Below, in pieces: positions 1 to 64,000 of a stretch of DNA of 64,000 bases. Position numbers and translations under genes: made by a program. Positions within the stretch are counted from its first letter, which is position 1. Each line of letters begins with the position of its first letter. Origin of the DNA: Nitrosopumilus sp. (lineage in GTDB: Archaea; Thermoproteota; Nitrososphaeria; Nitrososphaerales; Nitrosopumilaceae). The notes beneath the pieces were generated by a model that searched no databases, had not been told where the DNA came from, and saw only the letters and a list, made by a program, of their open reading frames with translations. The stretch is from the NCBI RefSeq assembly GCF_025699255.1, contig NZ_JAILWA010000002.1, positions 35,985 to 99,984 of the forward strand. Direction: 5' to 3'.

Positions 1-405
1 TGTACTAATGTTCAAAAATTTTTCTGGTTTATTTCTTTCAACTGATTTAATCATATTTACAGTTCCATTGATATTGATATCAATCGTTTCAATAGCATTA
101 AATTCTGATATCTCTATATTTTTTATTGCGGCAGTATGAATTACTATGTCTACATTACTACAAGCCATATCTATTCTTTCACGATTTAACACGCTTCCCA
201 ATAATGCTCTAATACGCTTATCTTTGACTTTTCTTGAAAATTTAAACAAGGCATGTTCGTCAATGTCTAAAATTCTTAATGATTTTATTGGATAATCTAA
301 CATTCTTTCTGCTAATTCTGAACCAATACTGCCTCCCCCACCAGTAATTAAAACAACTTTGTTTTTCAACTCTTTTTTGAGTTGAGTTTTAACCTTTGCT
401 TCCAT
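1..405 (-). CDS. CapD/PseB-like nucleoside-diphosphate-sugar dehydratase, 3' truncated by window edge
   Basis: Reading the minus strand from 405 gives an open frame of 135 codons that runs off the left edge. It begins with a short charged stretch and then a Rossmann motif VLITGGGGSIGSE at about residues 19-31, followed by a typical SDR pattern (LDIDEHAL, VIHTAAIKN, NINGTVNMIKS). This matches the extended short-chain dehydrogenases of the CapD/FlaA1/PseB type, which act on UDP-GlcNAc-like sugars as 4,6-dehydratases or epimerases. The catalytic YxxxK lies outside the window. The ATG at 403-405 is used here; an in-frame TTG at 412-414 is an alternative start. It follows the amidotransferase gene on the same strand and is probably co-transcribed with it. 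Confidence 0.85.
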   Translation of the reverse strand, partial: MEAKVKTQLKKELKNKVVLITGGGGSIGSELAERMLDYPIKSLRILDIDEHALFKFSRKVKDKRIRALLGSVLNRERIDMACSNVDIVIHTAAIKNIEISEFNAIETIDININGTVNMIKSVERNKPEKFLNIST

Positions 406-498
406 TTCTTTCAACCGTTTTATTCAATGATTAATGATTATATCAGTTATTCTATACAATATATTCTCTAAAATTTTAAGTAAAAATATTAAAATTCT

Positions 499-1641
499 TC
501 AGTTTACCTGATTTCTAATTTCTTTTTGAAAAGAATTTACCCAATCATTTCCTTCTTTTTTCCACATATTTCCTCTGAATTTATTTACAACATTCCAAAA
601 TTCATTAATAGAAATATTTATCCAATTACAAAATTTTTCAATATATTTTTCACTACATTTTCCATCATATTTTAAAACTAAATCTATTGCCTCCTTTCTA
701 GAAATTCTATTTTCCCTAAGATCATAACATGTATGATCAAGACACTGACCAAATCCAAGCTTAATTGATTTCAGTAATTGATTTACTTGAATCAAATCTG
801 AATCTAATTGAAAGTATGGAATATACGTACCAATAGAATTTGGATCAAATCCATCTTCTCTTTGTTTAAAACCATATTTTTTTGAAAATTCTGCATTATA
901 TTTTGGAGACCATTCTTTCAAAAAATATTGTAACCAAACACCTTTGATATTTTTCTTTTCCAATTCTTTTTCATCATAATGAAAAAAGAAAAGATCTTTT
1001 TCTTCAACTCCTTCTACATTCAAATATTCTTTCCATCCATATGATAATGTATTTTGTTTATTTGCTTCAAGTGCATTGTAACCTTTAGTTAATCCCCCTT
1101 TACTAACACCTAATGTTAATGCAGGATTTTCTCCTTGAATTAATAGAGGAATCTCAAATTGATTTGCAATAATATATGATGATGCCCATAAAGAATATTC
1201 TGTTACTTTTTGAGGATTCAAATATTTATAAAAATCATATTTAACCAGTTTTTTCATTACTTTAGGATTTGGTCTTAGAGAAATCACATCAAATCCTAAA
1301 TTTTTAATATTTTCAATATTTTCTTTACCAATTTCAGTAATTCCTTCTGGTTCTCCATTAACTAGTAAACAACGAAGGCCTAACCTGTCGCGAGCTGTTA
1401 ATGCTTGAAAGGTACTATCTTTTCCTCCACTTACTCCAATAATACAATCATAGTTGGATTTTGATGATTTTTTTGCCCATTTAGCAATATCATGTAATTC
1501 CTTCTCTCTATTTTGCCAGTTAATTTTGGGTTTTTCATCTAACTCCCATATGCATGCACCACATACTCCGGCTTCGTTAAAATAGATATTTGGTCTTGTG
1601 TCTGGTTGTATACATCGCTTACATATTCTCATATTATCCAC
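499..1641 (-). CDS. N-acetyl sugar amidotransferase (PseA/WbpG family)
   Basis: This 380-residue protein has two N-terminal CxxC pairs (C7/C10 and C27/C30), probably a zinc ribbon, and then a PP-loop ATP-pyrophosphatase motif SGGKDS at 71-76. This layout is that of the PseA/WbpG/LegG-like sugar amidotransferases, which use ATP and ammonia to make an acetamidino group on a nonulosonic acid or related sugar. Known family members work with a HisH-like glutaminase and a HisF-like partner; neither is in this window. The gene lies 29 bases after the NeuB-cytidylyltransferase fusion on the same strand, so both probably serve one sugar. The exact substrate cannot be read from sequence. Confidence 0.85.
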   Translation of the reverse strand: MDNMRICKRCIQPDTRPNIYFNEAGVCGACIWELDEKPKINWQNREKELHDIAKWAKKSSKSNYDCIIGVSGGKDSTFQALTARDRLGLRCLLVNGEPEGITEIGKENIENIKNLGFDVISLRPNPKVMKKLVKYDFYKYLNPQKVTEYSLWASSYIIANQFEIPLLIQGENPALTLGVSKGGLTKGYNALEANKQNTLSYGWKEYLNVEGVEEKDLFFFHYDEKELEKKNIKGVWLQYFLKEWSPKYNAEFSKKYGFKQREDGFDPNSIGTYIPYFQLDSDLIQVNQLLKSIKLGFGQCLDHTCYDLRENRISRKEAIDLVLKYDGKCSEKYIEKFCNWINISINEFWNVVNKFRGNMWKKEGNDWVNSFQKEIRNQVN

Positions 1642-1670
1642 TCTGATTTTTTATTCTCTTAATTTTAAAT

Positions 1671-3401
1671 TCATACGTTATCATATCTACGATATTCCAC
1701 TTTGACATCACTATTTAGATTTGTTAATTCTTGATTCTTTTCTAAGAATGAAATAATATCTTTGATACGAATTAGACGTTTTGCTCCTATTGAATCAAAG
1801 ATTATTCTAGCTAATTGTAGGTCTTCAGGTGTATCAACCGTTAATCTTATTCCTGGCTTTTGCAATTCTTTTGGTGGCATATATGGTAAGATCTTAAACT
1901 TTTTTTGATTTTCATTTATGTATAAAGTACATAACTCACTTCTGTGTTTTTTCAAACCATTCTTGTGTGATATTTCTAATGCCTTTTTATTAATTAATTC
2001 AAATCCACAACCAAGAGGAATTTTTGGAATATAGGTATAATCAAAATTCCCACTAATGTGCTCCTTTATGATATTGTCAATTTTTTCCCAATATAGAAAT
2101 GGATTTTCTGATGTACATCTAAAAACAATATCTGCATTTGTATAATTTGATGCTTTGATTAATCTGCTTAAAACATCTGTTTCATCTCCTATTACAAATT
2201 TTAAATTATTTTCCCTTGCGAACTCTTCAAACACTTGATTTCCATTTTTTTCACTTATTGCGAGTACAATTTCATTAATTAGAGATGATTTTTTAATTTG
2301 TTTTATAATATGTTTTAAAATAGGTTCATTACCTATTTTTTGTAATGGCTTTGCAAATAATCTATCTGAATTAATCCTACATGCAATTACAGCTACAACT
2401 TTAGGAGATTTAATTTCTAAATGTTTGGATGTAATTATTGTTCCTTTTGTAATTTTCTTTGCTGCAATTTTTCCATCTAAATCATAAAAACTTAAAATTT
2501 CTGTAACCTTTGGTGCTCTTTTGATATCAAAATATTGCTCACTAAGAATTTTATATTTTGGAATATCTTTTTTTGCAATTAAAGTTTTTTTATGTAATAA
2601 TCTATACTGTAATTCGTTCCCTAAAATTTCCACAGTTCCATTACCTAATGCCTTATGTGAATTTTTGATTAATTTTACCATTTTTTTAAATTCTATAGGG
2701 TTTAATGCTGAAAAATAATCAATTCCTTTTTCATCTCTATTCAAAGTAATGTGTTTTTCAACAATTGTTGCCCCAAGACTTACTGCTAATAATGGAGCAA
2801 TTAATGCAAATTCTGAATCTCCAGAAACATGATCCATTATGCCAATTTCCATTCTAAATTTATTTTTCAATACAGACAATCGTTTCAAATTTAAATCTTC
2901 AAGTTTAGTTGGATATCCCTGAAATCCATGTAGTAAAGCAATTTCTTTATTTGGAGATGCTAATATTGAAATAATTTTTTCTATTTCAATAATTTTTGAC
3001 CCAGCTGCTGAAATTAAAATATTTTTTTTCTGTTTTGATAAATAATCAATTAGTTTTTTATTTCCTATTTCAGACGAATGAATTTTGAATCCATCAACTT
3101 TAATTTTAACAGCTATTTTTGCACTTTTTAATCCAAATACATCGGCAAATATTTTTAATCCTAGTTTTTTACTAATTTTTGAGATTTTTTGCCACTCTGG
3201 ATTTGAAAATTGGAGCTTTTTGTATAATTTGAAATTTTTATGTTTTGAAGTAGCTAATTCCTCTGCCAAAATAATTTGAAATTTTACTGCATCTGCATTA
3301 GCTTTTTTAGATTCTTTAATGAGTCGAATTGCGTTTTCAATACTACCTTCATGAGAATTCGCAATTTCAGCAATTACAAAACAATTCTTGTTTGAAAACA
3401 A
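1671..3401 (-). CDS. Fusion of NeuB-type nonulosonate synthase, SAF domain and CMP-sugar cytidylyltransferase
   Basis: The 576-residue protein has three parts. Residues 1-265 are a NeuB TIM barrel (IAEIANSHEGS near the start, VEKHITL at 214-220), which condenses PEP with an N-acetyl hexosamine to give a nonulosonic acid. Residues about 270-331 are a SAF (antifreeze-like) domain. Residues 334-560 are a SpsF/NeuA-like cytidylyltransferase (AVIACRINSDRLFAKPL). In most organisms synthase and CMP-activating enzyme are separate genes. The start is TTG, since no upstream ATG fits the NeuB N-terminus. The activating-domain motif has CRINSDRL where classical CMP-sialate synthetases have ARxGSKxx, which suits the SpsF branch. 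The fusion would pass product directly to activation. Confidence 0.88.
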   Translation of the reverse strand: MFSNKNCFVIAEIANSHEGSIENAIRLIKESKKANADAVKFQIILAEELATSKHKNFKLYKKLQFSNPEWQKISKISKKLGLKIFADVFGLKSAKIAVKIKVDGFKIHSSEIGNKKLIDYLSKQKKNILISAAGSKIIEIEKIISILASPNKEIALLHGFQGYPTKLEDLNLKRLSVLKNKFRMEIGIMDHVSGDSEFALIAPLLAVSLGATIVEKHITLNRDEKGIDYFSALNPIEFKKMVKLIKNSHKALGNGTVEILGNELQYRLLHKKTLIAKKDIPKYKILSEQYFDIKRAPKVTEILSFYDLDGKIAAKKITKGTIITSKHLEIKSPKVVAVIACRINSDRLFAKPLQKIGNEPILKHIIKQIKKSSLINEIVLAISEKNGNQVFEEFARENNLKFVIGDETDVLSRLIKASNYTNADIVFRCTSENPFLYWEKIDNIIKEHISGNFDYTYIPKIPLGCGFELINKKALEISHKNGLKKHRSELCTLYINENQKKFKILPYMPPKELQKPGIRLTVDTPEDLQLARIIFDSIGAKRLIRIKDIISFLEKNQELTNLNSDVKVEYRRYDNV

Positions 3402-3486
3402 TATTTTCTAAGTTTAACAGATATTAAAATTACACGAATTTTGTAATTTTAACCAATTAATTATTATTCTATCATTTGTTTGATTA

Positions 3487-5034
3487 ATGAATAAGGTTGA
3501 AAATATTTTGAAAAAACTGTTAATTTGGTCTGGTCAAGATTTTGTACATTATTCTTTAGCTAATCTCCTTCAAGAGGATTCTGATTTTGAATTATTTGGA
3601 TTAATTGATGATGCAGAGATTGGAATAAAAAATTTTTATCAAAATCAAAATTTAGTTAAATTTTCAAAATTATGGAATTATTATGATTTTGTTAAAAATG
3701 ATATAGATGTTGATGAAGATTATTTGAAAAATTTTGAACAAAAATGGGGTATAAATTTATGGGATATTATTTACACTGAACGATTTTTTTATTCTGATTT
3801 CAATCCTTTTCATAATTTTTCTAAGGTAGAAATATTGTCAATAATTCAACATGAATGTAAATTATTTGAACAAATTTTAGAGGAAATCAAACCTGATTAT
3901 TTTCTTACAAATATGGTTACTAGACATCCAAAACTTTTACTTCATTTAATGTGTGAAAAACTTGGTATTCCTTCTTTAATGCTTGAGACAGCAAGATTTG
4001 GAAATAGATTAACTATTTCAAAAACCATTGCAAAAATTGATAATCCTGAACTTTACACGCAAATTAAAAATCCAATTATCAAATCACATGAAGATCTTGA
4101 AAAATATCTTGAAACATACAAACGTGGTACAGGTTCTTTATTTGGAACACAATTTACAATTCCAAAAACTAAAAAATTATTTGCAATGGGAAAATTTCTA
4201 ATAAATTCTATGAATGAACATAACCAAAAAATTTATCTTAATAAAGGAAAAACAAAATTTTCAATAATTAAAAAATCTTCTAAATTTTTTAGAGAAAGAC
4301 GACGAAAAACTAATGAAAATTTCCTTGATACTCACTGTATAAAAAAAATTGATGATTCTGAAGATTTTGTATATTTTCCATTACATTCAGAACCTGAACG
4401 TGAAATTTTAATTCAATCTCGTTTTAATTTTAACCAAATTGTTGTAGCAACAAACATTGCCAAATCATTACCTATGGGCATGATGTTATATGTAAAAGAA
4501 CACCCTGTAATGCGCGATGAAGGTTGGCGAAATATTGAGTATTATGAGCAATTTTTAAAATTACCTAATGTTAAATTGATTCATCCTTTAATTTCCTCTC
4601 ACGATTTAATTAAAAAATGTAAAATAGCTATGACCATATCTGGTGATGTTGGTTTAGAAGCTGCATTATATAAAAAACCAAGCATAGTTTTTTCTGATGT
4701 TGATTATGTTGTCATTCCATCTGTTTTTAGAATAGATCACTTTGAAAATCTTTCTAAAACTATTCATTCAGCATTGAATTGTTCTGTTGATCTTAAAGCT
4801 CTTTATGATTATGTAAGTTATGTACATGAAAATTCATTTGAATTTAAAGAATGGGAATATCTGATCGATTTTCAAAACACATTCCATTATCTTGGGTTTA
4901 ATCAAGAACAATTTATTGAAAATTCAGAAATGAAAAAATTTCTTGAGCGTCATAAATCAAAATTTGAACCTATGTTAAATGAACATTTAAAGAAATTTAA
5001 AAACTATGATGATAAAGATGTTGTATTAAAATGA
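3487..5034 (+). CDS. KpsS/LipB-like capsule polysaccharide biosynthesis protein
   Basis: A 515-residue soluble protein. The C-terminal half has YFPLHSEPERE, VKEHPVM and then a serine/glycine-rich segment (TISGDVGLEAALYKKPS), the pattern of capsule synthesis proteins of the KpsS/KpsC/LipB family, which fold as glycosyltransferases of the GT-B type. The N-terminal half is not recognised. It shares the sequence ATGA with the next gene (4-base overlap), so the two are translationally coupled. It diverges from the NeuB fusion across an 85-base gap that must hold both promoters. Likely role: transfer of a sugar acid onto a surface glycan; substrate unknown. Confidence 0.6.
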   Translation: MNKVENILKKLLIWSGQDFVHYSLANLLQEDSDFELFGLIDDAEIGIKNFYQNQNLVKFSKLWNYYDFVKNDIDVDEDYLKNFEQKWGINLWDIIYTERFFYSDFNPFHNFSKVEILSIIQHECKLFEQILEEIKPDYFLTNMVTRHPKLLLHLMCEKLGIPSLMLETARFGNRLTISKTIAKIDNPELYTQIKNPIIKSHEDLEKYLETYKRGTGSLFGTQFTIPKTKKLFAMGKFLINSMNEHNQKIYLNKGKTKFSIIKKSSKFFRERRRKTNENFLDTHCIKKIDDSEDFVYFPLHSEPEREILIQSRFNFNQIVVATNIAKSLPMGMMLYVKEHPVMRDEGWRNIEYYEQFLKLPNVKLIHPLISSHDLIKKCKIAMTISGDVGLEAALYKKPSIVFSDVDYVVIPSVFRIDHFENLSKTIHSALNCSVDLKALYDYVSYVHENSFEFKEWEYLIDFQNTFHYLGFNQEQFIENSEMKKFLERHKSKFEPMLNEHLKKFKNYDDKDVVLK

Positions 5035-6341
5035 TTTTTGATGAATCTATAAAATTATTAGAAAAATCTAAAACATTAATCCCCGGATTAACTCAAACAT
5101 TTAGTAGATCTGCAACAACTTTTGTAGAAGGTTGTTATCCTGTATATGCTAAATCTGCTAAAGGTTCTCATTTTTTTGATGTAGATAATAATGAATTCAT
5201 AGATTATTTGATGGCATTAGGACCAATTACTTTGGGATACAACTATTCATCTGTTAATCAAGCAGTAATGGAACAACTTCAAGATGGTGTTCTTTTCTCA
5301 CTTCCGCATCCAATTGAAATTCAAGTTTCTGAATTAATATCTGAAATTATTCCCAATGCTGAAATGGTAAAATTTGAAAAATCAGGTTCAAATGCGGTAA
5401 CTGGTGCAGTAAGAGCAGCTAGAGCATTAACAAAACGTGAAAAAATCGCTTATTGTGGAAGTGGTGGAGTTTGGCATGATTGGCAAGCTGCTATGGTTAG
5501 TAGGAATGATGGGGTTCCAAAATTTAATCAGGATTTGATAAAAATTTTTGATTATAATGACGCATCTGGTCTTGAACAAATTTTCCATGAAAACCCTAAT
5601 GAAATTGCAACTGTTGTTTTAGAACCAACTTATTTAGAAAAACCAAAAAATGATTTTTTACAACAAGTTAGAAAATTAACAAATGAAAATAAATCAATTT
5701 TAATTTTGGATGAAATTGTTACTGGATTTAGATTTGATCTTCAAGGCGGACAAAAATATTTTGATATTGAAGGAGATTTTGTTTGTTATGGAAAAGGAAT
5801 TGCAAATGGATTTCCATTATCAATAATTGCAGGTAAATCAGAATTTATGAAAATCTTTGATAAACTTTGGGTTAGTTCCACAAATAATAGTGAAACACTT
5901 TCACTTGCTGCATGTAATGCTACATTAAATGAAATGAAAAATAATAACACATTAGATTATTGTTGGAGTTTAGGGAAAAAACTATTTAATGGTTGGAATA
6001 AAATTGTTGAAAATTATGATTTGGATGCAAAAATGATGGGGTATGATATTCGTATGGCATTGAAATGTTATGATTCACAAAAAAATGAATCTAATTCTTT
6101 GAAAGCATTAATTTTACAAGAAATGATTAAGAAAGGAATTTTTATTTCCCCTGGTCACACATTTATCAGCTATTCGCATTCAGAATTAGATATATCTAAC
6201 ACTCTAAGTTCCCTTGAAGATATCTGTGATATGATTAGTAAAAAAGTAAAAGATGATAATTTCAAAGAATTTGTTGAAGGAAACCTTCCTCAATCCATCT
6301 GGAATGTGGTTATTGAGTCTACTAAAAAGAAGACACTCTAA
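5031..6341 (+). CDS. Class III PLP-dependent aminotransferase (glutamate-1-semialdehyde aminomutase-like)
   Basis: The 436-residue sequence has the class III fold: a substrate-binding GSNAVTGAVRAARALT stretch, the PLP-phenol motif LDEIVTGFR and the Schiff-base lysine in CYGKGIANGFPLS. It resembles glutamate-1-semialdehyde 2,1-aminomutase, but related enzymes aminate keto-sugars or sugar side chains. Its place between a capsule-type protein and sugar-nucleotide genes argues for a role in the surface sugar, not in heme synthesis. Its last 4 bases overlap the end of the convergent CapD-like gene. Confidence 0.85.
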   Translation: MIFDESIKLLEKSKTLIPGLTQTFSRSATTFVEGCYPVYAKSAKGSHFFDVDNNEFIDYLMALGPITLGYNYSSVNQAVMEQLQDGVLFSLPHPIEIQVSELISEIIPNAEMVKFEKSGSNAVTGAVRAARALTKREKIAYCGSGGVWHDWQAAMVSRNDGVPKFNQDLIKIFDYNDASGLEQIFHENPNEIATVVLEPTYLEKPKNDFLQQVRKLTNENKSILILDEIVTGFRFDLQGGQKYFDIEGDFVCYGKGIANGFPLSIIAGKSEFMKIFDKLWVSSTNNSETLSLAACNATLNEMKNNNTLDYCWSLGKKLFNGWNKIVENYDLDAKMMGYDIRMALKCYDSQKNESNSLKALILQEMIKKGIFISPGHTFISYSHSELDISNTLSSLEDICDMISKKVKDDNFKEFVEGNLPQSIWNVVIESTKKKTL

Positions 6342-7333
6342 TTTTCTTGTTTTATTAGGTCTTTTAAGATTTTTTCAAATTTTTTATTCCCAATTTTTTT
6401 GGACTTATCTGAACTAAAATGTTCTAAAGAATAATTTTTCTTGTTCTTAACTTTTGTAATGTTGAACATTTCTTTTGTTTCATAACAAAATGGAAGTTCT
6501 TCTTTTGAGATTAAATATTCAATACTATTTTCTACAAAATTTTGTTTTATTTGAATTTTAGATTTTTTAATCTTTGAATTTTTTTGTAAAAATTTAATCA
6601 TATTTTCTCCCAAATCATAAATTTTCATCATTGGCATTTTTGGGATGTATATTTCTCCATCTTTTCCAATTTTGGCAATTTTTAGAATAAATGATGCTGC
6701 TTCAGGGATTGAAATAAAAAATCTTGATGTTGTTTTATCCGTAATTTCTATGGGCAAACCTTTTCTAATTCTCTCTAAAAATATTTGTGAAACTGATCCT
6801 TTTGATCCAAAAACATTTCCGAGTCTTACAATTGAAAAACTTGTTTTTCCTTTTCCTCTATATGATCCAGCATTGATTGCAAGTCTCTCTGCAAGAAATT
6901 TACTTGCTCCCATTGTTGTTGAGGCATTAACTGCTTTTTCAGTGCTAATGTAAACAAATTTTGAAACATTTTCTAATAACGAGACTTCAAGAATGTTGCT
7001 TGTTCCCATAACATTGACTTTTACTGCATCAAAAGGATTTTCTTCACAAACATCAACTCTTTTCATTGCAGCGCCATGAAATACGATATCAATATCACGA
7101 ATTGCCAACTTTAGTCTGTCCTTGTCTCTAATATCTCCTAAAAGGTAAGTGATGTATCGATTATTACCAAAAATTTTTTTAAGTTCAAATATTGAATTTT
7201 CGTTATTTGAAAGAATTCTGATGTTTGATGGTTTTTCTTTTAAAATTTGTTTAATTAGTTCAATTCCAATTGACCCTGATCCTCCTGTGATTAGAATTTT
7301 TTTCCCTTTCAAATTTGTCTCTTTTTTAATCAA
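6338..7333 (-). CDS. CapD/PseB-like polysaccharide biosynthesis dehydratase
   Basis: This 331-residue extended SDR protein has the Rossmann motif ILITGGSGSIGIE at residues 13-25, GDIRDKDRL, and VFHGAAMKRVDVCEENP, a stretch typical of the CapD/PseB/FlaA1 family, then RLGNVFGSKGSV. The position of the catalytic Tyr is changed: the family YxxxK region reads TTMGASKFLAER, with Met before GASK, as in PseB-type enzymes that use other residues. PseB and relatives convert UDP-GlcNAc to a 4-keto-6-deoxy sugar, the first step to pseudaminic or legionaminic-type acids. It is convergent with the aminotransferase gene and divergent from the SpsF-like gene. It is a paralogue of the truncated gene at the left edge. 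Confidence 0.85.
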   Translation of the reverse strand: MIKKETNLKGKKILITGGSGSIGIELIKQILKEKPSNIRILSNNENSIFELKKIFGNNRYITYLLGDIRDKDRLKLAIRDIDIVFHGAAMKRVDVCEENPFDAVKVNVMGTSNILEVSLLENVSKFVYISTEKAVNASTTMGASKFLAERLAINAGSYRGKGKTSFSIVRLGNVFGSKGSVSQIFLERIRKGLPIEITDKTTSRFFISIPEAASFILKIAKIGKDGEIYIPKMPMMKIYDLGENMIKFLQKNSKIKKSKIQIKQNFVENSIEYLISKEELPFCYETKEMFNITKVKNKKNYSLEHFSSDKSKKIGNKKFEKILKDLIKQEN

Positions 7334-7430
7334 TCTCTACATTTAATCCATTAATAATAAAATAATTTCTACTCATACTATTCGTGAATTTAGCATATTA
7401 AGATATTAAGCAATAACTAGGAATTTTCTT

Positions 7431-8198
7431 ATGAATTTCGATATATTCATTCCTGTACGATTAGATAGTAGTAGATTACCTAAAAAAGCACTTTTACAAA
7501 TATCAAAAATACCAATTCTTAAAATCTTGGTTGATAGATTATCAAATGCAAAAAAAATTAGAAACATTGTGGTGTGTACAACAACTTTACCATCCGATGA
7601 TGAACTAGTGAATTTTTTACAAAAAAATAATATCAAATATTTCAGAGGTTCTGAAAAAGATATCCTACAAAGATATCTTGATGCAGCAACAACATTCAAT
7701 TCTGATTATATTGTTAATGTAGATGGAGATGATATTTACACTGATCCTAAATCTATTGATGACATTGTTGAAGAATATATTAAAAATAAAACTGATTTTA
7801 TTAAAATTTCATCCGTTCCATTGGGATTACAATCTTTTGGATTTCCTATACATATTTTAAAACAAATTTGTAAAAATAAAAATTCTGATGATACTGAAAC
7901 TGGTTGGATCCGTTTTTTTACTGAATCAAATCTTATTTCAAAAGGCGAAGCTATACAAAATTTAGAAAACCAATTCCCAAACAATTTACGTCTATCATTG
8001 GATTATCCAGAAGATTTTGAAATAGCTAAAGAAATTTTTTCTAGTATTTCAAAAAATTTTGATTTAGAGGAACTTTCAATATTTCTAAATAATAATTCCA
8101 ATATCTTAAAAGCAATTAGAAATACTGAAGATAAATGGAAAAATCACTGGAAAACTAATTTATCTGATATTTCTACAAAAACAAATGAAATAAAATGA
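7431..8198 (+). CDS. SpsF-like CMP-sugar cytidylyltransferase
   Basis: The 255-residue protein begins with the nucleotide-binding motif IPVRLDSSRLPKKAL and carries VCTTTLPSDDELV, FRGSEKDILQRYLDAA and VNVDGDDIY, all standard for the CMP-KDO/CMP-acylneuraminate synthetase family in its SpsF branch. It should activate a nonulosonic acid with CTP. It overlaps the following oxidoreductase gene by 4 bases (ATGA), and it heads a run of plus-strand genes that includes NeuB and NeuC. It is therefore the likely activating enzyme of the second acid-sugar pathway. Confidence 0.85.
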   Translation: MNFDIFIPVRLDSSRLPKKALLQISKIPILKILVDRLSNAKKIRNIVVCTTTLPSDDELVNFLQKNNIKYFRGSEKDILQRYLDAATTFNSDYIVNVDGDDIYTDPKSIDDIVEEYIKNKTDFIKISSVPLGLQSFGFPIHILKQICKNKNSDDTETGWIRFFTESNLISKGEAIQNLENQFPNNLRLSLDYPEDFEIAKEIFSSISKNFDLEELSIFLNNNSNILKAIRNTEDKWKNHWKTNLSDISTKTNEIK

Positions 8199-9202
8199 AA
8201 TTTTTAATTGTCGGTCTAGGCTCAATGGGAAATAGAAGAATTAGAAATCTCCTCAAGTTAAATTGTAAAGATATCATTGGATTTGATCCTAAATTAGATA
8301 GAATTACAACTGTATCTAAAAAATTCAACATCCCTACATTTTTGAAAATTGATGATGCTTTAAGAGAGGAACCTCATGTGATGATTATCTCAACTCCTCC
8401 CGATTTACATAAAAAATATGCAGAATTAGCAATCAAAAATAATCTTCATTTTTTCATGGAAGTAAACATGTTTTCTAAAGATACATTATCTATTATTAAA
8501 AAATTAAAAAACAAAAATATCATTGGAGCTCCTTCATGTACAATGCAGTTTCACCCTGTTGTAAAATCACTACAAAAATTAATTAAAAAAAATTCAATTG
8601 GTGATATTTTAGCAATAGAACATCATACAGGTCAATATCTCCCTTCTTGGCATCCATGGGAAAAAATTGATGATTTCTATGTTTCAAAAAAAGAAACTGG
8701 GGGAGCTCGTGAAATGGTTCCAGTAGAATTAGTTTGGCTTATACATTTATTTTCAAATGTCAAATCTGTTATTGGAATTCAAGGAAAAATTTCTAGTCTG
8801 CCTGTAGATATTGATGATTTTTACCATATTTTTCTTGAATTCAAGAATAAAATCTCTTGCCATTTACTAATAGATGTCTTTTCTCAACCCACTTTTAGAG
8901 AAACAAAAATTGTTGGTGAATCTGGTTCCATACTGTGTGATTTTTTTAAAAATACTATATCTATCAATAATGGAAAAGGATGGAAAACTCAAAAATTATT
9001 GATTGGAAAATATGCCAAAGGTTATGCTAAGAAAATTCCTGAGTCAATGTATGAAGAAGAAATTAAAGCTTTCATCAATGCTATAAAGGGATTAAAAAAA
9101 TATCCTCACACTCTTAAAAATGAATTAAATCTTCTCAATATTTTAGATGCAATTGAGAAAAGTAATAAAACTGGTAAAAAAATTGAAACAATTTTTATCT
9201 GA
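8195..9202 (+). CDS. Gfo/Idh/MocA-family sugar oxidoreductase
   Basis: A 335-residue protein with an N-terminal NAD(P)-binding motif (LIVGLGSMGNRR) and the family segment MIISTPPDLHKKYAELAIKN followed by a conserved FMEVNMFSKD in place of the common EKP motif. The C-terminal half has the alpha/beta domain of this family. Such proteins oxidise, reduce or dehydrate sugars and sugar nucleotides. The replacement of the EKP lysine (MEVN) makes the exact chemistry uncertain. It is coupled by a 4-base overlap with the cytidylyltransferase. Confidence 0.82.
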   Translation: MKFLIVGLGSMGNRRIRNLLKLNCKDIIGFDPKLDRITTVSKKFNIPTFLKIDDALREEPHVMIISTPPDLHKKYAELAIKNNLHFFMEVNMFSKDTLSIIKKLKNKNIIGAPSCTMQFHPVVKSLQKLIKKNSIGDILAIEHHTGQYLPSWHPWEKIDDFYVSKKETGGAREMVPVELVWLIHLFSNVKSVIGIQGKISSLPVDIDDFYHIFLEFKNKISCHLLIDVFSQPTFRETKIVGESGSILCDFFKNTISINNGKGWKTQKLLIGKYAKGYAKKIPESMYEEEIKAFINAIKGLKKYPHTLKNELNLLNILDAIEKSNKTGKKIETIFI

Positions 9203-9241
9203 ATCAGAACAACTTAAATTGTCAAAAAAAGTTGTATTCTT

Positions 9242-10171
9242 GTGAATCAACATGATGAAGATATTCTAAAGGATTTTCTAAATCTTCATTGGTTAAGACC
9301 TGAAGTTGGCCCTGAGTGTTATTTTAGAAGTAAATCTCTTGATGGAATAGATTTTGAATCTCCCTCTATTGATATTTCCTGTGGTGATGGACAGTTTGCT
9401 TTTGTTCATATGGGAGGTAAATTTCATGAAGATTTTGATAATTTTGGTTCAACTCTTGCAAAAGAATTCAAACATTCTGAATTTGTAGACATTCATGATT
9501 CTTTTGATGAAAACTATGCAGTAAAAATTTTAAAAAATGCTGACAAACAAATTGATTATGGTACCGATTGGAAACAGAATTTACTTAGTAAAGCAGAAAA
9601 GTTAGGTCTATACAAAAATTTGGTGTTACATGATAATAATAAAACTCCTCTTCCATTTAAAGATGATTTTTTTAAAACAATTTACAGTAACTCTGTTTAT
9701 TGGGTAGACCCACCACAACCTCTATTATCTGATATTCACAGAATGCTACATCCTGAAGGAAGAGCAGTTCTTCATTTGTTTACTCCATTTCATCTTGAAA
9801 CTTTAGATGAATTGGAATGTTTTCTTTCAAAAGAAGCAATTGATATTCTAGATAGAAAAAAACGAGAAACTATGAAAGGTTTACGAAAATATAATGAATG
9901 GAAAAAGCTAATTGAAGAAGCAGGATTTAAAATTGAAGAAGTGAAAAATGTTCATCCTGGTAAATTAATTATTGATATGTGGAACATTGGACTAAGACCA
10001 ATTGCTCATTTGCTAATTCAAATGTCTGAATCTTTATCTGATGAACAAAGAAAAAATATCAAAAAAGAATGGGTTGATATATTCTTTAAATTATTTAAAC
10101 CTCTCTTGAACCTTCCTGAAACTTATTCACTAGAAAACTCACCTTATCTGTGTTTTATTCTAAAAAAATAG
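9242..10171 (+). CDS. Class I SAM-dependent methyltransferase
   Basis: A 309-residue protein starting at GTG. The first motif is DISCGDGQFAF, a SAM-binding loop, and a later stretch LPFKDDFFKTIYSNSVYWVDPPQPLLSDIHRML is the usual motif II/III region of class I methyltransferases, with LHPEGRAVLHLF after it. The target is not known. It sits 4 bases before neuB, inside the acid-sugar run, so O- or N-methylation of the glycan is a fair guess. Confidence 0.8.
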   Translation: MNQHDEDILKDFLNLHWLRPEVGPECYFRSKSLDGIDFESPSIDISCGDGQFAFVHMGGKFHEDFDNFGSTLAKEFKHSEFVDIHDSFDENYAVKILKNADKQIDYGTDWKQNLLSKAEKLGLYKNLVLHDNNKTPLPFKDDFFKTIYSNSVYWVDPPQPLLSDIHRMLHPEGRAVLHLFTPFHLETLDELECFLSKEAIDILDRKKRETMKGLRKYNEWKKLIEEAGFKIEEVKNVHPGKLIIDMWNIGLRPIAHLLIQMSESLSDEQRKNIKKEWVDIFFKLFKPLLNLPETYSLENSPYLCFILKK

Positions 10172-10175
10172 TATC

Positions 10176-11207
10176 TTGAAATCTCTAAAAATTTCCAATT
10201 TTCATATTGGTACTAGCTTTCCAGTTTTTATAATTGCAGAAGCTGGAATTAATCATAATGGTTCTTTAACAATAGCTAAAAAAATGGTTGATGTTGCCAA
10301 AAAAGCTGGCGTATCTTGTATTAAATTTCAAACCCATATTGCAGATCAAGAAATGATTAAAACTAATATTCGACCAGGAAAAATTTCAAGAAAAACTCTA
10401 TGGAATATAATCAAAAATTGTGAATTATCTGAAACAGAAGAACTAAAACTTCAAAAATACTGTAAAAAAGAAAAAATTCTATTTTTATCTACCCCCTTTT
10501 CTATTGAGGCTGTTCAAAGACTTGAAAAACTTAGAATTCCTGCTTACAAAATAGGATCTGGGGAACTTACAAATTTACCTTTTCTTGAAACTGTAGCAAA
10601 AACTGGAAAACCAATAATATTATCAACTGGAATGTCAACTATTTCAGAAATTCGATCTGCTGTAAAAATTTTTAAAAAATACAAAAATTTATTTGCATTA
10701 CTCCAAACTACATCTACATACCCTTCAGATTATTCCGAAATTAAATTGGGGATGATTGAAAAATTACAAGATATGTTTGATGTTCCTGTAGGTCTTTCAG
10801 ATCATTCTATTGGAATCTATACTGCTATAGCTAGTGTCGCAAAAGGAGCATCTATAATCGAAAAGCATTTTACTCTAGATAAAAAAATGTCTGGACCAGA
10901 TCAAAAAATTTCTTTGGATCCGTCTGAACTAAATGAATTGGTAATTGGGTGCAACGCAGTAAAACAAGCACTAGGAGATTCGAAATTTATTTTAAAAAAT
11001 GAAAAACCAATACGAAAATTTGCTGAAGCATCAATTGTTACTACAAAAACAATTGAAAAGGGAGAAAAATTTACTTTAGAGAATATAGGCACAAAAAGAC
11101 CCGGAACAGGTGATTTACACGCAAATAAATTCTATGAAATTATAGGTAAAAACGCTAAAAAATCTATTAAACCAAATAAACAATTAACTTGGAAAGATAT
11201 AGTTTGA
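10176..11207 (+). CDS. neuB: NeuB-type nonulosonic acid synthase
   Basis: The 343-residue protein starts with TTG. It contains the NeuB signature IIAEAGINHNGS, KFQTHIADQ, STGMST, GLSDHSIG and IIEKHFTLDK, followed by a C-terminal SAF domain (about 285-343) with IGTKRPGTGD. The reaction is condensation of PEP with ManNAc or its 6-deoxy-2,4-diacetamido analogue. The gene overlaps the following epimerase gene in a TTGA junction. NeuB and NeuC side by side point to a sialic- or legionaminic-type acid, since pseudaminate synthesis does not use NeuC; which one is not decidable from sequence. Confidence 0.92.
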   Translation: MKSLKISNFHIGTSFPVFIIAEAGINHNGSLTIAKKMVDVAKKAGVSCIKFQTHIADQEMIKTNIRPGKISRKTLWNIIKNCELSETEELKLQKYCKKEKILFLSTPFSIEAVQRLEKLRIPAYKIGSGELTNLPFLETVAKTGKPIILSTGMSTISEIRSAVKIFKKYKNLFALLQTTSTYPSDYSEIKLGMIEKLQDMFDVPVGLSDHSIGIYTAIASVAKGASIIEKHFTLDKKMSGPDQKISLDPSELNELVIGCNAVKQALGDSKFILKNEKPIRKFAEASIVTTKTIEKGEKFTLENIGTKRPGTGDLHANKFYEIIGKNAKKSIKPNKQLTWKDIV

Positions 11208-12346
11208 AGAAAAAAATTCTTATTGTTACTGAAAGGCGAGCAGATTATTCAAAATTTCGACCAATTTTAAAAAAAATAACCAAATCGTCCAAACTTGATT
11301 ATTGTCTTGTTGTCACAGGCAGTCATCTTTTGTCAAGTCATGGAAAAACAATTAATGAAATAAAAAATGATGGTTTCAAAATTTCTTATAAATTTTCAAT
11401 GTATCCAAAATATTTTACAGGAACTAATTCGGAAATGGTTGAAAGTTTTGGTCGAGCAATTTTAAAAATAACTGAAATAGTGAAAATAGAAAAACCTAAT
11501 TTAATTTTAGCTGGTTTTGATATAGGTGCAAATTTTGCGGCAGCTATTGTTGGTTCACATATGAATATTCATGTTGCACACATTGAAGGTGGTGATATTA
11601 CTGGTACTATCGATGAATCAATAAGACATGCAACATCAAAATTTTCACATATTCATTTTACATCAAATAAAATTGCCTCAACTAGATTACAAAAAATGGG
11701 AGAAAATAAGAAATTCATTTTTACTGTTGGAAGTACAGGATTAGACAATATTCTTCGAACACAAAAACTAACAATTGAGAATTTGTCTCAAGAATTCAAA
11801 ATTGATTTTTCTTCTCCATTTATAGTAGTTTTACAACACACAGTTACTACAGAAGTTAATAATGTCGATAAAAATTTCTTGAAAACATTAAAAGCAATTT
11901 CTGAATTAAAAATTCAAGCGTTACTTATACATGGAAATGCTGATGCTGGTTCTCAAAAACTTTCTAAATTAATACAAAATTCTTCAATTCAACATATCAA
12001 AACAATTCAAAATAACAAATATGTTAATCTCTTATTTCATGCATCTGCATTAGTTGGAAATTCAAGTAGTGGAATTATTGAAACACCTTTCTTAAAAATT
12101 CCTTCAGTAAATATTGGTACTCGTCAACAAGGAAGATTAAAGTCATTTAGTGTGATTGATGTAAACTATAACAAAAATGAAATAAAAAAAGCCATCAAAA
12201 AGGCTGTTTTTGACAAAAATTTTAAAAATAAAGTAAAAAAATCTACTAGTCTTTATGGAGATGGTAATAGTGCATCAAAAATTGTCAAAATATTGGAAAC
12301 ACTCGATCTATCTAAAATACCTATTCAGAAGACATTATCATATTGA
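11204..12346 (+). CDS. neuC: Hydrolysing UDP-N-acetylglucosamine 2-epimerase (NeuC/LegG-like)
   Basis: The 380-residue protein has the UDP-GlcNAc 2-epimerase fold: VTERRADYSKFRPIL at the N-terminus, HIEGGDITGTIDESIRHATSKFSHIHF in two conserved parts, and GNSSSGIIETP near the C-terminus. The HIEGG(D)xTGxxDExIRHAxSK pattern is that of the hydrolysing NeuC branch, which releases free ManNAc-type sugar for NeuB. The TTG at 11204 is chosen as start because it gives a 4-base TTGA overlap with neuB and places the first strand at residue 2; a TTG at 11189 would add five residues. Confidence 0.9.
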   Translation: MKKKILIVTERRADYSKFRPILKKITKSSKLDYCLVVTGSHLLSSHGKTINEIKNDGFKISYKFSMYPKYFTGTNSEMVESFGRAILKITEIVKIEKPNLILAGFDIGANFAAAIVGSHMNIHVAHIEGGDITGTIDESIRHATSKFSHIHFTSNKIASTRLQKMGENKKFIFTVGSTGLDNILRTQKLTIENLSQEFKIDFSSPFIVVLQHTVTTEVNNVDKNFLKTLKAISELKIQALLIHGNADAGSQKLSKLIQNSSIQHIKTIQNNKYVNLLFHASALVGNSSSGIIETPFLKIPSVNIGTRQQGRLKSFSVIDVNYNKNEIKKAIKKAVFDKNFKNKVKKSTSLYGDGNSASKIVKILETLDLSKIPIQKTLSY

Positions 12347-12354
12347 GATAAAAA

Positions 12355-13671
12355 ATGAAGCCAAACATAATTTTAATTTTAATTGATTCAATGCGGGCAG
12401 ACAAATGCTTTAACAACAAAAATATCCAAACACCAAATATTGATTTATTAATAAAAAAAGGGATTTATTTTAAAAATGGATTTAGCTCTTCTGATTACAC
12501 AATTACTGGATATGGAAGTATCTTTACTGGAAAATACCCAATAAATGCTGGTAAAGATGGAATGAGTTATCATAAAATTTTTTCAGATTCCTCAAATTTC
12601 ATTACAATTTTACAGAATAATGGATATCATACTTTTGCAACAATGGATTCAGGTTTAACTGAAATTGGATTTGATGTAAACTTTGAAAATGAAGATAAAG
12701 GCTATGACCGTACTTCCACTAATCTTCATGAAGGCTTGGATAAACAAATTTTAGACAAGATCAAGTCATTTTCAGAACCATGGTTTTATTTAATCCATTT
12801 AGATGATTTACATATTCCAATTAGAGTTCCTAAAGAATACACTGACAAAAATTATTCTGAACGTTATGATGTGATTGTAGAAAAGATTGATTCTTTTTTA
12901 GGAAAATTGATTGAAACTCTTGATTTAAAAAACACATTGATAATTTTAACATCTGATCATGGTGATTATTTATTATCTGAAGATTTACCTAAACACGAAT
13001 CTTCTTTAAAATCTAAACTTCGATCAAAATTACCTAATTCAACTTACAATTATCTTTCTTCAATAAAACGCGGGACAAAACATAAAATCAAAGAATTTCA
13101 AACACACGATCCTTTAGAAAAACGAACGCTTCAAACAAGAACTGCCAAAGAACGATATTTGTTTGATGATTTAATTCACGTTCCAATTTTATTTTCAGGA
13201 TGTGGTGTTGATTCTATTGGCCCTGTTGATGATCTTGTCAGAAGTGTAGATATTTTTCCTACTTTAATGGATTTATTGAAAATTCCAATCAATCTAAAGG
13301 AAATCGATGGGAAAAGTCTTGTACCAATTTTTAGTGGCAAATCAGTAGACATTTCCACAGTATATCTGGAAAATACTATTTTTGAAACCGATACAAAGAA
13401 TCCTCAAGCAACTGTTGGAATTCGAACATTGAAATACAAATATTTTAGAAGTTTGGAAGATCCTTCTAAAAAAATCCACTTATTCAATTTAGAAGAGGAT
13501 ATTTTGGAAGAAAAAAATATTGCATTAGAAAATTCAAACCTTGTAAGCAAAATGGAATCTGACCTTATGGATTTACGTAACAAACTGCAAAAACGCTTTG
13601 AAAAACCATCCATGAGTGTTGAAGAAACAAAAAAGGTTGAAGATGAACTTAAAAAATTGGGATACGTATAA
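12355..13671 (+). CDS. Alkaline-phosphatase-superfamily protein with Thr nucleophile, candidate phospho/phosphonotransferase
   Basis: The 438-residue protein looks like a sulfatase (LILIDSMRAD with metal ligand D11; TSDHGDYLL; TLMDLLKIP; IDGKSLVPIFSGK). Aligning SIFTGKYP with the sulfatase pattern CxPSRxxLLTGxYP puts T49 in the place of the formylglycine Cys/Ser. Thr nucleophiles are known in phosphodiesterases and in phosphoethanolamine transferases such as EptA, so a true sulfatase is unlikely. No membrane segment or signal peptide is seen, so it would act in the cytoplasm. It starts 8 bases after neuC and lies beside the phosphonate genes; a role in adding or removing a phospho- or phosphono-group on the glycan precursor is inferred. 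Confidence 0.75.
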   Translation: MKPNIILILIDSMRADKCFNNKNIQTPNIDLLIKKGIYFKNGFSSSDYTITGYGSIFTGKYPINAGKDGMSYHKIFSDSSNFITILQNNGYHTFATMDSGLTEIGFDVNFENEDKGYDRTSTNLHEGLDKQILDKIKSFSEPWFYLIHLDDLHIPIRVPKEYTDKNYSERYDVIVEKIDSFLGKLIETLDLKNTLIILTSDHGDYLLSEDLPKHESSLKSKLRSKLPNSTYNYLSSIKRGTKHKIKEFQTHDPLEKRTLQTRTAKERYLFDDLIHVPILFSGCGVDSIGPVDDLVRSVDIFPTLMDLLKIPINLKEIDGKSLVPIFSGKSVDISTVYLENTIFETDTKNPQATVGIRTLKYKYFRSLEDPSKKIHLFNLEEDILEEKNIALENSNLVSKMESDLMDLRNKLQKRFEKPSMSVEETKKVEDELKKLGYV

Positions 13672-13733
13672 CATCTACATATTTTATAAAATAATAAAAT
13701 AATTTTATTAGCTTGGAGTTTTCTGTTCATAAT

Positions 13734-14858
13734 ATGAAAAGAAATCTTATAATTTTGATGATTGATGGAGGACGATTAGATTATTCGTTAAAATCACCTA
13801 CTTTTATATCTATTAAAAAAAATTCAATTTGCCTTTCTCAACCAATCACATATGGTCCACATACAATTGCTGCAATGCATGCGGTTTTCAGTGGTTCTTA
13901 TGGGACTAGAACAGGTACAAACAGCTATTGGTCAACTTATAATTTTAAAAAAAATAAATTCAAAACAATTTCTGAATATCTACATGATGAGAATTATTAT
14001 ACAAAAGCTGATGTTGTAAACGATTTAGTTATTCCAAAACAAGGGTTGGATGAATTTTTAATTCATGATGAATTAAATGATAATCTTACATTAAGACATC
14101 AAAAATTTCTTCAAGAAATGAAAATAAAAAATGATATTGGACAAAATTTCTTTCTTTATTTACAGTATAGTAATATTCATACTGGAATTATGAATGAAGT
14201 TTTAAAAGTTTACAATAATTTTAGTGAAGATTATTTTAACAGTAAAGAAAAAAACAAAGAAAGATATCAATCTCTTTTTGAAAGTGCAGAAAAATATCTA
14301 ACAGAAATTTTAAAAACCATTGATGATTTAGAACTCTCAAAAAATTCTATGATACTAATTATGTCCGATCATGGGATTAGTATTGGCGAAAAAATTGGTG
14401 AAAGAGCATATGGAGCTTTTTGTTATGATTATACATTGAGAACATTTGCATATTTTCTGACGCCTGATTTGCCAAATTTAGAAATTAGTCAACAAGTGAG
14501 AACTATTGATTTCATGCCTACCATTCTAGATTACTTTGGAATTTCTTTAGATCTAAATTATGAAAAAATTGATGGCGAATCACTTTTGCCATTATTTGGA
14601 GGAAAATCCCTTCCAGAAAAAATTGCTTTTTCTGAAACAGGAAATCCACTTCAAGATACAAAACCTCCTAAAGAACCAAATATAAAATCTGTAAGAACTT
14701 CAGAGTGGAAATTAATATTTAATGAATATAATGAAACCAGAGAATTATATGATTTGGTTCATGATCCACATGAAACAAACAATCTTTCAGGAAATAACTT
14801 AGAAATTGAAACCGTTTTATTTGAAAAACTTCAAATTTTAAGTGATGGAAAAATTTAA
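13734..14858 (+). CDS. Second alkaline-phosphatase-superfamily protein with Thr nucleophile
   Basis: A 374-residue relative of the preceding protein: LIILMIDGGRLD (metal ligand D11), GPHTIAAMHAVFSGSYG, MSDHGISIGEK, IDFMPTILDYFGI and the sulfatase-like C-terminus ELYDLVHDPHETNNL. Aligning to sulfatases places T44 at the nucleophile position, again Thr and not Cys/Ser. The ATG at 13734 is used; an upstream TTG at 13713 would add seven residues before the first strand and is less likely. Its stop overlaps the convergent nucleotidyltransferase by 4 bases. It most likely acts on phosphate or phosphonate esters. Confidence 0.75.
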   Translation: MKRNLIILMIDGGRLDYSLKSPTFISIKKNSICLSQPITYGPHTIAAMHAVFSGSYGTRTGTNSYWSTYNFKKNKFKTISEYLHDENYYTKADVVNDLVIPKQGLDEFLIHDELNDNLTLRHQKFLQEMKIKNDIGQNFFLYLQYSNIHTGIMNEVLKVYNNFSEDYFNSKEKNKERYQSLFESAEKYLTEILKTIDDLELSKNSMILIMSDHGISIGEKIGERAYGAFCYDYTLRTFAYFLTPDLPNLEISQQVRTIDFMPTILDYFGISLDLNYEKIDGESLLPLFGGKSLPEKIAFSETGNPLQDTKPPKEPNIKSVRTSEWKLIFNEYNETRELYDLVHDPHETNNLSGNNLEIETVLFEKLQILSDGKI

Positions 14859-15601
14859 CTAAATAACTTTCTAGCTTTTTCTAAATCTTGAGGAGTATCA
14901 ATTTCACACCAATTTCCTTCTATGAAAATTGGCTTAACATCAATGTTCAAATCAATTAATTCTTGAAGCATGTCTGTAAGATATGCTTTCTTGAATGATG
15001 GTGCATTATGAAATTTTCCTACATGATTTTTTTGAATTTTCATAAATGTATCTACAAATAACTTTGAACCTTTTTCTGAAAGAATCATTGGACCTAAAAA
15101 TTCTCCAATTACATCTTCATCATTTGTTTTTTCTATATTTTTTTTAATTTTAATGATTTTATCATTTCTTATTAACACATTATCAGCTTCAGATTTAGGA
15201 TGTTGAGTTCTACCTTCATAGGATTTTTCCCAATTAAGATCTATTGGAATTCCTATATCTCCAGAAAAACTTAGTATCTCTTTTAATATTGATTCTTCAA
15301 ACAGAATGTCTGAATATGATGTTAAAATCTTACCCTCAATTTTGTCCTTTGCAGCCATTAAGCTACCCAAAACATCATGTTCTGCATAATTATCATCATT
15401 AAGATATAAGATATTTTCAATTCCAAAATTTTTGTGTGGTCCTGTAATTATGATAATTTCATTAATTTGATTTTTTTTAAATAGTGAAATTTGTCTCTCT
15501 AAAATTGTTTTTCCGTTAATATCTAACAATCCCTTTGGAGTTGTTTTAGTAATATCTCCTAATCTACTTGCATAACCGGCTGCAATAATAATTACTCTCA
15601 T
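14855..15601 (-). CDS. LicC/PntC-like nucleotidyltransferase, candidate phosphonate cytidylyltransferase
   Basis: The 248-residue protein has the nucleotidyltransferase start IIIAAGYASRLG followed by TPKGLLDINGKTILERQI, and a C-terminal EIDTPQDLEKA. The best family match is the phosphocholine cytidylyltransferase branch (LicC), which includes 2-aminoethylphosphonate cytidylyltransferase (PntC/MpnC type) in phosphonate clusters. It is the last gene of a minus-strand operon with PEP mutase and phosphonopyruvate decarboxylase, 6 bases after the decarboxylase. It should activate a phosphonate with CTP; which phosphonate is inferred below. Confidence 0.85.
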   Translation of the reverse strand: MRVIIIAAGYASRLGDITKTTPKGLLDINGKTILERQISLFKKNQINEIIIITGPHKNFGIENILYLNDDNYAEHDVLGSLMAAKDKIEGKILTSYSDILFEESILKEILSFSGDIGIPIDLNWEKSYEGRTQHPKSEADNVLIRNDKIIKIKKNIEKTNDEDVIGEFLGPMILSEKGSKLFVDTFMKIQKNHVGKFHNAPSFKKAYLTDMLQELIDLNIDVKPIFIEGNWCEIDTPQDLEKARKLFS

Positions 15602-15607
15602 TTTATT

Positions 15608-16156
15608 CTAAATTGCTTTCATGAACCTTTTTTTAATTTCTGTTGGTTTGTACATTACTCTAGAACTAACAATTTTACTTGGTTGAATTTTAATCAAAAT
15701 CATTATTGGCGATTTGATTTTTAATTTTTTATTTAATATTTCAATTAATTTTTCTTTTGAACTTGTTTTATATACTGTATATCCACAAGCTTTAGCGATT
15801 TTTTCAATTTTTATTGTTGATGTGTGTGTGGGTTGTCCTCCAGTTGATTCATGTATTGAATTGTCAAAAATTACATGGATTAAATTTTTTGGAGACATTT
15901 TTCCAATGGTGGTTAATGAACCTAAATTCATTAAGATATTACCATCTCCATCAAATACGTAGATCTTTTTTTTAGATCTTGTCAAAGCAATTCCTAAACC
16001 AATTGATGATGCAAGCCCCATTGAACCTATCATATAGAAATTAGATTTCTTTTCACATGTATCATATAGATCTCTGCTAATGAATCCATTTGCAGAAACA
16101 ATTGGATTGTTTTTACAAAACTTTCCAATGATTTCAATTGCTTCTTTTCTAATCAT
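15608..16156 (-). CDS. Phosphonopyruvate decarboxylase, C-terminal (TPP-binding) subunit
   Basis: This 182-residue protein is the PP domain of a thiamine-diphosphate enzyme. It carries GSMGLASSIGLGIAL and the TPP motif GDG at 70-72 with the paired N at 99 (IFDNSIHESTGGQPTHT follows). The last stretch is typical of phosphonopyruvate and sulfopyruvate decarboxylases. It overlaps the Pyr-domain gene by 8 bases. Neighbouring PEP mutase makes phosphonopyruvate the natural substrate, giving phosphonoacetaldehyde and CO2. Sulfopyruvate decarboxylase (ComE) is the alternative. Confidence 0.88.
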   Translation of the reverse strand: MIRKEAIEIIGKFCKNNPIVSANGFISRDLYDTCEKKSNFYMIGSMGLASSIGLGIALTRSKKKIYVFDGDGNILMNLGSLTTIGKMSPKNLIHVIFDNSIHESTGGQPTHTSTIKIEKIAKACGYTVYKTSSKEKLIEILNKKLKIKSPIMILIKIQPSKIVSSRVMYKPTEIKKRFMKAI

Positions 16157-16637
16157 GAAATTCCCTTTTAATTATTAAGACACATGGATTTTCAGATTTT
16201 ATTTGTGATTTTGCCCATTTGCATGATTCTTTCCAATTTGACTCAGTAAGAATTCTTGATTTCAATTTTAAACTTTTAATCAATTCTGGCTGAATTTTTC
16301 CTAGTTTTGTATGCTCTGGGGCATCGGTTGGAAGGTAGCCTCTCCATCCGATAAGAAAAATTATTGGAATCTTATACAATTGTACTAGTGAAGTTATAGT
16401 ACTTATTGAATTTCCAAAACCTGCATTTTGCATAAAAACTAGCGATTGGCTCTTAACTAAAGACATACCTGTGGCAATTCCTATAGCCTCTTCTTCTCTA
16501 GTTGTTATAATTATCTCATTTTTTTCAAGTCCTTGGTTGATAAAATGTTTCATAGTAGAATCTGGGACTCCTACAAAATTCTTTATTCCAATTTTCTTCA
16601 AAAATTTAAACATTGATCTTTGTGATTTTTCATTCAT
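16149..16637 (-). CDS. Phosphonopyruvate decarboxylase, N-terminal (Pyr) subunit
   Basis: This 162-residue protein is the Pyr domain of the split enzyme. It has FVGVPDSTMKHF at the start and TREEEAIGIATGMSL at 46-60, which includes the glutamate that activates TPP. MQNAGFGNSISTITSL and LIGWRGYLPTDAPEH follow, both shared with phosphonopyruvate decarboxylase. It overlaps PEP mutase by 4 bases upstream and the PP subunit by 8 bases downstream, so the three are made together. In most phosphonate producers this enzyme is one chain of about 380 residues. Confidence 0.88.
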   Translation of the reverse strand: MNEKSQRSMFKFLKKIGIKNFVGVPDSTMKHFINQGLEKNEIIITTREEEAIGIATGMSLVKSQSLVFMQNAGFGNSISTITSLVQLYKIPIIFLIGWRGYLPTDAPEHTKLGKIQPELIKSLKLKSRILTESNWKESCKWAKSQIKSENPCVLIIKREFHD

Positions 16638-17542
16638 TTTACATATCCAAGTTTTTTAAGATTTTCTTCAATTTCTTTTTCCTGTTTTTTAATATTGTAC
16701 ATTTCTTGCAACTGAAAAATCTCTTCCATAGATGACATTTCTTGTTCCACTTTGGATAAGCTATTTGTTTTCGAAATATCTTCCAAAAGTTTTGACATCG
16801 CTAAATATGAAACACGAAGAGTATGATTTGCATATATTACCATTTTGAAATTATTTGAAATCAATTCATCAGTTGTTACATTAGGATATGATGTTGGGAT
16901 TGAAATTAAGGGAATATTTCCTTCCCATTTTTTACTAAACTCAAAAATTTCTTGTGGTGTGTTCTTTTTTGAATGAATGAGAATAGCATCAGCACCAGCT
17001 TTTTCATATGCAGTTGCACGTTTTATTGCTTCATCTATTCCTAAACCTGCAATTAAAGCCTCTACTCTAGCAATAATCATAAAATCATTCGAAATTTTTG
17101 CATCCTTTCCTGCAATGATTTTTGCAACAAAATCCTTTTCCGGTAAAAGTTCTTGAGTTCCATCTTCTAATAAGCTATTTTGTTTTGGAAATACTTTATC
17201 TTCGATGCTAACAGCTGCAATTCCTGCTTTTTCATATTTTTTTACCATGTGACCAACATTACTAGGTCCACCAAAACCCGTATCACAATCTGCAATAATG
17301 GGAATATTACATGATTCAGCCATATTGGATGCAGCATGTAAAAATTCTGTCATCGTTAGAATGCTTGCATCAGGAAGTGCATGAGTGGCGGAAATGGCAA
17401 AGCTTCCAGCCCAAACTGCATCAAAACCATGAATTTCTACTAGTTTGGCAGACATGGCGTCAAATGCGCCTCCTACTTTAACAATGGATTGTTCTGCTAA
17501 TTTTTTTCTTAAACTATTAGAACTAGAATTCATTTTAGTCAC
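16634..17542 (-). CDS. pepM: Phosphoenolpyruvate phosphomutase (PepM)
   Basis: The 302-residue protein has the PEP mutase signature EDKxxxxxNS as EDKVFPKQNS at 114-123, together with GAFDAMSAKL, the metal-binding DCDTGFGG at 85-92 and ARVEALIAG. These separate it from isocitrate lyase and methylisocitrate lyase. It isomerises PEP to phosphonopyruvate, making the C-P bond; this is the entry step of nearly all phosphonate synthesis. It is the first gene of the minus-strand operon and diverges from the dehydrogenase gene over only 47 bases. The C-terminal 40 residues are rich in Glu and Lys and likely helical. Confidence 0.95.
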   Translation of the reverse strand: MTKMNSSSNSLRKKLAEQSIVKVGGAFDAMSAKLVEIHGFDAVWAGSFAISATHALPDASILTMTEFLHAASNMAESCNIPIIADCDTGFGGPSNVGHMVKKYEKAGIAAVSIEDKVFPKQNSLLEDGTQELLPEKDFVAKIIAGKDAKISNDFMIIARVEALIAGLGIDEAIKRATAYEKAGADAILIHSKKNTPQEIFEFSKKWEGNIPLISIPTSYPNVTTDELISNNFKMVIYANHTLRVSYLAMSKLLEDISKTNSLSKVEQEMSSMEEIFQLQEMYNIKKQEKEIEENLKKLGYVK

Positions 17543-17589
17543 AATGAAACTAGTTTTTTAGCTTATAATAATAGATTGTTAAAAAAATT

Positions 17590-18549
17590 ATGATAATGTT
17601 TACTATTAAACAGCCTCCAAAGATTATTTTTGGCAAAAACTCTGTAAGAAATTTCTCTTTTCCTTTAGATAGTTTGGTTATTACCAGTAAAGGTGCTAAA
17701 TCCCGAGGATGGCTAGAATATTTAGCATTAAATGATTTTTTACTTTTTGAAGATGTTGAACCTAATCCATCAATTGAGACCACTGAAAAAATTATTTCAA
17801 AATTTAGAAATGACTCTTTTTCTACAATAATTGGTGTTGGTGGAGGAAGCACTTTAGATGTAGCAAAATTTGTTGCCGCAAAATTAAACAAATCTAAAAT
17901 TTTAATTCCAACAACATTTGGAAGTGGTAGTGAAGTTACTAGAATTTCAGTTTTAAAGGTAAATGGAAAAAAACAAAGCTTTCATGATGATAAACTATTT
18001 GCTGATATTTCAATCGTTGATAGTAATTTCATTACCAATACACCTTTGAATATTATAAAAAATTCAGCAATTGATGCTTGTGCACAATGTACAGAAGCTT
18101 ATGATAGTAAAATTGCAAATCAATACACAAAATTTCTTTGTGAACATGCTTTCAATTGTTTAGAAAGTGCAATTCTTTCTGAAAATTTTGAACTTTTACC
18201 ATATGGTTCTCTAATTACGGGGTTAGGCTTTGGAAATAGTTCTACTACATTAGGACATGCATTATCATATGTTTATTCTAATGAAGGGTATTCTCATGGG
18301 CATGCTTTATCTTATACAACTTCAGTTGCCCACAAATTCAACAATTCAAAATTTTATGATCGCTTTAAAACTATTGTAAAAAAATTAAATTTTGAACCTA
18401 TACATCTTGATGAAAATTATGATATTGCATCAGAATTAATTTTAAAGGATAAAAAACATTTAGATAATAATCCTAAATTTATTTCAAAAGATAAGATAAT
18501 TGAGTTATTACATCTACTAAATTCAAAACAATTCTATGACACTTTTTAA
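17590..18549 (+). CDS. Iron-type alcohol dehydrogenase, candidate phosphonoacetaldehyde reductase
   Basis: The 319-residue protein belongs to the iron-containing alcohol dehydrogenases: GVGGGSTLDVAKF (NAD(P) binding), PTTFGSGSEVT, and metal ligands in SAIDACAQ, LGHALSY and SHGHAL. Next to PEP mutase and phosphonopyruvate decarboxylase, its expected substrate is phosphonoacetaldehyde, reduced to 2-hydroxyethylphosphonate; related enzymes do this in other phosphonate pathways. No PhnW-type aminotransferase is present, so the hydroxy form is favoured over aminoethylphosphonate. The protein is shorter than the usual 380 residues, mainly in the C-terminal helical domain. It diverges from pepM. Confidence 0.88.
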   Translation: MIMFTIKQPPKIIFGKNSVRNFSFPLDSLVITSKGAKSRGWLEYLALNDFLLFEDVEPNPSIETTEKIISKFRNDSFSTIIGVGGGSTLDVAKFVAAKLNKSKILIPTTFGSGSEVTRISVLKVNGKKQSFHDDKLFADISIVDSNFITNTPLNIIKNSAIDACAQCTEAYDSKIANQYTKFLCEHAFNCLESAILSENFELLPYGSLITGLGFGNSSTTLGHALSYVYSNEGYSHGHALSYTTSVAHKFNNSKFYDRFKTIVKKLNFEPIHLDENYDIASELILKDKKHLDNNPKFISKDKIIELLHLLNSKQFYDTF

Positions 18550-18637
18550 TTTTCATCAAATTTTCCTTTGATTTTAAATATTTGACATAAATTGCCTATT
18601 CGGAAAAATATTATTTTAAATTGATTTAAAACATACA

Positions 18638-20401
18638 TTGAAAAAGAGAATTAAATTGAAGACAAATAATGTTACTAATCAAACATTTTTTTTATCTAAA
18701 GTTTCTTTATGCAAGATTTTAATTATTGGATTTTTTGGTTTTTATTTAATTTCTAATTTTGCCCCTTATTATGATACAGCAGATGGATATACTTTGGCGA
18801 CAATTGGGATCAAACTTTCTCAAGGTCAATATGCAATTACAAATGAATTATTAGAAAATACTGGAAAATTTGAATTCAAACCTGGTGATTGGGCAAATAC
18901 TATTGATCCTTCTTATGCAGTTCCCTTAGGACCAATAGGGTTTCATTTATGGGCATCATTTCTTTATTCTCTAACAGGAAATTTTGGTTTGTTTTATTTT
19001 GGTCCAATTTCTGGAATTCTTTTACTAATTGTTTCAGAACGTGTATCTACCAAATTATTTGGAAAATATGTTGGTCTTTTAGCAATTTTATTTTTAGTCA
19101 CAAATCATATTTTCCTTCGTTCGGCAGTTTCTTTTCAAACTGAAAGTTCAGCTACAATTCTTTTTTTGTTGGGTTTCTACTTTTTAATAAAATTCATAAA
19201 GAATTTATCTAACCTTTCAATTTTTCTAACTTCATTATTTTTATCGGTAGCAACTTTTGTTAGAATTAATAATATAATTTTTTTCCCCGTAGAATTAATT
19301 TTCTTATTTTCATATTTTATTTTTGAACATTTAAGGACAAAAAATAATAAAAAATCACTTTATCAAAAATCATTTTCGAAATCTGCTTTCAAAAAGTCTG
19401 CTTTACTTCTAATACCTTGGATTATTTTCTTTTCATTTTGGTTTGGATATCATGATTTCTTTTTTGGTGATCCATTTACAACTCAAATCATAATTCAGCG
19501 TGGTGAAGGAACAACTGATAAAGAAATTTCATCCTTTTTTGAACTTGAGTCTAGGCATTTTGAAAACATCAAACAATATTCAAAATATCTTTTACCATAT
19601 CAATTTCCCGCTATGGAATCGTCATTATTTCAAAATTTTGATCCTCTTTTTGGAAAATTCTGGCTTGGAATAATTTCAATATTGATTTTACTTTCTGGTA
19701 TAATAATTTCATTAAAAACACAAGATCATAGAAAAGAAATTTTTGTAATATGTTTTTTCATTCTTTCTACGGTTTGGTTTTATTCAGCTTTAACTTCAGA
19801 AGATAGAGCATCTTATGGAGTACCTGGTAGATACATGTTTCCTGCATTTATTTTATTTTATATGATAATTGGATTTTTAATTACCAAAATTTTTTCTATT
19901 GATAAAAAAAGAATTCCAATATTTGGATTAAAAATAATTAAAATTTTTGTAATTATTTGTTTGATTATATTTTTTGGAAGTTCAATTTACTTTACTCCAT
20001 TTGGTCAAGCAATCTTCAACGGAACTTTTGAAATCCAAAATCCATTTGAATTATCTTTAAATCATCCTCCTGATTTGGAAGGATTAAAAAAAAATAATGT
20101 GATTGTAGCCCTAAAAACTGATAGAATTTTAGAATATGATGTAATTCCTTTCCAGATAGTACCTATAGATGATAAAATTGCCCCTCCTGATTCCATTTCT
20201 TTATTAAAAAATATCTTAAGTGAAGATTATTCTGTTTTCATATTCAAAACCCCTACTACTATCCATGAAAAGATTGTTTTCCAAGATTTAGCTGATAATC
20301 ATGAAATAATTTTTAGTGATTTTTCTAAATCATTTTGTATTCTTTCTATTAAAAATAATGAAAATACTATTACACAAAATGATCAAATATGCCTAGAATA
20401 A
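18638..20401 (+). CDS. Polytopic GT-C family membrane protein (ArnT/PMT-like)
   Basis: A 587-residue protein with about 11 hydrophobic segments. The first extracytoplasmic loop has YYDTADGYTLATIG and a second DPSYAVPLGPIGFHLW, matching the GT-C glycosyltransferase pattern with an acidic residue after the first helix. The C-terminal 140 residues are a soluble domain. Such enzymes move a sugar from a polyprenyl phosphate carrier to a lipid or protein outside the membrane. The start is a TTG at 18638. It follows the dehydrogenase by 88 bases. Confidence 0.7.
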   Translation: MKKRIKLKTNNVTNQTFFLSKVSLCKILIIGFFGFYLISNFAPYYDTADGYTLATIGIKLSQGQYAITNELLENTGKFEFKPGDWANTIDPSYAVPLGPIGFHLWASFLYSLTGNFGLFYFGPISGILLLIVSERVSTKLFGKYVGLLAILFLVTNHIFLRSAVSFQTESSATILFLLGFYFLIKFIKNLSNLSIFLTSLFLSVATFVRINNIIFFPVELIFLFSYFIFEHLRTKNNKKSLYQKSFSKSAFKKSALLLIPWIIFFSFWFGYHDFFFGDPFTTQIIIQRGEGTTDKEISSFFELESRHFENIKQYSKYLLPYQFPAMESSLFQNFDPLFGKFWLGIISILILLSGIIISLKTQDHRKEIFVICFFILSTVWFYSALTSEDRASYGVPGRYMFPAFILFYMIIGFLITKIFSIDKKRIPIFGLKIIKIFVIICLIIFFGSSIYFTPFGQAIFNGTFEIQNPFELSLNHPPDLEGLKKNNVIVALKTDRILEYDVIPFQIVPIDDKIAPPDSISLLKNILSEDYSVFIFKTPTTIHEKIVFQDLADNHEIIFSDFSKSFCILSIKNNENTITQNDQICLE

Positions 20402-20414
20402 AATTTGAATTAAT

Positions 20415-21311
20415 CTACCATTTATTTTCTAAATAATTTTTTATTGTTTTTTCAATTCCTTCTTCAATTTCTATTTTAGGTTCAAAGCCTAATTGAGATT
20501 TCGCTTTTGAAATATCAGTAATAAAATCATAAGGTTTTACAGTAGTTTCTTTGAAAATAGGCTCAATTTTCTTTCCCATTTTATTATTTATTATCTCAAT
20601 TAATTCTAAATTAGATGGTGAATCTTTACCTCCGATATTATAAATTCCCGTTTGAGGATTTTTGACTGATTTCATTATTGATTCTATTGCGTCATCTATG
20701 TATAGGTGATTTCTTCTAATTTTCCCAGTTCCCATAACTGTTGGTCTTTGATCATTTGCAATCATTTTTACAAAAGTTGGAATTGCTTGCCCATGTGGTT
20801 TTGCCACATTATATACTCCCATCATCCTTAAAATTACCAAAGAAATATTATTTTCCTTACAAAATATCTGCAAGTATTTTTCTGTTGCAAGCTTACTAGC
20901 TCCATAAACAACATTTGGATCTGTAATATGAAGTTCACTTACTGGATTCTCATTTGGTGTTCCATAAACCATATATGTACTAGAAAAAATTATTGTTTTT
21001 AAATTTGGTAAAAATTTTAACAAATTCATTGTCCCTTTGATATTTAGTTCAACACTATCTGGTCCATTTTTAATTACATCTCTGTCATTAGTGATTAAAC
21101 TTGCTAAATGAATCAAAGTATCTATCTCTACTAATTCAGATTCATGTTTTTTAAGATCTTCATTATTTGTAATTTCAGAATGAATAATTTTTCCATCTAT
21201 TGAATCATCTTTTCTGATATCTAATCCAAGATATGGAATTTTTTCATTGATAATTTTTTTACTAAGGATTCTTCCAATTTGACCTGATGCACCTGTTACA
21301 AGAATTTTCAT
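20415..21311 (-). CDS. NAD-dependent nucleotide-sugar epimerase/dehydratase
   Basis: The 298-residue extended SDR protein starts with ILVTGASGQIGRIL and has the active-site pattern SSTYMVYG and VYGASKLATEKY (YxxxK), then LRMMGVYN and YIDDAIESI. It is of the GalE/RmlB/WbpP type, but the sugar cannot be told. It is the last gene of a three-gene minus-strand run after the PIG-L deacetylase and WbqC-like genes, with 9 bases between it and the WbqC-like gene. Confidence 0.85.
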   Translation of the reverse strand: MKILVTGASGQIGRILSKKIINEKIPYLGLDIRKDDSIDGKIIHSEITNNEDLKKHESELVEIDTLIHLASLITNDRDVIKNGPDSVELNIKGTMNLLKFLPNLKTIIFSSTYMVYGTPNENPVSELHITDPNVVYGASKLATEKYLQIFCKENNISLVILRMMGVYNVAKPHGQAIPTFVKMIANDQRPTVMGTGKIRRNHLYIDDAIESIMKSVKNPQTGIYNIGGKDSPSNLELIEIINNKMGKKIEPIFKETTVKPYDFITDISKAKSQLGFEPKIEIEEGIEKTIKNYLENKW

Positions 21312-21320
21312 TTTTCTACT

Positions 21321-22034
21321 CTACAGTTTTTTGTTCATGATTTTTAACGTATCTTCTGGACCTATATTGAAAATAGCATCAATTATTGACAAATTAGGAA
21401 CAAAGTCAGACGAAGTTTGATTATAAATTGGATGATTGAATTTTTGAAAAATTAACTTGATATTGTTATCTTCAAATCTAATTTCATTATCAATAATGTA
21501 TCTAGATGAACCTTTTCCTGTGCCTGAGATATATTCATCTCCATTTACGGCTTTAATTAGATTAATTATCTTGTCCGTGCCTGTTCCTTCAACTCCTAAT
21601 TCTGATGAAAATTTGATGTTTTTTTGAATATTCAAAACATCTAAAATTTCTTTTATAAATGCAAAATTCAATTCTACCAGACTATCTTGTTTTTGAAAAA
21701 ATATTTTCTTAAAATTTTTTGAATATTTATCAAAATATTTTGTTTTATGATAATTTTCAAAAATTTTATTCCAATGTTCATCTTGCCAAGAAACCTTGTG
21801 ATTAATTTTGATTTGATTAATTTTCAGCAAATCATTTTTATTTTCTACTGGAACTGAAATCCATTTTGGTCCTCCTGAAGTTTTGATTTTTGTTCTAATC
21901 ACATAGCTTTTTCCTCTTACAAGTTGAACATCATCAAAAATAATAAAAATATCTGAATTCAAAATTTTACGAATTAATCCCATCCAAGGAAGATAATTCG
22001 GTTGATGAATTGAAACCTTCAAAAATCTATTCAC
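21321..22034 (-). CDS. WbqC-like family protein
   Basis: The 237-residue protein begins with KVSIHQPNYLPWMGLIRKI, the hallmark of the WbqC family, followed by IFDDVQLVRGKSYVIRTKI and PKWISVPV. WbqC-like genes occur in O-antigen and surface-glycan clusters; their chemistry is not firmly known and has been proposed to be amino-sugar acylation. It is immediately adjacent to the PIG-L gene (start and stop abut at 22034/22035), so a deacetylase and a possible acyl transferase could act in turn. Confidence 0.82.
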   Translation of the reverse strand: MNRFLKVSIHQPNYLPWMGLIRKILNSDIFIIFDDVQLVRGKSYVIRTKIKTSGGPKWISVPVENKNDLLKINQIKINHKVSWQDEHWNKIFENYHKTKYFDKYSKNFKKIFFQKQDSLVELNFAFIKEILDVLNIQKNIKFSSELGVEGTGTDKIINLIKAVNGDEYISGTGKGSSRYIIDNEIRFEDNNIKLIFQKFNHPIYNQTSSDFVPNLSIIDAIFNIGPEDTLKIMNKKL

Positions 22035-22664
22035 TTATTTCCAAATAATGGATATAGGACTAAAAACTTCACATAAGGGAATTTCTACTTTGACACCATT
22101 TGACTTACATGCTGCAACTATGACTTCTTTTTGAAAATAATTTTTTTTCTGATATGTTTTGTATTTAGATAAAGCTTTGAGTTTATCATTCAAATTTTTC
22201 TGATTTAATTGAACAAAAATTACTGGTTTTGGAAATTTTTCACTTCTTGGAATGTCATATTCCAATATTGTTTTTGTTCTAAAAACTCTAAGACATTCAT
22301 CATGTCCTACTTGATGATCTTGATGAAGATCATATGGTGGAATGAATATACATGATGGATTAATTTTTTTTCCTATTTTCCATAAAAAATCACAAATTTC
22401 TTGTCTTGAATAAGAAAATTCTCTTGTAACAAAATCGCCAAATACAATATTTTCTTTTTTAATGCCTAATGAATTCAAACTATCTTTGCTCTCTTTTAGC
22501 ACATTTTTGTTATCAGGATTTTCCTGATTTTTTGAAAGAGTAATTACATGAATAGGAACAGATTTTCCAAGTTTACTAATTACTCCTCCACAACCATATT
22601 CTACATCATCAGGATGACATCCTACAAAAAGCACCGGACCTTTGCCTAGAATATTTAAAACCAA
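22035..22664 (-). CDS. PIG-L/LmbE family deacetylase
   Basis: The 209-residue protein contains the zinc-binding motif GCHPDDVEYGCGG and the second ligand motif HQDHQVGHDE, both standard for PIG-L deacetylases that remove N-acetyl groups from GlcNAc-type sugars. The start is TTG; no ATG is available before the first strand. It is the first gene of a minus-strand trio and diverges from a glycosyltransferase operon across 115 bases. Confidence 0.85.
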   Translation of the reverse strand: MVLNILGKGPVLFVGCHPDDVEYGCGGVISKLGKSVPIHVITLSKNQENPDNKNVLKESKDSLNSLGIKKENIVFGDFVTREFSYSRQEICDFLWKIGKKINPSCIFIPPYDLHQDHQVGHDECLRVFRTKTILEYDIPRSEKFPKPVIFVQLNQKNLNDKLKALSKYKTYQKKNYFQKEVIVAACKSNGVKVEIPLCEVFSPISIIWK

Positions 22665-22748
22665 TTCAATCTTGACTGATTAAATTAATTATTATGTTTT
22701 TGTTGTCTATTTCTCAGTACTAATTAAGATTATTTATTTAGAATACTG

Positions 22749-22757
22749 CTTATATAG
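22749..22757 (+). promoter_or_regulatory. TATA-like promoter element of the glycosyltransferase gene
   Basis: GCTTATATAG-type box lying about 27 bases before the TTG start at 22780. This spacing suits an archaeal TATA box and an mRNA that begins at or near the start codon (leaderless). Called from pattern and distance only. Confidence 0.4.
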
Positions 22758-22779
22758 CCATTTTTTAATAATTAGGCAA

Positions 22780-23709
22780 TTGAAATTAGTCATTTTGATG
22801 TTAGCGTATAATGAAGAAGAAAGAATAGAAAAGACTATTCTAAGAATTCCTAGAAAAATACCAAATATTGATCAAGTTGAAATCTTGGTAGTAAATGATG
22901 GCTCTACTGATAATACTGTAGATATGGCAATGAATGCTGGTGCAGATAAAATTATTTCACATAAAACTAATCTTGGTGTTGGAGCTGGCTTTATGACTGG
23001 TATTAGAAATTCTATCTCTCTAGGAGCTGATATTGTTGTTACTGTAGATGCTGATGGTGAAGCCAATATTGATCAGATTCCAGATTTGATTAATCCAATA
23101 ATTAATAATCAATTTGATGTAGTTGTTGGAACTAGATTCTGGAAAGGAAATCCATCTACATACAAAAAATTAAATTATTTTGGAAATCAAATTTTTACAA
23201 AATTAGTCTCATTTGTTGCTGGACACAAATTTACTGATACACAAACTGGATTTAGAGCATATTCTAAAGATGCAATTGAAAATATTACAGTTGTAAATAA
23301 TTTTACTTATACTCAAGAAGTACTGTTAGATTTACATTTTAAAAAATTTAGAATTGGCGAAACCCCTATTTCTTTTAAACATAGAGAAGATTCTAGATTA
23401 GTACATAGTATTACACGTTATACACTAAGATCATTATCTATAATTTCTAGTACCCTTGTATACCATAGACCTATAATGGCATTTGGTTTGTTCGGTGCAC
23501 TTTTGAGCAGTATTGGAATTATTAGTAAATTAATATCATCTATACCAAATTTTATTGAAATTAATTCAACATTATCGTCTGGTTTGATTTTGTTGGGTGC
23601 CGTTAGTTTTATGATTGGATTATTTGCTCATATTGTTTTTAAACGACAAGCATTTTCGGAAAAAGATCTATTAGAACGAATTAAACGATTAGAAAAATTT
23701 AAAGAATAA
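22780..23709 (+). CDS. GT2 glycosyltransferase, DPM1-like with two C-terminal membrane helices
   Basis: The 309-residue protein begins with VILMLAYNEEERIEKTI and has VVNDGSTDNT, GVGAGFMTGI, VTVDADGEANIDQIPDL and GTRFWKGNPS, all typical of polyprenyl-phosphate mannosyl/glucosyl transferases in family GT2. Residues about 220-290 form two hydrophobic segments, giving membrane anchoring. It likely loads a sugar onto a dolichol-type carrier. The start is TTG. The next gene follows after 3 bases. Confidence 0.88.
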   Translation: MKLVILMLAYNEEERIEKTILRIPRKIPNIDQVEILVVNDGSTDNTVDMAMNAGADKIISHKTNLGVGAGFMTGIRNSISLGADIVVTVDADGEANIDQIPDLINPIINNQFDVVVGTRFWKGNPSTYKKLNYFGNQIFTKLVSFVAGHKFTDTQTGFRAYSKDAIENITVVNNFTYTQEVLLDLHFKKFRIGETPISFKHREDSRLVHSITRYTLRSLSIISSTLVYHRPIMAFGLFGALLSSIGIISKLISSIPNFIEINSTLSSGLILLGAVSFMIGLFAHIVFKRQAFSEKDLLERIKRLEKFKE

Positions 23710-23712
23710 ATC

Positions 23713-24147
23713 ATGGATGATGTTATTATTAGAGAATTAGAATTAGATGATCTAAAAAATGGATTTTTAGAATCCTTGGACTCATTAAAACCTGCAAGCA
23801 CTCTATCAGAAAAAAAAGCCTTAGATATTTTTCAAAAAATTAAAAATAATCCTTTTCAACTAGTTTTTGTTGTAATAAAAAATTCCCGAGTTGTAGGATC
23901 TGCTACATTAATTTTAGAACAAAAATTTATTCATAATGGAAAATATGTAGGTCATATTGAAGATGTTGTAATCAATAAAAATTTTCAAAAATCTAAAATT
24001 GGCTCAAAATTAATCAATACAATTCTAAAACGTGCTGAAAGTGAAGGATGCTATAAATCAGTTTTAGATTGTTTAGATGATGTTGCACCATTTTATGAAA
24101 AACTGGGTTTTGTTAGACATCTAAAAGGAATGAGATTCAATCATTAG
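23713..24147 (+). CDS. GNAT acetyltransferase resembling glucosamine-6-phosphate N-acetyltransferase (GNA1)
   Basis: The 144-residue protein has the GNAT core GHIEDVVINKNFQKSKIGSKLI (motif A in parts) and a C-terminal CYKSVLDC plus FYEKLGFVRH. The order GHIEDVV, then Q/R-x-x-x-G, then GCYK-x-x-LDC and PFYEKLGF is strikingly like eukaryotic GNA1, which acetylates glucosamine-6-phosphate. That would supply GlcNAc-6-P for UDP-GlcNAc and so the NeuC pathway. It is 3 bases after the GT2 gene. Confidence 0.78.
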   Translation: MDDVIIRELELDDLKNGFLESLDSLKPASTLSEKKALDIFQKIKNNPFQLVFVVIKNSRVVGSATLILEQKFIHNGKYVGHIEDVVINKNFQKSKIGSKLINTILKRAESEGCYKSVLDCLDDVAPFYEKLGFVRHLKGMRFNH

Positions 24148-24241
24148 GAAAGTTCTTTGAGTTTAATAACACTAAAAATAATATTAGCTAATCAATTCAT
24201 ATTATAATCTTCAAAAAACACCTATAATCATAGGAATAAAA

Positions 24242-25180
24242 ATGAAAATTAAAAATTTTTTTGACAAAATCATATTAGCATTAGCAGCAACAATAATCTT
24301 TTATTTTGCAATAATACTTTACTCTGACTATTCATCCATTGATGAAAAAAATATCACTTTTGATTTTCAATATATTCCAATAATTATTATTTTAATGATA
24401 GTCCACACATTAGTTTCAAGTTTTAAATTTCATAGATTATTACAACAATTAAACAAACCAATTTCTTTTAAAAAAAGTATAAAGATTTTTTTGGGAGGAT
24501 TATCTTTAGCATTAACTCCTGGCGGGTTAGGAACGGCAATAAAATCTGTTTTGTTAAAAAAACAATTTAATTATTCAATTTCTTCAACATTCCCAATAAT
24601 TTTAATTGAAAGATGGACTGAATTAATTGCAATTACCATAATCATTAGTGTTTTAATGATGTGGTCTAATTTTCTAACAAGCCAAATTATTTTAATTTTT
24701 GGAATATTATTTGTAGCAGTATTTGGAATTTTGATTTCAAAATCAAAAACTTTTACTTCAATCAAAAAAATTATTTTAAAAATAAATTTTTTAAAAAAAT
24801 TATATTCATCCATTGATGAGTCTGAAACATCATTCAAAATATTAATGAAAAAAAAGAATTTATTTGAAATAATCTCAATAAGCCTTTCTACAAAATTCAT
24901 TCATTTAATTACTGTTTATTTGATTTTTCAATCTGCAGGAATAGGAATTGAATTTTTTGATTCGGGTCAAATCTATTATACATCTTTGCTGATAGGAAAT
25001 CTATCATTTTTACCTGCCGGAGTGATAGTTACTGAATCTGGTATGATTGCAATGTTAGTTAATAATGGAATTGATTTCTCATTAGCATCATTAGCTGTAA
25101 TTTTTATGAGATTTATAGGAACTTGGATACCTGCAATTGCAGGAACTATAACATACAAATTTGGATTTAGTCTAAAATAA
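24242..25180 (+). CDS. Flippase-like membrane protein (AglD/LPG synthase transmembrane domain, UPF0104)
   Basis: A 312-residue polytopic protein with about 7-8 hydrophobic helices. GLSLALTPGGLGTAIKS and IERWTELIA, with the later FLPAGVIVTESGM and FMRFIGTWIPAIAG, match the lysylphosphatidylglycerol-synthetase transmembrane/AglD family. Members of this group are linked to lipid-carrier movement or sugar transfer in archaeal glycosylation. It lies between GNA1-like and methyltransferase genes, all on the plus strand. Confidence 0.78.
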   Translation: MKIKNFFDKIILALAATIIFYFAIILYSDYSSIDEKNITFDFQYIPIIIILMIVHTLVSSFKFHRLLQQLNKPISFKKSIKIFLGGLSLALTPGGLGTAIKSVLLKKQFNYSISSTFPIILIERWTELIAITIIISVLMMWSNFLTSQIILIFGILFVAVFGILISKSKTFTSIKKIILKINFLKKLYSSIDESETSFKILMKKKNLFEIISISLSTKFIHLITVYLIFQSAGIGIEFFDSGQIYYTSLLIGNLSFLPAGVIVTESGMIAMLVNNGIDFSLASLAVIFMRFIGTWIPAIAGTITYKFGFSLK

Positions 25181-25265
25181 ATTCTATATCTTATCGATTT
25201 ACTAGAATTTGTAAAATATTTTCATGGACACTTATTTATAAACAAGATGAAGATTTCTTAGATAA

Positions 25266-26063
25266 ATGGGTATTAGAAGAAAGATTGCAATTGGATTGTA
25301 TGTTAAAGCAATTGAACGATATTCTTTGATGAGAAAAAAATACATGAAATTTCTACCAAATACTCCATTAGCTAAAAAAAACTCTAAACCTTTGTTTACA
25401 TTAATGACCAAATACATTGCAACTCAATTTGAACCTGAAATACGTAAAGAACTCTCATTTTATATGAAAAATCACTATGAGTTAGAAGATCTTCAAGAAG
25501 GATTGGGAATGGGAACTTGGTTAGAATTTGTGAAAAAAACTGAAGGTATTGAAGGTGATATTTTAGAATTGGGGATTTATCGTGGCGGTACTACCACAAT
25601 GACTGCTCATTATTTGAAAACATTAAATTCAAAACGAAAAATTTTTGCATGTGATGCTTTTATGGGCCTTCCTTATGAAGATAAACATTCCATTTGGGAA
25701 AATGCAAAAGGAATGTATTCAGAAACAAGTGAAAGTATTGTACAAAAAAAATTAGAAAAGTTTGATGTTGCAGACAAAGTCAATTTAGTTAAAGGTCTTT
25801 TTGAAGACACATTATACCAACAATTATCTGATAAGAAATTTTCTTTAGTTTTAGTAGACTGTGATCTATATGATGCAACTAAACTAAGTATGGAATTTGT
25901 GTATCCTAGAATGGAAAAAGGTGGAATTATTATGTTTGATGATTATGATAGAGTAAATCGTGATGAAGCTACATGTGGTGAAACTACTGCAGCTGATGAA
26001 TTTTGTAAAGAAAAAAATCTTGAGATTAATTTATTTCCAGAACCTCACATCAAAATAAACTAG
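25266..26063 (+). CDS. TylF/macrocin O-methyltransferase family protein
   Basis: The 265-residue protein has the SAM-binding stretch ILELGIYRGGTTTMTAHYL, CDAFMGLPYE, the metal-binding LVDCDLYDATKLSMEFVYPRM in two parts and IIMFDDYDR. This is the TylF family of divalent-metal-dependent sugar O-methyltransferases. Likely target: a hydroxyl of a surface sugar. Confidence 0.85.
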   Translation: MGIRRKIAIGLYVKAIERYSLMRKKYMKFLPNTPLAKKNSKPLFTLMTKYIATQFEPEIRKELSFYMKNHYELEDLQEGLGMGTWLEFVKKTEGIEGDILELGIYRGGTTTMTAHYLKTLNSKRKIFACDAFMGLPYEDKHSIWENAKGMYSETSESIVQKKLEKFDVADKVNLVKGLFEDTLYQQLSDKKFSLVLVDCDLYDATKLSMEFVYPRMEKGGIIMFDDYDRVNRDEATCGETTAADEFCKEKNLEINLFPEPHIKIN

Positions 26064-26088
26064 TTACTTTGATTGACATATTAACTGA

Positions 26089-26994
26089 TTGAAAATGAAG
26101 ATTACTTCAAAAAAATTTTTTCAGTGTTTTTACTTATTATTAAAAACATCAACAATTCCAAAAACAGATTGGTTTTCTCTTTTTAAGACAATTTTACTTA
26201 CTATTTTAAAACATCCAAATTCAGTTTTTAAAAGACAAACTGAAGAATCTAAAAAACATTTTCTTACCGATTATCTTGCTAAACCCATTATTGTTAAATC
26301 TCCTGAAGGAATAATTTTTGTAGCAAGACCAAAATTTGAAGATCTTGCACGATTTTTGTTTTCAGAAGTAATTGCAAAATGGGAACCATTTTCATTAATT
26401 ACTGGTAAAAATAATGTAATAATTGATTTGGGAGCTAATGTTGGATACTACACTCTAAAACTTTCTAAAAAAAATAAAGATTGTAAGATTATTGCTATTG
26501 AACCAGATCCTAACACCTTCAAAATTTTATCACAAAATTGCGAATTAAATAATTTAAAAAATATTGCCTTACATAATGTAGCTATATCAGAAGAAAATGG
26601 AACTGTTAAATTATTTCAATCTAAAACTCATTCTGGCACTTCATCAATTCTATCAAAATCATATTCACAAAATGAGTCTGTATCAATTAAATCCATAACT
26701 CTGGATAACCTACTGGGAAATTTATATAAAAAAATTGACTGGTTAAAAATTGATGTTGAAGGTTCAGAATTATTTGTACTAAAAGGTGCTTCTAACACTT
26801 TAAAAATTACAAATAAAATTATTATTGAACTACATGAAGAGATCCTGAATCAAAATAATCAAAGTTCTAAGCAAATTATTGATATATTGACAAAAAATAA
26901 TTTCAAGATTACAACTTTTACTGAGTATTGGAATCAAAATACTTCACAAAATCAAGAATTAAAATCTGATTATATTTTAGCAGAAAAACTCTGA
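26089..26994 (+). CDS. FkbM family methyltransferase
   Basis: The 301-residue protein has the FkbM motifs VIIDLGANVGYYTLKLSKK, AIEPDPNTFKIL and IDWLKIDVEGSELFVLKGA. These enzymes methylate sugar or polyketide hydroxyls. The start may be the TTG at 26089 or the ATG at 26095, two codons later. It ends only 3 bases from the convergent isomerase gene and marks the right border of the glycan island. Confidence 0.88.
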   Translation: MKMKITSKKFFQCFYLLLKTSTIPKTDWFSLFKTILLTILKHPNSVFKRQTEESKKHFLTDYLAKPIIVKSPEGIIFVARPKFEDLARFLFSEVIAKWEPFSLITGKNNVIIDLGANVGYYTLKLSKKNKDCKIIAIEPDPNTFKILSQNCELNNLKNIALHNVAISEENGTVKLFQSKTHSGTSSILSKSYSQNESVSIKSITLDNLLGNLYKKIDWLKIDVEGSELFVLKGASNTLKITNKIIIELHEEILNQNNQSSKQIIDILTKNNFKITTFTEYWNQNTSQNQELKSDYILAEKL

Positions 26995-26997
26995 CAT

Positions 26998-28017
26998 TTA
27001 ACCCAATGTGGATCTTTTCTTAATAAAATCTATGGATGGAATGGGAGATGGATCAATTTTTTGAATTATTGCGTAATATATCGATGTATAGTCTAAAAGA
27101 TAAATTAAATTAATTACTTTAGTTATTATGCTACCTTCCTCTGAGAAAATTTCTTTGTATTCTATTCCATTTGAATTAAAATATTCTTTTAAAATTCTCC
27201 ATCTTTCCTTTGTTTTTTCATAATCATCTTTTCCTTGTAACAAAATTGGATTAACATTGGATGATTTTTCCCATGAAACTATTCCATTATGACATGCCTC
27301 TACTACATCTTCAGCAATTACATGGGTTTTCCCGTTTTCTTGCAATGAATTTTTAAAGCGAATTGCAGATGCTTGTAATCCCCATGGATAATAAATCAAT
27401 GGAATTCCATTGATCCACTCTGCTAAATCTAATGAAGGATTATCTTTAGAAAGATTTGAAGAAGAGATTTTTTCTCTTAATTCAAATAGTTTTTCAATAG
27501 ATTCTTGAATATCAGTTTCATTAATTGGCAAAATGGGTTTAAGAATTTTTAACATTCCATACAAATAGGCTGTGAAAGAAGCTCTTGGAGAATGAAACTG
27601 AGGAATAATTTTATGGGAAATATTATTTGATTTACAATATTTTTCCATTATTCCATCAGAAGAAAAAGCAACAACATTAGTATCAATTTTTTTTGCTGCT
27701 TCTAAAACTGTAAGAGTTTCAGATGTATTTCCTGAAACACTTGTTGTAACTACTAATGTGTTGGAATCAACTGTTTTAGGCAGATGATATCCCTTAACAA
27801 CTGAGACATGTTTATCTGTTTTTGATAATATTGAATAAAAAATATCTCCTATTGCACCAGAACCTCCCATTCCTGCAAAAATAATATTATCAATATTTTC
27901 AAATTCTATACTATTTTCATCTAATTCATATGCCTCTTTAGCGATTTCTGGCCACTTGTCATAAATTTTATACATTCCTTTAGAATCTACTTCATCTAAA
28001 TTTTCTTTAGAAATCAT
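26998..28017 (-). CDS. Bifunctional phosphoglucose/phosphomannose isomerase
   Basis: The 339-residue protein has the SIS-domain motif FAGMGGSGAIGD, TTSVSGNTSETL, and the C-terminal stretch characteristic of archaeal PGI/PMI (RFKNSLQENGKTHV, VEACHNGIVSWE). It interconverts glucose-6-P, mannose-6-P and fructose-6-P, so it feeds hexosamine and mannose sugars to the island as well as gluconeogenesis. It diverges from mtnA over 64 bases. Confidence 0.9.
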   Translation of the reverse strand: MISKENLDEVDSKGMYKIYDKWPEIAKEAYELDENSIEFENIDNIIFAGMGGSGAIGDIFYSILSKTDKHVSVVKGYHLPKTVDSNTLVVTTSVSGNTSETLTVLEAAKKIDTNVVAFSSDGIMEKYCKSNNISHKIIPQFHSPRASFTAYLYGMLKILKPILPINETDIQESIEKLFELREKISSSNLSKDNPSLDLAEWINGIPLIYYPWGLQASAIRFKNSLQENGKTHVIAEDVVEACHNGIVSWEKSSNVNPILLQGKDDYEKTKERWRILKEYFNSNGIEYKEIFSEEGSIITKVINLIYLLDYTSIYYAIIQKIDPSPIPSIDFIKKRSTLG

Positions 28018-28081
28018 CTATTTACAGGAATAATTTTTAAAATATATGTCTGATGAATTAAATCCCGAAGATTGATTTAAA

Positions 28082-29170
28082 ATGAACATCTGTAAAATAT
28101 GTTTATTGACGAATCAGAATATTGGCATAGATTCATCGTTACGAACAGTAGAATGGAAAAATAACAAAGTTAGAATGATTGATCAAACTAAATTACCAAA
28201 TGAATTGGTTATTGTAGAATTTGATGATTTTAATCAAGTGGCTGATGCTATATCTACATTGGTTGTTAGAGGTGCACCTGCAATTGGTGTATCTGGTGCA
28301 TTTGGTCTAGCATTAGCAGTATTACAAAGTAATGCTACCACTAAAGATGAATTAATATCATATTTAGAAAACGCAAAAAAAATTCTATTTGCTACTAGAC
28401 CTACTGCAGTAAACTTAGGTTGGGGATTAGAAAAAATAATGAATATTGCAAAAACTGGAGATTCTGTTGAACAAATTAGAGAACTAGTAATTTCTACTGC
28501 TAAAAAAATGGCAGATGAAGATATTGAAATTAACAAAGCTATGGGTAAGAATGGTTCAATTCTTTTTGACAATAATGACACCATAATGACTCATTGTAAT
28601 GCAGGAGCATTAGCAACTGTTGCATATGGAACCGCATTAGGTGTAATCAGAGCAACTAGAGAAAGTGGAAAAAATGTAAAAGTAATAGCAACTGAAACAA
28701 GACCTATTCAACAAGGTTCACGATTAACAGCATTTGAATTGAAACATGATGGATTCGATGTCAGTTTAGTGCCAGACACTGCAGTAGGATATTCAATGGC
28801 AAATGGTTTAGTGAATAAGGTAGTAGTTGGTGCAGATAGAATTGTAAAGACTGGTCATGTTTTTAATAAAATTGGAACTTATCAAGTAGCAACAATGGCT
28901 AAACAACATGGAATTCCATTTTATGTTGCAGCCCCATTATCGACCATTGATTTAGAGACAAAGGCTGAAGATGTAATCATTGAAATGCGTAAAGGGACTG
29001 AAGTAACTGGTATTGGTGAAAAAAAGACAGCTCCTGATGATATTGGTGTAATTAATCCTGCATTTGATATGACTCCTCCAGAATTAATTTCAGGGATAAT
29101 TACTGAAAAAGGTGTGGCTAAATTTCCCTACGAAGAATCAATACCAAAATTATTTGAAGCTAATAATTAG
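28082..29170 (+). CDS. mtnA: S-methyl-5-thioribose-1-phosphate isomerase
   Basis: The 362-residue protein carries the MtnA/eIF2B-like motifs RGAPAIGVSGAFGLAL, ATRPTAVNLGW, MTHCNAGALATVAYGTAL (active Cys), ETRPIQQGSRLTAFEL and GADRIVKTGHVFNKIGTY. It isomerises methylthioribose-1-phosphate to the ribulose form in methionine salvage; archaeal relatives can act on ribose-1,5-bisphosphate. The family usually begins just before RTVEW, so the first 15-20 residues may be non-coding and the start may be an internal TTG near 28106. Confidence 0.9.
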   Translation: MNICKICLLTNQNIGIDSSLRTVEWKNNKVRMIDQTKLPNELVIVEFDDFNQVADAISTLVVRGAPAIGVSGAFGLALAVLQSNATTKDELISYLENAKKILFATRPTAVNLGWGLEKIMNIAKTGDSVEQIRELVISTAKKMADEDIEINKAMGKNGSILFDNNDTIMTHCNAGALATVAYGTALGVIRATRESGKNVKVIATETRPIQQGSRLTAFELKHDGFDVSLVPDTAVGYSMANGLVNKVVVGADRIVKTGHVFNKIGTYQVATMAKQHGIPFYVAAPLSTIDLETKAEDVIIEMRKGTEVTGIGEKKTAPDDIGVINPAFDMTPPELISGIITEKGVAKFPYEESIPKLFEANN

Positions 29171-29206
29171 AAAGTTTTTATTGTTTTTCAAACTGCCATT
29201 TACAAT

Positions 29207-29845
29207 ATGAGTACCGTTTCACCACAAGCAATTGAAGAATCACTCAAACAATGTATGGATCCCGAAGTTCCATTAAACATTGTAGAAATGGGATTAATCT
29301 ATGGAATTGATGTTACTGAAAATAATGATGTTAACATCAAAATGACAATGACTACTCAAGGTTGTCCTCTTCATGAAACTCTAGTTGAAGATGCCACAAG
29401 ATTTGCCAAAAAAGTACCTGGAGTTAATAATGTCAAAATAGACATTGTATGGGAACCTGCATGGTCAATGGATAAAATGACTGAAGAAGGAAAATTAAAA
29501 ATAAAAAATATGGGTGCTACTATGAATACACCTGCACCAATAAATTATGAAACTGCTTTACCACAAGGAGTTGGAAAGTTAATTCAACAAGAGGATGGTT
29601 CAATGGTTCTTGCAAATGAACATGAACAAGGATTCATGGTCAATCAAGCAATAGTTGACTTTTGGAAGTCTTGTAATGGCCAACGTAAAGTAACAGATCT
29701 TGTTGAAGTATTTGCACAACAAACAGGATTACAAAGAAAACAAGTTGAAAAAGAAGTAATGCAGTTGCTCCAACAACTACGTGATGGTGGGTTAATAGCA
29801 ATAGCAGGTCAATCAGACACTCCTAATGTTGAATTTAAAAAATAA
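29207..29845 (+). CDS. MIP18/DUF59 iron-sulfur assembly protein fused to a PqqD-like domain
   Basis: The 212-residue protein has an N-terminal DUF59 domain (about 1-95; CMDPEVPLNIVEMGLIY and TQGCPLHETL with the conserved Cys), of the kind in Fe-S target-loading factors. Residues about 125-200 look like PqqD (VLANEHEQGFMVNQAIVDFW, VTDLVEVF, LLQQLRDGGLI), a small peptide-binding chaperone fold. The PqqD-like part may help bring client proteins. It lies 48 bases before a sugar dehydrogenase of the PQQ-type fold, but no PQQ synthesis genes are seen. Confidence 0.8.
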   Translation: MSTVSPQAIEESLKQCMDPEVPLNIVEMGLIYGIDVTENNDVNIKMTMTTQGCPLHETLVEDATRFAKKVPGVNNVKIDIVWEPAWSMDKMTEEGKLKIKNMGATMNTPAPINYETALPQGVGKLIQQEDGSMVLANEHEQGFMVNQAIVDFWKSCNGQRKVTDLVEVFAQQTGLQRKQVEKEVMQLLQQLRDGGLIAIAGQSDTPNVEFKK

Positions 29846-29893
29846 AATTTTCTAATAGATTAGTTTAAGAACTAGATTTTTAAATACCTGGTA

Positions 29894-31243
29894 ATGAGAT
29901 TTTTATTAGTCATATTATCTGTAATGCTTTTCTCTGGAATATTTTTTGGAATTTCTTTTGCTGAAAAATTTGAATATGAAGTCGAAATCGAAATTATTGC
30001 TGAAAATTTAAACATTCCTTGGGCAATTGATTTTGCCCCTGATGGAAGAATATTTTTTACTGAACGTTCTGATGGCGAAATACCTGGAACCACAAGACAT
30101 GGAACAGTAAGAATTATTGAAGATGGAAAACTTTTAGATGAACCTGCATTGACTCTGCAAGTTGAAAGAAGAGAGGCAGGAGTTTTAGGTATAGCTTTAG
30201 ATCCTAATTTCGATGAAAATCATTATGTTTATGTTTATTATACAAAGAAATCTACGCCTTTACCAAAGGACATTCTTTCAGATACGTTTAACAGACTTTC
30301 ACGATTTACTGAATCCAACAATAAATTAGAAAATGAATTTATCTTAATTGATAGAATCCCAGGCTCAACCGCTCATGATGGTGGAAGAATAAAAATTGGT
30401 CCTGATGGTAAACTATATGCTACAACTGGTGAAATTAAAACACCTGAATTATCTCAAGATCTTAATTCGTTAGGAGGAAAAATCTTACGAATAAATCTTG
30501 ATGGAAGCATTCCTAATGATAATCCTTTTGAAAATTCCCCTGTTTTTTCTTATGGTCATAGAAATCCACAGGGAATAGATTGGGATAAATCAACAGGTAA
30601 TTTGATTTCAACTGAGCATGGTCCTTCTGGTGAATATGGATGGGAGGGAAGAGATGAAATTAATTTAATTGAATCTGGAAAAAATTATGGATGGCCTAAT
30701 GTATCTGGTGAATTAACTGATGCAAAATATGTAACTCCTTTATATCAAACTGGTCAAGAGGAAACATGGGCCCCTTCAGGTGCAACTTTTTATAATTCTG
30801 AAAAATTTCCAGATTGGCAAGGCAAATTTTTTGTTGCAACACTATATGGAAAACATTTGAGAATTTTAGATTTTGATCTTGATACAAATGAAGTTCTTTC
30901 CAATGAAATTTTACTAAAAGATTCTTTTGGCAGATTACGTGATGTTGCAGAAGGTCCTGATGGTAATTTATACGTCTTGACTAGTAATCAGGATGGTAGA
31001 GGAATTCCTGCACCAAACGATGACAGGATTTTCAAAATCATTCCTATTTCTAGCAATAAAATTTTACTGGGAGATAATACTTTGTCCCCATTACAACAGT
31101 TCAAACAAGGAGTTTTATCAAAAAATATACTTTGTAAAGATGGATTAGAATTATTAATTAAAAATAGTTCTGGAATGCCTGCATGTGTAACTACAAAAAC
31201 ATTATCAAAACTTATAGAAATTGGTTGGGGAAATTTACCATAA
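29894..31243 (+). CDS. Secreted glucose/sorbosone dehydrogenase-like beta-propeller protein
   Basis: A 449-residue protein with an N-terminal signal peptide (about 1-23, ending SFA) and a six-bladed propeller of the soluble aldose sugar dehydrogenase family: NIPWAIDFAPDGRIFFTER, REAGVLGIALDPNF, TAHDGGRIKIGPDGKLYATTGE, and SYGHRNPQGIDW. Relatives bind PQQ and oxidise sugars outside the cell. The last 55 residues (from about 390) form a separate module: SPLQQFKQGV, CKDGLELLIK, PACVTTKT and IEIGWG, a unit that recurs at the end of thaumarchaeal exported proteins. Whether PQQ is available here is unknown. Confidence 0.85.
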   Translation: MRFLLVILSVMLFSGIFFGISFAEKFEYEVEIEIIAENLNIPWAIDFAPDGRIFFTERSDGEIPGTTRHGTVRIIEDGKLLDEPALTLQVERREAGVLGIALDPNFDENHYVYVYYTKKSTPLPKDILSDTFNRLSRFTESNNKLENEFILIDRIPGSTAHDGGRIKIGPDGKLYATTGEIKTPELSQDLNSLGGKILRINLDGSIPNDNPFENSPVFSYGHRNPQGIDWDKSTGNLISTEHGPSGEYGWEGRDEINLIESGKNYGWPNVSGELTDAKYVTPLYQTGQEETWAPSGATFYNSEKFPDWQGKFFVATLYGKHLRILDFDLDTNEVLSNEILLKDSFGRLRDVAEGPDGNLYVLTSNQDGRGIPAPNDDRIFKIIPISSNKILLGDNTLSPLQQFKQGVLSKNILCKDGLELLIKNSSGMPACVTTKTLSKLIEIGWGNLP

Positions 31244-31248
31244 TTTAA

Positions 31249-31896
31249 TCAAAAAATATAATTTGAATTTGCACCATCAAAGTTTATTGTGACTCCTGAA
31301 AGATATTTTATCTCATTTTCAATAATTGATTTTATAAAACTTCCAATCTCTTCAGGTTTTCCCAATCTTTTCATAGGTAATGTTTCTTCAAATTCTTGAA
31401 CATTTTCTATTAATTCTTGAGTTCTATCTGTGTTAATTGGTCCTGGAGCAATATTTACACAACTGATATTATTTTGAGCATATTCTTTGCTTAATACTTT
31501 AAAGACTTCAGAAAATGCAGCACGATATGCTGATGAAATGATTAATTTGGCATTTGGTTCTTTAATTACACTAGAACTAATCAAAAATATGTATCCTCCA
31601 TCATTAATTTTGATTTTTTGTAGAATGGTAACAAATCCTAAAAATAATTGATTATGATAAAGTTTCCAATCCGTTTCTGTAATGGTGTTGAATAGTTTTG
31701 GAGAAGGTCCTCCTGTATTTAATATGAGAATATCTGTTTGAGTATTTTTCTCTAAAAATTTTTTTACACTATCCAAATTTGATGTATCAATATCAGTTTT
31801 TGATGTAGCAAAAACGTCAATTCCAATTGATTTTAAAGATTTAGAAATTGCTTTACCTATTCCTCTTGAACCGCCAAGAACAATTGCTTTAGACAT
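31249..31896 (-). CDS. Short-chain dehydrogenase/reductase with altered YxxxK motif
   Basis: The 215-residue protein has the SDR cofactor motif VLGGSRGIGKAI and the later NIAPGPINTDR and FDGA. The active site reads SSAYRAAF, so the Lys of YxxxK is Phe. It is short for the family. It could still bind NAD(P)H, but normal catalysis is doubtful. It is convergent with the sugar dehydrogenase, 5 bases away. Confidence 0.8.
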   Translation of the reverse strand: MSKAIVLGGSRGIGKAISKSLKSIGIDVFATSKTDIDTSNLDSVKKFLEKNTQTDILILNTGGPSPKLFNTITETDWKLYHNQLFLGFVTILQKIKINDGGYIFLISSSVIKEPNAKLIISSAYRAAFSEVFKVLSKEYAQNNISCVNIAPGPINTDRTQELIENVQEFEETLPMKRLGKPEEIGSFIKSIIENEIKYLSGVTINFDGANSNYIF

Positions 31897-31921
31897 ATAA
31901 TTTTTAAAATATTTGTTATAA

Positions 31922-32182
31922 TTAAATTTCTTTAATTTCTGTTATTGTTCCTAATACAGAATCCATCTGAACTATTGCTCTTTTTTCATCCCATCCCAGA
32001 GCGACATACCAATCTCCTGCATCATCATGATATTTTGTTTCCAGCGTTTTGATATTTTCTGGCTTTACATCATATTTTTTTGCAATTCCAGAGATACCTA
32101 ACGCAACTGCATCTTTTTCCTTTTCTAAACGCCTTTTCATTAATCCTATTCCTGGACTCATATTTTTTGTAAATTGTTTCAT
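31922..32182 (-). CDS. Small conserved-looking protein, possibly PepSY-like
   Basis: An 86-residue soluble protein of unknown function. The second half (GDWYVALGWDEKRAIVQMD followed by GTITEIKEI) has the strand pattern of PepSY-type domains, where a Trp strand is followed by a hairpin ending in an acidic-glycine turn. It is 25 bases upstream of the SDR gene on the same strand. Function not recognised. Confidence 0.6.
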   Translation of the reverse strand: MKQFTKNMSPGIGLMKRRLEKEKDAVALGISGIAKKYDVKPENIKTLETKYHDDAGDWYVALGWDEKRAIVQMDSVLGTITEIKEI

Positions 32183-32280
32183 CTAATATAGTTAATTCAT
32201 AAAATTAGCCATGATGTTGAATTTTTCTAATTGATACTCTTACAATATTTCAAATAACCCTGTTGTATTGTAGGAACAAA

Positions 32281-32874
32281 ATGAAATTAATTCAAAGACT
32301 TTCAAATTCGACAATTACAAAATCTAGTACTCTTGTTTCATTAATTTCTATTTTAGCAATGATTGGTCCAATTGTAATTGTTTCAGCAGGATTTTGGGAT
32401 GCCATTTCACATCTTCTAAAAGAACCAGAGTTTTTCTGGAGCCCCTCTCATATTGTAGTCTATTCTGGAGTTTCAATGACTACTTGTGCTGCAATAATTG
32501 GTAGCATGCTATTAATTCGAAAATCAGTTCATGGTTCTCTTAAAACTGGAATCAAATTAGTTATTGTAGGTTCTATTCTACAAATTGTTTCAGGTTTTGG
32601 AGATTCTTTATCTCATGACGTCTTTGGAATTGATGGGCTTATCTCATGGTCTCACCAACCACTAGAATTAGGACTAGTTATTGCATCACTAGGTGCAGTC
32701 TTGATTTTAAAAAATAGAGAACACACAAAACTCAAAATATTTCTTCCATTCTCTATTGTAGCATTTTTGTTTTTTACTACCTGGTTGATTTTTAATCTTG
32801 TATTGATTTTTGGACATACCATTCAATGTATACAAATCTATGAGATATTCTCTTCAGGTTGTTCAATATTATAA
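32281..32874 (+). CDS. Polytopic membrane protein of unknown function
   Basis: A 197-residue protein with about five hydrophobic helices. Histidines lie near membrane borders (AISHLL, SPSHIVVYSG, DSLSHDVFG, SWSHQPLE), a pattern seen in small heme- or metal-binding membrane proteins, but no family is recognised. The ATG at 32281 is taken as start; a TTG at 32263 would add six residues. Its last 37 bases overlap the convergent gene on the other strand. Confidence 0.65.
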   Translation: MKLIQRLSNSTITKSSTLVSLISILAMIGPIVIVSAGFWDAISHLLKEPEFFWSPSHIVVYSGVSMTTCAAIIGSMLLIRKSVHGSLKTGIKLVIVGSILQIVSGFGDSLSHDVFGIDGLISWSHQPLELGLVIASLGAVLILKNREHTKLKIFLPFSIVAFLFFTTWLIFNLVLIFGHTIQCIQIYEIFSSGCSIL

Positions 32875-33329
32875 TTTTTAATTTTGAAAAATGCCATAAT
32901 CAACATCACAATAGCTCCTACAAATATTATAATTCCTGATGGATACATTTTTTGTGAATTTGTATTTCCGAATTCCATTTCAATATTGATTTGATTTTTT
33001 GCAATATTTGTAATCTTTAATGTGTAATCACCGTTTTCTTCAAAGTCAAAATAACCCACTGACATTTTTGTTTGAATCATTTGTTCTTGAATCACGTTGT
33101 CATTAGAATCTAATATCTGAACAAATACTTCTTCTCCTGAAAATTCAGGCATATATAATTTGAAATATCCTATATCTATACCAAGCAATTCTGATTTTGT
33201 TTCAAATGAGCTTGACTGTTTTAGTAAAATTGAATCATATTTTTTTTCAGTTTCATCAAAAATATATGCTGTCCAAATTATCCCCACTATCACTAAAATC
33301 AATCCAATTTTGAATGGAGATATACGCAT
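32838..33329 (-). CDS. Membrane-anchored protein with an extracellular beta domain
   Basis: A 163-residue protein with an N-terminal helix (about 8-23), a middle polar domain of about 105 residues with a beta-sandwich-like pattern (FVQILDSNDNVI, GYFDFEENGDYTLKI), and a C-terminal helix (about 133-150). This two-anchor layout recurs in thaumarchaeal envelope proteins. Function unknown. Convergent 37-base overlap with the polytopic membrane protein. Confidence 0.65.
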   Translation of the reverse strand: MRISPFKIGLILVIVGIIWTAYIFDETEKKYDSILLKQSSSFETKSELLGIDIGYFKLYMPEFSGEEVFVQILDSNDNVIQEQMIQTKMSVGYFDFEENGDYTLKITNIAKNQINIEMEFGNTNSQKMYPSGIIIFVGAIVMLIMAFFKIKNYNIEQPEENIS

Positions 33330-33371
33330 TTCATCATGCTGAGAAATTATTTACTTAATAAGATAATCTAA

Positions 33372-33446
33372 AGGGCTCGGAGGGCTTCGATCCCTCGACC
33401 TAGCGGTTCGAAGCCGCTCGCACTATCCAGACTGTGCAACGAGTCC
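33372..33446 (-). tRNA. tRNA-Arg (anticodon TCG)
   Basis: Minus-strand cloverleaf of 75 bases with acceptor GGACTCG/CGAGCCC, D-stem GCAC/GTGC, anticodon stem AGCGG/CCGCT with loop CTTCGAA (anticodon TCG), and T-stem GAGGG/CCCTC with loop ATCGAAG. The discriminator is T and no CCA is encoded. Position 3 and 70 form an A-C mismatch, the only unpaired position in the acceptor stem. The 5' end lies 44 bases from the aminotransferase start on the other strand. Confidence 0.9.
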
Positions 33447-33468
33447 AAACAAGTAAGATTTTAACAGG

Positions 33469-33478
33469 TCTAAATATC
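33469..33478 (+). promoter_or_regulatory. TATA-like element upstream of the aminotransferase
   Basis: GTCTAAATAT-type box in the 44-base gap between the tRNA-Arg gene and the TTG start at 33491. The spacing predicts transcription from about 33495, close to the start codon, so the mRNA is probably leaderless. It resembles the TCTAAATAC boxes ahead of the two small RNA candidates. Confidence 0.35.
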
Positions 33479-33490
33479 TGTCTAGATACT

Positions 33491-34666
33491 TTGAAGGTAT
33501 CAAAAAAAGTAGTTGGAGTAGAATATGCAATTAGAGATATTGTACTGGCCGCTAGAAAAGTTGAACAAAAAGGAATGCAAGTTGATTATCTAAACATTGG
33601 TGATCCTGTACAATTTGGCTTTCAACCTCCTGATAATGTAAAACAAGCTTTGATTGATGCAATTAAGAGAGGTGATAATTTCTATTCTACATCTGAAGGT
33701 CTTTTGGAATTAAGAGAAGAAATTGCCAAAAAAGAAAATGCCAAAGGGCTTTCCATCAATGCTGATGATATTCTAATTACAAATGGTGTCTCTGAAGGAC
33801 TAGACATGGTGATATCTTCAATTGTTGAAGAAGGCGATGAAGTACTATTACCTGGACCTTATTATCCTCCATATGCTTCGTATGTCCGATTACATGGTGG
33901 GATTCCTGTAGAATTTGGAGTAGATTTGAATAATTCTACTCCTGATATTGAGGATATAAAATCCAAAATTACATCAAAGACTGTAGCCATTTGTTTGATC
34001 AGTCCAAATAATCCTACTGGAGTTGTTTTCAATGAAAAAGCCCTCAAAGAATTAGTGGATATTGCAAATGAGCATAATCTCTACATAATTTGTGATGAGA
34101 TTTACGATCAAATAGTTTTTGATGAAAAATTTGTTGGAATTGGTAAAGTAGCTGGTAATTCACCAGTAATTGTTCTAAATGGTTTTTCCAAAGTCCATTT
34201 GATGTCTGGCTGGAGAATCGGTTACATTGCATTTAACCAATCTCCACAATTAGCAGAATTAAGAGAACACTTGCCTAAACTTGCTAGAGTGAGAATTGCA
34301 ACTAGTCTTCCTGTTCAACATGCAGCATTAGAATCACTACGTGGACCACAAGATTACATTGGTGATTTTGTTTCTGAAATGAAAAAACATCGTGATTTTG
34401 TAGTAAAACGATTAAACGAAATTCCTGGATTGTCATGTCCTAACCCCAAGGGCTCATTTTATGCATTTCCAAAAATTGAAGACAATAGGTTTGATAATGA
34501 TAAGGAATTTGTAACAAAGTTGTTAGAAGAACAAGGTGTACTGACAGTTCATGGTTCCGGTTTTGGAGAACAGTATGGCAGTGGACATTTCAGACTAGTT
34601 TATCTTCCAGATCTTAAAATATTGGATTCTGCAATGAGTAAAATTGAAAAATTTGTCACTCAGTAA
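33491..34666 (+). CDS. Class I/II pyridoxal-phosphate aminotransferase
   Basis: The 391-residue protein has the fold-type I aminotransferase pattern: YLNIGDPVQFGFQPP, SPNNPTGVVF, CDEIYDQIVFD and the Schiff-base lysine in NGFSKVHLMSGWRIGY. It resembles archaeal alanine/aspartate aminotransferases. The open frame extends upstream into the tRNA-Arg gene, which cannot be coding, so the TTG at 33491 is the first plausible start. Its end overlaps the convergent PPOX-type gene by 7 bases. Confidence 0.88.
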   Translation: MKVSKKVVGVEYAIRDIVLAARKVEQKGMQVDYLNIGDPVQFGFQPPDNVKQALIDAIKRGDNFYSTSEGLLELREEIAKKENAKGLSINADDILITNGVSEGLDMVISSIVEEGDEVLLPGPYYPPYASYVRLHGGIPVEFGVDLNNSTPDIEDIKSKITSKTVAICLISPNNPTGVVFNEKALKELVDIANEHNLYIICDEIYDQIVFDEKFVGIGKVAGNSPVIVLNGFSKVHLMSGWRIGYIAFNQSPQLAELREHLPKLARVRIATSLPVQHAALESLRGPQDYIGDFVSEMKKHRDFVVKRLNEIPGLSCPNPKGSFYAFPKIEDNRFDNDKEFVTKLLEEQGVLTVHGSGFGEQYGSGHFRLVYLPDLKILDSAMSKIEKFVTQ

Positions 34667-35061
34667 TTCCAAACTGTAAATTTTTCAGGAACAATTTCAA
34701 TAATACAATTAGTGTCATCTAGTAATTCTTTTGCAGATTTGTTATCTAGTGATTTAAAATATCGCAAAAGAATTTTTTTTGCAATATTTTTAACTTTGTT
34801 ACTTTCTAAGATAAGATTTGCATTTCCTTGCACTAGAACACCAAAAATATTTGGCGCCTTTATTCCTATATCTATACAGCATGAAACCTGATTATTTTTT
34901 TTAATATTTTTTGCTTTTATCGTTTTAGTGTTAGTTCCAATGTAAATTTTTTTTCCGCTATATCTATACCATACAGGCACAATATGTGGAGTTTTGTTTT
35001 TGCCAACTGTAGCTAATCGTAAAATCTTTTGTTGACTTAGAAATTCATCTCTTTTGTTCAT
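34660..35061 (-). CDS. Pyridoxamine 5'-phosphate oxidase-like flavin-binding protein
   Basis: The 133-residue protein has the split-barrel pattern of the PPOX class: LRLATVGKNKTPHIVPVWYRY, IYIGTNTKTIKAKNIKKN, and VQGNANLI. Such proteins bind FMN or F420; with an F420 reductase gene nearby, an F420-binding reductase is possible. It overlaps the upstream small membrane protein gene by 17 bases. Confidence 0.78.
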   Translation of the reverse strand: MNKRDEFLSQQKILRLATVGKNKTPHIVPVWYRYSGKKIYIGTNTKTIKAKNIKKNNQVSCCIDIGIKAPNIFGVLVQGNANLILESNKVKNIAKKILLRYFKSLDNKSAKELLDDTNCIIEIVPEKFTVWNY

Positions 35062-35278
35062 GTTTTCTAAATCCTAATGCTATCATAAAAATCCCAAAGC
35101 CTAACATTGCTACAGAAACTTTTTCATTTGTAAATTCATCATTAAATAGAAAATCTTCAACAAATTCTATTCCCCAAATTAATAATTGTTGAATTAGAAC
35201 AATACCTCCCATTATACAAAAAAGTAATCCAATAACTGTAAACCAGTTTTTACCTCGTCTATAATACTCGTGACTCAT
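35045..35278 (-). CDS. Small two-helix membrane protein
   Basis: A 77-residue protein with two hydrophobic segments (about 13-34 and 53-68) and basic ends. Function not recognised. It lies 17 bases after the F420 reductase gene and overlaps the PPOX-like gene, so the three are probably one transcript. Confidence 0.6.
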   Translation of the reverse strand: MSHEYYRRGKNWFTVIGLLFCIMGGIVLIQQLLIWGIEFVEDFLFNDEFTNEKVSVAMLGFGIFMIALGFRKHEQKR

Positions 35279-35295
35279 AATTAGAAAAGAGTAGT

Positions 35296-35967
35296 TTAGA
35301 TAATTTTGATGCCTGGATTCTTTATCTTGTTTCTGATCATTGCGTTTAGTAGCAATGGAGTGGACATTTCTGCAAGATATGATAATTCAATTGGTCCCAA
35401 ATAGATTGATCTTAATCCTTTGATTTCATCAATTAACTGATTAACTACTGCAACTGATTCTTTATCGTCACCACAAACAAAGATGTCATAATCTAATTCC
35501 AATGTTGGATTGATTAACTTTTTCTCAGAGATTACGTGAAATGCAGAAACCAATTTTGATTTGTCTTTCATGTGTTCTGAAACCAGTTTGTATGAAAATG
35601 GTTTGTTATCTTTAATTGAAACACACTCAAATCCAACATCTGTTTTTGTCATAGGTACGATTGGAGATACAACAACACAGCTATCTTTTACTTCTGACAA
35701 AATTCCTGAACATACAGAATCAATATTCTCATATGGAATTGATAAAATCAAAACATCACTTTCTTTAGCAACTGAAACATTGTCGTTTCCAGTAATTGTT
35801 CCCTTTATTTCACCAAATGCTTCTTTTGCAAGATTCGTATATTCTGTAGCTGATTCAGATGCTCTTGCAGCATCTCTAGAACCAACAATAACATCATTAT
35901 TTTGTGACCATCTTAAAGCAAATCCTTTGCCCATTCCACCAGTTCCACCAATTATTCCTACTTTCAT
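35296..35967 (-). CDS. npdG: F420-dependent NADP reductase
   Basis: The 223-residue protein begins with KVGIIGGTGGMGKGFALRW, then IVGSRDAARA and LILSIPYENI, ending with a helical segment LSYLAEMSTPLLLNAMIRN. This is the F420-dependent NADP oxidoreductase family of archaea. It passes hydride between reduced F420 and NADP+. Thaumarchaea make F420, which supports the host assignment. It diverges from the phosphatase gene. Confidence 0.88.
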   Translation of the reverse strand: MKVGIIGGTGGMGKGFALRWSQNNDVIVGSRDAARASESATEYTNLAKEAFGEIKGTITGNDNVSVAKESDVLILSIPYENIDSVCSGILSEVKDSCVVVSPIVPMTKTDVGFECVSIKDNKPFSYKLVSEHMKDKSKLVSAFHVISEKKLINPTLELDYDIFVCGDDKESVAVVNQLIDEIKGLRSIYLGPIELSYLAEMSTPLLLNAMIRNKIKNPGIKII

Positions 35968-36017
35968 GATTTCTATCTGACAATGTTATTATTATCTCTA
36001 TTTGAAAATCGATCAAA

Positions 36018-36641
36018 TTGGGACAGATTATCTTTCTCAGACATGGACAGGCCAAAAATAATACTGAAAGAATTCTAGCTGGAAGAACAGAAGGAGTCCC
36101 ATTGACAGAAATTGGAATCAAACAGGCAGAACATACTGCAGAATTACTTGAACACATGAATGTTTCAGCAATTTATTCTAGTCCTATCCAAAGAGCTAAA
36201 CATACTGCAGAAATTGTCGGTAAACACAATTCTATTGATGTAACAATTGATGAGCGTTTAATTGAACTTGATATGGGAAAATTTACTGGAATGCCATATG
36301 ATGAAATTTTCACAAGTCATGGTAATGTCTTTATGAAATTTTACAATGGAGAATTAGAAATTGCTCACAATGGTGTAGAGACTTTTGATCAAGTCAAAAA
36401 GCGAGTTTTAGGGATAGTAGATCATGTAACTAAAAATCATCCTGATGAGAATGTCGTTCTAGTGACTCATATGGATCCAATCAAGGCAATGCTTTCGACA
36501 ATTGTTGATCTATCTCCTACAAACCTCTTTGAATTAATCATAGCCAATGCATCTTTGAATATTTTCAGAGAAAAAGAACAAAAGTTCTCATTATCAGGAC
36601 TTAATGTAATGCATCCATCTCGATTCGATCAAGGATGGTAG
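36018..36641 (+). CDS. Histidine phosphatase (phosphoglycerate-mutase-like)
   Basis: The 207-residue protein has the RHG motif (IFLRHGQAKNN), IYSSPIQRAKHTAEI and the second catalytic His in VLVTHMDPIK, all standard for the branch 1 histidine phosphatases. Substrate unknown. The start is TTG at 36018. It lies just before the oxidase operon but has no obvious tie to it. Confidence 0.85.
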   Translation: MGQIIFLRHGQAKNNTERILAGRTEGVPLTEIGIKQAEHTAELLEHMNVSAIYSSPIQRAKHTAEIVGKHNSIDVTIDERLIELDMGKFTGMPYDEIFTSHGNVFMKFYNGELEIAHNGVETFDQVKKRVLGIVDHVTKNHPDENVVLVTHMDPIKAMLSTIVDLSPTNLFELIIANASLNIFREKEQKFSLSGLNVMHPSRFDQGW

Positions 36642-36655
36642 CTAATAATCTTGAA

Positions 36656-36668
36656 AACCCTTAAATAG
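36656..36668 (+). promoter_or_regulatory. Promoter of the terminal oxidase operon
   Basis: ACCCTTAAATAG contains an archaeal TATA box (TTAAATA at 36660-36666) with an A/C-rich BRE in front. Transcription would begin at about 36687-36691, leaving a leader of fewer than 10 bases before the ATG at 36697. Confidence 0.55.
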
Positions 36669-36696
36669 AAATTATAGGCCACGTCATTCAATCGCT

Positions 36697-36957
36697 ATGA
36701 AGAAATTCGTCGGGTTATTCTTGGTATTGGGAGTTTTAATGGTAATTCCAGCTGTGGACTTAGCATTTGCTGCCGGTGATGAACCTGGAGAATATCTTGA
36801 TCGTAGAGTGGTTATTTGGAATTTATTTTATAGATTAATGACCGTTGGATTTACTGTTGGTGCAGTAGTCTCTGGAACAATTATTTGGCAATGCTGGAGA
36901 TTTAGAGAATCTCATCCAAAAGCAAAACCAACTCCATATGAGGGCACGGACTGGTAA
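36697..36957 (+). CDS. Terminal oxidase subunit II, N-terminal membrane part
   Basis: An 86-residue protein with a signal-like first helix (about 4-26, ending AFAAGDEP), then RRVVIWNLFYRLM and a second helix (about 48-66) ending in WQCWRFRESHP. It looks like the front of a CoxB protein, with the CuA part in the next gene 2 bases downstream. In usual CoxB both parts are one chain. It is the first gene of the oxidase operon. Confidence 0.75.
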   Translation: MKKFVGLFLVLGVLMVIPAVDLAFAAGDEPGEYLDRRVVIWNLFYRLMTVGFTVGAVVSGTIIWQCWRFRESHPKAKPTPYEGTDW

Positions 36958-36959
36958 TA

Positions 36960-37391
36960 ATGGGCGGACACTCTAATTGGCCTGAATGGATTTACATCGG
37001 CGTTGTTGTAGCATTGATGTGTTGGGTCGGGGCAGAAGCTTGGGAAGCAGAAAGACTCGTAGAACATGTTCCAGAAGGTGCTGAAACAATTATTGTAACA
37101 GGACAACAATGGTTCTGGACTTTTGAACATGAAGATGGTACTAAAGAAATTGGTGAACTTCATGTTGAAGTTGGCAAAGCTTACAAATTAGAAATTCATT
37201 CTAAAGACGTTAATCATTCTTTTAACATTCACGATTATGTCGTATTGATGGACGCAATTCCTGGTAGAGTAAACACAGTATGGTTTGCTCCAACTGATGC
37301 GGGAGAACATGATATTCAATGCAGAGAATATTGTGGATTAATCCACTATAACATGAGGGGAAAATTAATTGTGGAGGATCCTACAGCTTGA
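36960..37391 (+). CDS. coxB: Heme-copper oxidase subunit II, CuA domain
   Basis: The 143-residue protein has one membrane helix (about 10-25) and a CuA cupredoxin domain. VTGQQWFWTFEHEDG is the aromatic CoxB motif. CuA ligands are H86 (DVNHSFNI) and C121, C125, H129 and M132 in CREYCGLIHYNM. CuA takes electrons from a blue copper protein and passes them to heme a. It completes the subunit begun by the preceding gene. Confidence 0.93.
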   Translation: MGGHSNWPEWIYIGVVVALMCWVGAEAWEAERLVEHVPEGAETIIVTGQQWFWTFEHEDGTKEIGELHVEVGKAYKLEIHSKDVNHSFNIHDYVVLMDAIPGRVNTVWFAPTDAGEHDIQCREYCGLIHYNMRGKLIVEDPTA

Positions 37392-37426
37392 CAACGCTTT
37401 TATCACAACTTTTAATGCACAAATCT

Positions 37427-37432
37427 GAGGAG
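37427..37432 (+). promoter_or_regulatory. Strong Shine-Dalgarno before coxA
   Basis: GAGGAG lies 8 bases before the ATG of coxA at 37441. It is complementary to the archaeal 16S rRNA 3' end and shows that internal genes of this operon use Shine-Dalgarno initiation. Confidence 0.6.
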
Positions 37433-37440
37433 ATTATCTG

Positions 37441-38970
<1,530 letters not shown>

Positions 38971-38979
38971 ATATATGAA

Positions 38980-39951
38980 ATGAGCCACGATAATTCCCAA
39001 GTTTACAGAACAACTCCAGCAAGAACTGGAAAAATGATGATTATCATGTTAGGTATATGCATTGTTGGCGGAGCAATCTTCTTTTCAATGTGGGATTATT
39101 GGATTTCAGAACCTGCCCCAGTTGTAGCAATGATGGCTGGAGATTCAGGTTCTGCAGGTCCAGCAGCACATACTGGTGCAACCCTTACACAAGTTCTTCA
39201 TTTTATTGAATCTTCTGACTTTAGGACTTTGGCTTTTAACTCGTTACCTGGTGAACCTGATCACAATCCAACAGTTAAGATGGAAGTTGGAGACAAAGTA
39301 ATCTTTGATGTTGATAATGCCGGAAAATCATTTCACTCCTTTGGTGTAACAACTGAAGATGAAGGATTTGGAGGAATTGTCCCTGGAAGTGAAGTTGCAA
39401 CAGCATCTAATCCACTAAAACCGGGTGAAAGTGGAACTTCAGAATTTATTGCAGGAGAAGAAGGAGTTTACTATTACATTTGTACAGTTCCAGGTCACAG
39501 AGAACAAGGAATGGTTGGTAAAATCATTGTAGGGGATGTTTCAGTTGAAGAAGAAGTAATGGAGGCAGCACCAGAACCAGAAGTAATGGAAGAAGTTGCA
39601 GCACCAGAACCAGAAGTAATGGAAGAAGTTGCAGCACCAGAACCAGTAGCATTTGATGGAGTAATATCTATCCCAGATGGTTCTGGAGTTCCTGGATGTG
39701 ATGAAACAAACGAATGTTATCTTCCATACCATGTTACAGTTTCAGCAGGTGAAGAAATCACTTGGTCAAATGATGATACAGCAGCTCATACTGTAACTAG
39801 TGGAACTCCTGCAGGTGGAGCTGATGGAAAATTTGACAGTAGTTTGTTTATGGCAGGTGGTACATTTTCAGTAACATTAGATGAAGCAGGCGAATATCCA
39901 TACTTTTGTATGGTACATCCTTGGATGACTGGTGTCATTACAGTTAACTAG
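38980..39951 (+). CDS. Membrane-anchored double cupredoxin (blue copper protein)
   Basis: The 323-residue protein has a membrane helix (about 20-36) and two type 1 copper domains. The first (about 68-187) has ligands H119, C168, H173 and M178; the second (about 224-323) has H270, C310, H313 and M316. A linker rich in Glu, Pro and Val joins them and contains an 11-residue repeat. Placed behind coxA, it is the likely electron donor to CuA, taking the place of cytochrome c, which thaumarchaea lack. Confidence 0.9.
   Translation: MSHDNSQVYRTTPARTGKMMIIMLGICIVGGAIFFSMWDYWISEPAPVVAMMAGDSGSAGPAAHTGATLTQVLHFIESSDFRTLAFNSLPGEPDHNPTVKMEVGDKVIFDVDNAGKSFHSFGVTTEDEGFGGIVPGSEVATASNPLKPGESGTSEFIAGEEGVYYYICTVPGHREQGMVGKIIVGDVSVEEEVMEAAPEPEVMEEVAAPEPEVMEEVAAPEPVAFDGVISIPDGSGVPGCDETNECYLPYHVTVSAGEEITWSNDDTAAHTVTSGTPAGGADGKFDSSLFMAGGTFSVTLDEAGEYPYFCMVHPWMTGVITVN
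39565..39646 (+). repeat. 33-base in-frame tandem repeat coding the cupredoxin linker
   Basis: Two identical 33-base units (39565-39597, 39598-39630) are followed by a 16-base partial third copy. They code AAPEPEVMEEV. A diverged half-unit (EEEVMEAAPEP) comes just before. Identical DNA units point to recent slippage. Confidence 0.9.
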
Positions 39952-39963
39952 AAACGAAAAATT

Positions 39964-40407
39964 TTGGCAATCCAATACTTAGCACTAACAACAATGATAG
40001 TTTTGTATTCATTGATGTTTATTGGCGGATATATCTCAGCAGCTGGACTTGGATTGACTTGTCCTGAATGGCCTCTATGCCCTAATGGTGTAATGCCTTC
40101 TGAGGAATATCTTATTGAATGGATTCATAGAACAACTGCTGCAACAACTGGAATACTAGTTGTTTCAACAATGATTGCAAGTTTGATAAATAAAAATTCT
40201 GATTTGAAAATAAAAATTACCAGCTCTCTTGCAACTGGCTTAGTTATTACACAAATTACACTTGGTGCCCTAGTAATTGATACAAAGCTTCATGCAGTAC
40301 TAGTCGCAATTCACTTGGGAATTGGAATTTGGTTATTTGCAATGGTGTTGCTAACTACAATATTTGCATTTAGAATCTCAAAATCTTCTAAACCAATTAC
40401 TGTTTAG
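39964..40407 (+). CDS. ctaA: Half-length heme A synthase (CtaA/COX15 family)
   Basis: The 147-residue protein has four hydrophobic helices. GGYISAAGLGLTCPEWPLCPNG holds the family Cys pair (CPEWPLC), and IEWIHRTTAATTG and LHAVLVAIHLGIG hold heme-ligand histidines. Full CtaA has eight helices from two such halves; a four-helix form is known in some archaea and would act as a dimer. It makes heme A for the oxidase just upstream. The start is TTG at 39964. Confidence 0.85.
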   Translation: MAIQYLALTTMIVLYSLMFIGGYISAAGLGLTCPEWPLCPNGVMPSEEYLIEWIHRTTAATTGILVVSTMIASLINKNSDLKIKITSSLATGLVITQITLGALVIDTKLHAVLVAIHLGIGIWLFAMVLLTTIFAFRISKSSKPITV

Positions 40408-40921
40408 GTTTTTTTAGCATTTTTGGCAAGTAAATGTACAACATTACTCCTACAAATACAAACGCACCTGTAGTAATTGCACCAATGAAAACAAACCCAA
40501 ATGGACTTTGAGTTCCCATATTGAATGTATAAGTCAAAGTTCCATGCGAATCTTCCATATCATACAAATCAACTTTCACAATATGGTTTCCTACATTTCT
40601 CCAAATATAGTCAAAATCCCAATGAGAACCATCTACTGATGTTGGAGGAATGGCATCTACTTGCTGATCATTATAAAAAACTCGTATTCCCATCCTAAAA
40701 TTATCCACATCTTCATAATCAAATCCTTTAGTCACTTTAATGAGAAATTGTGATGGCTCATCAATTTGTGGAAATTCTGGTGCTGTGGCAACCTGGACTC
40801 TATAACCGCCATATGATTGCTCAGCCGAATTGAACATGGAATGGGCATATGCTGAATCAAATCCTGCATACGCTAAAAATATCAAAATAAAGATCAAAAA
40901 AACTGATCGCTTTTTAGTCAT
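40397..40921 (-). CDS. Exported, membrane-anchored protein whose mature end would begin with His
   Basis: A 174-residue protein with a signal peptide ending DSAYA at residue 26, so that H27 would be the first residue, then a beta-rich domain (YRVQVATAPEFP, GIRVFYNDQQV) and a C-terminal helix (about 143-164). N-terminal His after export is a copper-binding feature in CopC, AmoB/PmoB and LPMOs. The domain looks immunoglobulin-like. It overlaps ctaA on the other strand by 11 bases. Function unknown. Confidence 0.65.
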   Translation of the reverse strand: MTKKRSVFLIFILIFLAYAGFDSAYAHSMFNSAEQSYGGYRVQVATAPEFPQIDEPSQFLIKVTKGFDYEDVDNFRMGIRVFYNDQQVDAIPPTSVDGSHWDFDYIWRNVGNHIVKVDLYDMEDSHGTLTYTFNMGTQSPFGFVFIGAITTGAFVFVGVMLYIYLPKMLKKPKQ

Positions 40922-40964
40922 TCAATTTATCATAATAATTAGATGAATATATTGTAAATCAATT

Positions 40965-41615
40965 TTGGCAGGAAAATCTTCAAAACCTTTAAATCCTTAT
41001 TGGCAAGAAACTCAATCGTTGACCCTCGTTACAAAATCAATCGATATCAAAACACCTGTAGAGAATGTTTTCACCTACTTTGCAAGACCAGAGCATGTTT
41101 CTGATCAAATCAAAAATGACACAGTAGGTATGACAGTCGTTCCTATGGATATTAAGGAAGGAATGGGTGTTGGTACAACCTTTAGAATTATCGGTGACTT
41201 TAGCGGTAAACGTTTAGAGTGGGATTGTGAAACAACTGAATTCATTAGAAACGAGAAAATCACTGCCAAGCAAATTGAAGGTCCTTTCAAGAATTGGCAA
41301 ATTACCAACGAATTCAAAGCATTAGGTAATAATCTTACAAGAGTAACCATGTCAGTAGACTATGAGATGCCATTTGGTCCTCTAGGTGCAATTTTGGACA
41401 AAGCAAAATTTGCAAAATCTGCTGAGAAAGGAATGGAAACAGCTCTTTACAACGTTAGAGGACTACTTGAAGGAAATGGTTCAATTCCAGTGTACATTAC
41501 ACTTGATGCATACCAAAAACTTCTAGCCGAAAAGAAAAAGATGAACGATGTTCCAGTTTCAACTGCACTTACTGCAATCATTGAAAAATACAATGAAATT
41601 GAAGCAAAAGCATAA
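40965..41615 (+). CDS. SRPBCC (START-like) domain protein
   Basis: The 216-residue protein has the SRPBCC/polyketide cyclase pattern: KSIDIKTPVENVFTYFARPEH, GVGTTFRIIG and a long C-terminal helix GMETALYNVRGLL. The fold binds hydrophobic ligands. About 55 extra residues at the C-terminus are helical and of unknown role. The start is TTG at 40965. Confidence 0.75.
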   Translation: MAGKSSKPLNPYWQETQSLTLVTKSIDIKTPVENVFTYFARPEHVSDQIKNDTVGMTVVPMDIKEGMGVGTTFRIIGDFSGKRLEWDCETTEFIRNEKITAKQIEGPFKNWQITNEFKALGNNLTRVTMSVDYEMPFGPLGAILDKAKFAKSAEKGMETALYNVRGLLEGNGSIPVYITLDAYQKLLAEKKKMNDVPVSTALTAIIEKYNEIEAKA

Positions 41616-41680
41616 AACTGAATTTTCATTTATTTTAAAATCTTAAGATTAATAACAACTCTAGGCTTATCCTTTTTGGT

Positions 41681-41754
41681 GGGTCTATGGCGCAGCCAGG
41701 TAGCGCACCGGACTCTTAATCCGGTTGTCAAGGGTCCGAATCCCTTTAGACCCG
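41681..41754 (+). tRNA. tRNA-Lys (anticodon CTT)
   Basis: A 74-base cloverleaf: acceptor GGGTCTA/TAGACCC, D-stem GCGC/GCGC, anticodon stem CCGGA/TCCGG with loop CTCTTAA (anticodon CTT), T-stem AAGGG/CCCTT with loop TCCGAAT, discriminator G. No CCA is encoded. A T-rich run follows at 41755-41770. Confidence 0.95.
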
Positions 41755-41791
41755 CTTTTAATTTAATTTTAAAAAGATAATTTTTAAAAAA

Positions 41792-42172
41792 TTATTCTAT
41801 TTTGATTTCAGTATACTTTTTTGCTAATGCAAGTAGTTCATCCACTCCTAATGGCTTTGAAATCACTTTGATTAGTCCTTCTTTGATTGCTTCTTGACTT
41901 TTTGGTTCAAACTCTGAAAATCCTGTAACAATTACCACATTAGCATTAGCATCTATACTTTTGATTTGTTTGAATGCTTGATATCCATCAAGTATTGGCA
42001 TATCTCCATCCATTATTACAAGTGATGGTTTGTGTTCTATGAATTTTTGAACTCCTTCTTCTCCATTCATCGCAGTCTCAACATCAAATGCATGTAATTC
42101 TAGAATTTCCTTGTAAATTCCAATTAGATCCATATCATCTTCTACAACTAGTACTGTTCCACCCATGCCCAA
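41792..42172 (-). CDS. Single-domain response regulator (CheY-like)
   Basis: The 126-residue protein is a lone receiver domain: acidic pair EDD at 11-13, phospho-acceptor D55 (LVIMDGDMPI), switch Thr in VIVTGFSE and Lys in VISKPLG. It has no output domain, so it acts by protein contact. It diverges from a histidine kinase gene 170 bases away, the likely partner. Confidence 0.9.
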   Translation of the reverse strand: MGMGGTVLVVEDDMDLIGIYKEILELHAFDVETAMNGEEGVQKFIEHKPSLVIMDGDMPILDGYQAFKQIKSIDANANVVIVTGFSEFEPKSQEAIKEGLIKVISKPLGVDELLALAKKYTEIKIE

Positions 42173-42342
42173 GTAAGATTATCATACTTTACTATTAAAC
42201 ACTACGTAAGTTCAAATTGTGACATATACCAAAATATCTATAGATTTAGTCAATGGTTTTTAAGGTAAAATGCAATTGAAATTACTTGAAAACGTATATT
42301 CTATAAAAATTGGAAATAATATGAAGTTAAGAGGATCAAAAA

Positions 42343-44145
42343 TTGAGTAAACCCAATTTAATTAACAAACAATTGAATGATAATAAAAAATCTTTAACTT
42401 TTCTAATTGTAACTTTACTTGGGTTTACTGCTATTTATCAGCTAAGACCTCTTCTTGATGATCAACAATTCATGTGGATTTCAATTCCTACATATGCAAT
42501 TGTTCCAGGAATTCTAACTGCATACTCATCAATTCTTGCAATAAAATTACATAGACAAAAACATTTCCAAGCAAAAGGTTTTCTTGTTTTTGCAATTGGT
42601 GCAGCATTTTGGTTTATAGCTGAACAGATTTGGCAATTATACGATCATGTTTGGGAAGGAGATCCATTCCCATCAGAAGCTGACATTTTCTATGTTGGAG
42701 CATATCCATTCATGATTGCTTTTCTCTTTATTTCCTTAAAACCTGTTTTAAAATCAATTAATTGGAAAGTTTGGTTGTTTGCAATAGGATTATCTTTTTC
42801 ATTATTGCTACCCTCCCTTTTAGCAGCATATGATGATATGGAAGGAGAAGAAGCATTTGCAACATCCATTGCACTTGCATATCCCATTATGGCATCAATT
42901 CAAGTTGTACCTGCCATCGTCGGAATTTTATTTCTTACAAAAAGATCTGCCAATTTCTCTTGGATGCTTGTGTTATTTGGTTTTATAATTTACAACATTT
43001 CTGATACTTTCTTTTTGTTTGCTGAATTAGATGGAACTTACTATGATGGCCATCCAGTTGATCTGTTGTATGTCTACAGTTTTGTACTGTTAATTTTCGC
43101 ATTTCACATTAGACTCAAAATTGCTAATTTACCATCCTCTGAAAATAAAGCAATGTTTTTCTCTGAAACTGTTCAGTTTGAAACAATTAGTAAATTTGGA
43201 ATTCCACTAACATTAGCAATTGTTAGCATGGTCATCTTAGTTTCAATGGTTGATGCTATTTTTATTCAAGAGGATGAAACCCTCTCATCACAAAGTCTTA
43301 TGCTTGGAGTAGTTGCAATGCTGGGAGTTTTTGCAGTGATCGTAATTACAATCAACAAAAATCTTTCACGCCTAGTAAAAATGAGAACCACTGAGCTTGT
43401 TGAACAAAGAGATAATCTTGAAAATCTTGTTGAAGAAAAGACTCATGAAATTCTAAAGTCAGAGCGATTATCTGCAATTGGTGAACTTTCTGGACGTCTT
43501 GCACACGACTTGAGAAATCCCCTATCAGTCATGAAAATGTCTCTAGATTTGATAAAACAGAGTCCTGCAGATTCAAAAATATCTGATCCAACTGTAACAA
43601 AACGTATTGATTTGATTGAGAAAAGTATTGATAGAATTTCTCATCAGGTAGATGATGTTTTGGGATATGTGAGAAATTCTCCATTAAATCTGACAAATGT
43701 TTCGCTAAAAGAACTTGTTGAGAACTCTTTGGAAAAAGTTAATGTTCCAGAAGATGTTAAAGTTGAAATTTCAAAAAAAGATGTAAAAATTGATTGTGAT
43801 GCCATTAAACTTGATGCTGTTTTTATCAATTTGATTGTGAATTCAATTCAAGCCATGCATGATGGAGGGAAAATTACCATTCAGATAAGTGAGCAAGACA
43901 ATTTTGCAATTATAAAATTCAGTGATACAGGAGAAGGAATTCCCAATGAAAATATGAATAAAATCTTTGAACCATTATTTACAACTAAACAAAAAGGAAC
44001 TGGGTTGGGTCTTGCAAGCTGTAAAAATATTGTGGAACAACATCAAGGAGAAATTTCTGTTTCTAATAATCCTACAACATTTAGTATAATGTTGCCAAAA
44101 GTACTATCTGTACAAAAAGTGAAACTACAACCAAAACAAAATTAG
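42343..44145 (+). CDS. Membrane sensor histidine kinase
   Basis: The 600-residue protein has about nine hydrophobic helices in residues 17-335, a coiled coil (about 340-375), a DHp domain with H388 in GRLAHDLRNPLS, and a HATPase domain with N-box (LIVNSIQAMHDGG), DTGEGIP and GTGLGLASCKN. The membrane part is unlike common sensors and could sense within the bilayer. The start is TTG at 42343 with GAGG at 42331. It diverges from a CheY-like gene and overlaps the convergent methyltransferase by 4 bases. Confidence 0.88.
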   Translation: MSKPNLINKQLNDNKKSLTFLIVTLLGFTAIYQLRPLLDDQQFMWISIPTYAIVPGILTAYSSILAIKLHRQKHFQAKGFLVFAIGAAFWFIAEQIWQLYDHVWEGDPFPSEADIFYVGAYPFMIAFLFISLKPVLKSINWKVWLFAIGLSFSLLLPSLLAAYDDMEGEEAFATSIALAYPIMASIQVVPAIVGILFLTKRSANFSWMLVLFGFIIYNISDTFFLFAELDGTYYDGHPVDLLYVYSFVLLIFAFHIRLKIANLPSSENKAMFFSETVQFETISKFGIPLTLAIVSMVILVSMVDAIFIQEDETLSSQSLMLGVVAMLGVFAVIVITINKNLSRLVKMRTTELVEQRDNLENLVEEKTHEILKSERLSAIGELSGRLAHDLRNPLSVMKMSLDLIKQSPADSKISDPTVTKRIDLIEKSIDRISHQVDDVLGYVRNSPLNLTNVSLKELVENSLEKVNVPEDVKVEISKKDVKIDCDAIKLDAVFINLIVNSIQAMHDGGKITIQISEQDNFAIIKFSDTGEGIPNENMNKIFEPLFTTKQKGTGLGLASCKNIVEQHQGEISVSNNPTTFSIMLPKVLSVQKVKLQPKQN

Positions 44146-44696
44146 AGTTTCTTTAGCAATGTGAATCTGGGCTTGTCTGGTTCTATATCTTCATGCATAT
44201 TCACATTGCTGACAAATTTTACTTTATAGTCAAGCCATTTATTTTGCATATTTCGAGATTTTTGATTCTCATCAATTTGTTGTTCAATTTCCTCAAATTT
44301 CTCACAATTCATAATCCATCTTTTGGACACTCTGAACATTTCAGACACTCCTTTTTCTACAGTCTCATCATCTAGATAATTCATCAGTCCATGAGTAAAG
44401 ACAAAATCAATTGTTGAATCATCAAATGGTAGTTCTGTAATGGAACCTTTCCTAAAATTTGCAATTGAGAGTTTTTCTTTAGCCATTTTTAATGCCTTTT
44501 CATTAAGATCAATTCCGTGGATTTCAAATGTATCTGGAAATAATCTTAAATCAATTCCTGTTCCACAACCAATTTCTAGTATACTTGTACAATGTAATGA
44601 TGTTGCCAAATCCCTGACAAATTTAGAAAACTCTTCATTGTATCTTGCTTCATTTTCATCCGAATATTTATTCCAAAACTCTTCATTGTAACTCAT
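44142..44696 (-). CDS. Class I SAM-dependent methyltransferase
   Basis: The 184-residue protein has the SAM-binding loop ILEIGCGTGIDLRLF, then HGIDLNEKALKMA, LPFDDSTIDFVFTHGLMNYL and a motif III-like MFRVSKRWIMNCE. It belongs to the Methyltransf_11/25 group. Substrate unknown. Confidence 0.82.
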   Translation of the reverse strand: MSYNEEFWNKYSDENEARYNEEFSKFVRDLATSLHCTSILEIGCGTGIDLRLFPDTFEIHGIDLNEKALKMAKEKLSIANFRKGSITELPFDDSTIDFVFTHGLMNYLDDETVEKGVSEMFRVSKRWIMNCEKFEEIEQQIDENQKSRNMQNKWLDYKVKFVSNVNMHEDIEPDKPRFTLLKKL

Positions 44697-44735
44697 AGAA
44701 ATTTTCCACCAAAAGCTGTATTTGTTACTAATTGT

Positions 44736-44897
44736 TTAGTGCTGGCATTTGCATGGAATAAGTTTTGTATCAAACGTGCAATCATGTGGTCCATCTGATT
44801 TTCCCTGAGTAGGAATCTCTTTCATGCAATCATCATGTCTGCCTTTTCTACAGAACCAGCAAATTTCTTGTGTATTGCCTGTATAGCATGAATCCAT
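44736..44897 (-). CDS. 53-residue cysteine-rich protein, candidate zinc-binding microprotein
   Basis: The minus strand from the ATG at 44895-44897 encodes 53 residues ending at a TAA. It has seven Cys (4, 13, 16, 24, 40, 49, 51) and several His (21, 38, 53), with CWFC (13-16), HDDC and CKCQH at the end, all consistent with metal binding. It fills most of the 242-base gap between the methyltransferase and ilvE genes and lies on the same strand as both. Not recognised as a family. Confidence 0.6.
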   Translation of the reverse strand: MDSCYTGNTQEICWFCRKGRHDDCMKEIPTQGKSDGPHDCTFDTKLIPCKCQH

Positions 44898-44938
44898 AAT
44901 TCTTTATTTCTCACTATAGGTAAAAAACTTCATGGAGA

Positions 44939-45853
44939 TCAGATAAAAGTTAACCAAGGCAAGAATCTTTCATCCTTGCCCATAACTACATCTGTAAATG
45001 ATTTTTGTAATGCTTTGGTAATGACACCCATTTTTCCTGTTCCTATCTTTACCTTGTCAATTTGAGTTACTGATTTTACTTCAGCTGCAGTTCCTGTCAT
45101 AAAAATTTCATCGGCATTATACAGGTCATCTCTCTCTAAATCCCGTTCGATTACAAATCCCCCATTTTCTTCTATTATCTGTATTATACTGTCTCTAGTT
45201 ATTCCGTCCAAGCCTCCTGCAGAAAGTGGAGGAGTTTGAATGATGTCATCTTTTACAATAAAGATATTCTCAGCACTCCCTTCTGCTACTTTACCATGTG
45301 AATTTAGCATAATTGCTTCATCATATCCATTTTCTAATGCTTCCATTCTTGCAAGAGCTGCGTTTGCATAGTTTGATGCAGCTTTTGCTTGCATTGGCTG
45401 AGATCTTGAATCAATCTTTGTCCAGCTTGAAACCTTGCATTTTGCCCCTGAAAATTTACCGGCTTTTGATTCACCCATCTTCCATTCCCAGCATGAAATT
45501 GAAATATCCACTTTGTTTGTGGTTGGGGTCAATCCCATTGTTCCATACCCATAGTATGCTAATGGTCTGATGTATGATTCTTTGAGTCCACTAGATTGAA
45601 CTGTTTTGATTATGGCATCTGAAATTACTTTTTTTGAAAATTGCATTTTCATTGAATATAGCTTTGCAGATTTGAAAAATCTATCAACATGTTCTGGTAA
45701 TCTGAAAATTGCTGATCCATTTGGCGTATCATAACATCTAATCCCTTCAAAAATTGATGTTGAATAATGTAATGCATGAGTTAAAACATGAACTTTGGCA
45801 TCTTTGAATGGTACTAATTTCCCATTCATCCATATTTTACCCACTTCTTTCAT
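44939..45853 (-). CDS. ilvE: Branched-chain amino acid aminotransferase
   Basis: The 304-residue fold-type IV aminotransferase begins with GKIWMNGKLVPFKDAKVHV and has HYSTSIFEGIRCY, the PLP lysine K157 in QAKAASNYANAALA and the Glu motif EGSAENIFIVK. It makes valine, leucine and isoleucine from 2-oxoacids. It is close to an aspartate kinase gene but separated from it by a small gene on the other strand. Confidence 0.93.
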   Translation of the reverse strand: MKEVGKIWMNGKLVPFKDAKVHVLTHALHYSTSIFEGIRCYDTPNGSAIFRLPEHVDRFFKSAKLYSMKMQFSKKVISDAIIKTVQSSGLKESYIRPLAYYGYGTMGLTPTTNKVDISISCWEWKMGESKAGKFSGAKCKVSSWTKIDSRSQPMQAKAASNYANAALARMEALENGYDEAIMLNSHGKVAEGSAENIFIVKDDIIQTPPLSAGGLDGITRDSIIQIIEENGGFVIERDLERDDLYNADEIFMTGTAAEVKSVTQIDKVKIGTGKMGVITKALQKSFTDVVMGKDERFLPWLTFI

Positions 45854-45876
45854 AGGAGAGCAAAAAATACATGCTA

Positions 45877-45886
45877 ATTTAAAGAA
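45877..45886 (-). promoter_or_regulatory. TATA-like element of ilvE
   Basis: On the minus strand TTTAAATT lies about 26-32 bases before the ilvE ATG at 45853. This spacing suits a very short or absent leader. Confidence 0.4.
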
Positions 45887-45948
45887 TTATTTTTCTAACT
45901 TTTATTCAATATCTCAAACTACATATCTGATTAATTGTAAATTCTAGT

Positions 45949-46155
45949 ATGGAATGGACACTGGGCTTTGCTGGAATTGTATGCCTTGTGGTGGGTTTGA
46001 TTGGTCAGGCTTTTGAGATGAGAAAAATACGTTTGACTGTATACAAAGATGAGGATTTAGGCTCAGCCAATATTTTCATGAATAAGAAAAATTTCAAGTG
46101 GTATGCGTTATTGGGTATTGGAATTATTTTGTGGTACGCAGCTGAGCGTATGTGA
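45949..46155 (+). CDS. Small two-helix membrane protein
   Basis: A 68-residue protein with an N-terminal helix (about 5-19), a central polar stretch with basic and acidic residues (RKIRLTVYKDEDLGSA) and a second helix (about 51-64). Function not recognised. It is followed directly by the promoter and body of a candidate structured RNA. Confidence 0.6.
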   Translation: MEWTLGFAGIVCLVVGLIGQAFEMRKIRLTVYKDEDLGSANIFMNKKNFKWYALLGIGIILWYAAERM

Positions 46156-46158
46156 ACA

Positions 46159-46184
46159 GATCTATATAGATCAGGTCTAAATAC
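46159..46184 (+). promoter_or_regulatory. Palindrome and TATA-like box before a candidate small RNA
   Basis: A perfect 14-base palindrome GATCTATATAGATC (46159-46172) is followed after 3 bases by TCTAAATAC (46176-46184). The second element has the form of an archaeal TATA box, predicting a start at about 46205. The 11-base half CTATATAGATC recurs 4 bases upstream of a similar box ahead of pstC (54001), so it may be an operator. Confidence 0.45.
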
Positions 46185-46204
46185 TAGAAATTGCAACGTA
46201 TAGT

Positions 46205-46300
46205 ATCGCGTGTTTTGGGTAACGCCGGACTAACTCTAGATAAAGGTCCAAGAACAAACCCATGATGGCGTTTACAGGTGAAAGCCCGTAACGCCACTCT
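46205..46300 (+). ncRNA. Candidate structured non-coding RNA with competing helices
   Basis: The 149-base gap between a small membrane protein gene and aspartate kinase has no coding signal but strong pairing. GGGT (46217-46220) pairs with ACCC (46258-46261); within it GGAC pairs with GTCC. GGCGTT (46267-46272) pairs with AACGCC (46290-46295) as a 6-base stem. The same AACGCC also occurs at 46221-46226, so the central GGCGTT can pair with either copy. GC content is clearly higher than in the surroundings. It lies at a suitable distance from a TATA-like box. It does not match tRNA, 5S rRNA or a complete RNase P or SRP RNA as I know them. Confidence 0.5.
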
Positions 46301-46304
46301 TACA

Positions 46305-47720
46305 CTAAATAAAATTAATATTTGAAATTTCTTGGTGTATTGCTTTAATGGCTTTTGTAATGTTGTCATGCGTATCTTCTACTACAATAATTATCCGTGA
46401 TGTCTCTTCCTGTGCATCCATGTTCAAAATATTTAATCCTGCTTCACCAATCTTTGCACTGGTTCTAGATGCCACTTGTTGAACTCTCCACATTTCATCT
46501 CCAATTAATGTAATTACTCCTCTATTGTATGTAATAGTTGCAAGTGAATCAAATGCTAAAAGATATTTCTCATTTCTTTTTACGTATTCTCCGTCAAGGA
46601 ATAATATTCTAGAAAATTCAATTCCATCTTTTGTAAATGGCGATAAAATAACAAATTCACTATAATGTTTGTCTTTTTCTAAAGATGTCAACAGTTTTTG
46701 AATTGCACTAGTTTCAATTCTAAAAATAGCACAATTTTCTTTACCTGTTACAATCTTGATGGGATGACCTTTTTGTTCTGGTAAATTTCTTTTAATTATA
46801 GTAATTTGTTCTGGATTTTTCATGTTTGTAATTGTAATTGGCATGTCTACTCCATTTTCTACAATTTCTTTGATTGCAATTGGATCTAAAATTTTCATTC
46901 CAAACATCCCTGCAAGTCTTGCCTCATTGTATGACAATTGCATCACTTCTCTTAGTTCAGAACTTACAATTTTTGGATCTGCAGAAACTACTGCACTATC
47001 CTTCTCAAAGTCTACACTTGTGTCATATTTTTTATGAAATAATATTCCTAAATCAGCAGCTGTTCTATCAGAACCCCCTCGCTCATATGTAGTAAGGATC
47101 CCATCTGTGGTTTTCCCTATGAATCCTCCAATAGTAACTACCTCGTTATTATCAACTAGTTCTGAAATTTTATCTATTTTTTCTCTGGATTCTGATGTTA
47201 GAAAGTTTGTAAATTCAATATTGTTATCAGTTATAATTGGCCAATCTTCAAAATCTACTCCTTCACTTTTGATCCCATTACTTCGCAGAATATGATTCAT
47301 GACATGTGACATCAAAATTTCTCCTGAGAATGCCAGTGCTTGAGAACGTACTTCGTTGGCAAACTCTTTGTTTTCAAATGCTTCATCTAGTGCTTTTTGT
47401 GCTTTTTCTAGGTGGGAATTTATCGTTTTTTTACAATTTTCTTTGTTATTTTCATCTACTAGTTCTAGAATCTTCTGATAGGTTGTCTTTACAACATCCA
47501 AAGATGGCATAATTCCCTTTTCTGCATTTCTTCCCTGTTCTAAAATAATGTCTGTCAATGAACGCTTTTTTTCATTGTAAATTGTTAATGGGGCTGAAAA
47601 AACCGTAATTACTTTAGAATTTTTTTTCAAATTTGTAATTCTTTGAATAATTTGAGGAATTGTTTCTCCATTGGGACCTAATGCACTGCCACCAAATTTG
47701 GCAACAATTAGTTTAGTCAT
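46305..47720 (-). CDS. Aspartate kinase
   Basis: The 471-residue protein starts with KFGGSALG, has IGGFIGKTTDG, YERGGSDRTAADLG and the aspartokinase stretch SYNEARLAGMFGMKILDPIAI, followed by two ACT regions (about 320-470; GVITLIGDEMW). It phosphorylates aspartate, the first step toward threonine, methionine and lysine. The ACT domains suggest feedback control by an end product. Confidence 0.9.
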   Translation of the reverse strand: MTKLIVAKFGGSALGPNGETIPQIIQRITNLKKNSKVITVFSAPLTIYNEKKRSLTDIILEQGRNAEKGIMPSLDVVKTTYQKILELVDENNKENCKKTINSHLEKAQKALDEAFENKEFANEVRSQALAFSGEILMSHVMNHILRSNGIKSEGVDFEDWPIITDNNIEFTNFLTSESREKIDKISELVDNNEVVTIGGFIGKTTDGILTTYERGGSDRTAADLGILFHKKYDTSVDFEKDSAVVSADPKIVSSELREVMQLSYNEARLAGMFGMKILDPIAIKEIVENGVDMPITITNMKNPEQITIIKRNLPEQKGHPIKIVTGKENCAIFRIETSAIQKLLTSLEKDKHYSEFVILSPFTKDGIEFSRILFLDGEYVKRNEKYLLAFDSLATITYNRGVITLIGDEMWRVQQVASRTSAKIGEAGLNILNMDAQEETSRIIIVVEDTHDNITKAIKAIHQEISNINFI

Positions 47721-47765
47721 AGTACTTTTTCAAAATCTCATGGCCTTCTATTAAGCATTTGATTG

Positions 47766-48782
47766 CTAAACCACCAATTTTTGAATAATTTCTGATGCGA
47801 TTATGGCACCGTCTGCATTTACTTGGTTTCGTTTTGATTCAAGTTTTTCTAAAATTAATTCTTCTAGTCTGTAAATGTCTTCAAAATAAAACCCCTCTTC
47901 TTTTGCATTGTCTTCTTGTTCAAAATGCCCTTTGATTGGTATGAATATTGCTGGTGTTCCGTAAGCTTTTGCTTCATCGATTGTCGATTTTCCTGCCAAA
48001 GAAATTAGAACATCAGCTGCAAAAATCAACTCATGCAAATTATCCACAAATCCTAAGTTTTTTACATTTTCAAATTTTTTGGTTACTGCTGGTCCTGAAA
48101 CTAGAACTATATCTACATCTTGATTAATTTTTGAAAGAACTTTTAATGCTTTTTCAATTAGAAACAATCCTGCATCAGTTCCTCCTATGGATATGATGAT
48201 TGTCTTTTTATCAAAACCAAATTTTTCTCTTAATTCTTCTCTATTATTTTTTGTTTGTCTAACTATTGGACCCACTCTTTTGATGTTATCTTCATCTTTT
48301 CCTTTTTCAGGAAAAATTACTAGATCACATTTTTTGATTATTTCTTGCATTGATTTGTTCATTTTTTTTTCAATAAATGATGCTATTCCTTTAGTGAAAT
48401 GCGTTTCTAAAACATCCGTTATCAGAACTGTAGGAATTTTTATCTCTTGTGAAATAGTTAATGATGCAAAATCTTCGTCACTGATTACCAAATCAGGCTG
48501 ATTCTTTTGTAGAATTTTTTCGGAAATGCTTTTACAATCCCTGTAGTATTGATAATAATTCCATAACCATTTTATTGGACTCTTTAATGTTCCATTCTCA
48601 ATCATAAATGATGGTGGATTGTATACGTCGTGTACATTGTAATCTAATTTTTTTAGAATTTTTGCAGCTCCACTGCCTGTAATAAAATTTGTTGAAACAT
48701 TTTCAAAATTATTTGCAATTGCAATATCTCGAGTAACATGTCCTAAACCAATTGGACTAGAAAAGAAACTAAAAACATTCAT
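47766..48782 (-). CDS. GT-B glycosyltransferase (family 28-like)
   Basis: The 338-residue protein starts with FSFFSSPIGLGHVTRDIAIA, has IISIGGTDAGLFLIEK in the middle and LISLAGKSTIDEAKAYGTPAIFIPI near the end, as in MurG/GT28 enzymes that bind UDP-sugars. It likely glycosylates a lipid or protein acceptor. It lies outside the main glycan island. Confidence 0.82.
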   Translation of the reverse strand: MNVFSFFSSPIGLGHVTRDIAIANNFENVSTNFITGSGAAKILKKLDYNVHDVYNPPSFMIENGTLKSPIKWLWNYYQYYRDCKSISEKILQKNQPDLVISDEDFASLTISQEIKIPTVLITDVLETHFTKGIASFIEKKMNKSMQEIIKKCDLVIFPEKGKDEDNIKRVGPIVRQTKNNREELREKFGFDKKTIIISIGGTDAGLFLIEKALKVLSKINQDVDIVLVSGPAVTKKFENVKNLGFVDNLHELIFAADVLISLAGKSTIDEAKAYGTPAIFIPIKGHFEQEDNAKEEGFYFEDIYRLEELILEKLESKRNQVNADGAIIASEIIQKLVV

Positions 48783-48830
48783 GATTTTCTCATGTTTTAA
48801 TCAAATTTCTAGATTTTTACCTGTCTCAAA

Positions 48831-48840
48831 GTTTAAATGG
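48831..48840 (+). promoter_or_regulatory. TATA box of tRNA-Val
   Basis: GTTTAAATGG lies 22-31 bases before the first base of tRNA-Val, the expected place for an archaeal TATA box. Confidence 0.55.
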
Positions 48841-48861
48841 ATTTTAACAAGGTAGGTTTCT

Positions 48862-48936
48862 GGGCTCATAGTCCAGGTCGGTTATGACGTCGCCCTTACA
48901 CGGCGAAGATCCGGGGTTCAAATCCCCGTGGGCCCA
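48862..48936 (+). tRNA. tRNA-Val (anticodon TAC)
   Basis: A 75-base cloverleaf with acceptor GGGCTCA/TGGGCCC (one T-G wobble), anticodon stem TCGCC/GGCGA with loop CTTACAC (anticodon TAC), and T-arm CGGGG/CCCCG with loop TTCAAAT. No CCA is encoded and the discriminator is A. Confidence 0.95.
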
Positions 48937-48980
48937 TTTTTAATAATTATCTGTGACTGAATTTACATCTAATAATAAAA

Positions 48981-49004
48981 GATTGGGCCAAAATATGCCC
49001 AATC
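48981..49004. other. Perfect 8-base inverted repeat after tRNA-Val
   Basis: GATTGGGC and GCCCAATC are separated by 8 bases. The hairpin is GC-richer than the gap around it. No T-run follows, so it is not a standard terminator; it may be a processing or binding site. The rest of 48937-49100 shows nothing else recognisable. Confidence 0.5.
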
Positions 49005-49104
49005 CTTGGACGCTGGTAAACTATGACAAATAACTCTTGTAGGAATACCATTTTTTCATAAAGTGATTTTGCTTAAAAGAGAATAGTAGAAATTATCAGT
49101 ACGA

Positions 49105-49113
49105 TCTAAATAC
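49105..49113 (+). promoter_or_regulatory. TATA-like box before a second candidate small RNA
   Basis: TCTAAATAC is identical to the box at 46176-46184. Counting the usual distance gives a start near 49134, which is exactly where a closing helix begins. Confidence 0.45.
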
Positions 49114-49133
49114 TATTTTGAAAAACATGTTGT

Positions 49134-49192
49134 AATTGGAGCTGTCACCAAACAACTAATCGTTTTTGGTCTTAAGATCCAATTTTATTTAT
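49134..49192 (+). ncRNA. Candidate small RNA: nested hairpin with T-rich end
   Basis: AATTGGA (49134-49140) pairs with TCCAATT (49178-49184), and inside it ACCAAA (49147-49152) pairs with TTTGGT (49165-49170). The 3' arm runs into TTTTATTTATT, a likely archaeal terminator. A TATA-like box stands at the right distance upstream. No open frame of note is present. The size would be about 60 nucleotides. Confidence 0.42.
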
Positions 49193-49278
49193 TCCTCAAA
49201 ATTATTGAATAACAAATATCAAACAACTGTTCAAAAATCTCTACAGAATAGAGTGATTTTCTTTCTATTCGTTTATTG

Positions 49279-49461
49279 TTATATCACATCAAAAACTGGC
49301 TGTTTGTAATTCATATCCACTAGTTTACATGTAGAATGTATTTGCTCATCTGTAAAATAATGACATTTTTTACATTTGAATTTAATTGGCTCTCTACAAA
49401 CTGAACATGTTTGGTTCACATCCATTTCAATTCCACATTTTCTACATGAATCCATTTTCAT
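49279..49461 (-). CDS. 60-residue zinc-ribbon protein
   Basis: The protein has CRKC (6-9), CSVC (19-22), CKKC (30-33) and C45, a typical double zinc-ribbon layout with basic residues between. It could bind nucleic acid or proteins. Function unknown. The start may be ATG at 49461 or the second ATG two codons on. Confidence 0.65.
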   Translation of the reverse strand: MKMDSCRKCGIEMDVNQTCSVCREPIKFKCKKCHYFTDEQIHSTCKLVDMNYKQPVFDVI

Positions 49462-49567
49462 GACTAACTTATTTCATAATTCCCTATTATCCATGGTCAG
49501 CTATTAAGCTTACTTGTAATCTCCATGTTTTACCATGTTCTATCTAACTCCATCACTAACTATAATC

Positions 49568-49717
49568 ATGAAAAACCAACAAATCTCAAACTGGGATAAA
49601 ATGGTACACGCTCCATTCAAAAAAGTCATAAAATTTGACCTCCTCTGCATGGGAATAGGTGCAGTAATAGGAATGGGAATAGGTGCCTACTCTGTTGCTA
49701 GCGGTATATTCAGCTAG
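49568..49717 (+). CDS. 49-residue single-helix membrane protein
   Basis: From the ATG at 49568 the protein has a polar N-terminus with basic residues and one glycine-rich hydrophobic helix (about 26-47; GIGAVIGMGIGAYS). An upstream frame start at 49535 is less likely, because its first residues are not protein-like. The stop codon lies inside a terminator hairpin. Function unknown. Confidence 0.5.
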   Translation: MKNQQISNWDKMVHAPFKKVIKFDLLCMGIGAVIGMGIGAYSVASGIFS

Positions 49718-49733
49718 CAACAATTTCTTTTTT
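49694..49733 (+). terminator. Hairpin terminator overlapping the stop codon
   Basis: GTTGCTAGC (49694-49702) and GCTAGCAAC (49713-49721) form a perfect 9-base stem with a 10-base loop, followed by AATTTCTTTTTT. This resembles a bacterial intrinsic terminator. The stop codon of the small membrane protein (49715-49717) is within the stem, and the next gene starts 14 bases after the T-run. Confidence 0.65.
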
Positions 49734-49746
49734 ATAATAATGAATT

Positions 49747-50727
49747 ATGAATAGTGTTATGCAATTCCAATCTGTTGAACCGTCATACACCTCAAAGGAT
49801 GGATGTAGATTAGTTTGGCAAGGTATAGATGAAGATGATACTGATGTAATAATTCTCAACAAAACAGAATTGAATAATCTTGTTGAAATTTTCAAAAATA
49901 ATTCAGTAGGTGAAGTGGAACTAGAAGATCAAACAAGCTTTATTAGAATTAATTCCGATGTTACACAGTTTATCTTAACAAATCATAGATTACTTGAAGC
50001 AAAAACAACTGACATTCAAGAGAAACTTTTAGAATTTGCCAAAGTTCCTCATGAACCACAATATGTGTATATTGGAACCAAAGAATTCTATCCGTCTATA
50101 TGGATTAGAGATGACACCAAAGTCAAAGAAGAAGCTGATTCTAAAGAAACAAAAAAATCTCTGATACAAGCTATTTTGTCATCTGAGCCTGAAAAAATAA
50201 GACAGGATCTTTCCCCAACTGATCTGTTTAGAGTATTTTCAACTCGACGTTCTACTAGAAAATTTGATAAAACTAAGGTAGAGGATTGGAAAATTGATAA
50301 AATCTTATCAGCTGCAGATGTAGCACCTTCTGCTGGAAACTTTCAAGGATTTCAGGTATTTCTAATCAAAAATAAAACAACAAAGGAAGCACTTGTTGAA
50401 GCTGCAAACAATCAACCTTATGTTAATGCCCCTGTAGTTCTAGTTTTTTGTATGGATCCTTCAAGAGTCAAACTCAAATTCCCCTCAGAAATTCTTGATA
50501 AATTCTCATTACAGGATGCAACAATTGCTGCAGCATTCTCATTACTTGCTGCTTCAGGAGTGGGGTTGAGTACTATTTGGATAGGAATGTTTGATGAAGA
50601 TAAAGTCAAAAAGATTTTGGGTACTGATCTTAGACCATCATCCATTTTATGTATTGGATATCCTGACAAGAAAAAACCTCCAAAATCAAGAAGAAAACTC
50701 AAAGATCTCATCAAAGTGATTGAATAA
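49747..50727 (+). CDS. Nitroreductase-family protein with a unique N-terminal domain
   Basis: The 326-residue protein has a nitroreductase domain from about 158 (FSTRRSTRKFDKTKV, APSAGNFQGFQVFLI, IGYPDKKKPPKSRRKL), which binds FMN. The first 140 residues are a separate, unrecognised domain (VWQGIDEDDTDVIILNKTEL, TQFILTNHRLLEA). Nitroreductases usually have about 200 residues, so this is a fusion. It lies upstream of a regulator and the Pst genes. Confidence 0.8.
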   Translation: MNSVMQFQSVEPSYTSKDGCRLVWQGIDEDDTDVIILNKTELNNLVEIFKNNSVGEVELEDQTSFIRINSDVTQFILTNHRLLEAKTTDIQEKLLEFAKVPHEPQYVYIGTKEFYPSIWIRDDTKVKEEADSKETKKSLIQAILSSEPEKIRQDLSPTDLFRVFSTRRSTRKFDKTKVEDWKIDKILSAADVAPSAGNFQGFQVFLIKNKTTKEALVEAANNQPYVNAPVVLVFCMDPSRVKLKFPSEILDKFSLQDATIAAAFSLLAASGVGLSTIWIGMFDEDKVKKILGTDLRPSSILCIGYPDKKKPPKSRRKLKDLIKVIE

Positions 50728-50766
50728 CTTACAATCCTTTTTATCTTGCATTGAGTATTATTCTTG

Positions 50767-51567
50767 ATGACTGATCTTATAGATAAGACTGCAGATTATG
50801 TTTTAGAGCTTGCAAGTTCACAACGGTTAAGCATTTTGATTGGATTGCTTGCAAAAAATAATACCCCTACTGCTTTTGCAAAAGAAATTGATGCAACAAA
50901 ACAAGAGGTCCATAGAAATTTCTTACGCTTAGAAAAAGCAGGATTAATTAAAAAAAATGTTGGTGGAAAATATTCTCTAACCACATTTGGACAAACTATT
51001 TGTACACAGGTTCCATCACTTGTATTTTTCTCCAAGAATAGAAAATATTTTGAAGAGCATAACTTTGGAGATGTTCCTCACAAGTTTCAGATGCGTTGTG
51101 GTCAACTTGCAAATGCACAATACATCAAAGGAGTTTCAAAAGTTTTAGAACAGTGGAAAATAATTTACAAAAATTCTGAGCAATATGTCTATGAGATTCT
51201 ATCTGATGTTCCTTTGGATTTGATAGAGCCTTTAGTAAAGAAAATCAAAAAAGGAGTGAAATTCAACTATGTTTTTTCAGAATCTGCAATTGTTCCCAAA
51301 GGGCGAAAAACTCTTCTAAAAAAATTGGGATTTGATAAATTAATAGAAAAAGGCCTAATTGAGCGTAAAATGGAAAAAAATGTCCAAACTGTGGTTGTTC
51401 TAAATGAAAAAGAAGCCTGTTTGATGTTTCCTACTCTTGATGGTGAATCTGACATTAGTGAGATGTTTTATTCAGATGATCCAATGTTCCATGAGTGGTG
51501 TCTTGACTATTTTAGATACTGTTGGTATGGATCTGACATATTTAGAGAAAATAAGCTAAAAGAATAA
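50767..51567 (+). CDS. Winged-helix transcription regulator (FilR1/ArsR-like)
   Basis: The 266-residue protein has an N-terminal winged helix (about 12-70; ILIGLLAKNNTPTAFAKEI, TKQEVHRNFLRLEKAGLI) and a C-terminal domain (about 125-255) of the DUF1724/FilR1 type (KGVKFNYVFSESAIVP, VQTVVVLNEKEACLMFP). Such proteins regulate metabolic genes in archaea. It lies just before pstS, so it may control phosphate uptake; this is a guess from position. The start may be TTG at 50764 or ATG at 50767. Confidence 0.8.
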   Translation: MTDLIDKTADYVLELASSQRLSILIGLLAKNNTPTAFAKEIDATKQEVHRNFLRLEKAGLIKKNVGGKYSLTTFGQTICTQVPSLVFFSKNRKYFEEHNFGDVPHKFQMRCGQLANAQYIKGVSKVLEQWKIIYKNSEQYVYEILSDVPLDLIEPLVKKIKKGVKFNYVFSESAIVPKGRKTLLKKLGFDKLIEKGLIERKMEKNVQTVVVLNEKEACLMFPTLDGESDISEMFYSDDPMFHEWCLDYFRYCWYGSDIFRENKLKE

Positions 51568-51578
51568 TGAATTTTTTT

Positions 51579-51586
51579 CTATATAG
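51579..51586 (+). promoter_or_regulatory. CTATATAG palindrome upstream of pstS
   Basis: This 8-base palindrome lies 65 bases before the pstS ATG. The same core is found 80 bases before pstC (54001-54008) and before the small RNA candidate (46162-46169). It may be a shared operator or only a TATA-type sequence. Confidence 0.3.
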
Positions 51587-51650
51587 TATATGGAACTAAT
51601 GTAATCTATGACTAGCATTTGTAAATAAAATTTTCAAACCAGTTTAATCA

Positions 51651-52901
51651 ATGAAGACAAAAACATCGTTACTGATTTTATTAACTGCACTTGGAGCTAT
51701 AGTTACTCCATTATACGCAGAAGCAGCAACATCCCCTGATGTACCTGATCCAAATCAAGAATTTACTTTGACTGGCGCAGGAGCAACATTCCCATTTCCA
51801 CTCATCGATCTATGGAGAGTTGAATACAACAATGTATACAACAACGTAAATCTAAACTATCAATCAATTGGCAGTGGCGGTGGAATAAAACAGCATATTG
51901 AAAAAACTGTAAATTTTGCAGCATCAGATAAACCCATGAGTCAAAAAGAAAGAGACATTGCAACAGGAACATTACATATTCCAGAGTCAATTGGAGGCGT
52001 TACTGTTGTTTATAATCTTCCTGAAGTTCCAAACAAAGGTCTAAAGCTTACAGCAGAAGCCGTTTCAAAAATTTTCTTAGGAGAAATTACAAGATGGAAT
52101 GATCCTATAATAGCTTCACAGAATCCGGGATTAAATCTCCCTGATCATGAAATTGTTACAGCACATAGATCCGATGGTTCAGGAACCACTTTCATATTTA
52201 CAGATTATCTGGCTACTGTTAGTCCAAAATGGGATGAACAGATAGGAAAAGGAAAATCTGTACCATGGCCTTCAGGTCTTGCAGCTGCAGGAAATGAAGG
52301 TGTTGCAGGTATTGTAAAGTCCACCGAATACTCAATTGGCTATATTGAACTTGCGTATGCATTCCAAACCGGAATGAGTTTTGCATCAATACAAAATGCA
52401 GATAAAACTGCCTTTATTGAGCCTACGCTAGACAGTATTTCTGCTGCATCTAGTGGAGTAGCAGATACTTTACCTTCATCTGAAGATAGTTGGGTTGATG
52501 TATCGTTAGTTAATGCACCAGGATCTGATTCATATCCTATTGCAAGTTTTACGTACTTGCTAGTCTATGATGATCTAAAATCTGTAACTGATAGCAAAGC
52601 ACAAGCAAAAGCTGTCATCCATATGATATATTGGATGATTACTGATGGACAAGAATTCTCATCTAGTTTACTATATGTTCCACTTGCAGATAAAGTGGTA
52701 GAACTTGGTAAACATGGTCTCTCCCAAGTAACCTATGATGGAGAAACTCTTTGGAATTATGAAGCTGATGCAAGTACAGATTTGGGAATTCCACAATGGA
52801 TTAGAGATAATGCAAAGTGGTGGTCTGAAGGATTGATAACTGATCAAGACTATATCAATGGATTACAATATCTAATCCAACAAGGCATTCTCAAAGTCTA
52901 A
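51651..52901 (+). CDS. pstS: Phosphate-binding protein PstS with C-terminal thaumarchaeal module
   Basis: The 416-residue protein has a signal peptide (about 1-24, ending YAEAA), then the PstS fold: TGAGATFPFPLIDLW, GSGGGIKQHIE, AASDKPMS, HRSDGSGTTFIFTDYL, all phosphate-binding loops. The last 40 residues are a distinct module (PQWIRDNAKWWSEGLI, QDYINGLQYLIQQGI) that recurs in thaumarchaeal exported proteins, probably for surface contact. It binds phosphate outside the cell and hands it to PstCA. It is separated from pstCAB by the AbrB-PhoU gene on the other strand. Confidence 0.92.
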   Translation: MKTKTSLLILLTALGAIVTPLYAEAATSPDVPDPNQEFTLTGAGATFPFPLIDLWRVEYNNVYNNVNLNYQSIGSGGGIKQHIEKTVNFAASDKPMSQKERDIATGTLHIPESIGGVTVVYNLPEVPNKGLKLTAEAVSKIFLGEITRWNDPIIASQNPGLNLPDHEIVTAHRSDGSGTTFIFTDYLATVSPKWDEQIGKGKSVPWPSGLAAAGNEGVAGIVKSTEYSIGYIELAYAFQTGMSFASIQNADKTAFIEPTLDSISAASSGVADTLPSSEDSWVDVSLVNAPGSDSYPIASFTYLLVYDDLKSVTDSKAQAKAVIHMIYWMITDGQEFSSSLLYVPLADKVVELGKHGLSQVTYDGETLWNYEADASTDLGIPQWIRDNAKWWSEGLITDQDYINGLQYLIQQGILKV

Positions 52902-52926
52902 TTTTTTTCTATTTTTTATTTTTTTA
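52902..52926 (+). terminator. T-rich terminator between convergent pstS and AbrB-PhoU genes
   Basis: Three T-runs of six to seven bases follow the pstS stop at once. Archaeal RNA polymerase ends on such oligo-T stretches without a hairpin. Confidence 0.5.
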
Positions 52927-53946
52927 AGATTCTTCAATAACACTTTGCACTGTTTCATCTATCGCAATTTCAGAAATATCTCTTGAATATTCTGCAGTTC
53001 TTCTAATATCTTCTAAAATCAATTTTATAATTGCTATATTGTCACTTGGTTTAAGAGAATCCATTAGACTTTTCTCTTTTTCTATTACTTTGGTTACACT
53101 TGATGCAACTTTTTCTGCCATCTCATAATCTCTTTTTGAAAGTGCAGAAACCGAATTTTCAAAAACAGTCAATGATTCTTTGCTAATGTTGTCAATTTCT
53201 TTTAGAATTTTTTTATCTATTGGTGAATTTAGATATTTTACTTTTTTTGCAATTAGTCCTGCATGATCTGCAATTCTTTCAACACATTTTACAACTGTTC
53301 TGTATCCAAGACAATCTGAGGGTTTTTCGAGCCCAGAATCTAGCAAAACTTGCACGTTTTCTAATGATAAATTTAGGTTTCTCATCAAATAAAGACTAAA
53401 TCTGTCTACTTCATCATCCATTTTGAGAACTTCTTCTGATTGTTCTACATCTAATTCTTTTAATGCCTCTATGGCATCTTGATGCATATTTGTTGCAGTA
53501 ATGTACATTCTCTTTAATGCAACATCAAATGATAGTTGTGCAAGTTGTGTTAAAACTTGTAAAACTATTTTCTCAGAACTTGCCTCAATAATCTCTGTAC
53601 CCATTAATGTGGTTCTTACTAAATCTCTAATGGCTCCTCTATGTCCACTGGTAATTTCTATGCCTTTTGTTTTAATCTCAATAGTTTTGTATCCTGAAAG
53701 ATAAATTGCAATAATTTTTCTTCTTAGAGATTCCTTTGTATCTTTTTTTCCAATTAATGCAATTGCATTTGTTTTTTTACTTTGTTCTTCTTGAAATAAT
53801 GTTATTGAATCATTACGATTTTTTATTAGGGTGACATTGGAATTTTTTTTTAACCCTAATTCATCAATCCATGTTTTTGGTAATGACACAGTATATGTGG
53901 AGCCACCAGTTACTTGTAATCGTCTAAATTGCTTAATTTCTGACAT
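52924..53946 (-). CDS. AbrB-PhoU phosphate regulator
   Basis: The 340-residue protein has an N-terminal AbrB/SpoVT domain (about 5-50; RRLQVTGGSTYTVSLPKTWIDELGL) and two PhoU-like helical repeats (about 115-330; ECVERIADHAG-type stretch CVERIADHAGLIA). AbrB gives DNA binding and PhoU senses the Pst transporter state. It diverges from pstC, so it probably controls the pst promoter. This is the second PhoU-type protein at this locus. Confidence 0.88.
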   Translation of the reverse strand: MSEIKQFRRLQVTGGSTYTVSLPKTWIDELGLKKNSNVTLIKNRNDSITLFQEEQSKKTNAIALIGKKDTKESLRRKIIAIYLSGYKTIEIKTKGIEITSGHRGAIRDLVRTTLMGTEIIEASSEKIVLQVLTQLAQLSFDVALKRMYITATNMHQDAIEALKELDVEQSEEVLKMDDEVDRFSLYLMRNLNLSLENVQVLLDSGLEKPSDCLGYRTVVKCVERIADHAGLIAKKVKYLNSPIDKKILKEIDNISKESLTVFENSVSALSKRDYEMAEKVASSVTKVIEKEKSLMDSLKPSDNIAIIKLILEDIRRTAEYSRDISEIAIDETVQSVIEES

Positions 53947-54000
53947 TATTTTCTGTGATCGTAGTTGTATTTTTGTAATTATACTACTTCTGATTATAAA

Positions 54001-54023
54001 CTATATAGATCTACATCTAAATC
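54001..54023 (+). promoter_or_regulatory. Candidate pst operator and TATA-like box
   Basis: CTATATAGATCT (54001-54012) is followed by TCTAAATC (54016-54023). The first 11 bases are identical to 46162-46172, again just ahead of a TCTAAAT element. It lies in the 134-base divergent gap between the AbrB-PhoU gene and pstC. It may bind the regulator. Confidence 0.4.
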
Positions 54024-54080
54024 ATATTCTACATAATTTATGATCATTTTTTAGATAACACTATTTTTGGAACAAAAATT

Positions 54081-55058
54081 GTGGTTAGAGCAAGACTAAA
54101 ACCAGAAAAACCTGGAAAGCTCCCAATTTCTGATAAAGTTTTCAAAATCGGTGCAACCCTTGCAGGTGTTTATGTTTTAATCATGATTGCATTATTGGTT
54201 TTTCAATTATTTTCTGAATCTTATCCAATTTGGGAAGAAGACGGTTTATCCTTCATTGTAGGAACTGATTGGAATGCAGTTGAAGATCGTGAATCCTTTG
54301 GAGCGTTACCTTACATCTTGGGAACTTTGGCTACTGCAGCACTTGCTATGGCAATAGGGGTCCCTCTTAGTCTTGGGATTGCAATGTTTATCTCAGATGC
54401 TCCTGCAAAAATTGGTGGACCATTAGGTTTTCTAGTTGAATTATTGGCTGCAGTTCCAAGTGTAATTTATGGACTGTGGGGTCTTTTTGTTTTTAGAATT
54501 TATTTTAAAGATTGGATTGAAAAACCCCTTCATGATGCATTTGGAGATTCTATTTGGTTATTTTCTGGTACTCCATTTGGATTAGACATTATCACTGCAA
54601 GTGTAATTTTAGCCATTATGATTATTCCTACTGTTTCTGCGGTTTCACGAGAAATCATGAAAGCAGTTCCTCAACAACAAAAAGAAGCAGCATACATGTT
54701 AGGAGCAACAAAATGGGAAATGTTTAGACTTGCTGTATTTCCATATTCTAAAACTGGTTTAATTGGTGCATCAATACTTGGATTGGGAAGAGCTGTTGGT
54801 GAAACTATGGCAGTAACTATGTTAATTGGAAATGCAACTGGCATTGCAGCAATCCCATCATCTTTTTTCAAACCAAGTCAAACCATGTCAAGTATTATTG
54901 CAAATGAATTTGTTGAAGCGTCACCTGCATCATTACATCTTCCAGCATTAATTGGAGTTGCATTAGTTTTGTTGTTAATAGCAATAGTGATCAATGTAGT
55001 TGCACATATTCTTGTTACTAGAATGCTCAAAGTTAAAGAAGGTGCAATCAATAATTGA
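54081..55058 (+). CDS. pstC: Phosphate ABC transporter permease PstC
   Basis: The 325-residue protein starts with GTG, has six membrane helices and the permease loop EIMKAVPQQQKEAAYMLGATKWEM (the EAA motif, in parts), then GLGRAVGETMAVTMLIG. It forms the membrane channel with PstA. Its last bases overlap the pstA start as TTGA. Confidence 0.93.
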   Translation: MVRARLKPEKPGKLPISDKVFKIGATLAGVYVLIMIALLVFQLFSESYPIWEEDGLSFIVGTDWNAVEDRESFGALPYILGTLATAALAMAIGVPLSLGIAMFISDAPAKIGGPLGFLVELLAAVPSVIYGLWGLFVFRIYFKDWIEKPLHDAFGDSIWLFSGTPFGLDIITASVILAIMIIPTVSAVSREIMKAVPQQQKEAAYMLGATKWEMFRLAVFPYSKTGLIGASILGLGRAVGETMAVTMLIGNATGIAAIPSSFFKPSQTMSSIIANEFVEASPASLHLPALIGVALVLLLIAIVINVVAHILVTRMLKVKEGAINN

Positions 55059-55984
55059 CCACAACACAAGAACGTCGACAGGAATATCGAGCTTTATTCA
55101 AATCAAACGTAGAAAAAAGATTACTTGTAGATAAAGCTGTTAGAATAATTGTATTTGCTTGTGTAATAATTGCAATAATTCCACTAGGGAGTATCTTAGT
55201 TGAAGTTTTCAAAAATGGTGCTGCAGCATTAAGTTATGAATTTCTAACTGAAACCCCTGGCGCGATTGGTTCCGGTGAAGGAGGAATTGGACCTGCAATT
55301 CAAGGAACTCTGATAATAATTGGGTTATCTAGTTTGATTGGAGTTCCAATTGGCGTGATGTCTGGTATCTATCTATCTGAATATGGGGACAATAAGCTTG
55401 CCAAATCCATTAGATTCTTCAATGATGTCTTTATGGAGTTTCCCTCTATTGTACTTGGAATCTTTGCGTTTTTGATGATCGTTTTGATTTTAGGTCATTT
55501 TTCAGTTTGGGCTGGTGCTTTTGCATTGTCTTTGATTATGTTTCCAATTGTTGCACGTACTACAGAAGAATCTCTAAAGATGGTTCCTGTAACTTATCGG
55601 GAAGCTGGAACTGCATTAGGCTTAAAAAAATGGGTAATTACGTTTAGAATTGTAATTTCTGCTGCCAAAAATGGTATGATAACTGGAATTTTACTTTCTG
55701 TTTCTAGAATCGGTGGAGAAACTGCACCATTGATCATGACTATTCTTGGAAGTAGTCAATTCTTTAGCAGCATGGATGTTCCAATGGATGCATTGCCTTT
55801 GCGAATTTGGAGATTATCTTTACTACCATATGATAGTGCACAACTCCAAGGATGGGGCTCTGCTTTGGTTTTGATAATAATCATTCTAGGAATTAATTTG
55901 GGAATACGATATTACTTTGCAAATAAAAGAGGTCATGGATTGATCGGGAGATTAATTAAACAAGGAGTGTCTAAACAAAAATGA
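55055..55984 (+). CDS. pstA: Phosphate ABC transporter permease PstA
   Basis: The 309-residue protein starts with TTG, has six helices, [30 protein letters not shown], the EAA-type loop [19 protein letters not shown] and [16 protein letters not shown]. It pairs with PstC. It overlaps pstB by 4 bases (ATGA). Confidence 0.93.
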
Positions 55985-56814
55985 CTGCATTAAGTATGCC
56001 CCCACAAAACATTACAACTTCTAATGATATTTCTTCTTCTACACCTGAAGTTGAAAAGAAATACAAAATGATTGCTGAAGATGTTACAATTCGTTATGGT
56101 GATTTTATTGGAGTAAAGAACATCACAATGAAATTTCCAGAAAAATCTGTTACAGCTTTAATTGGCCCTTCTGGATGTGGAAAGACTACTTTTCTTAGAT
56201 GTCTAAACCGAATGCATGATATGACAAAAAATGCATCAGTTACAGGAAAAGTAATGATTGATGATATTGATCTTTATGATAAATCCATTGATCCTATTTA
56301 CCATAGAAGAAAAGTTGGAATGGTATTCCAAAAACCAAATCCTTTTCCAACTATGTCTATTTATGATAATGTAGTTGCTGGTCTAAAACTAAATGGTGTA
56401 AGAGATAAAAAAATTCTTGATGAAATTGTAGAAGATTCATTGAAAATGGCATATCTTTGGGACGAAGTTAAAGATGATTTAAAAAAATCTGCTATAGAAT
56501 TGTCTGGAGGCCAACAACAACGACTTTGTATTGCACGAGCATTGGCAATTCAGCCAGAAGTATTGTTGATGGATGAACCTGCATCAGCACTTGATCCTAT
56601 TGCCACACAAAAAATTGAAGAAACAATAACAGAATTAAAAAAAGATTACACGATAATTATAGTCACTCACAACATGCAACAGGCAGTTAGAGTATCTGAT
56701 TATACTGGATTTATGTATCTTGGAGATTTAATTGAATTTAGAGAGACAAAAAAACTATTCACTGATCCAAAAAATGAATTAACTGCAAAATATGTCCAGG
56801 GCCAATTTGGATAA
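55981..56814 (+). CDS. pstB: Phosphate ABC transporter ATP-binding protein PstB
   Basis: The 277-residue protein has Walker [11 protein letters not shown]-loop [17 protein letters not shown], signature [15 protein letters not shown], Walker [13 protein letters not shown] and switch [10 protein letters not shown]. The Q-loop with KPNPFP is diagnostic of PstB. About 25 extra residues precede the fold. It overlaps phoU by one base. Confidence 0.95.
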
Positions 56815-57473
56815 TGACTAGATTAATCGATCCTTCACTTGAAAAACTATCTCAAATAATGTCTGAGATGGGTGACATGGCCATAGAATGTGTTTCACTT
56901 GCAGTTGATACGTATCTTGAAGGAAAAGATAATCACAATGAAGTTTATGAATTATCTGACTCAATTCGTAACAAGTACTTTGAAGTAGAAGATTTAATTT
57001 TTGATATGTTGTTAAAATATCAACCTGTTGCTGATGATTTTAGAATGATTCGCTCTTCAACTGAAATATCTTATGCATTTTCAAGATTTGGAAGATATGC
57101 TTATGATATAACTGAAGTAAGAGACTTGTTTGGAGATATTTCTGAATGTACAAATGCATCATTGCTTGAAATTACAAAAAAAGTAAAACACATGATAAAA
57201 GAAGCTGTTCTCTCTTTTGCACAACTAGATGTTAGAAAAGCTGTAAAAATTCAAGAAGATGAAGCATTCATTGATAAAATGTACAAAGAAAGATTGCCCA
57301 AACTTATTGAATCAAATAATACCAAATGTGCTTTAGCTGAAGCATTACTCTTACGTTATCTTGAGAGGATTGGAGATCATGCAGTTTTCATGAGTGATGC
57401 TATCAACTATATTGTTACAGGAAAACACAAACCTAGTGAAAAAAGAATTGCATCTCACACTGATTATTCTTAA
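56814..57473 (+). CDS. phoU: Phosphate transport regulator PhoU
   Basis: The 219-residue protein is all helical with two PhoU repeats. The second has LLRYLERIGDHAVFMSDAINYIVTG, which carries the metal-binding E/D-x-x-x-D/H pattern (RIGDHA). It dampens Pst activity when phosphate is enough. It is the last gene of pstCAB-phoU. Confidence 0.9.
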   Translation: MTRLIDPSLEKLSQIMSEMGDMAIECVSLAVDTYLEGKDNHNEVYELSDSIRNKYFEVEDLIFDMLLKYQPVADDFRMIRSSTEISYAFSRFGRYAYDITEVRDLFGDISECTNASLLEITKKVKHMIKEAVLSFAQLDVRKAVKIQEDEAFIDKMYKERLPKLIESNNTKCALAEALLLRYLERIGDHAVFMSDAINYIVTGKHKPSEKRIASHTDYS

Positions 57474-57869
57474 TCAAAATCCGTGAAATTCAGACCATTG
57501 ATGCTCTAATTTGTAAATTATCTTCCAAGCTAATCTGTCTATGTTGACGCTAGGCTCAGCAGTAACCATAATCACATACTTTCCAATTGGAAAACTCATC
57601 ATGACTACATTTTCTCTTCTTGAAGATGAATATTTCACTCTGCCTAAACTTGCATCAAATCCTTGTCGATTTCCTACTCTATGTGCTAATTCTTGATACA
57701 TTTGTTTTCTTCTTGCATCATTTTCAAAAGGAACTACATCTTCTCTAAAATCTCCTACAATCAATTCTCCTGAACTATCAATTAATCCACAAAATCGAAT
57801 TTCTGGCTCAGTCAAAATATCTTTAATGTTCTTTTTAATTTCTTCAATAGGAAATTGTTTGTCTGCCAT
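57474..57869 (-). CDS. Conserved-looking soluble protein, roadblock/DUF6659-like
   Basis: A 131-residue protein: GLIDSSGELIVGDFRED, RRENVVMMSFPIGKYVIMVTAEPSVNIDRLAWKI in two parts. The pattern of helix, beta pair and long helix is like roadblock/LC7 folds and the DUF6659 group I recall from thaumarchaea. Function unknown. It ends one base from phoU on the other strand. Confidence 0.65.
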   Translation of the reverse strand: MADKQFPIEEIKKNIKDILTEPEIRFCGLIDSSGELIVGDFREDVVPFENDARRKQMYQELAHRVGNRQGFDASLGRVKYSSSRRENVVMMSFPIGKYVIMVTAEPSVNIDRLAWKIIYKLEHQWSEFHGF

Positions 57870-57945
57870 ATAATGAAAACATCTTCATTATATTTAACGG
57901 AATTTGATTTATCTTAAATGGGATTTTAATTTAAAAATTAAATGA

Positions 57946-58230
57946 TTAGAGTTTATCACTAAATCTAGATTTGAATTTGTCCACTCTATTTTGAGTATGA
58001 TACTCATCAGGATATGAGTTTCTATGTGATCTTTTTCTCATCTCCTCTTCATGCTCTTTTCGTGCATGATGAAGCCTGTCTTTTTCATGAATGAATTCTT
58101 TGCCACATTTTTGACATTTTACAATAGTTTTATGATGTTCATGTCTGACATGTACAACTAAATCTTCGTGATTCGAAAATTTTGCATCACATTGAATACA
58201 ATTATTTTTTTTACTAAACGGATTTTTCAA
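57946..58230 (-). CDS. Double C2H2 zinc-finger protein
   Basis: The 94-residue protein has two C2H2 fingers: C11-x2-C14-x12-H27-x4-H32 and C39-x2-C42-x12-H55-x4-H60. The spacing is that of classic TFIIIA-type fingers. The last 30 residues are highly charged and likely disordered. It probably binds DNA or RNA. Confidence 0.78.
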   Translation of the reverse strand: MKNPFSKKNNCIQCDAKFSNHEDLVVHVRHEHHKTIVKCQKCGKEFIHEKDRLHHARKEHEEEMRKRSHRNSYPDEYHTQNRVDKFKSRFSDKL

Positions 58231-58337
58231 ATTTATACAAAAATATAAGACAATATCTTACAAATAATCTCAAATGATCAATTTCTTAATTGAGAATCAA
58301 TTTTACTCTTAATATGGGATGATTTTAGGTTTTTTTC

Positions 58338-58754
58338 ATGGATCTTAACAAAATTCTAGTACCAATTGATGGTTCAAAAAAATCCTTTGAAGCCCTAGAT
58401 AGAGCATTAACTCTTGCAGGATTTACTCATGGTCAGGTAACTGGTATTCATGTAATACCTCATGTAGTTGATGGGGGACCAAGAACAAAGGCATTTGATA
58501 AACAACTAGAAGACGATGCAAAAATAATCCTAAAAAAAGCAGAAAAACGTGCAGGAAACAAGAATGTAAAATTCACCACAAAAATCCTTAGAGGCTCTCC
58601 TGGGCATGTAACACTACATACTGCCAAAACCGGAAAATTTGATCATATAGTAATGAGTACAACTGGTTCTGGTTCTGCAACAAAGGACATGATAGGAAGT
58701 GTATCAAATCATGTTCTTCAAAAATCCAAAATCCCTGTATATCTAATCAAGTAG
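58338..58754 (+). CDS. Universal stress protein (UspA family)
   Basis: The 138-residue protein has KILVPIDGSKKSFEALDRAL at the start and GSPGHVTLHTAKTGKFDHIVMSTTGSGS with the ATP-binding G-x2-G-x9-G(S/T) region, then VLQKSKIPVYLIK at the end. It binds ATP and is linked to stress. It is 14 bases before the CBS gene. Confidence 0.9.
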   Translation: MDLNKILVPIDGSKKSFEALDRALTLAGFTHGQVTGIHVIPHVVDGGPRTKAFDKQLEDDAKIILKKAEKRAGNKNVKFTTKILRGSPGHVTLHTAKTGKFDHIVMSTTGSGSATKDMIGSVSNHVLQKSKIPVYLIK

Positions 58755-58768
58755 TTTGGAGAACTGAA

Positions 58769-59626
58769 TTGTCTGATTTAATTTCTATTTTACAAAAACC
58801 AATTACCATTGAAAAAAATGCCTCTCTTAGTCATGCGATTTCAGAACTACTAAAAAATAAAATTAGTAGATTGATAGTGACTGAAAATGGTTCTTCTGTT
58901 GGAATAATTACAGAAAAAGATGTTGGATTATTTTTACTTGAAGACGATTCAGAAAAAAATCTTGATGAAATTCCTATTTCACAAATAATGAACATTTTGA
59001 CTTCTGTAAATGAATCCATGAGTGTTGAAAAATGTGTAGAAATTATGCTTGAAAAGGAAATTGGTTCTTTGGGTGTTACCTCCAGTCAAAAAGGTCTCAT
59101 TGGAATTATTACTAAAACTGACATTGCTCGATATTATATCCAAAACTATGCAAACAAACATACCGTTGGAGATGTCATGACGATATCTTACGTTTCTTTG
59201 GATTATGAAACTAGCCTTAGACATGTTGTATCTGAAATGATTGAACAAAAAATATCTAGAATTTTCTTAAAAAACCAAGACAATGAACCTCAAGGAATCA
59301 TGACATTTCGTGACTTGTTTCATGTTGCACTAGAACAAGGCAATACTGATGCTGTACTGGATAGTTCTGATCCTGCAATATCAGTTGTATTTACAAGAAA
59401 AGGATTTCTATCTGACTCGGGATTTGGAAATACAATTAAAGCAAAAGATGTCATGACTAGTAATTTTGAATCTGTAGATTTCAATGAAGATCTTACTGTA
59501 GCTTGTGAAGAAATGATTCAGAATAAAATTAATGGAGTTGGTGTACGAATTAATGGAAAACTTGGTGGTGTTGTAAGTAAAACTGACATCTTAAAAGCTA
59601 TTTACATTGATAACAGATCAAAATAA
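58769..59626 (+). CDS. Four-CBS-domain protein
   Basis: The 285-residue protein has four CBS motifs (about 8-60, 70-125, 135-190 and 225-280; each ends in a GIITEKD/GIITKTD/GIMTFRD/GVVSKTD type motif). CBS pairs bind AMP, ATP or SAM and act as energy sensors. The start is TTG at 58769. Coupled with a UspA gene. Confidence 0.88.
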   Translation: MSDLISILQKPITIEKNASLSHAISELLKNKISRLIVTENGSSVGIITEKDVGLFLLEDDSEKNLDEIPISQIMNILTSVNESMSVEKCVEIMLEKEIGSLGVTSSQKGLIGIITKTDIARYYIQNYANKHTVGDVMTISYVSLDYETSLRHVVSEMIEQKISRIFLKNQDNEPQGIMTFRDLFHVALEQGNTDAVLDSSDPAISVVFTRKGFLSDSGFGNTIKAKDVMTSNFESVDFNEDLTVACEEMIQNKINGVGVRINGKLGGVVSKTDILKAIYIDNRSK

Positions 59627-59645
59627 TAGAATTCTTGAATTAATT

Positions 59646-60161
59646 TTATCCTATTTTACAACAGCTTTTGCTTTGTAAACCTCTTGCAATCCACCAAATT
59701 GAAAAAATCAATACTCCTACTGAAATGAATTTCAATTCTAATCCCTGCATTGGAAATAATGATAATCCTCCTACAGCACCTAAAATTACTGCTAGAGGTG
59801 CAGTACAAGCTGGACATCCAGGAGTAAATGCAGCAAATGCTCCTCCTAATATTGTTGAAGAATTTGATTTAACAGAATTCATCATTTTCATTCTTTTAAT
59901 TTTGAATGCCATCATTGCAAAGTTGATTCCAGCTAATGCTGATATTGAAATTGTTAGTCCTACTGATGTAATTATGTAACTTGGCATTATTTCCATTGTA
60001 GTTCCTAAATGAGAAGGAAGCATTGACATTGTCAAAAAATAGTAGATTATTCCTAATCCTGTTCCACTAATTATTGCAATAGATGCATATCTCTTTGTTG
60101 TAAGAACATTTGAAATTAATTGTAATTTGCTTACCAAGCAGGTTGATTTACAATTCATCAT
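59646..60161 (-). CDS. Four-helix membrane protein with CPAC motif
   Basis: A 171-residue protein with about four to five helices. Cysteines lie at C4 and C8 (MNCKSTC), in GCPACTAPLAVILGAVGG (about 115-132) and in the last residues SCCKIG. The CPxC in a membrane loop suggests redox or metal binding. Function unknown. Confidence 0.6.
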   Translation of the reverse strand: MMNCKSTCLVSKLQLISNVLTTKRYASIAIISGTGLGIIYYFLTMSMLPSHLGTTMEIMPSYIITSVGLTISISALAGINFAMMAFKIKRMKMMNSVKSNSSTILGGAFAAFTPGCPACTAPLAVILGAVGGLSLFPMQGLELKFISVGVLIFSIWWIARGLQSKSCCKIG

Positions 60162-60218
60162 ATTTTAACTATATTTGACTAACCAAAGATTCTTAGCCAT
60201 AAACTGCATGTCAAAAAC

Positions 60219-60470
60219 ATGACAGAATTATCATCTGAAGAGAAGACCATAATTGTTCAGTACGGGATAAAAAAATATGAAAATGAAGCAATAGTAACTG
60301 AGAAACTCAAATCTGTCATGTCTGAAAAAGATATTCAAAGAAATATTGACACTCTGCTTGGAACTCAACGAGTAAGGAGAATTGGACCTGAAATTCTCCA
60401 AAATAATGAGAGTCATACTGAATTGCCAGAACTTCCAGACCATCTTAAATCCGTAATTGATAGTCTTTAG
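60219..60470 (+). CDS. Small soluble protein of unknown function
   Basis: An 83-residue charged protein with likely helices (KTIIVQYGIKKYENEAIV, MSEKDIQRNIDTLL) and a Pro-rich end. Not recognised. It lies between the CPAC membrane protein and an exported protein, each on its own transcript. Confidence 0.55.
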   Translation: MTELSSEEKTIIVQYGIKKYENEAIVTEKLKSVMSEKDIQRNIDTLLGTQRVRRIGPEILQNNESHTELPELPDHLKSVIDSL

Positions 60471-60510
60471 TTTGAAAAATTCTTAAACTACTATAATCAA
60501 AGATTTTGAT

Positions 60511-60963
60511 ATGAATAAAATAGTTTTATTTTCTAGCATTTTGACTTTAACTTTCCTTTTGTCTTTTTCTCTTGACTCTGCTTTTGCACATCCACATTCA
60601 GGGCAAGTTCTAATCAATGATCATACACATGAATCCCAAACTGAAACGATTCCTCTAAATGGAAATATTGCACTTGAAAAAACATCTCTCTTTTTCCACA
60701 CTCCTGAAGATAATGCATTGCCATGGGCATTTGTTGAAGGAAAAATTGCAAATCATGTAGAAGGATACCCAGTAATAATTCAAATTTTCCAAGAAAATGA
60801 TGCAGTTCACTTTGCCCAGACAGATGTGAATAGTGATGGAAGTTACGAGTATAGATTTAGGGTATTGAGTTCTGATAATGGTGTTACAAGCAAAATATTT
60901 GATGGAGATTATTCAGTTAAAATCTTCAAGGTAGTACACCAATATCGCGATAATCTAGCTTAG
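60511..60963 (+). CDS. Exported His-rich protein whose mature end would begin with His
   Basis: A 150-residue protein with a signal peptide ending DSAFA at 26, so the mature form would start HPHSGQVLINDHTHES. The rest is beta-rich, similar in outline to a CopC/YtkA-type domain. Several N-terminal His suggest copper or zinc binding. Its last 4 bases overlap the radical SAM gene. Confidence 0.62.
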   Translation: MNKIVLFSSILTLTFLLSFSLDSAFAHPHSGQVLINDHTHESQTETIPLNGNIALEKTSLFFHTPEDNALPWAFVEGKIANHVEGYPVIIQIFQENDAVHFAQTDVNSDGSYEYRFRVLSSDNGVTSKIFDGDYSVKIFKVVHQYRDNLA

Positions 60964-61856
60964 AATCCACGTAGTCCTTGTGGACGCACAATTTCTGGAT
61001 GTTGTTTCATCCATTCTACTTTATCTAACATGTCTTGCTTATCTTGAGGGAATGTTCCTTTTACAGTATATGCATTTGAACCATGGTTTACTCTAAAAAC
61101 AATTTCTTCTTTAGTTTCGATTTGTTTTATCAGATCATAAAGCTCCTCTAATGATTCATCATCATTAATTCTAACAAATTCTCCTTCATACTTGTCAATG
61201 AATTCTTGTTTGATTCCATTTTCTAAATAGAGTGTTAAAGCACCTACATAATGTGGTGAGCATGCACTGATAACTTCTGCTGTTCCTTTGATATGTTCTT
61301 TAGAATATTTCTTTCCTCCTAATCCCAATATTACCATGCATGACATTATGTATCCAGCTTCTTTTGCTTTGTTTACTGATTTAATGATAGTTTTTGCAAT
61401 AGCACCTTTTGTCACTTTTTTTAATACAATATCCGAACCACTTTCAATTCCCAAATAAAACATGTCTAATCCTGCTTCATTCATCTTCTTTAATTCCTCA
61501 GAAGTTTTCTTTAGAATGTTCATAGGCATTGCATAACAAGAAATTCTTTCAATATTCTGAAATTTTTCTCTAATGTATTTTACAATTTTAATCATGTACT
61601 CTGAATCAAGATTAAGTGCATCTCCATCTGCAAGAAATACACGTCTGGTATCTGGAAGATATTCTGCCATCATATCAATTTCAGATTTTACATCATCCCA
61701 CGATCTTTCAGAATATTCTTTTGATCTATACATATCACAAAATGAACACTCGTTAAATGAACAACCTAAAGTTACTTGAAAGATTAATGATCTAGCTTCT
61801 GAAGGAGGTCTGTAAAGAGGTGCATCGTAATTTAACATCATTTTTGATTCATTCAA
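60960..61856 (-). CDS. Radical SAM protein
   Basis: The 298-residue protein has the Fe-S motif CSFNECSFC (C-x4-C-x2-C), VFLADGDALNLDSEYM, FYLGIESGSD and MVILGLGG, all standard for the Elp3/MiaB-like barrel of radical SAM enzymes (B12-free type). The substrate is unknown. Confidence 0.85.
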   Translation of the reverse strand: MNESKMMLNYDAPLYRPPSEARSLIFQVTLGCSFNECSFCDMYRSKEYSERSWDDVKSEIDMMAEYLPDTRRVFLADGDALNLDSEYMIKIVKYIREKFQNIERISCYAMPMNILKKTSEELKKMNEAGLDMFYLGIESGSDIVLKKVTKGAIAKTIIKSVNKAKEAGYIMSCMVILGLGGKKYSKEHIKGTAEVISACSPHYVGALTLYLENGIKQEFIDKYEGEFVRINDDESLEELYDLIKQIETKEEIVFRVNHGSNAYTVKGTFPQDKQDMLDKVEWMKQHPEIVRPQGLRGF

Positions 61857-61937
61857 ATTTGTATGATTTGTTTTTTATACTTTCTACTTTGTCTCAGAAT
61901 ACCTTTTAGTAGTAAATGAGAAAGAATTTCATAAATC

Positions 61938-62240
61938 ATGGCTAGTGATCCTGATGCAAAAAGACTCTTGTGGTTTGTTTTTGCAGGTTCTCGTGGGGGA
62001 TTAAATCGATTAAAAATAATTTCAAAATTAAAAGAAAAACCATTCAACACAAATCAATTATCTAATGAATTAGGTCTTGATTACAAGGCAATTCAGCATC
62101 ATATACGAGTATTAGAAAAAAATAACATGATTAGTAAAGTTGGAGAGAAATACAATGTAATGTATTTCATCTCAACTTTTCTTGAAGTCAATATGGAGAC
62201 ATTTGAAGAAATTGAAGGAAAATTGGACAAAAGTAAATAA
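61938..62240 (+). CDS. ArsR-like winged-helix regulator
   Basis: A 100-residue protein with a winged helix: LNRLKIISKLKEKPFNTNQLSNELGLDYKAIQHHIRVLEKNNMISKVG in parts. It lacks metal-binding Cys pairs. It is first in a plus-strand run with small membrane proteins. Confidence 0.8.
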   Translation: MASDPDAKRLLWFVFAGSRGGLNRLKIISKLKEKPFNTNQLSNELGLDYKAIQHHIRVLEKNNMISKVGEKYNVMYFISTFLEVNMETFEEIEGKLDKSK

Positions 62241-62265
62241 AAGCTCAGCAGGTGTTTTACACTAA

Positions 62266-62550
62266 ATGGAATCTACTTCTTTAGTATTGTCTATTGTCTC
62301 AATTGCAAATATGGGAATATTAGGAATTCTAATCTGTATATTTGGAAAAATGTATGCCAAAACCAGAGCTCAGATTCCATTAGGCATGATAGTTGTAGCA
62401 GGAATGTTATTTTTACATAATGTCATTGGTGCTTTAGCATATTTTTCAATGGAAGAGATTTTTTCTCATGAAATTTTCCCATATATGTTAGGTGTAGGAA
62501 TTGCCGAACTTGCAGGATTGATAATATTTTTGAAAATTACATTGGACTAA
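62266..62550 (+). CDS. Three-helix membrane protein
   Basis: A 94-residue protein with three hydrophobic helices and no recognised motif. It starts 25 bases after the winged-helix gene, so the two may be co-transcribed. Winged-helix plus small membrane protein pairs of this kind occur often in thaumarchaea, from memory. Confidence 0.6.
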   Translation: MESTSLVLSIVSIANMGILGILICIFGKMYAKTRAQIPLGMIVVAGMLFLHNVIGALAYFSMEEIFSHEIFPYMLGVGIAELAGLIIFLKITLD

Positions 62551-62585
62551 TCTTAGTTTATTTGTAACAGACAATATTCTAGTAT

Positions 62586-63029
62586 GTGTTACAAGAGTAT
62601 CTAAAACTAAACAAGAATATTCTCATTGCATTTGCAGCATCAATAATTATTTCTGCCATTATTGCTCAAGTTTTATCAGATCAAGAAGATTATCTTAACA
62701 CAACATATACTACAATTGCTGACTATGTGATTTATTTTTCAGTTTTTAGCAGTCTATTTTATTTAGATAATAGAAAAAAATATCGATTAGAATCCGGCAA
62801 AACTGATACTGTAAAACTAAAAGATGATCTTAAAAAATTAATTACTTCATTAGGTGTTGCTGAAGTTGTATATACTGTTGCTAGATGGGCATTACAATAC
62901 TATTTTCTGACAATAAACTATGATCCATACCTAGCATCAATAATGTCTCAAGGAATCTCTACAATTATTTACATGATAGTTCTAAATCTTATTGTAAAGA
63001 TAACGAGGCTGTATAAAGATGGGAATTAG
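62586..63029 (+). CDS. Polytopic membrane protein of unknown function
   Basis: A 147-residue protein starting with GTG, with about four helices. Its end overlaps the RNase HI-like gene by 11 bases. Not recognised. Confidence 0.6.
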   Translation: MLQEYLKLNKNILIAFAASIIISAIIAQVLSDQEDYLNTTYTTIADYVIYFSVFSSLFYLDNRKKYRLESGKTDTVKLKDDLKKLITSLGVAEVVYTVARWALQYYFLTINYDPYLASIMSQGISTIIYMIVLNLIVKITRLYKDGN

Positions 63030-63375
63030 TATCTATGTTGATGGTTCTGGTGGAACAGATAGTGGATATGGGTATTTTGTTAAAGAAACCGGGGAATCAT
63101 TTTATGAAAAAAAACCTGATTTGACTAATAATCAGGCAGAATATCTAGCAATAATCTCAGCTTTAAACAAGTATGTAGATTTAGATCAAGAAGTAAAAAT
63201 TTACAGTGATTCAAAAAATACTGTAAACCAACTAAATCATGAATTTGCAATAAATAATGAAGAATTAAGAAATTTAGCTAGAGAAGCATGGGAGATAATT
63301 GGAAAATATTCCAATCTTTCTATAATTTGGGTTCCAAGAAAAGAGAATCTGGCCGGAAAAATGCTGGGAAGCTAA
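63019..63375 (+). CDS. RNase HI-like protein lacking the final catalytic Asp
   Basis: The 118-residue protein has D8 (YVDGSGGTDSG), E41 (NNQAEYLAI) and D64 (YSDSKNTVNQL), three of the four RNase HI carboxylates. The last motif, normally ENxxAD, reads RKENLAGKMLG, so G113 stands where Asp is expected. It may be weak, inactive or have a different metal site. Overlaps the upstream gene by 11 bases. Confidence 0.8.
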   Translation: MGISIYVDGSGGTDSGYGYFVKETGESFYEKKPDLTNNQAEYLAIISALNKYVDLDQEVKIYSDSKNTVNQLNHEFAINNEELRNLAREAWEIIGKYSNLSIIWVPRKENLAGKMLGS

Positions 63376-63438
63376 AAATCAGAGATCAGGAATTTTCGAG
63401 AATAACTTTATTATACAAAATCCTTAGATTCAACATAC

Positions 63439-64000
63439 ATGGCAGAATCTGTCTTTTTATCTCCAAAATCTATTGCAGTAATTGGTGCATCAGATAAGAG
63501 AGGAAGTGTAGGTGCTACAATTACATCAAATATTATGAATGGTTTCAAAGGTACTGTTTATCCAATTAGTCCATCACGAGATACTGTATTTTACAAAAAA
63601 GCTTACAAAACTGTTTTAGATGTTCCAAAATCCATTGACTTGGCAGTAATTGTTATCAAAAATACTTTGGTAGCTCCTGTCCTGGAAGAATGTGGCAAGA
63701 AAAAAGTCAAAGGTGTTATCATAATTACAGCAGGTTTCAAAGAAGTTGATGAAGAAGGTGCAAAGAGAGAACAAGAAATTAAAGACATTGCAAAAAAATA
63801 CAAAATCCAAATCATTGGACCAAACTGTCTTGGCGTCATGAATCTTGATCCAAAGACAATGATGAATTCTACTTTCCTTAAAGTTACCCCAAAATCTGGA
63901 AAAATTGCACTTGTTTCACAAAGTGGTGCAATATGTGCCGCATTAGTTGAAGATGCAAGCGCTCAAGGAATTGGTTTCTCTGCAGTAGTTAGTCTTGGCA
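63439..64000 (+). CDS. ADP-forming acyl-CoA ligase, N-terminal part (cut by window edge)
   Basis: From the ATG at 63439 an open frame of 187 codons runs off the right edge. It has the CoA-binding Rossmann domain SIAVIGASDKRGSVGATI, PISPSRDTVFYKKAYKTV, LAVIVIKN, IGPNCLGVMNLDP and ALVSQSGAICAALVEDA. This is the NDP-forming acetyl-CoA synthetase family. In thaumarchaea the 3-hydroxypropionate and 4-hydroxybutyrate CoA ligases of the carbon-fixation cycle are of this type. The catalytic His domain lies outside the window, so substrate is not decided. Confidence 0.88.
   Translation, partial: MAESVFLSPKSIAVIGASDKRGSVGATITSNIMNGFKGTVYPISPSRDTVFYKKAYKTVLDVPKSIDLAVIVIKNTLVAPVLEECGKKKVKGVIIITAGFKEVDEEGAKREQEIKDIAKKYKIQIIGPNCLGVMNLDPKTMMNSTFLKVTPKSGKIALVSQSGAICAALVEDASAQGIGFSAVVSLG

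Follow-up and report, generated by a model that had tools for sequence, protein, structure and literature searches.

The window analysed here (64,000 nucleotides of Nitrosopumilus sp., contig NZ_JAILWA010000002.1) carries seven genes at 12355-18549 that make up a phosphonate cassette with open frames and no MpnS. The cassette is predicted to make CMP-activated 2-hydroxyethylphosphonate (CMP-HEP), and its sulfatase-fold protein SulfB is likely the transferase that passes the headgroup to a surface glycan; we give this reading a probability of roughly 0.53. All the enzymes that the sequence-only reading had placed together, namely PEP mutase, a split phosphonopyruvate decarboxylase, an Fe-type alcohol dehydrogenase (ADH) and a LicC/PntC-like cytidylyltransferase (NTP), are encoded there, along with SulfA and SulfB. 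The locus is laid out as follows.

10176..12346, + strand: NeuB-like synthase and NeuC (UDP-GlcNAc 2-epimerase); NeuC above its cut-off, NeuB slightly below
12355..13671, + strand: SulfA, second sulfatase-family protein, Thr49; perhaps an acceptor-specific partner
13672..13712: "MpnS slot" of 41 nt separating SulfA from SulfB; in N. maritimus (L033), as in several relatives, mpnS lies here
13713..14858, + strand: SulfB, sulfatase fold, Asp18-Thr51-Asp219-His220; predicted phosphonyltransferase
14855..15601, - strand: NTP, PntC/LicC-type cytidylyltransferase; predicted CMP-2-hydroxyethylphosphonate maker; signature Ala11-Gly24-Val77 (MpnS-less)
15608..16156, - strand: PpdB, TPP-binding half of the decarboxylase; GDGN in 15/15 rows
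16149..16637, - strand: PpdA, N-terminal half of the split phosphonopyruvate decarboxylase; REEEA retained in the window
16634..17542, - strand: PepM, phosphoenolpyruvate mutase; PEP to phosphonopyruvate, as predicted from its family; EDK(X)5NS
17590..18549, + strand: Fe-type alcohol dehydrogenase; predicted phosphonoacetaldehyde reductase yielding 2-hydroxyethylphosphonate
18638..20401, + strand: 587-aa glycosyltransferase-like protein adjoining the cassette; PMT_2, below cut-off

All seven cassette frames are open and their motifs are retained, which rules out a pseudogene reading. The nonulosonic-acid genes immediately upstream suggest a surface-glycan locus. A methyltransferase gene is found at 9242-10171. 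SulfB residue numbers count the TTG at 13713 as the start; comparison with relatives points to the ATG at 13734 instead. The organism is closely related to Nitrosopumilus maritimus, an archaeon of the ocean. In the methylphosphonate cluster of N. maritimus SCM1 (L033), PepM, PpdA, PpdB, NTP, ADH, SulfA and SulfB recur with unchanged order and strands, counterparts being 37-72% identical, and the PepM-PpdAB-ADH-NTP core of the window has the gene order conserved among archaeal MpnS clusters. The L033 cluster differs in having mpnS, whose product is identical to PDB 6b9s, between SulfA and SulfB, and in encoding an NTP of the other type (Gly-Ser-Ile, against Ala11-Gly24-Val77 in the window).

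In the predicted pathway, PepM would convert PEP to phosphonopyruvate, PpdAB would decarboxylate it to phosphonoacetaldehyde, the ADH would reduce this to HEP and the NTP would join HEP and CMP into CMP-HEP. Thr51 of SulfB would then attack CMP-HEP at its phosphonate, while Asp18, Asp219 and His220 hold a metal, and pass the phosphonate to a sugar hydroxyl of the putative glycan acceptor, so that the predicted direction is transfer, not hydrolysis. The steps from PEP to a CMP-phosphonate, as proposed in the sequence-only reading, fit every gene of the cassette, and the prediction is supported because MpnS-less cassettes tend to have NTPs of a type of their own and because, of the two acidic residues through which the aminoethylphosphonate enzyme PntC touches the amine, the aligned window NTP lacks one or both. 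Yu et al. reportedly found in 2014 that the phosphonoglycans of Glycomyces and Stackebrandtia contain HEP; an HEP ester on a glycan is likewise predicted for the window, the hosts there being actinomycetes and the comparison being one of product.

PepM carries EDK(X)5NS, given as the PEP mutase active-site motif in PMC8931226, as do all 16/16 aligned loci, and reaches 301.4 bits against a family cut-off of 319.55. The best model of both decarboxylase halves is TIGR03297 (195.5 and 105.9 bits, each below the cut-off of 312.5), which spans both halves in one protein; for PpdA and PpdB the sulfopyruvate decarboxylase model scores close behind that of phosphonopyruvate decarboxylase. The ADH is assigned to the Fe-ADH family and scores 86.4 bits with the phosphonate-linked model TIGR03405 (cut-off 423.7); it is predicted to be a PhpC-type phosphonoacetaldehyde reductase because of the cassette context that it shares with N. 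maritimus. Gln stands at one of its metal-ligand positions in 15/15 rows, N. maritimus included, where a metal-binding His is usual.

The sequence-only reading had recognised no MpnS in the window and had named an MpnS gene elsewhere as evidence against itself. A profile search of the organism's own genome (99.5% complete) gave none at E<=10; as a control, the profile left strong marks in 9/200 family genomes. MpnS occurs in 10 of the 22 family genomes with this PepM, as a remnant in 1 and not at all in 11, and G074 (99% complete) and G238 (96%) have the same layout with MpnS not found. Relatives differ in their tailoring enzyme: some have MpnS, L042 has a PhyH-family protein, and L040, L044, L045/L070, L046 and L083 have a B12-radical SAM (rSAM) protein (L046 is labelled rSAM although its genome also carries MpnS on another contig). 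Such diversity is what one would expect if methylphosphonate or another tailored phosphonate were still made here through an enzyme of another kind than MpnS, HEPD and PhyH, or if HEP were methylated by the 9242-10171 methyltransferase. We consider this improbable, since the slot is empty both in the window (41 nt) and in L035, L037, L080 and L081 (15 to 52 nt), and the genome has no match to PhyH or MpnS.

The NTP has the fold and nucleotide motifs of PntC and LicC, with which it shares a glycine-rich loop, a PK motif and an EID motif (PMC6697681), and its nearest fold is PntC. That nearest fold would also suit a 2-aminoethylphosphonate (AEP) headgroup, formed through an unlinked transaminase and activated to CMP-AEP as by bacterial PntC, and the genome does encode a class V aminotransferase that matches the PhnW model at 200.6 bits. 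This best genome match lies below the cut-off of 360.8, in line with the sequence-only reading, which recognised no PhnW in the window; no control genome reaches the cut-off, and the same aminotransferase type is present in 17/21 genomes searched, never above it, so it looks like a housekeeping enzyme. The cassette itself carries the predicted phosphonoacetaldehyde reductase and no transaminase. Moreover, Glu104 of PntC, which PMC6697681 places close to the amine of AEP, aligns securely with Tyr96 of the NTP, and Glu196 is probably replaced by Ala200, at low alignment confidence. All 120 of the best public NTP relatives listed have Tyr or Phe at position 96, and none has an acid at position 200. 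With PhnW below cut-off and Glu104 of PntC replaced, AEP is improbable as the product.

Within the NTP, eight columns were found to separate the types, of which five (11, 24, 77, 94 and 237, leaving 26, 61 and 114) were carried to new loci. Columns 94 and 237 were dropped only after failing (94 in L080 and L081, 237 in L082), and the signature test is thus not clean; column 24 fails for L082, where MpnS is present with Gly24, and L078 (97% complete genome with no MpnS match, contig ending inside the NTP) reads Gly11-Ala24-Ile77, against the signature. Position 24 is Ser or Tyr in 9/10 MpnS loci. The residue matching Gly24 of the MpnS-less NTPs is Gly in PntC, whose bound headgroup has two carbons, and Ala in LicC, whose substrate phosphocholine is larger, a misfit with a simple size rule. 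The MpnS-less type, called from the NTP sequence alone, makes up 67/120 of the best public relatives listed, the window's own protein counted. The signature may tell headgroup types apart from sequence alone.

Trees of the cassette genes differ in how they follow tailoring type. Among the common loci, the label changes 3 times on the NTP tree, the minimum possible (0/200 shuffles as low), and 4 times on the SulfB tree (1/200), against 6 for PepM (92/200), 7 for ADH (126/200), 6 for SulfA (137/200) and 6 for PpdB (37/200); PpdA, with 5 (8/200), gives a weak signal. The concatenated core rejects a grouping of the five MpnS-less loci into one clade (p-AU 6e-47), whereas SulfB does not reject it (p-AU 0.619); for the NTP, a clade in which the PhyH locus joins these five survives the AU test (0.385). 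In the best larger NTP tree the MpnS-less rows are split, the window lying away from both L035/L080/L081 and L037/L042, and the MpnS NTPs L036 and L043 group with rSAM NTPs. L047 (20 kb, PepM without decarboxylase, NTP and ADH) entered the PepM tree and was not included in those for core, NTP and SulfB; L078 was left out of the larger NTP tree, and L056, L057 and L066 were left out of the SulfB trees. The remnant locus L084 has its own label in the larger NTP and SulfB trees and is labelled MpnS in the label-change test, outside its common loci.

In these patterns MpnS status is tracked by NTP and SulfB and not by the C-P core genes, which suggests that the two form a headgroup module; part of the effect may come from linkage. 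Physical linkage or block recombination might even account for the whole association, leaving no headgroup information in either gene; the order SulfA-MpnS-SulfB-NTP in several loci and the signal of PpdA, two genes from NTP, fit such an account. We think it rather unlikely, because neither SulfA, which lies across mpnS from the pair, nor PpdB, which adjoins NTP, tracks MpnS, although both are equally close, and because the NTPs of most rSAM loci cluster together although their genes are rearranged. As for SulfB itself, a different protein might transfer the headgroup, for example an unrecognised glycosyltransferase-like enzyme of the island, with CMP-HEP and the HEP glycan made as predicted and SulfA and SulfB serving as esterases (of phosphonate, phosphate or sulfate) in trimming or recycling. 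The model of SulfB has the fold of a type I (formylglycine) sulfatase and its closest folds are hydrolases; no LtaS/EptA chain is among the best 50 fold matches listed, which are Foldseek's own top set and neutral on likeness. The maturation-motif site, however, reads T-I-A-A-M, without the CxPxR (or SxPxR) maturation motif of type I sulfatases, and Thr51 is present in 241/241 rows. SulfB also follows the headgroup module and adjoins a nucleotidyltransferase even where PepM is absent, which fits the use of an activated donor better than trimming, and LicD, which acts as transferase in the bacterial pathway, gave no match in the genome at E<=1 in a search that was positive in 4/14 control genomes. 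An esterase role for SulfB is accordingly the less probable one, and we favour SulfB as the transferase.

The two adjoining proteins that had been called transferase-like proved to be of the sulfatase fold, and of the two we argue that SulfB is the transferase. The missing motif rules out a classical sulfatase. Asp219 and His220 are likewise found in 241/241 rows and Asp18 in 240/241; with Thr51 they match the acid-Thr-Asp-His active set of LtaS/EptA-type Thr phosphotransferases. Those enzymes are membrane-anchored and lie outside the cell; SulfB has its first core strand at residue 11 and, by eye, is without a signal or membrane part. It differs from type I sulfatases and phosphonate monoester hydrolase of the alkaline phosphatase superfamily, which have the Cys of CxPxR, in its Thr and its short chain of 381 aa. 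SulfA reads T-I-T-G-Y at the motif site, with Thr or Ser in 21/21 rows and xPxR in none. Unlike PntC/LicC systems, the window pairs its NTP with SulfB. None of the literature matches listed links phosphonate transfer to a protein of the sulfatase type; PMC9381506 reports arylsulfatase A genes in archaeal phosphonate neighbourhoods and, in the part examined, proposes no transferase.

According to PMC9381506, marine high-molecular-weight organic matter contains methylphosphonate and hydroxyethylphosphonate as polysaccharide esters, breakdown of methylphosphonate yields methane, and mesopelagic pepM reaches up to 45% of the community against at most 7.7% for mpnS, with archaea important at depth. 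On these figures, many deep producers must make a product other than methylphosphonate, for which the MpnS-less cassette names HEP as a likely candidate. The archaeal transfer step gains a candidate too, in a protein named arylsulfatase in databases.

SulfB occurs at E<=1e-60 in 11/398 genomes of the phylum, all within the same family. An NTP gene lies at most 100 nt from SulfB in 26/32 family ORFs, loci without PepM among them; 4/32 have no NTP within 5 kb (L056, L058, the second copy of L059, and L066), and at L059 and L062 the adjoining NTP is a fragment at the contig end. Length limits left the L040 SulfB (two frames) and the L067 SulfB halves out of this count and of the SulfB trees. In six loci without PepM, a related SulfB stands with glutamine-kinase-like and gamma-glutamyl-CDP-amidate-hydrolase-like genes and an NTP. 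Judged by gene content, these look like phosphoramidate cassettes: the kinase, hydrolase and NTP set is similar to Cj1415-Cj1418 of the Campylobacter O-methyl phosphoramidate pathway (PMC3907429 and PMC11800397), which follows a like logic, from a nucleotide-activated phosphorus headgroup to a surface glycan. The Campylobacter headgroup is P-N and that of the window cassette C-P, and the comparison covers Cj1415-Cj1418, the published transferases there being Cj1421/Cj1422. Phosphoramidate in these archaea was absent from the literature matches listed.

More tentatively, and at somewhat less than even odds, SulfB may be the founder of a new transferase class: a soluble member of the alkaline phosphatase superfamily whose Thr nucleophile would carry a tetrahedral headgroup over to a glycan, the donor being a nucleotide mixed anhydride. 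The Nitrosopumilaceae family would then serve CMP-phosphonates in PepM cassettes, CDP-phosphoramidate in glutamine-kinase cassettes and perhaps adenylyl sulfate at ATP sulfurylase loci, NTP and SulfB would form a swappable headgroup module, and MpnS-less cassettes would be a source of deep-ocean hydroxyethylphosphonate esters. Two SulfB-family loci carry ATP sulfurylase. A glutamine-kinase cassette is also present in N. maritimus itself (L065).

The genome of this Nitrosopumilus sp. consists of 1.65 Mb on 20 contigs and is 99.5% complete. It shares a genus group with G046, a genome whose MpnS is identical to PDB 6b9s. GC content, taken per 2 kb, is 0.25-0.28 over the first 28 kb of the window (0.31 at 16-18 kb) and 0.31-0.40 elsewhere. 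Many glycan genes lie within this AT-rich part (1-28000), a low-GC glycan island ending at conserved genes at 26998-29845. Since the phosphonate cassette of several relatives (e.g., loci L033-L039, L078 and L079) lies next to the same anchor genes, this position resembles a hotspot of glycan cassettes. One open frame of the island (1671-3401) fuses a NeuB-type synthase, a SAF domain and a CTP_transf_3 cytidylyltransferase domain. The phosphonate cassette, midway in the low-GC part, reads from left to right:

12355-13671 (+), SulfA, sulfatase-fold protein
13713-14858 (+), SulfB, sulfatase-fold protein
14855-15601 (-), NTP, predicted PntC/LicC-type cytidylyltransferase
15608-16156 (-), PpdB, predicted phosphonopyruvate decarboxylase part
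16149-16637 (-), PpdA, predicted phosphonopyruvate decarboxylase part
16634-17542 (-), PepM, predicted PEP mutase
17590-18549 (+), ADH, alcohol dehydrogenase

Each cassette gene has an open frame, and in alignment PepM and the decarboxylase retain their active-site motifs. ADH is short and has Gln at the expected metal His position in 15/15 aligned rows (the window and 14 relatives); in Fe-type alcohol dehydrogenases His is the usual metal ligand there. A second protein of the PEP-mutase/isocitrate-lyase superfamily (28% identity to PepM) is encoded outside the window (G000:C2:172715-173428) and probably has a housekeeping role, since its homologues are present in most of 200 family genomes searched.

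In 15 relatives the surroundings of PepM (up to 20 kb) were compared. A gene of 453-463 aa adjoins SulfB in seven of them; its L039 copy scores 678.6 bits with methylphosphonate synthase (MpnS), the copy in the N. maritimus methylphosphonate cluster (L033) is identical to MpnS of PDB 6b9s, and all seven proteins can be aligned along their full length. A profile built from the seven had no match at E<=10 in our whole genome, which agrees with the sequence-only reading, where no MpnS was recognised in the window, and extends it genome-wide. As a control, the same profile matched nine of 200 family genomes at E 3.3e-219 or lower, and a tenth (G164) at just 18 bits. The N. maritimus order is SulfA, MpnS, SulfB, NTP, whereas in the window SulfA and SulfB are 41 nt apart without mpnS (62 nt if SulfB starts at the ATG matching its relatives). 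PhnW, likewise not recognised in the earlier reading, gave nothing above cut-off genome-wide: the highest-scoring PhnW-like protein reaches 200.6 bits (cut-off 360.8), and similar proteins are present in 17 of the 21 genomes searched, our own included. Neither LicD nor PhyH had a match in the genome.

PepM (E<=1e-60) was found in 22 of 250 family genomes, of which 10 have full-length MpnS, one (G224) a remnant of about 50 residues and 11 none. MpnS is absent from half of the PepM genomes with completeness >=90% and contamination <=5% (5/10: our own, G074, G221, G238 and G093, the last with a B12-radical SAM protein in its place); MpnS-less cassettes are therefore an ordinary part of the family.

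If such cassettes had merely lost mpnS, their activating enzyme should still be built for methylphosphonate. The trees point otherwise, suggesting that the NTP of MpnS-less cassettes is not simply left over from the methylphosphonate pathway. Each locus was labelled by its tailoring gene (MpnS, none, PhyH or rSAM) and label changes were counted on trees and on shuffles. With PepM, PpdA, PpdB and ADH joined in one alignment (21 rows), the MpnS label changes 7 times (shuffled mean 6.8; 362/500 shuffles as low), and monophyly of the five MpnS-less loci is rejected (p-AU 6e-47). On the NTP tree (25 rows) the MpnS label changes 4 times (1/500 as low) and the MpnS-less label 3 times (22/500); on the SulfB tree (19 rows) the counts are 4 (21/500) and 2 (2/500). 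Neither SulfB (0.619 for five loci, 0.178 with the PhyH locus added) nor NTP (0.385, PhyH locus included) rejects an MpnS-less clade. The best trees of both genes do not unite the MpnS-less loci; a previous tree of 17 NTP rows recovered their clade with support 94/92. With all labels taken together and the trees limited to loci common to the genes (14 to 16 rows per gene, 200 shuffles), the label is followed by NTP (3 changes, the minimum; 0/200 as low) and SulfB (4; 1/200), which would make these two a headgroup module. Counts for the other genes are PpdA 5 (8/200), PpdB 6 (37/200), PepM 6 (92/200), SulfA 6 (137/200) and ADH 7 (126/200). Linkage to mpnS alone does not easily account for this pattern, because SulfA adjoins mpnS in several loci and PpdB adjoins NTP, yet neither follows the tailoring type; linkage may still contribute.

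A column search on 16 NTP rows from 15 loci found eight columns (11, 24, 26, 61, 77, 94, 114 and 237) that separate four MpnS-less rows, including the PhyH locus, from seven MpnS rows. Columns 11, 24, 77, 94 and 237 were carried to seven newly fetched loci, and the three-column signature 11-24-77 was fixed only afterwards. It reads Ala-Gly-Val in L080 and Ser-Gly-Val in L081, both without MpnS, and Gly-Tyr-Ile in L079 and Gly-Gly-Met in L082, both with MpnS, so that column 24 fails in L082. The rSAM locus L083 has Gly-Pro-Gln and Gly-Ser-Ile. L084 has Gly-Ser-Ile and no nearby MpnS frame, and its genome retains an MpnS remnant beside SulfB; L078 (Gly-Ala-Ile), from a 97% complete genome without an MpnS match, is either a miss or not judgeable, the contig ending inside NTP. 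Column 94 failed in L080 and L081, and column 237 in L082. Thus, in these alignments, columns 11 and 77 held in every newly fetched locus of judgeable type. The three columns also co-vary in the best 120 public NTP relatives: 67 of the full MpnS-less type (Ala-Gly-Val), 34 Gly-Tyr/Ser-Ile/Gln, 6 Gly-Pro-Gln and 13 others.

The SulfB family also occurs with NTP in six loci without PepM. In all six, a glutamine amidotransferase has gamma-glutamyl-CDP-amidate hydrolase as its best NCBIfam model (118 to 127 bits, against a cut-off of 250), and a protein of about 800 aa exceeds the cut-off of NF004508, to which Campylobacter Cj1418 presumably belongs; the two such proteins scanned have Pfam PPDK_N and PEP-utilisers domains. 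Together with NTP, this set resembles the Campylobacter phosphoramidate genes, whose four enzymes, as PMC11800397 describes, convert glutamine, ATP and CTP into CDP-phosphoramidate 3'-phosphate. The putative phosphoramidate cassettes are:

L065:5148-10187 (N. maritimus, C1:595000-614900), glutamine-kinase-like protein, gamma-glutamyl-CDP-amidate-hydrolase-like protein, NTP, SulfB homologue
L060, L061, L063, L064, L069 (ammonia-oxidising archaea), the same cassette

SulfB homologues also lie by an ATP-sulfurylase gene (L058:7605-10438, where a 190-aa protein without Pfam match stands beside, and L059:503-2795), and the phosphonate region of L045 has an adenylyl-sulfate kinase. In the fetched loci, an NTP gene lies no more than 100 nt from 26 of the 32 full-length ORFs of the SulfB family (in L059 and L062 this NTP is a fragment at a contig end). 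The other six comprise one at a contig end and five without NTP at that distance: in L043 it lies 1.4 kb away inside the PepM cassette, and no NTP is present within 5 kb in L056, L058, L066 or at the second L059 copy. As judged from gene content, most SulfB contexts share a nucleotide-activated P or S headgroup, so SulfB fits better as a transferase of such headgroups than as an esterase.

Methylphosphonate clusters are already known from archaea, CMP-phosphonates from bacteria and glycans with 2-hydroxyethylphosphonate (HEP) from actinomycetes. CMP-HEP is the predicted product of the window's cassette; from it SulfB would pass HEP to a surface glycan, for whose synthesis the nonulosonic-acid and glycosyltransferase-like genes nearby would be responsible. 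In SulfA the nucleophile position is Thr or Ser in 21/21 rows; this protein does not follow headgroup type and may track the acceptor. PMC9381506 notes genes for arylsulfatase A in the vicinity of archaeal phosphonate genes. Among the matches listed in the literature searches, none assigned a transfer role to these proteins and none described phosphoramidate genes in these archaea. Within the scope of these searches, three points are new: an MpnS-less archaeal type that has an NTP and a SulfB of its own, a signature in the NTP, and the candidate role of SulfB as a transferase common to phosphonate and phosphoramidate-like cassettes.

Other tailoring types were seen among the relatives. In L042 a PhyH-family protein (13167-13940) lies between SulfB and SulfA, the slot occupied by MpnS elsewhere; its best NCBIfam model is methylphosphonate hydroxylase (152.5 bits, cut-off 500). 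L084:7014-10173 is a decaying cassette, with a remnant of the C-terminus of MpnS beside SulfB, PepM broken and NTP still of the MpnS type. The following phosphonate cassettes encode a B12-binding radical SAM protein (about 690 aa) and a Nudix protein:

L040:3557-6955
L044:12239-14868
L046:675-3295
L070:10378-12000
L083:12715-16208

These radical SAM proteins could C- or P-methylate the phosphonate; the best NCBIfam model for that of L046 is the KedN5 type, the PhpK type being weaker and both below cut-off.
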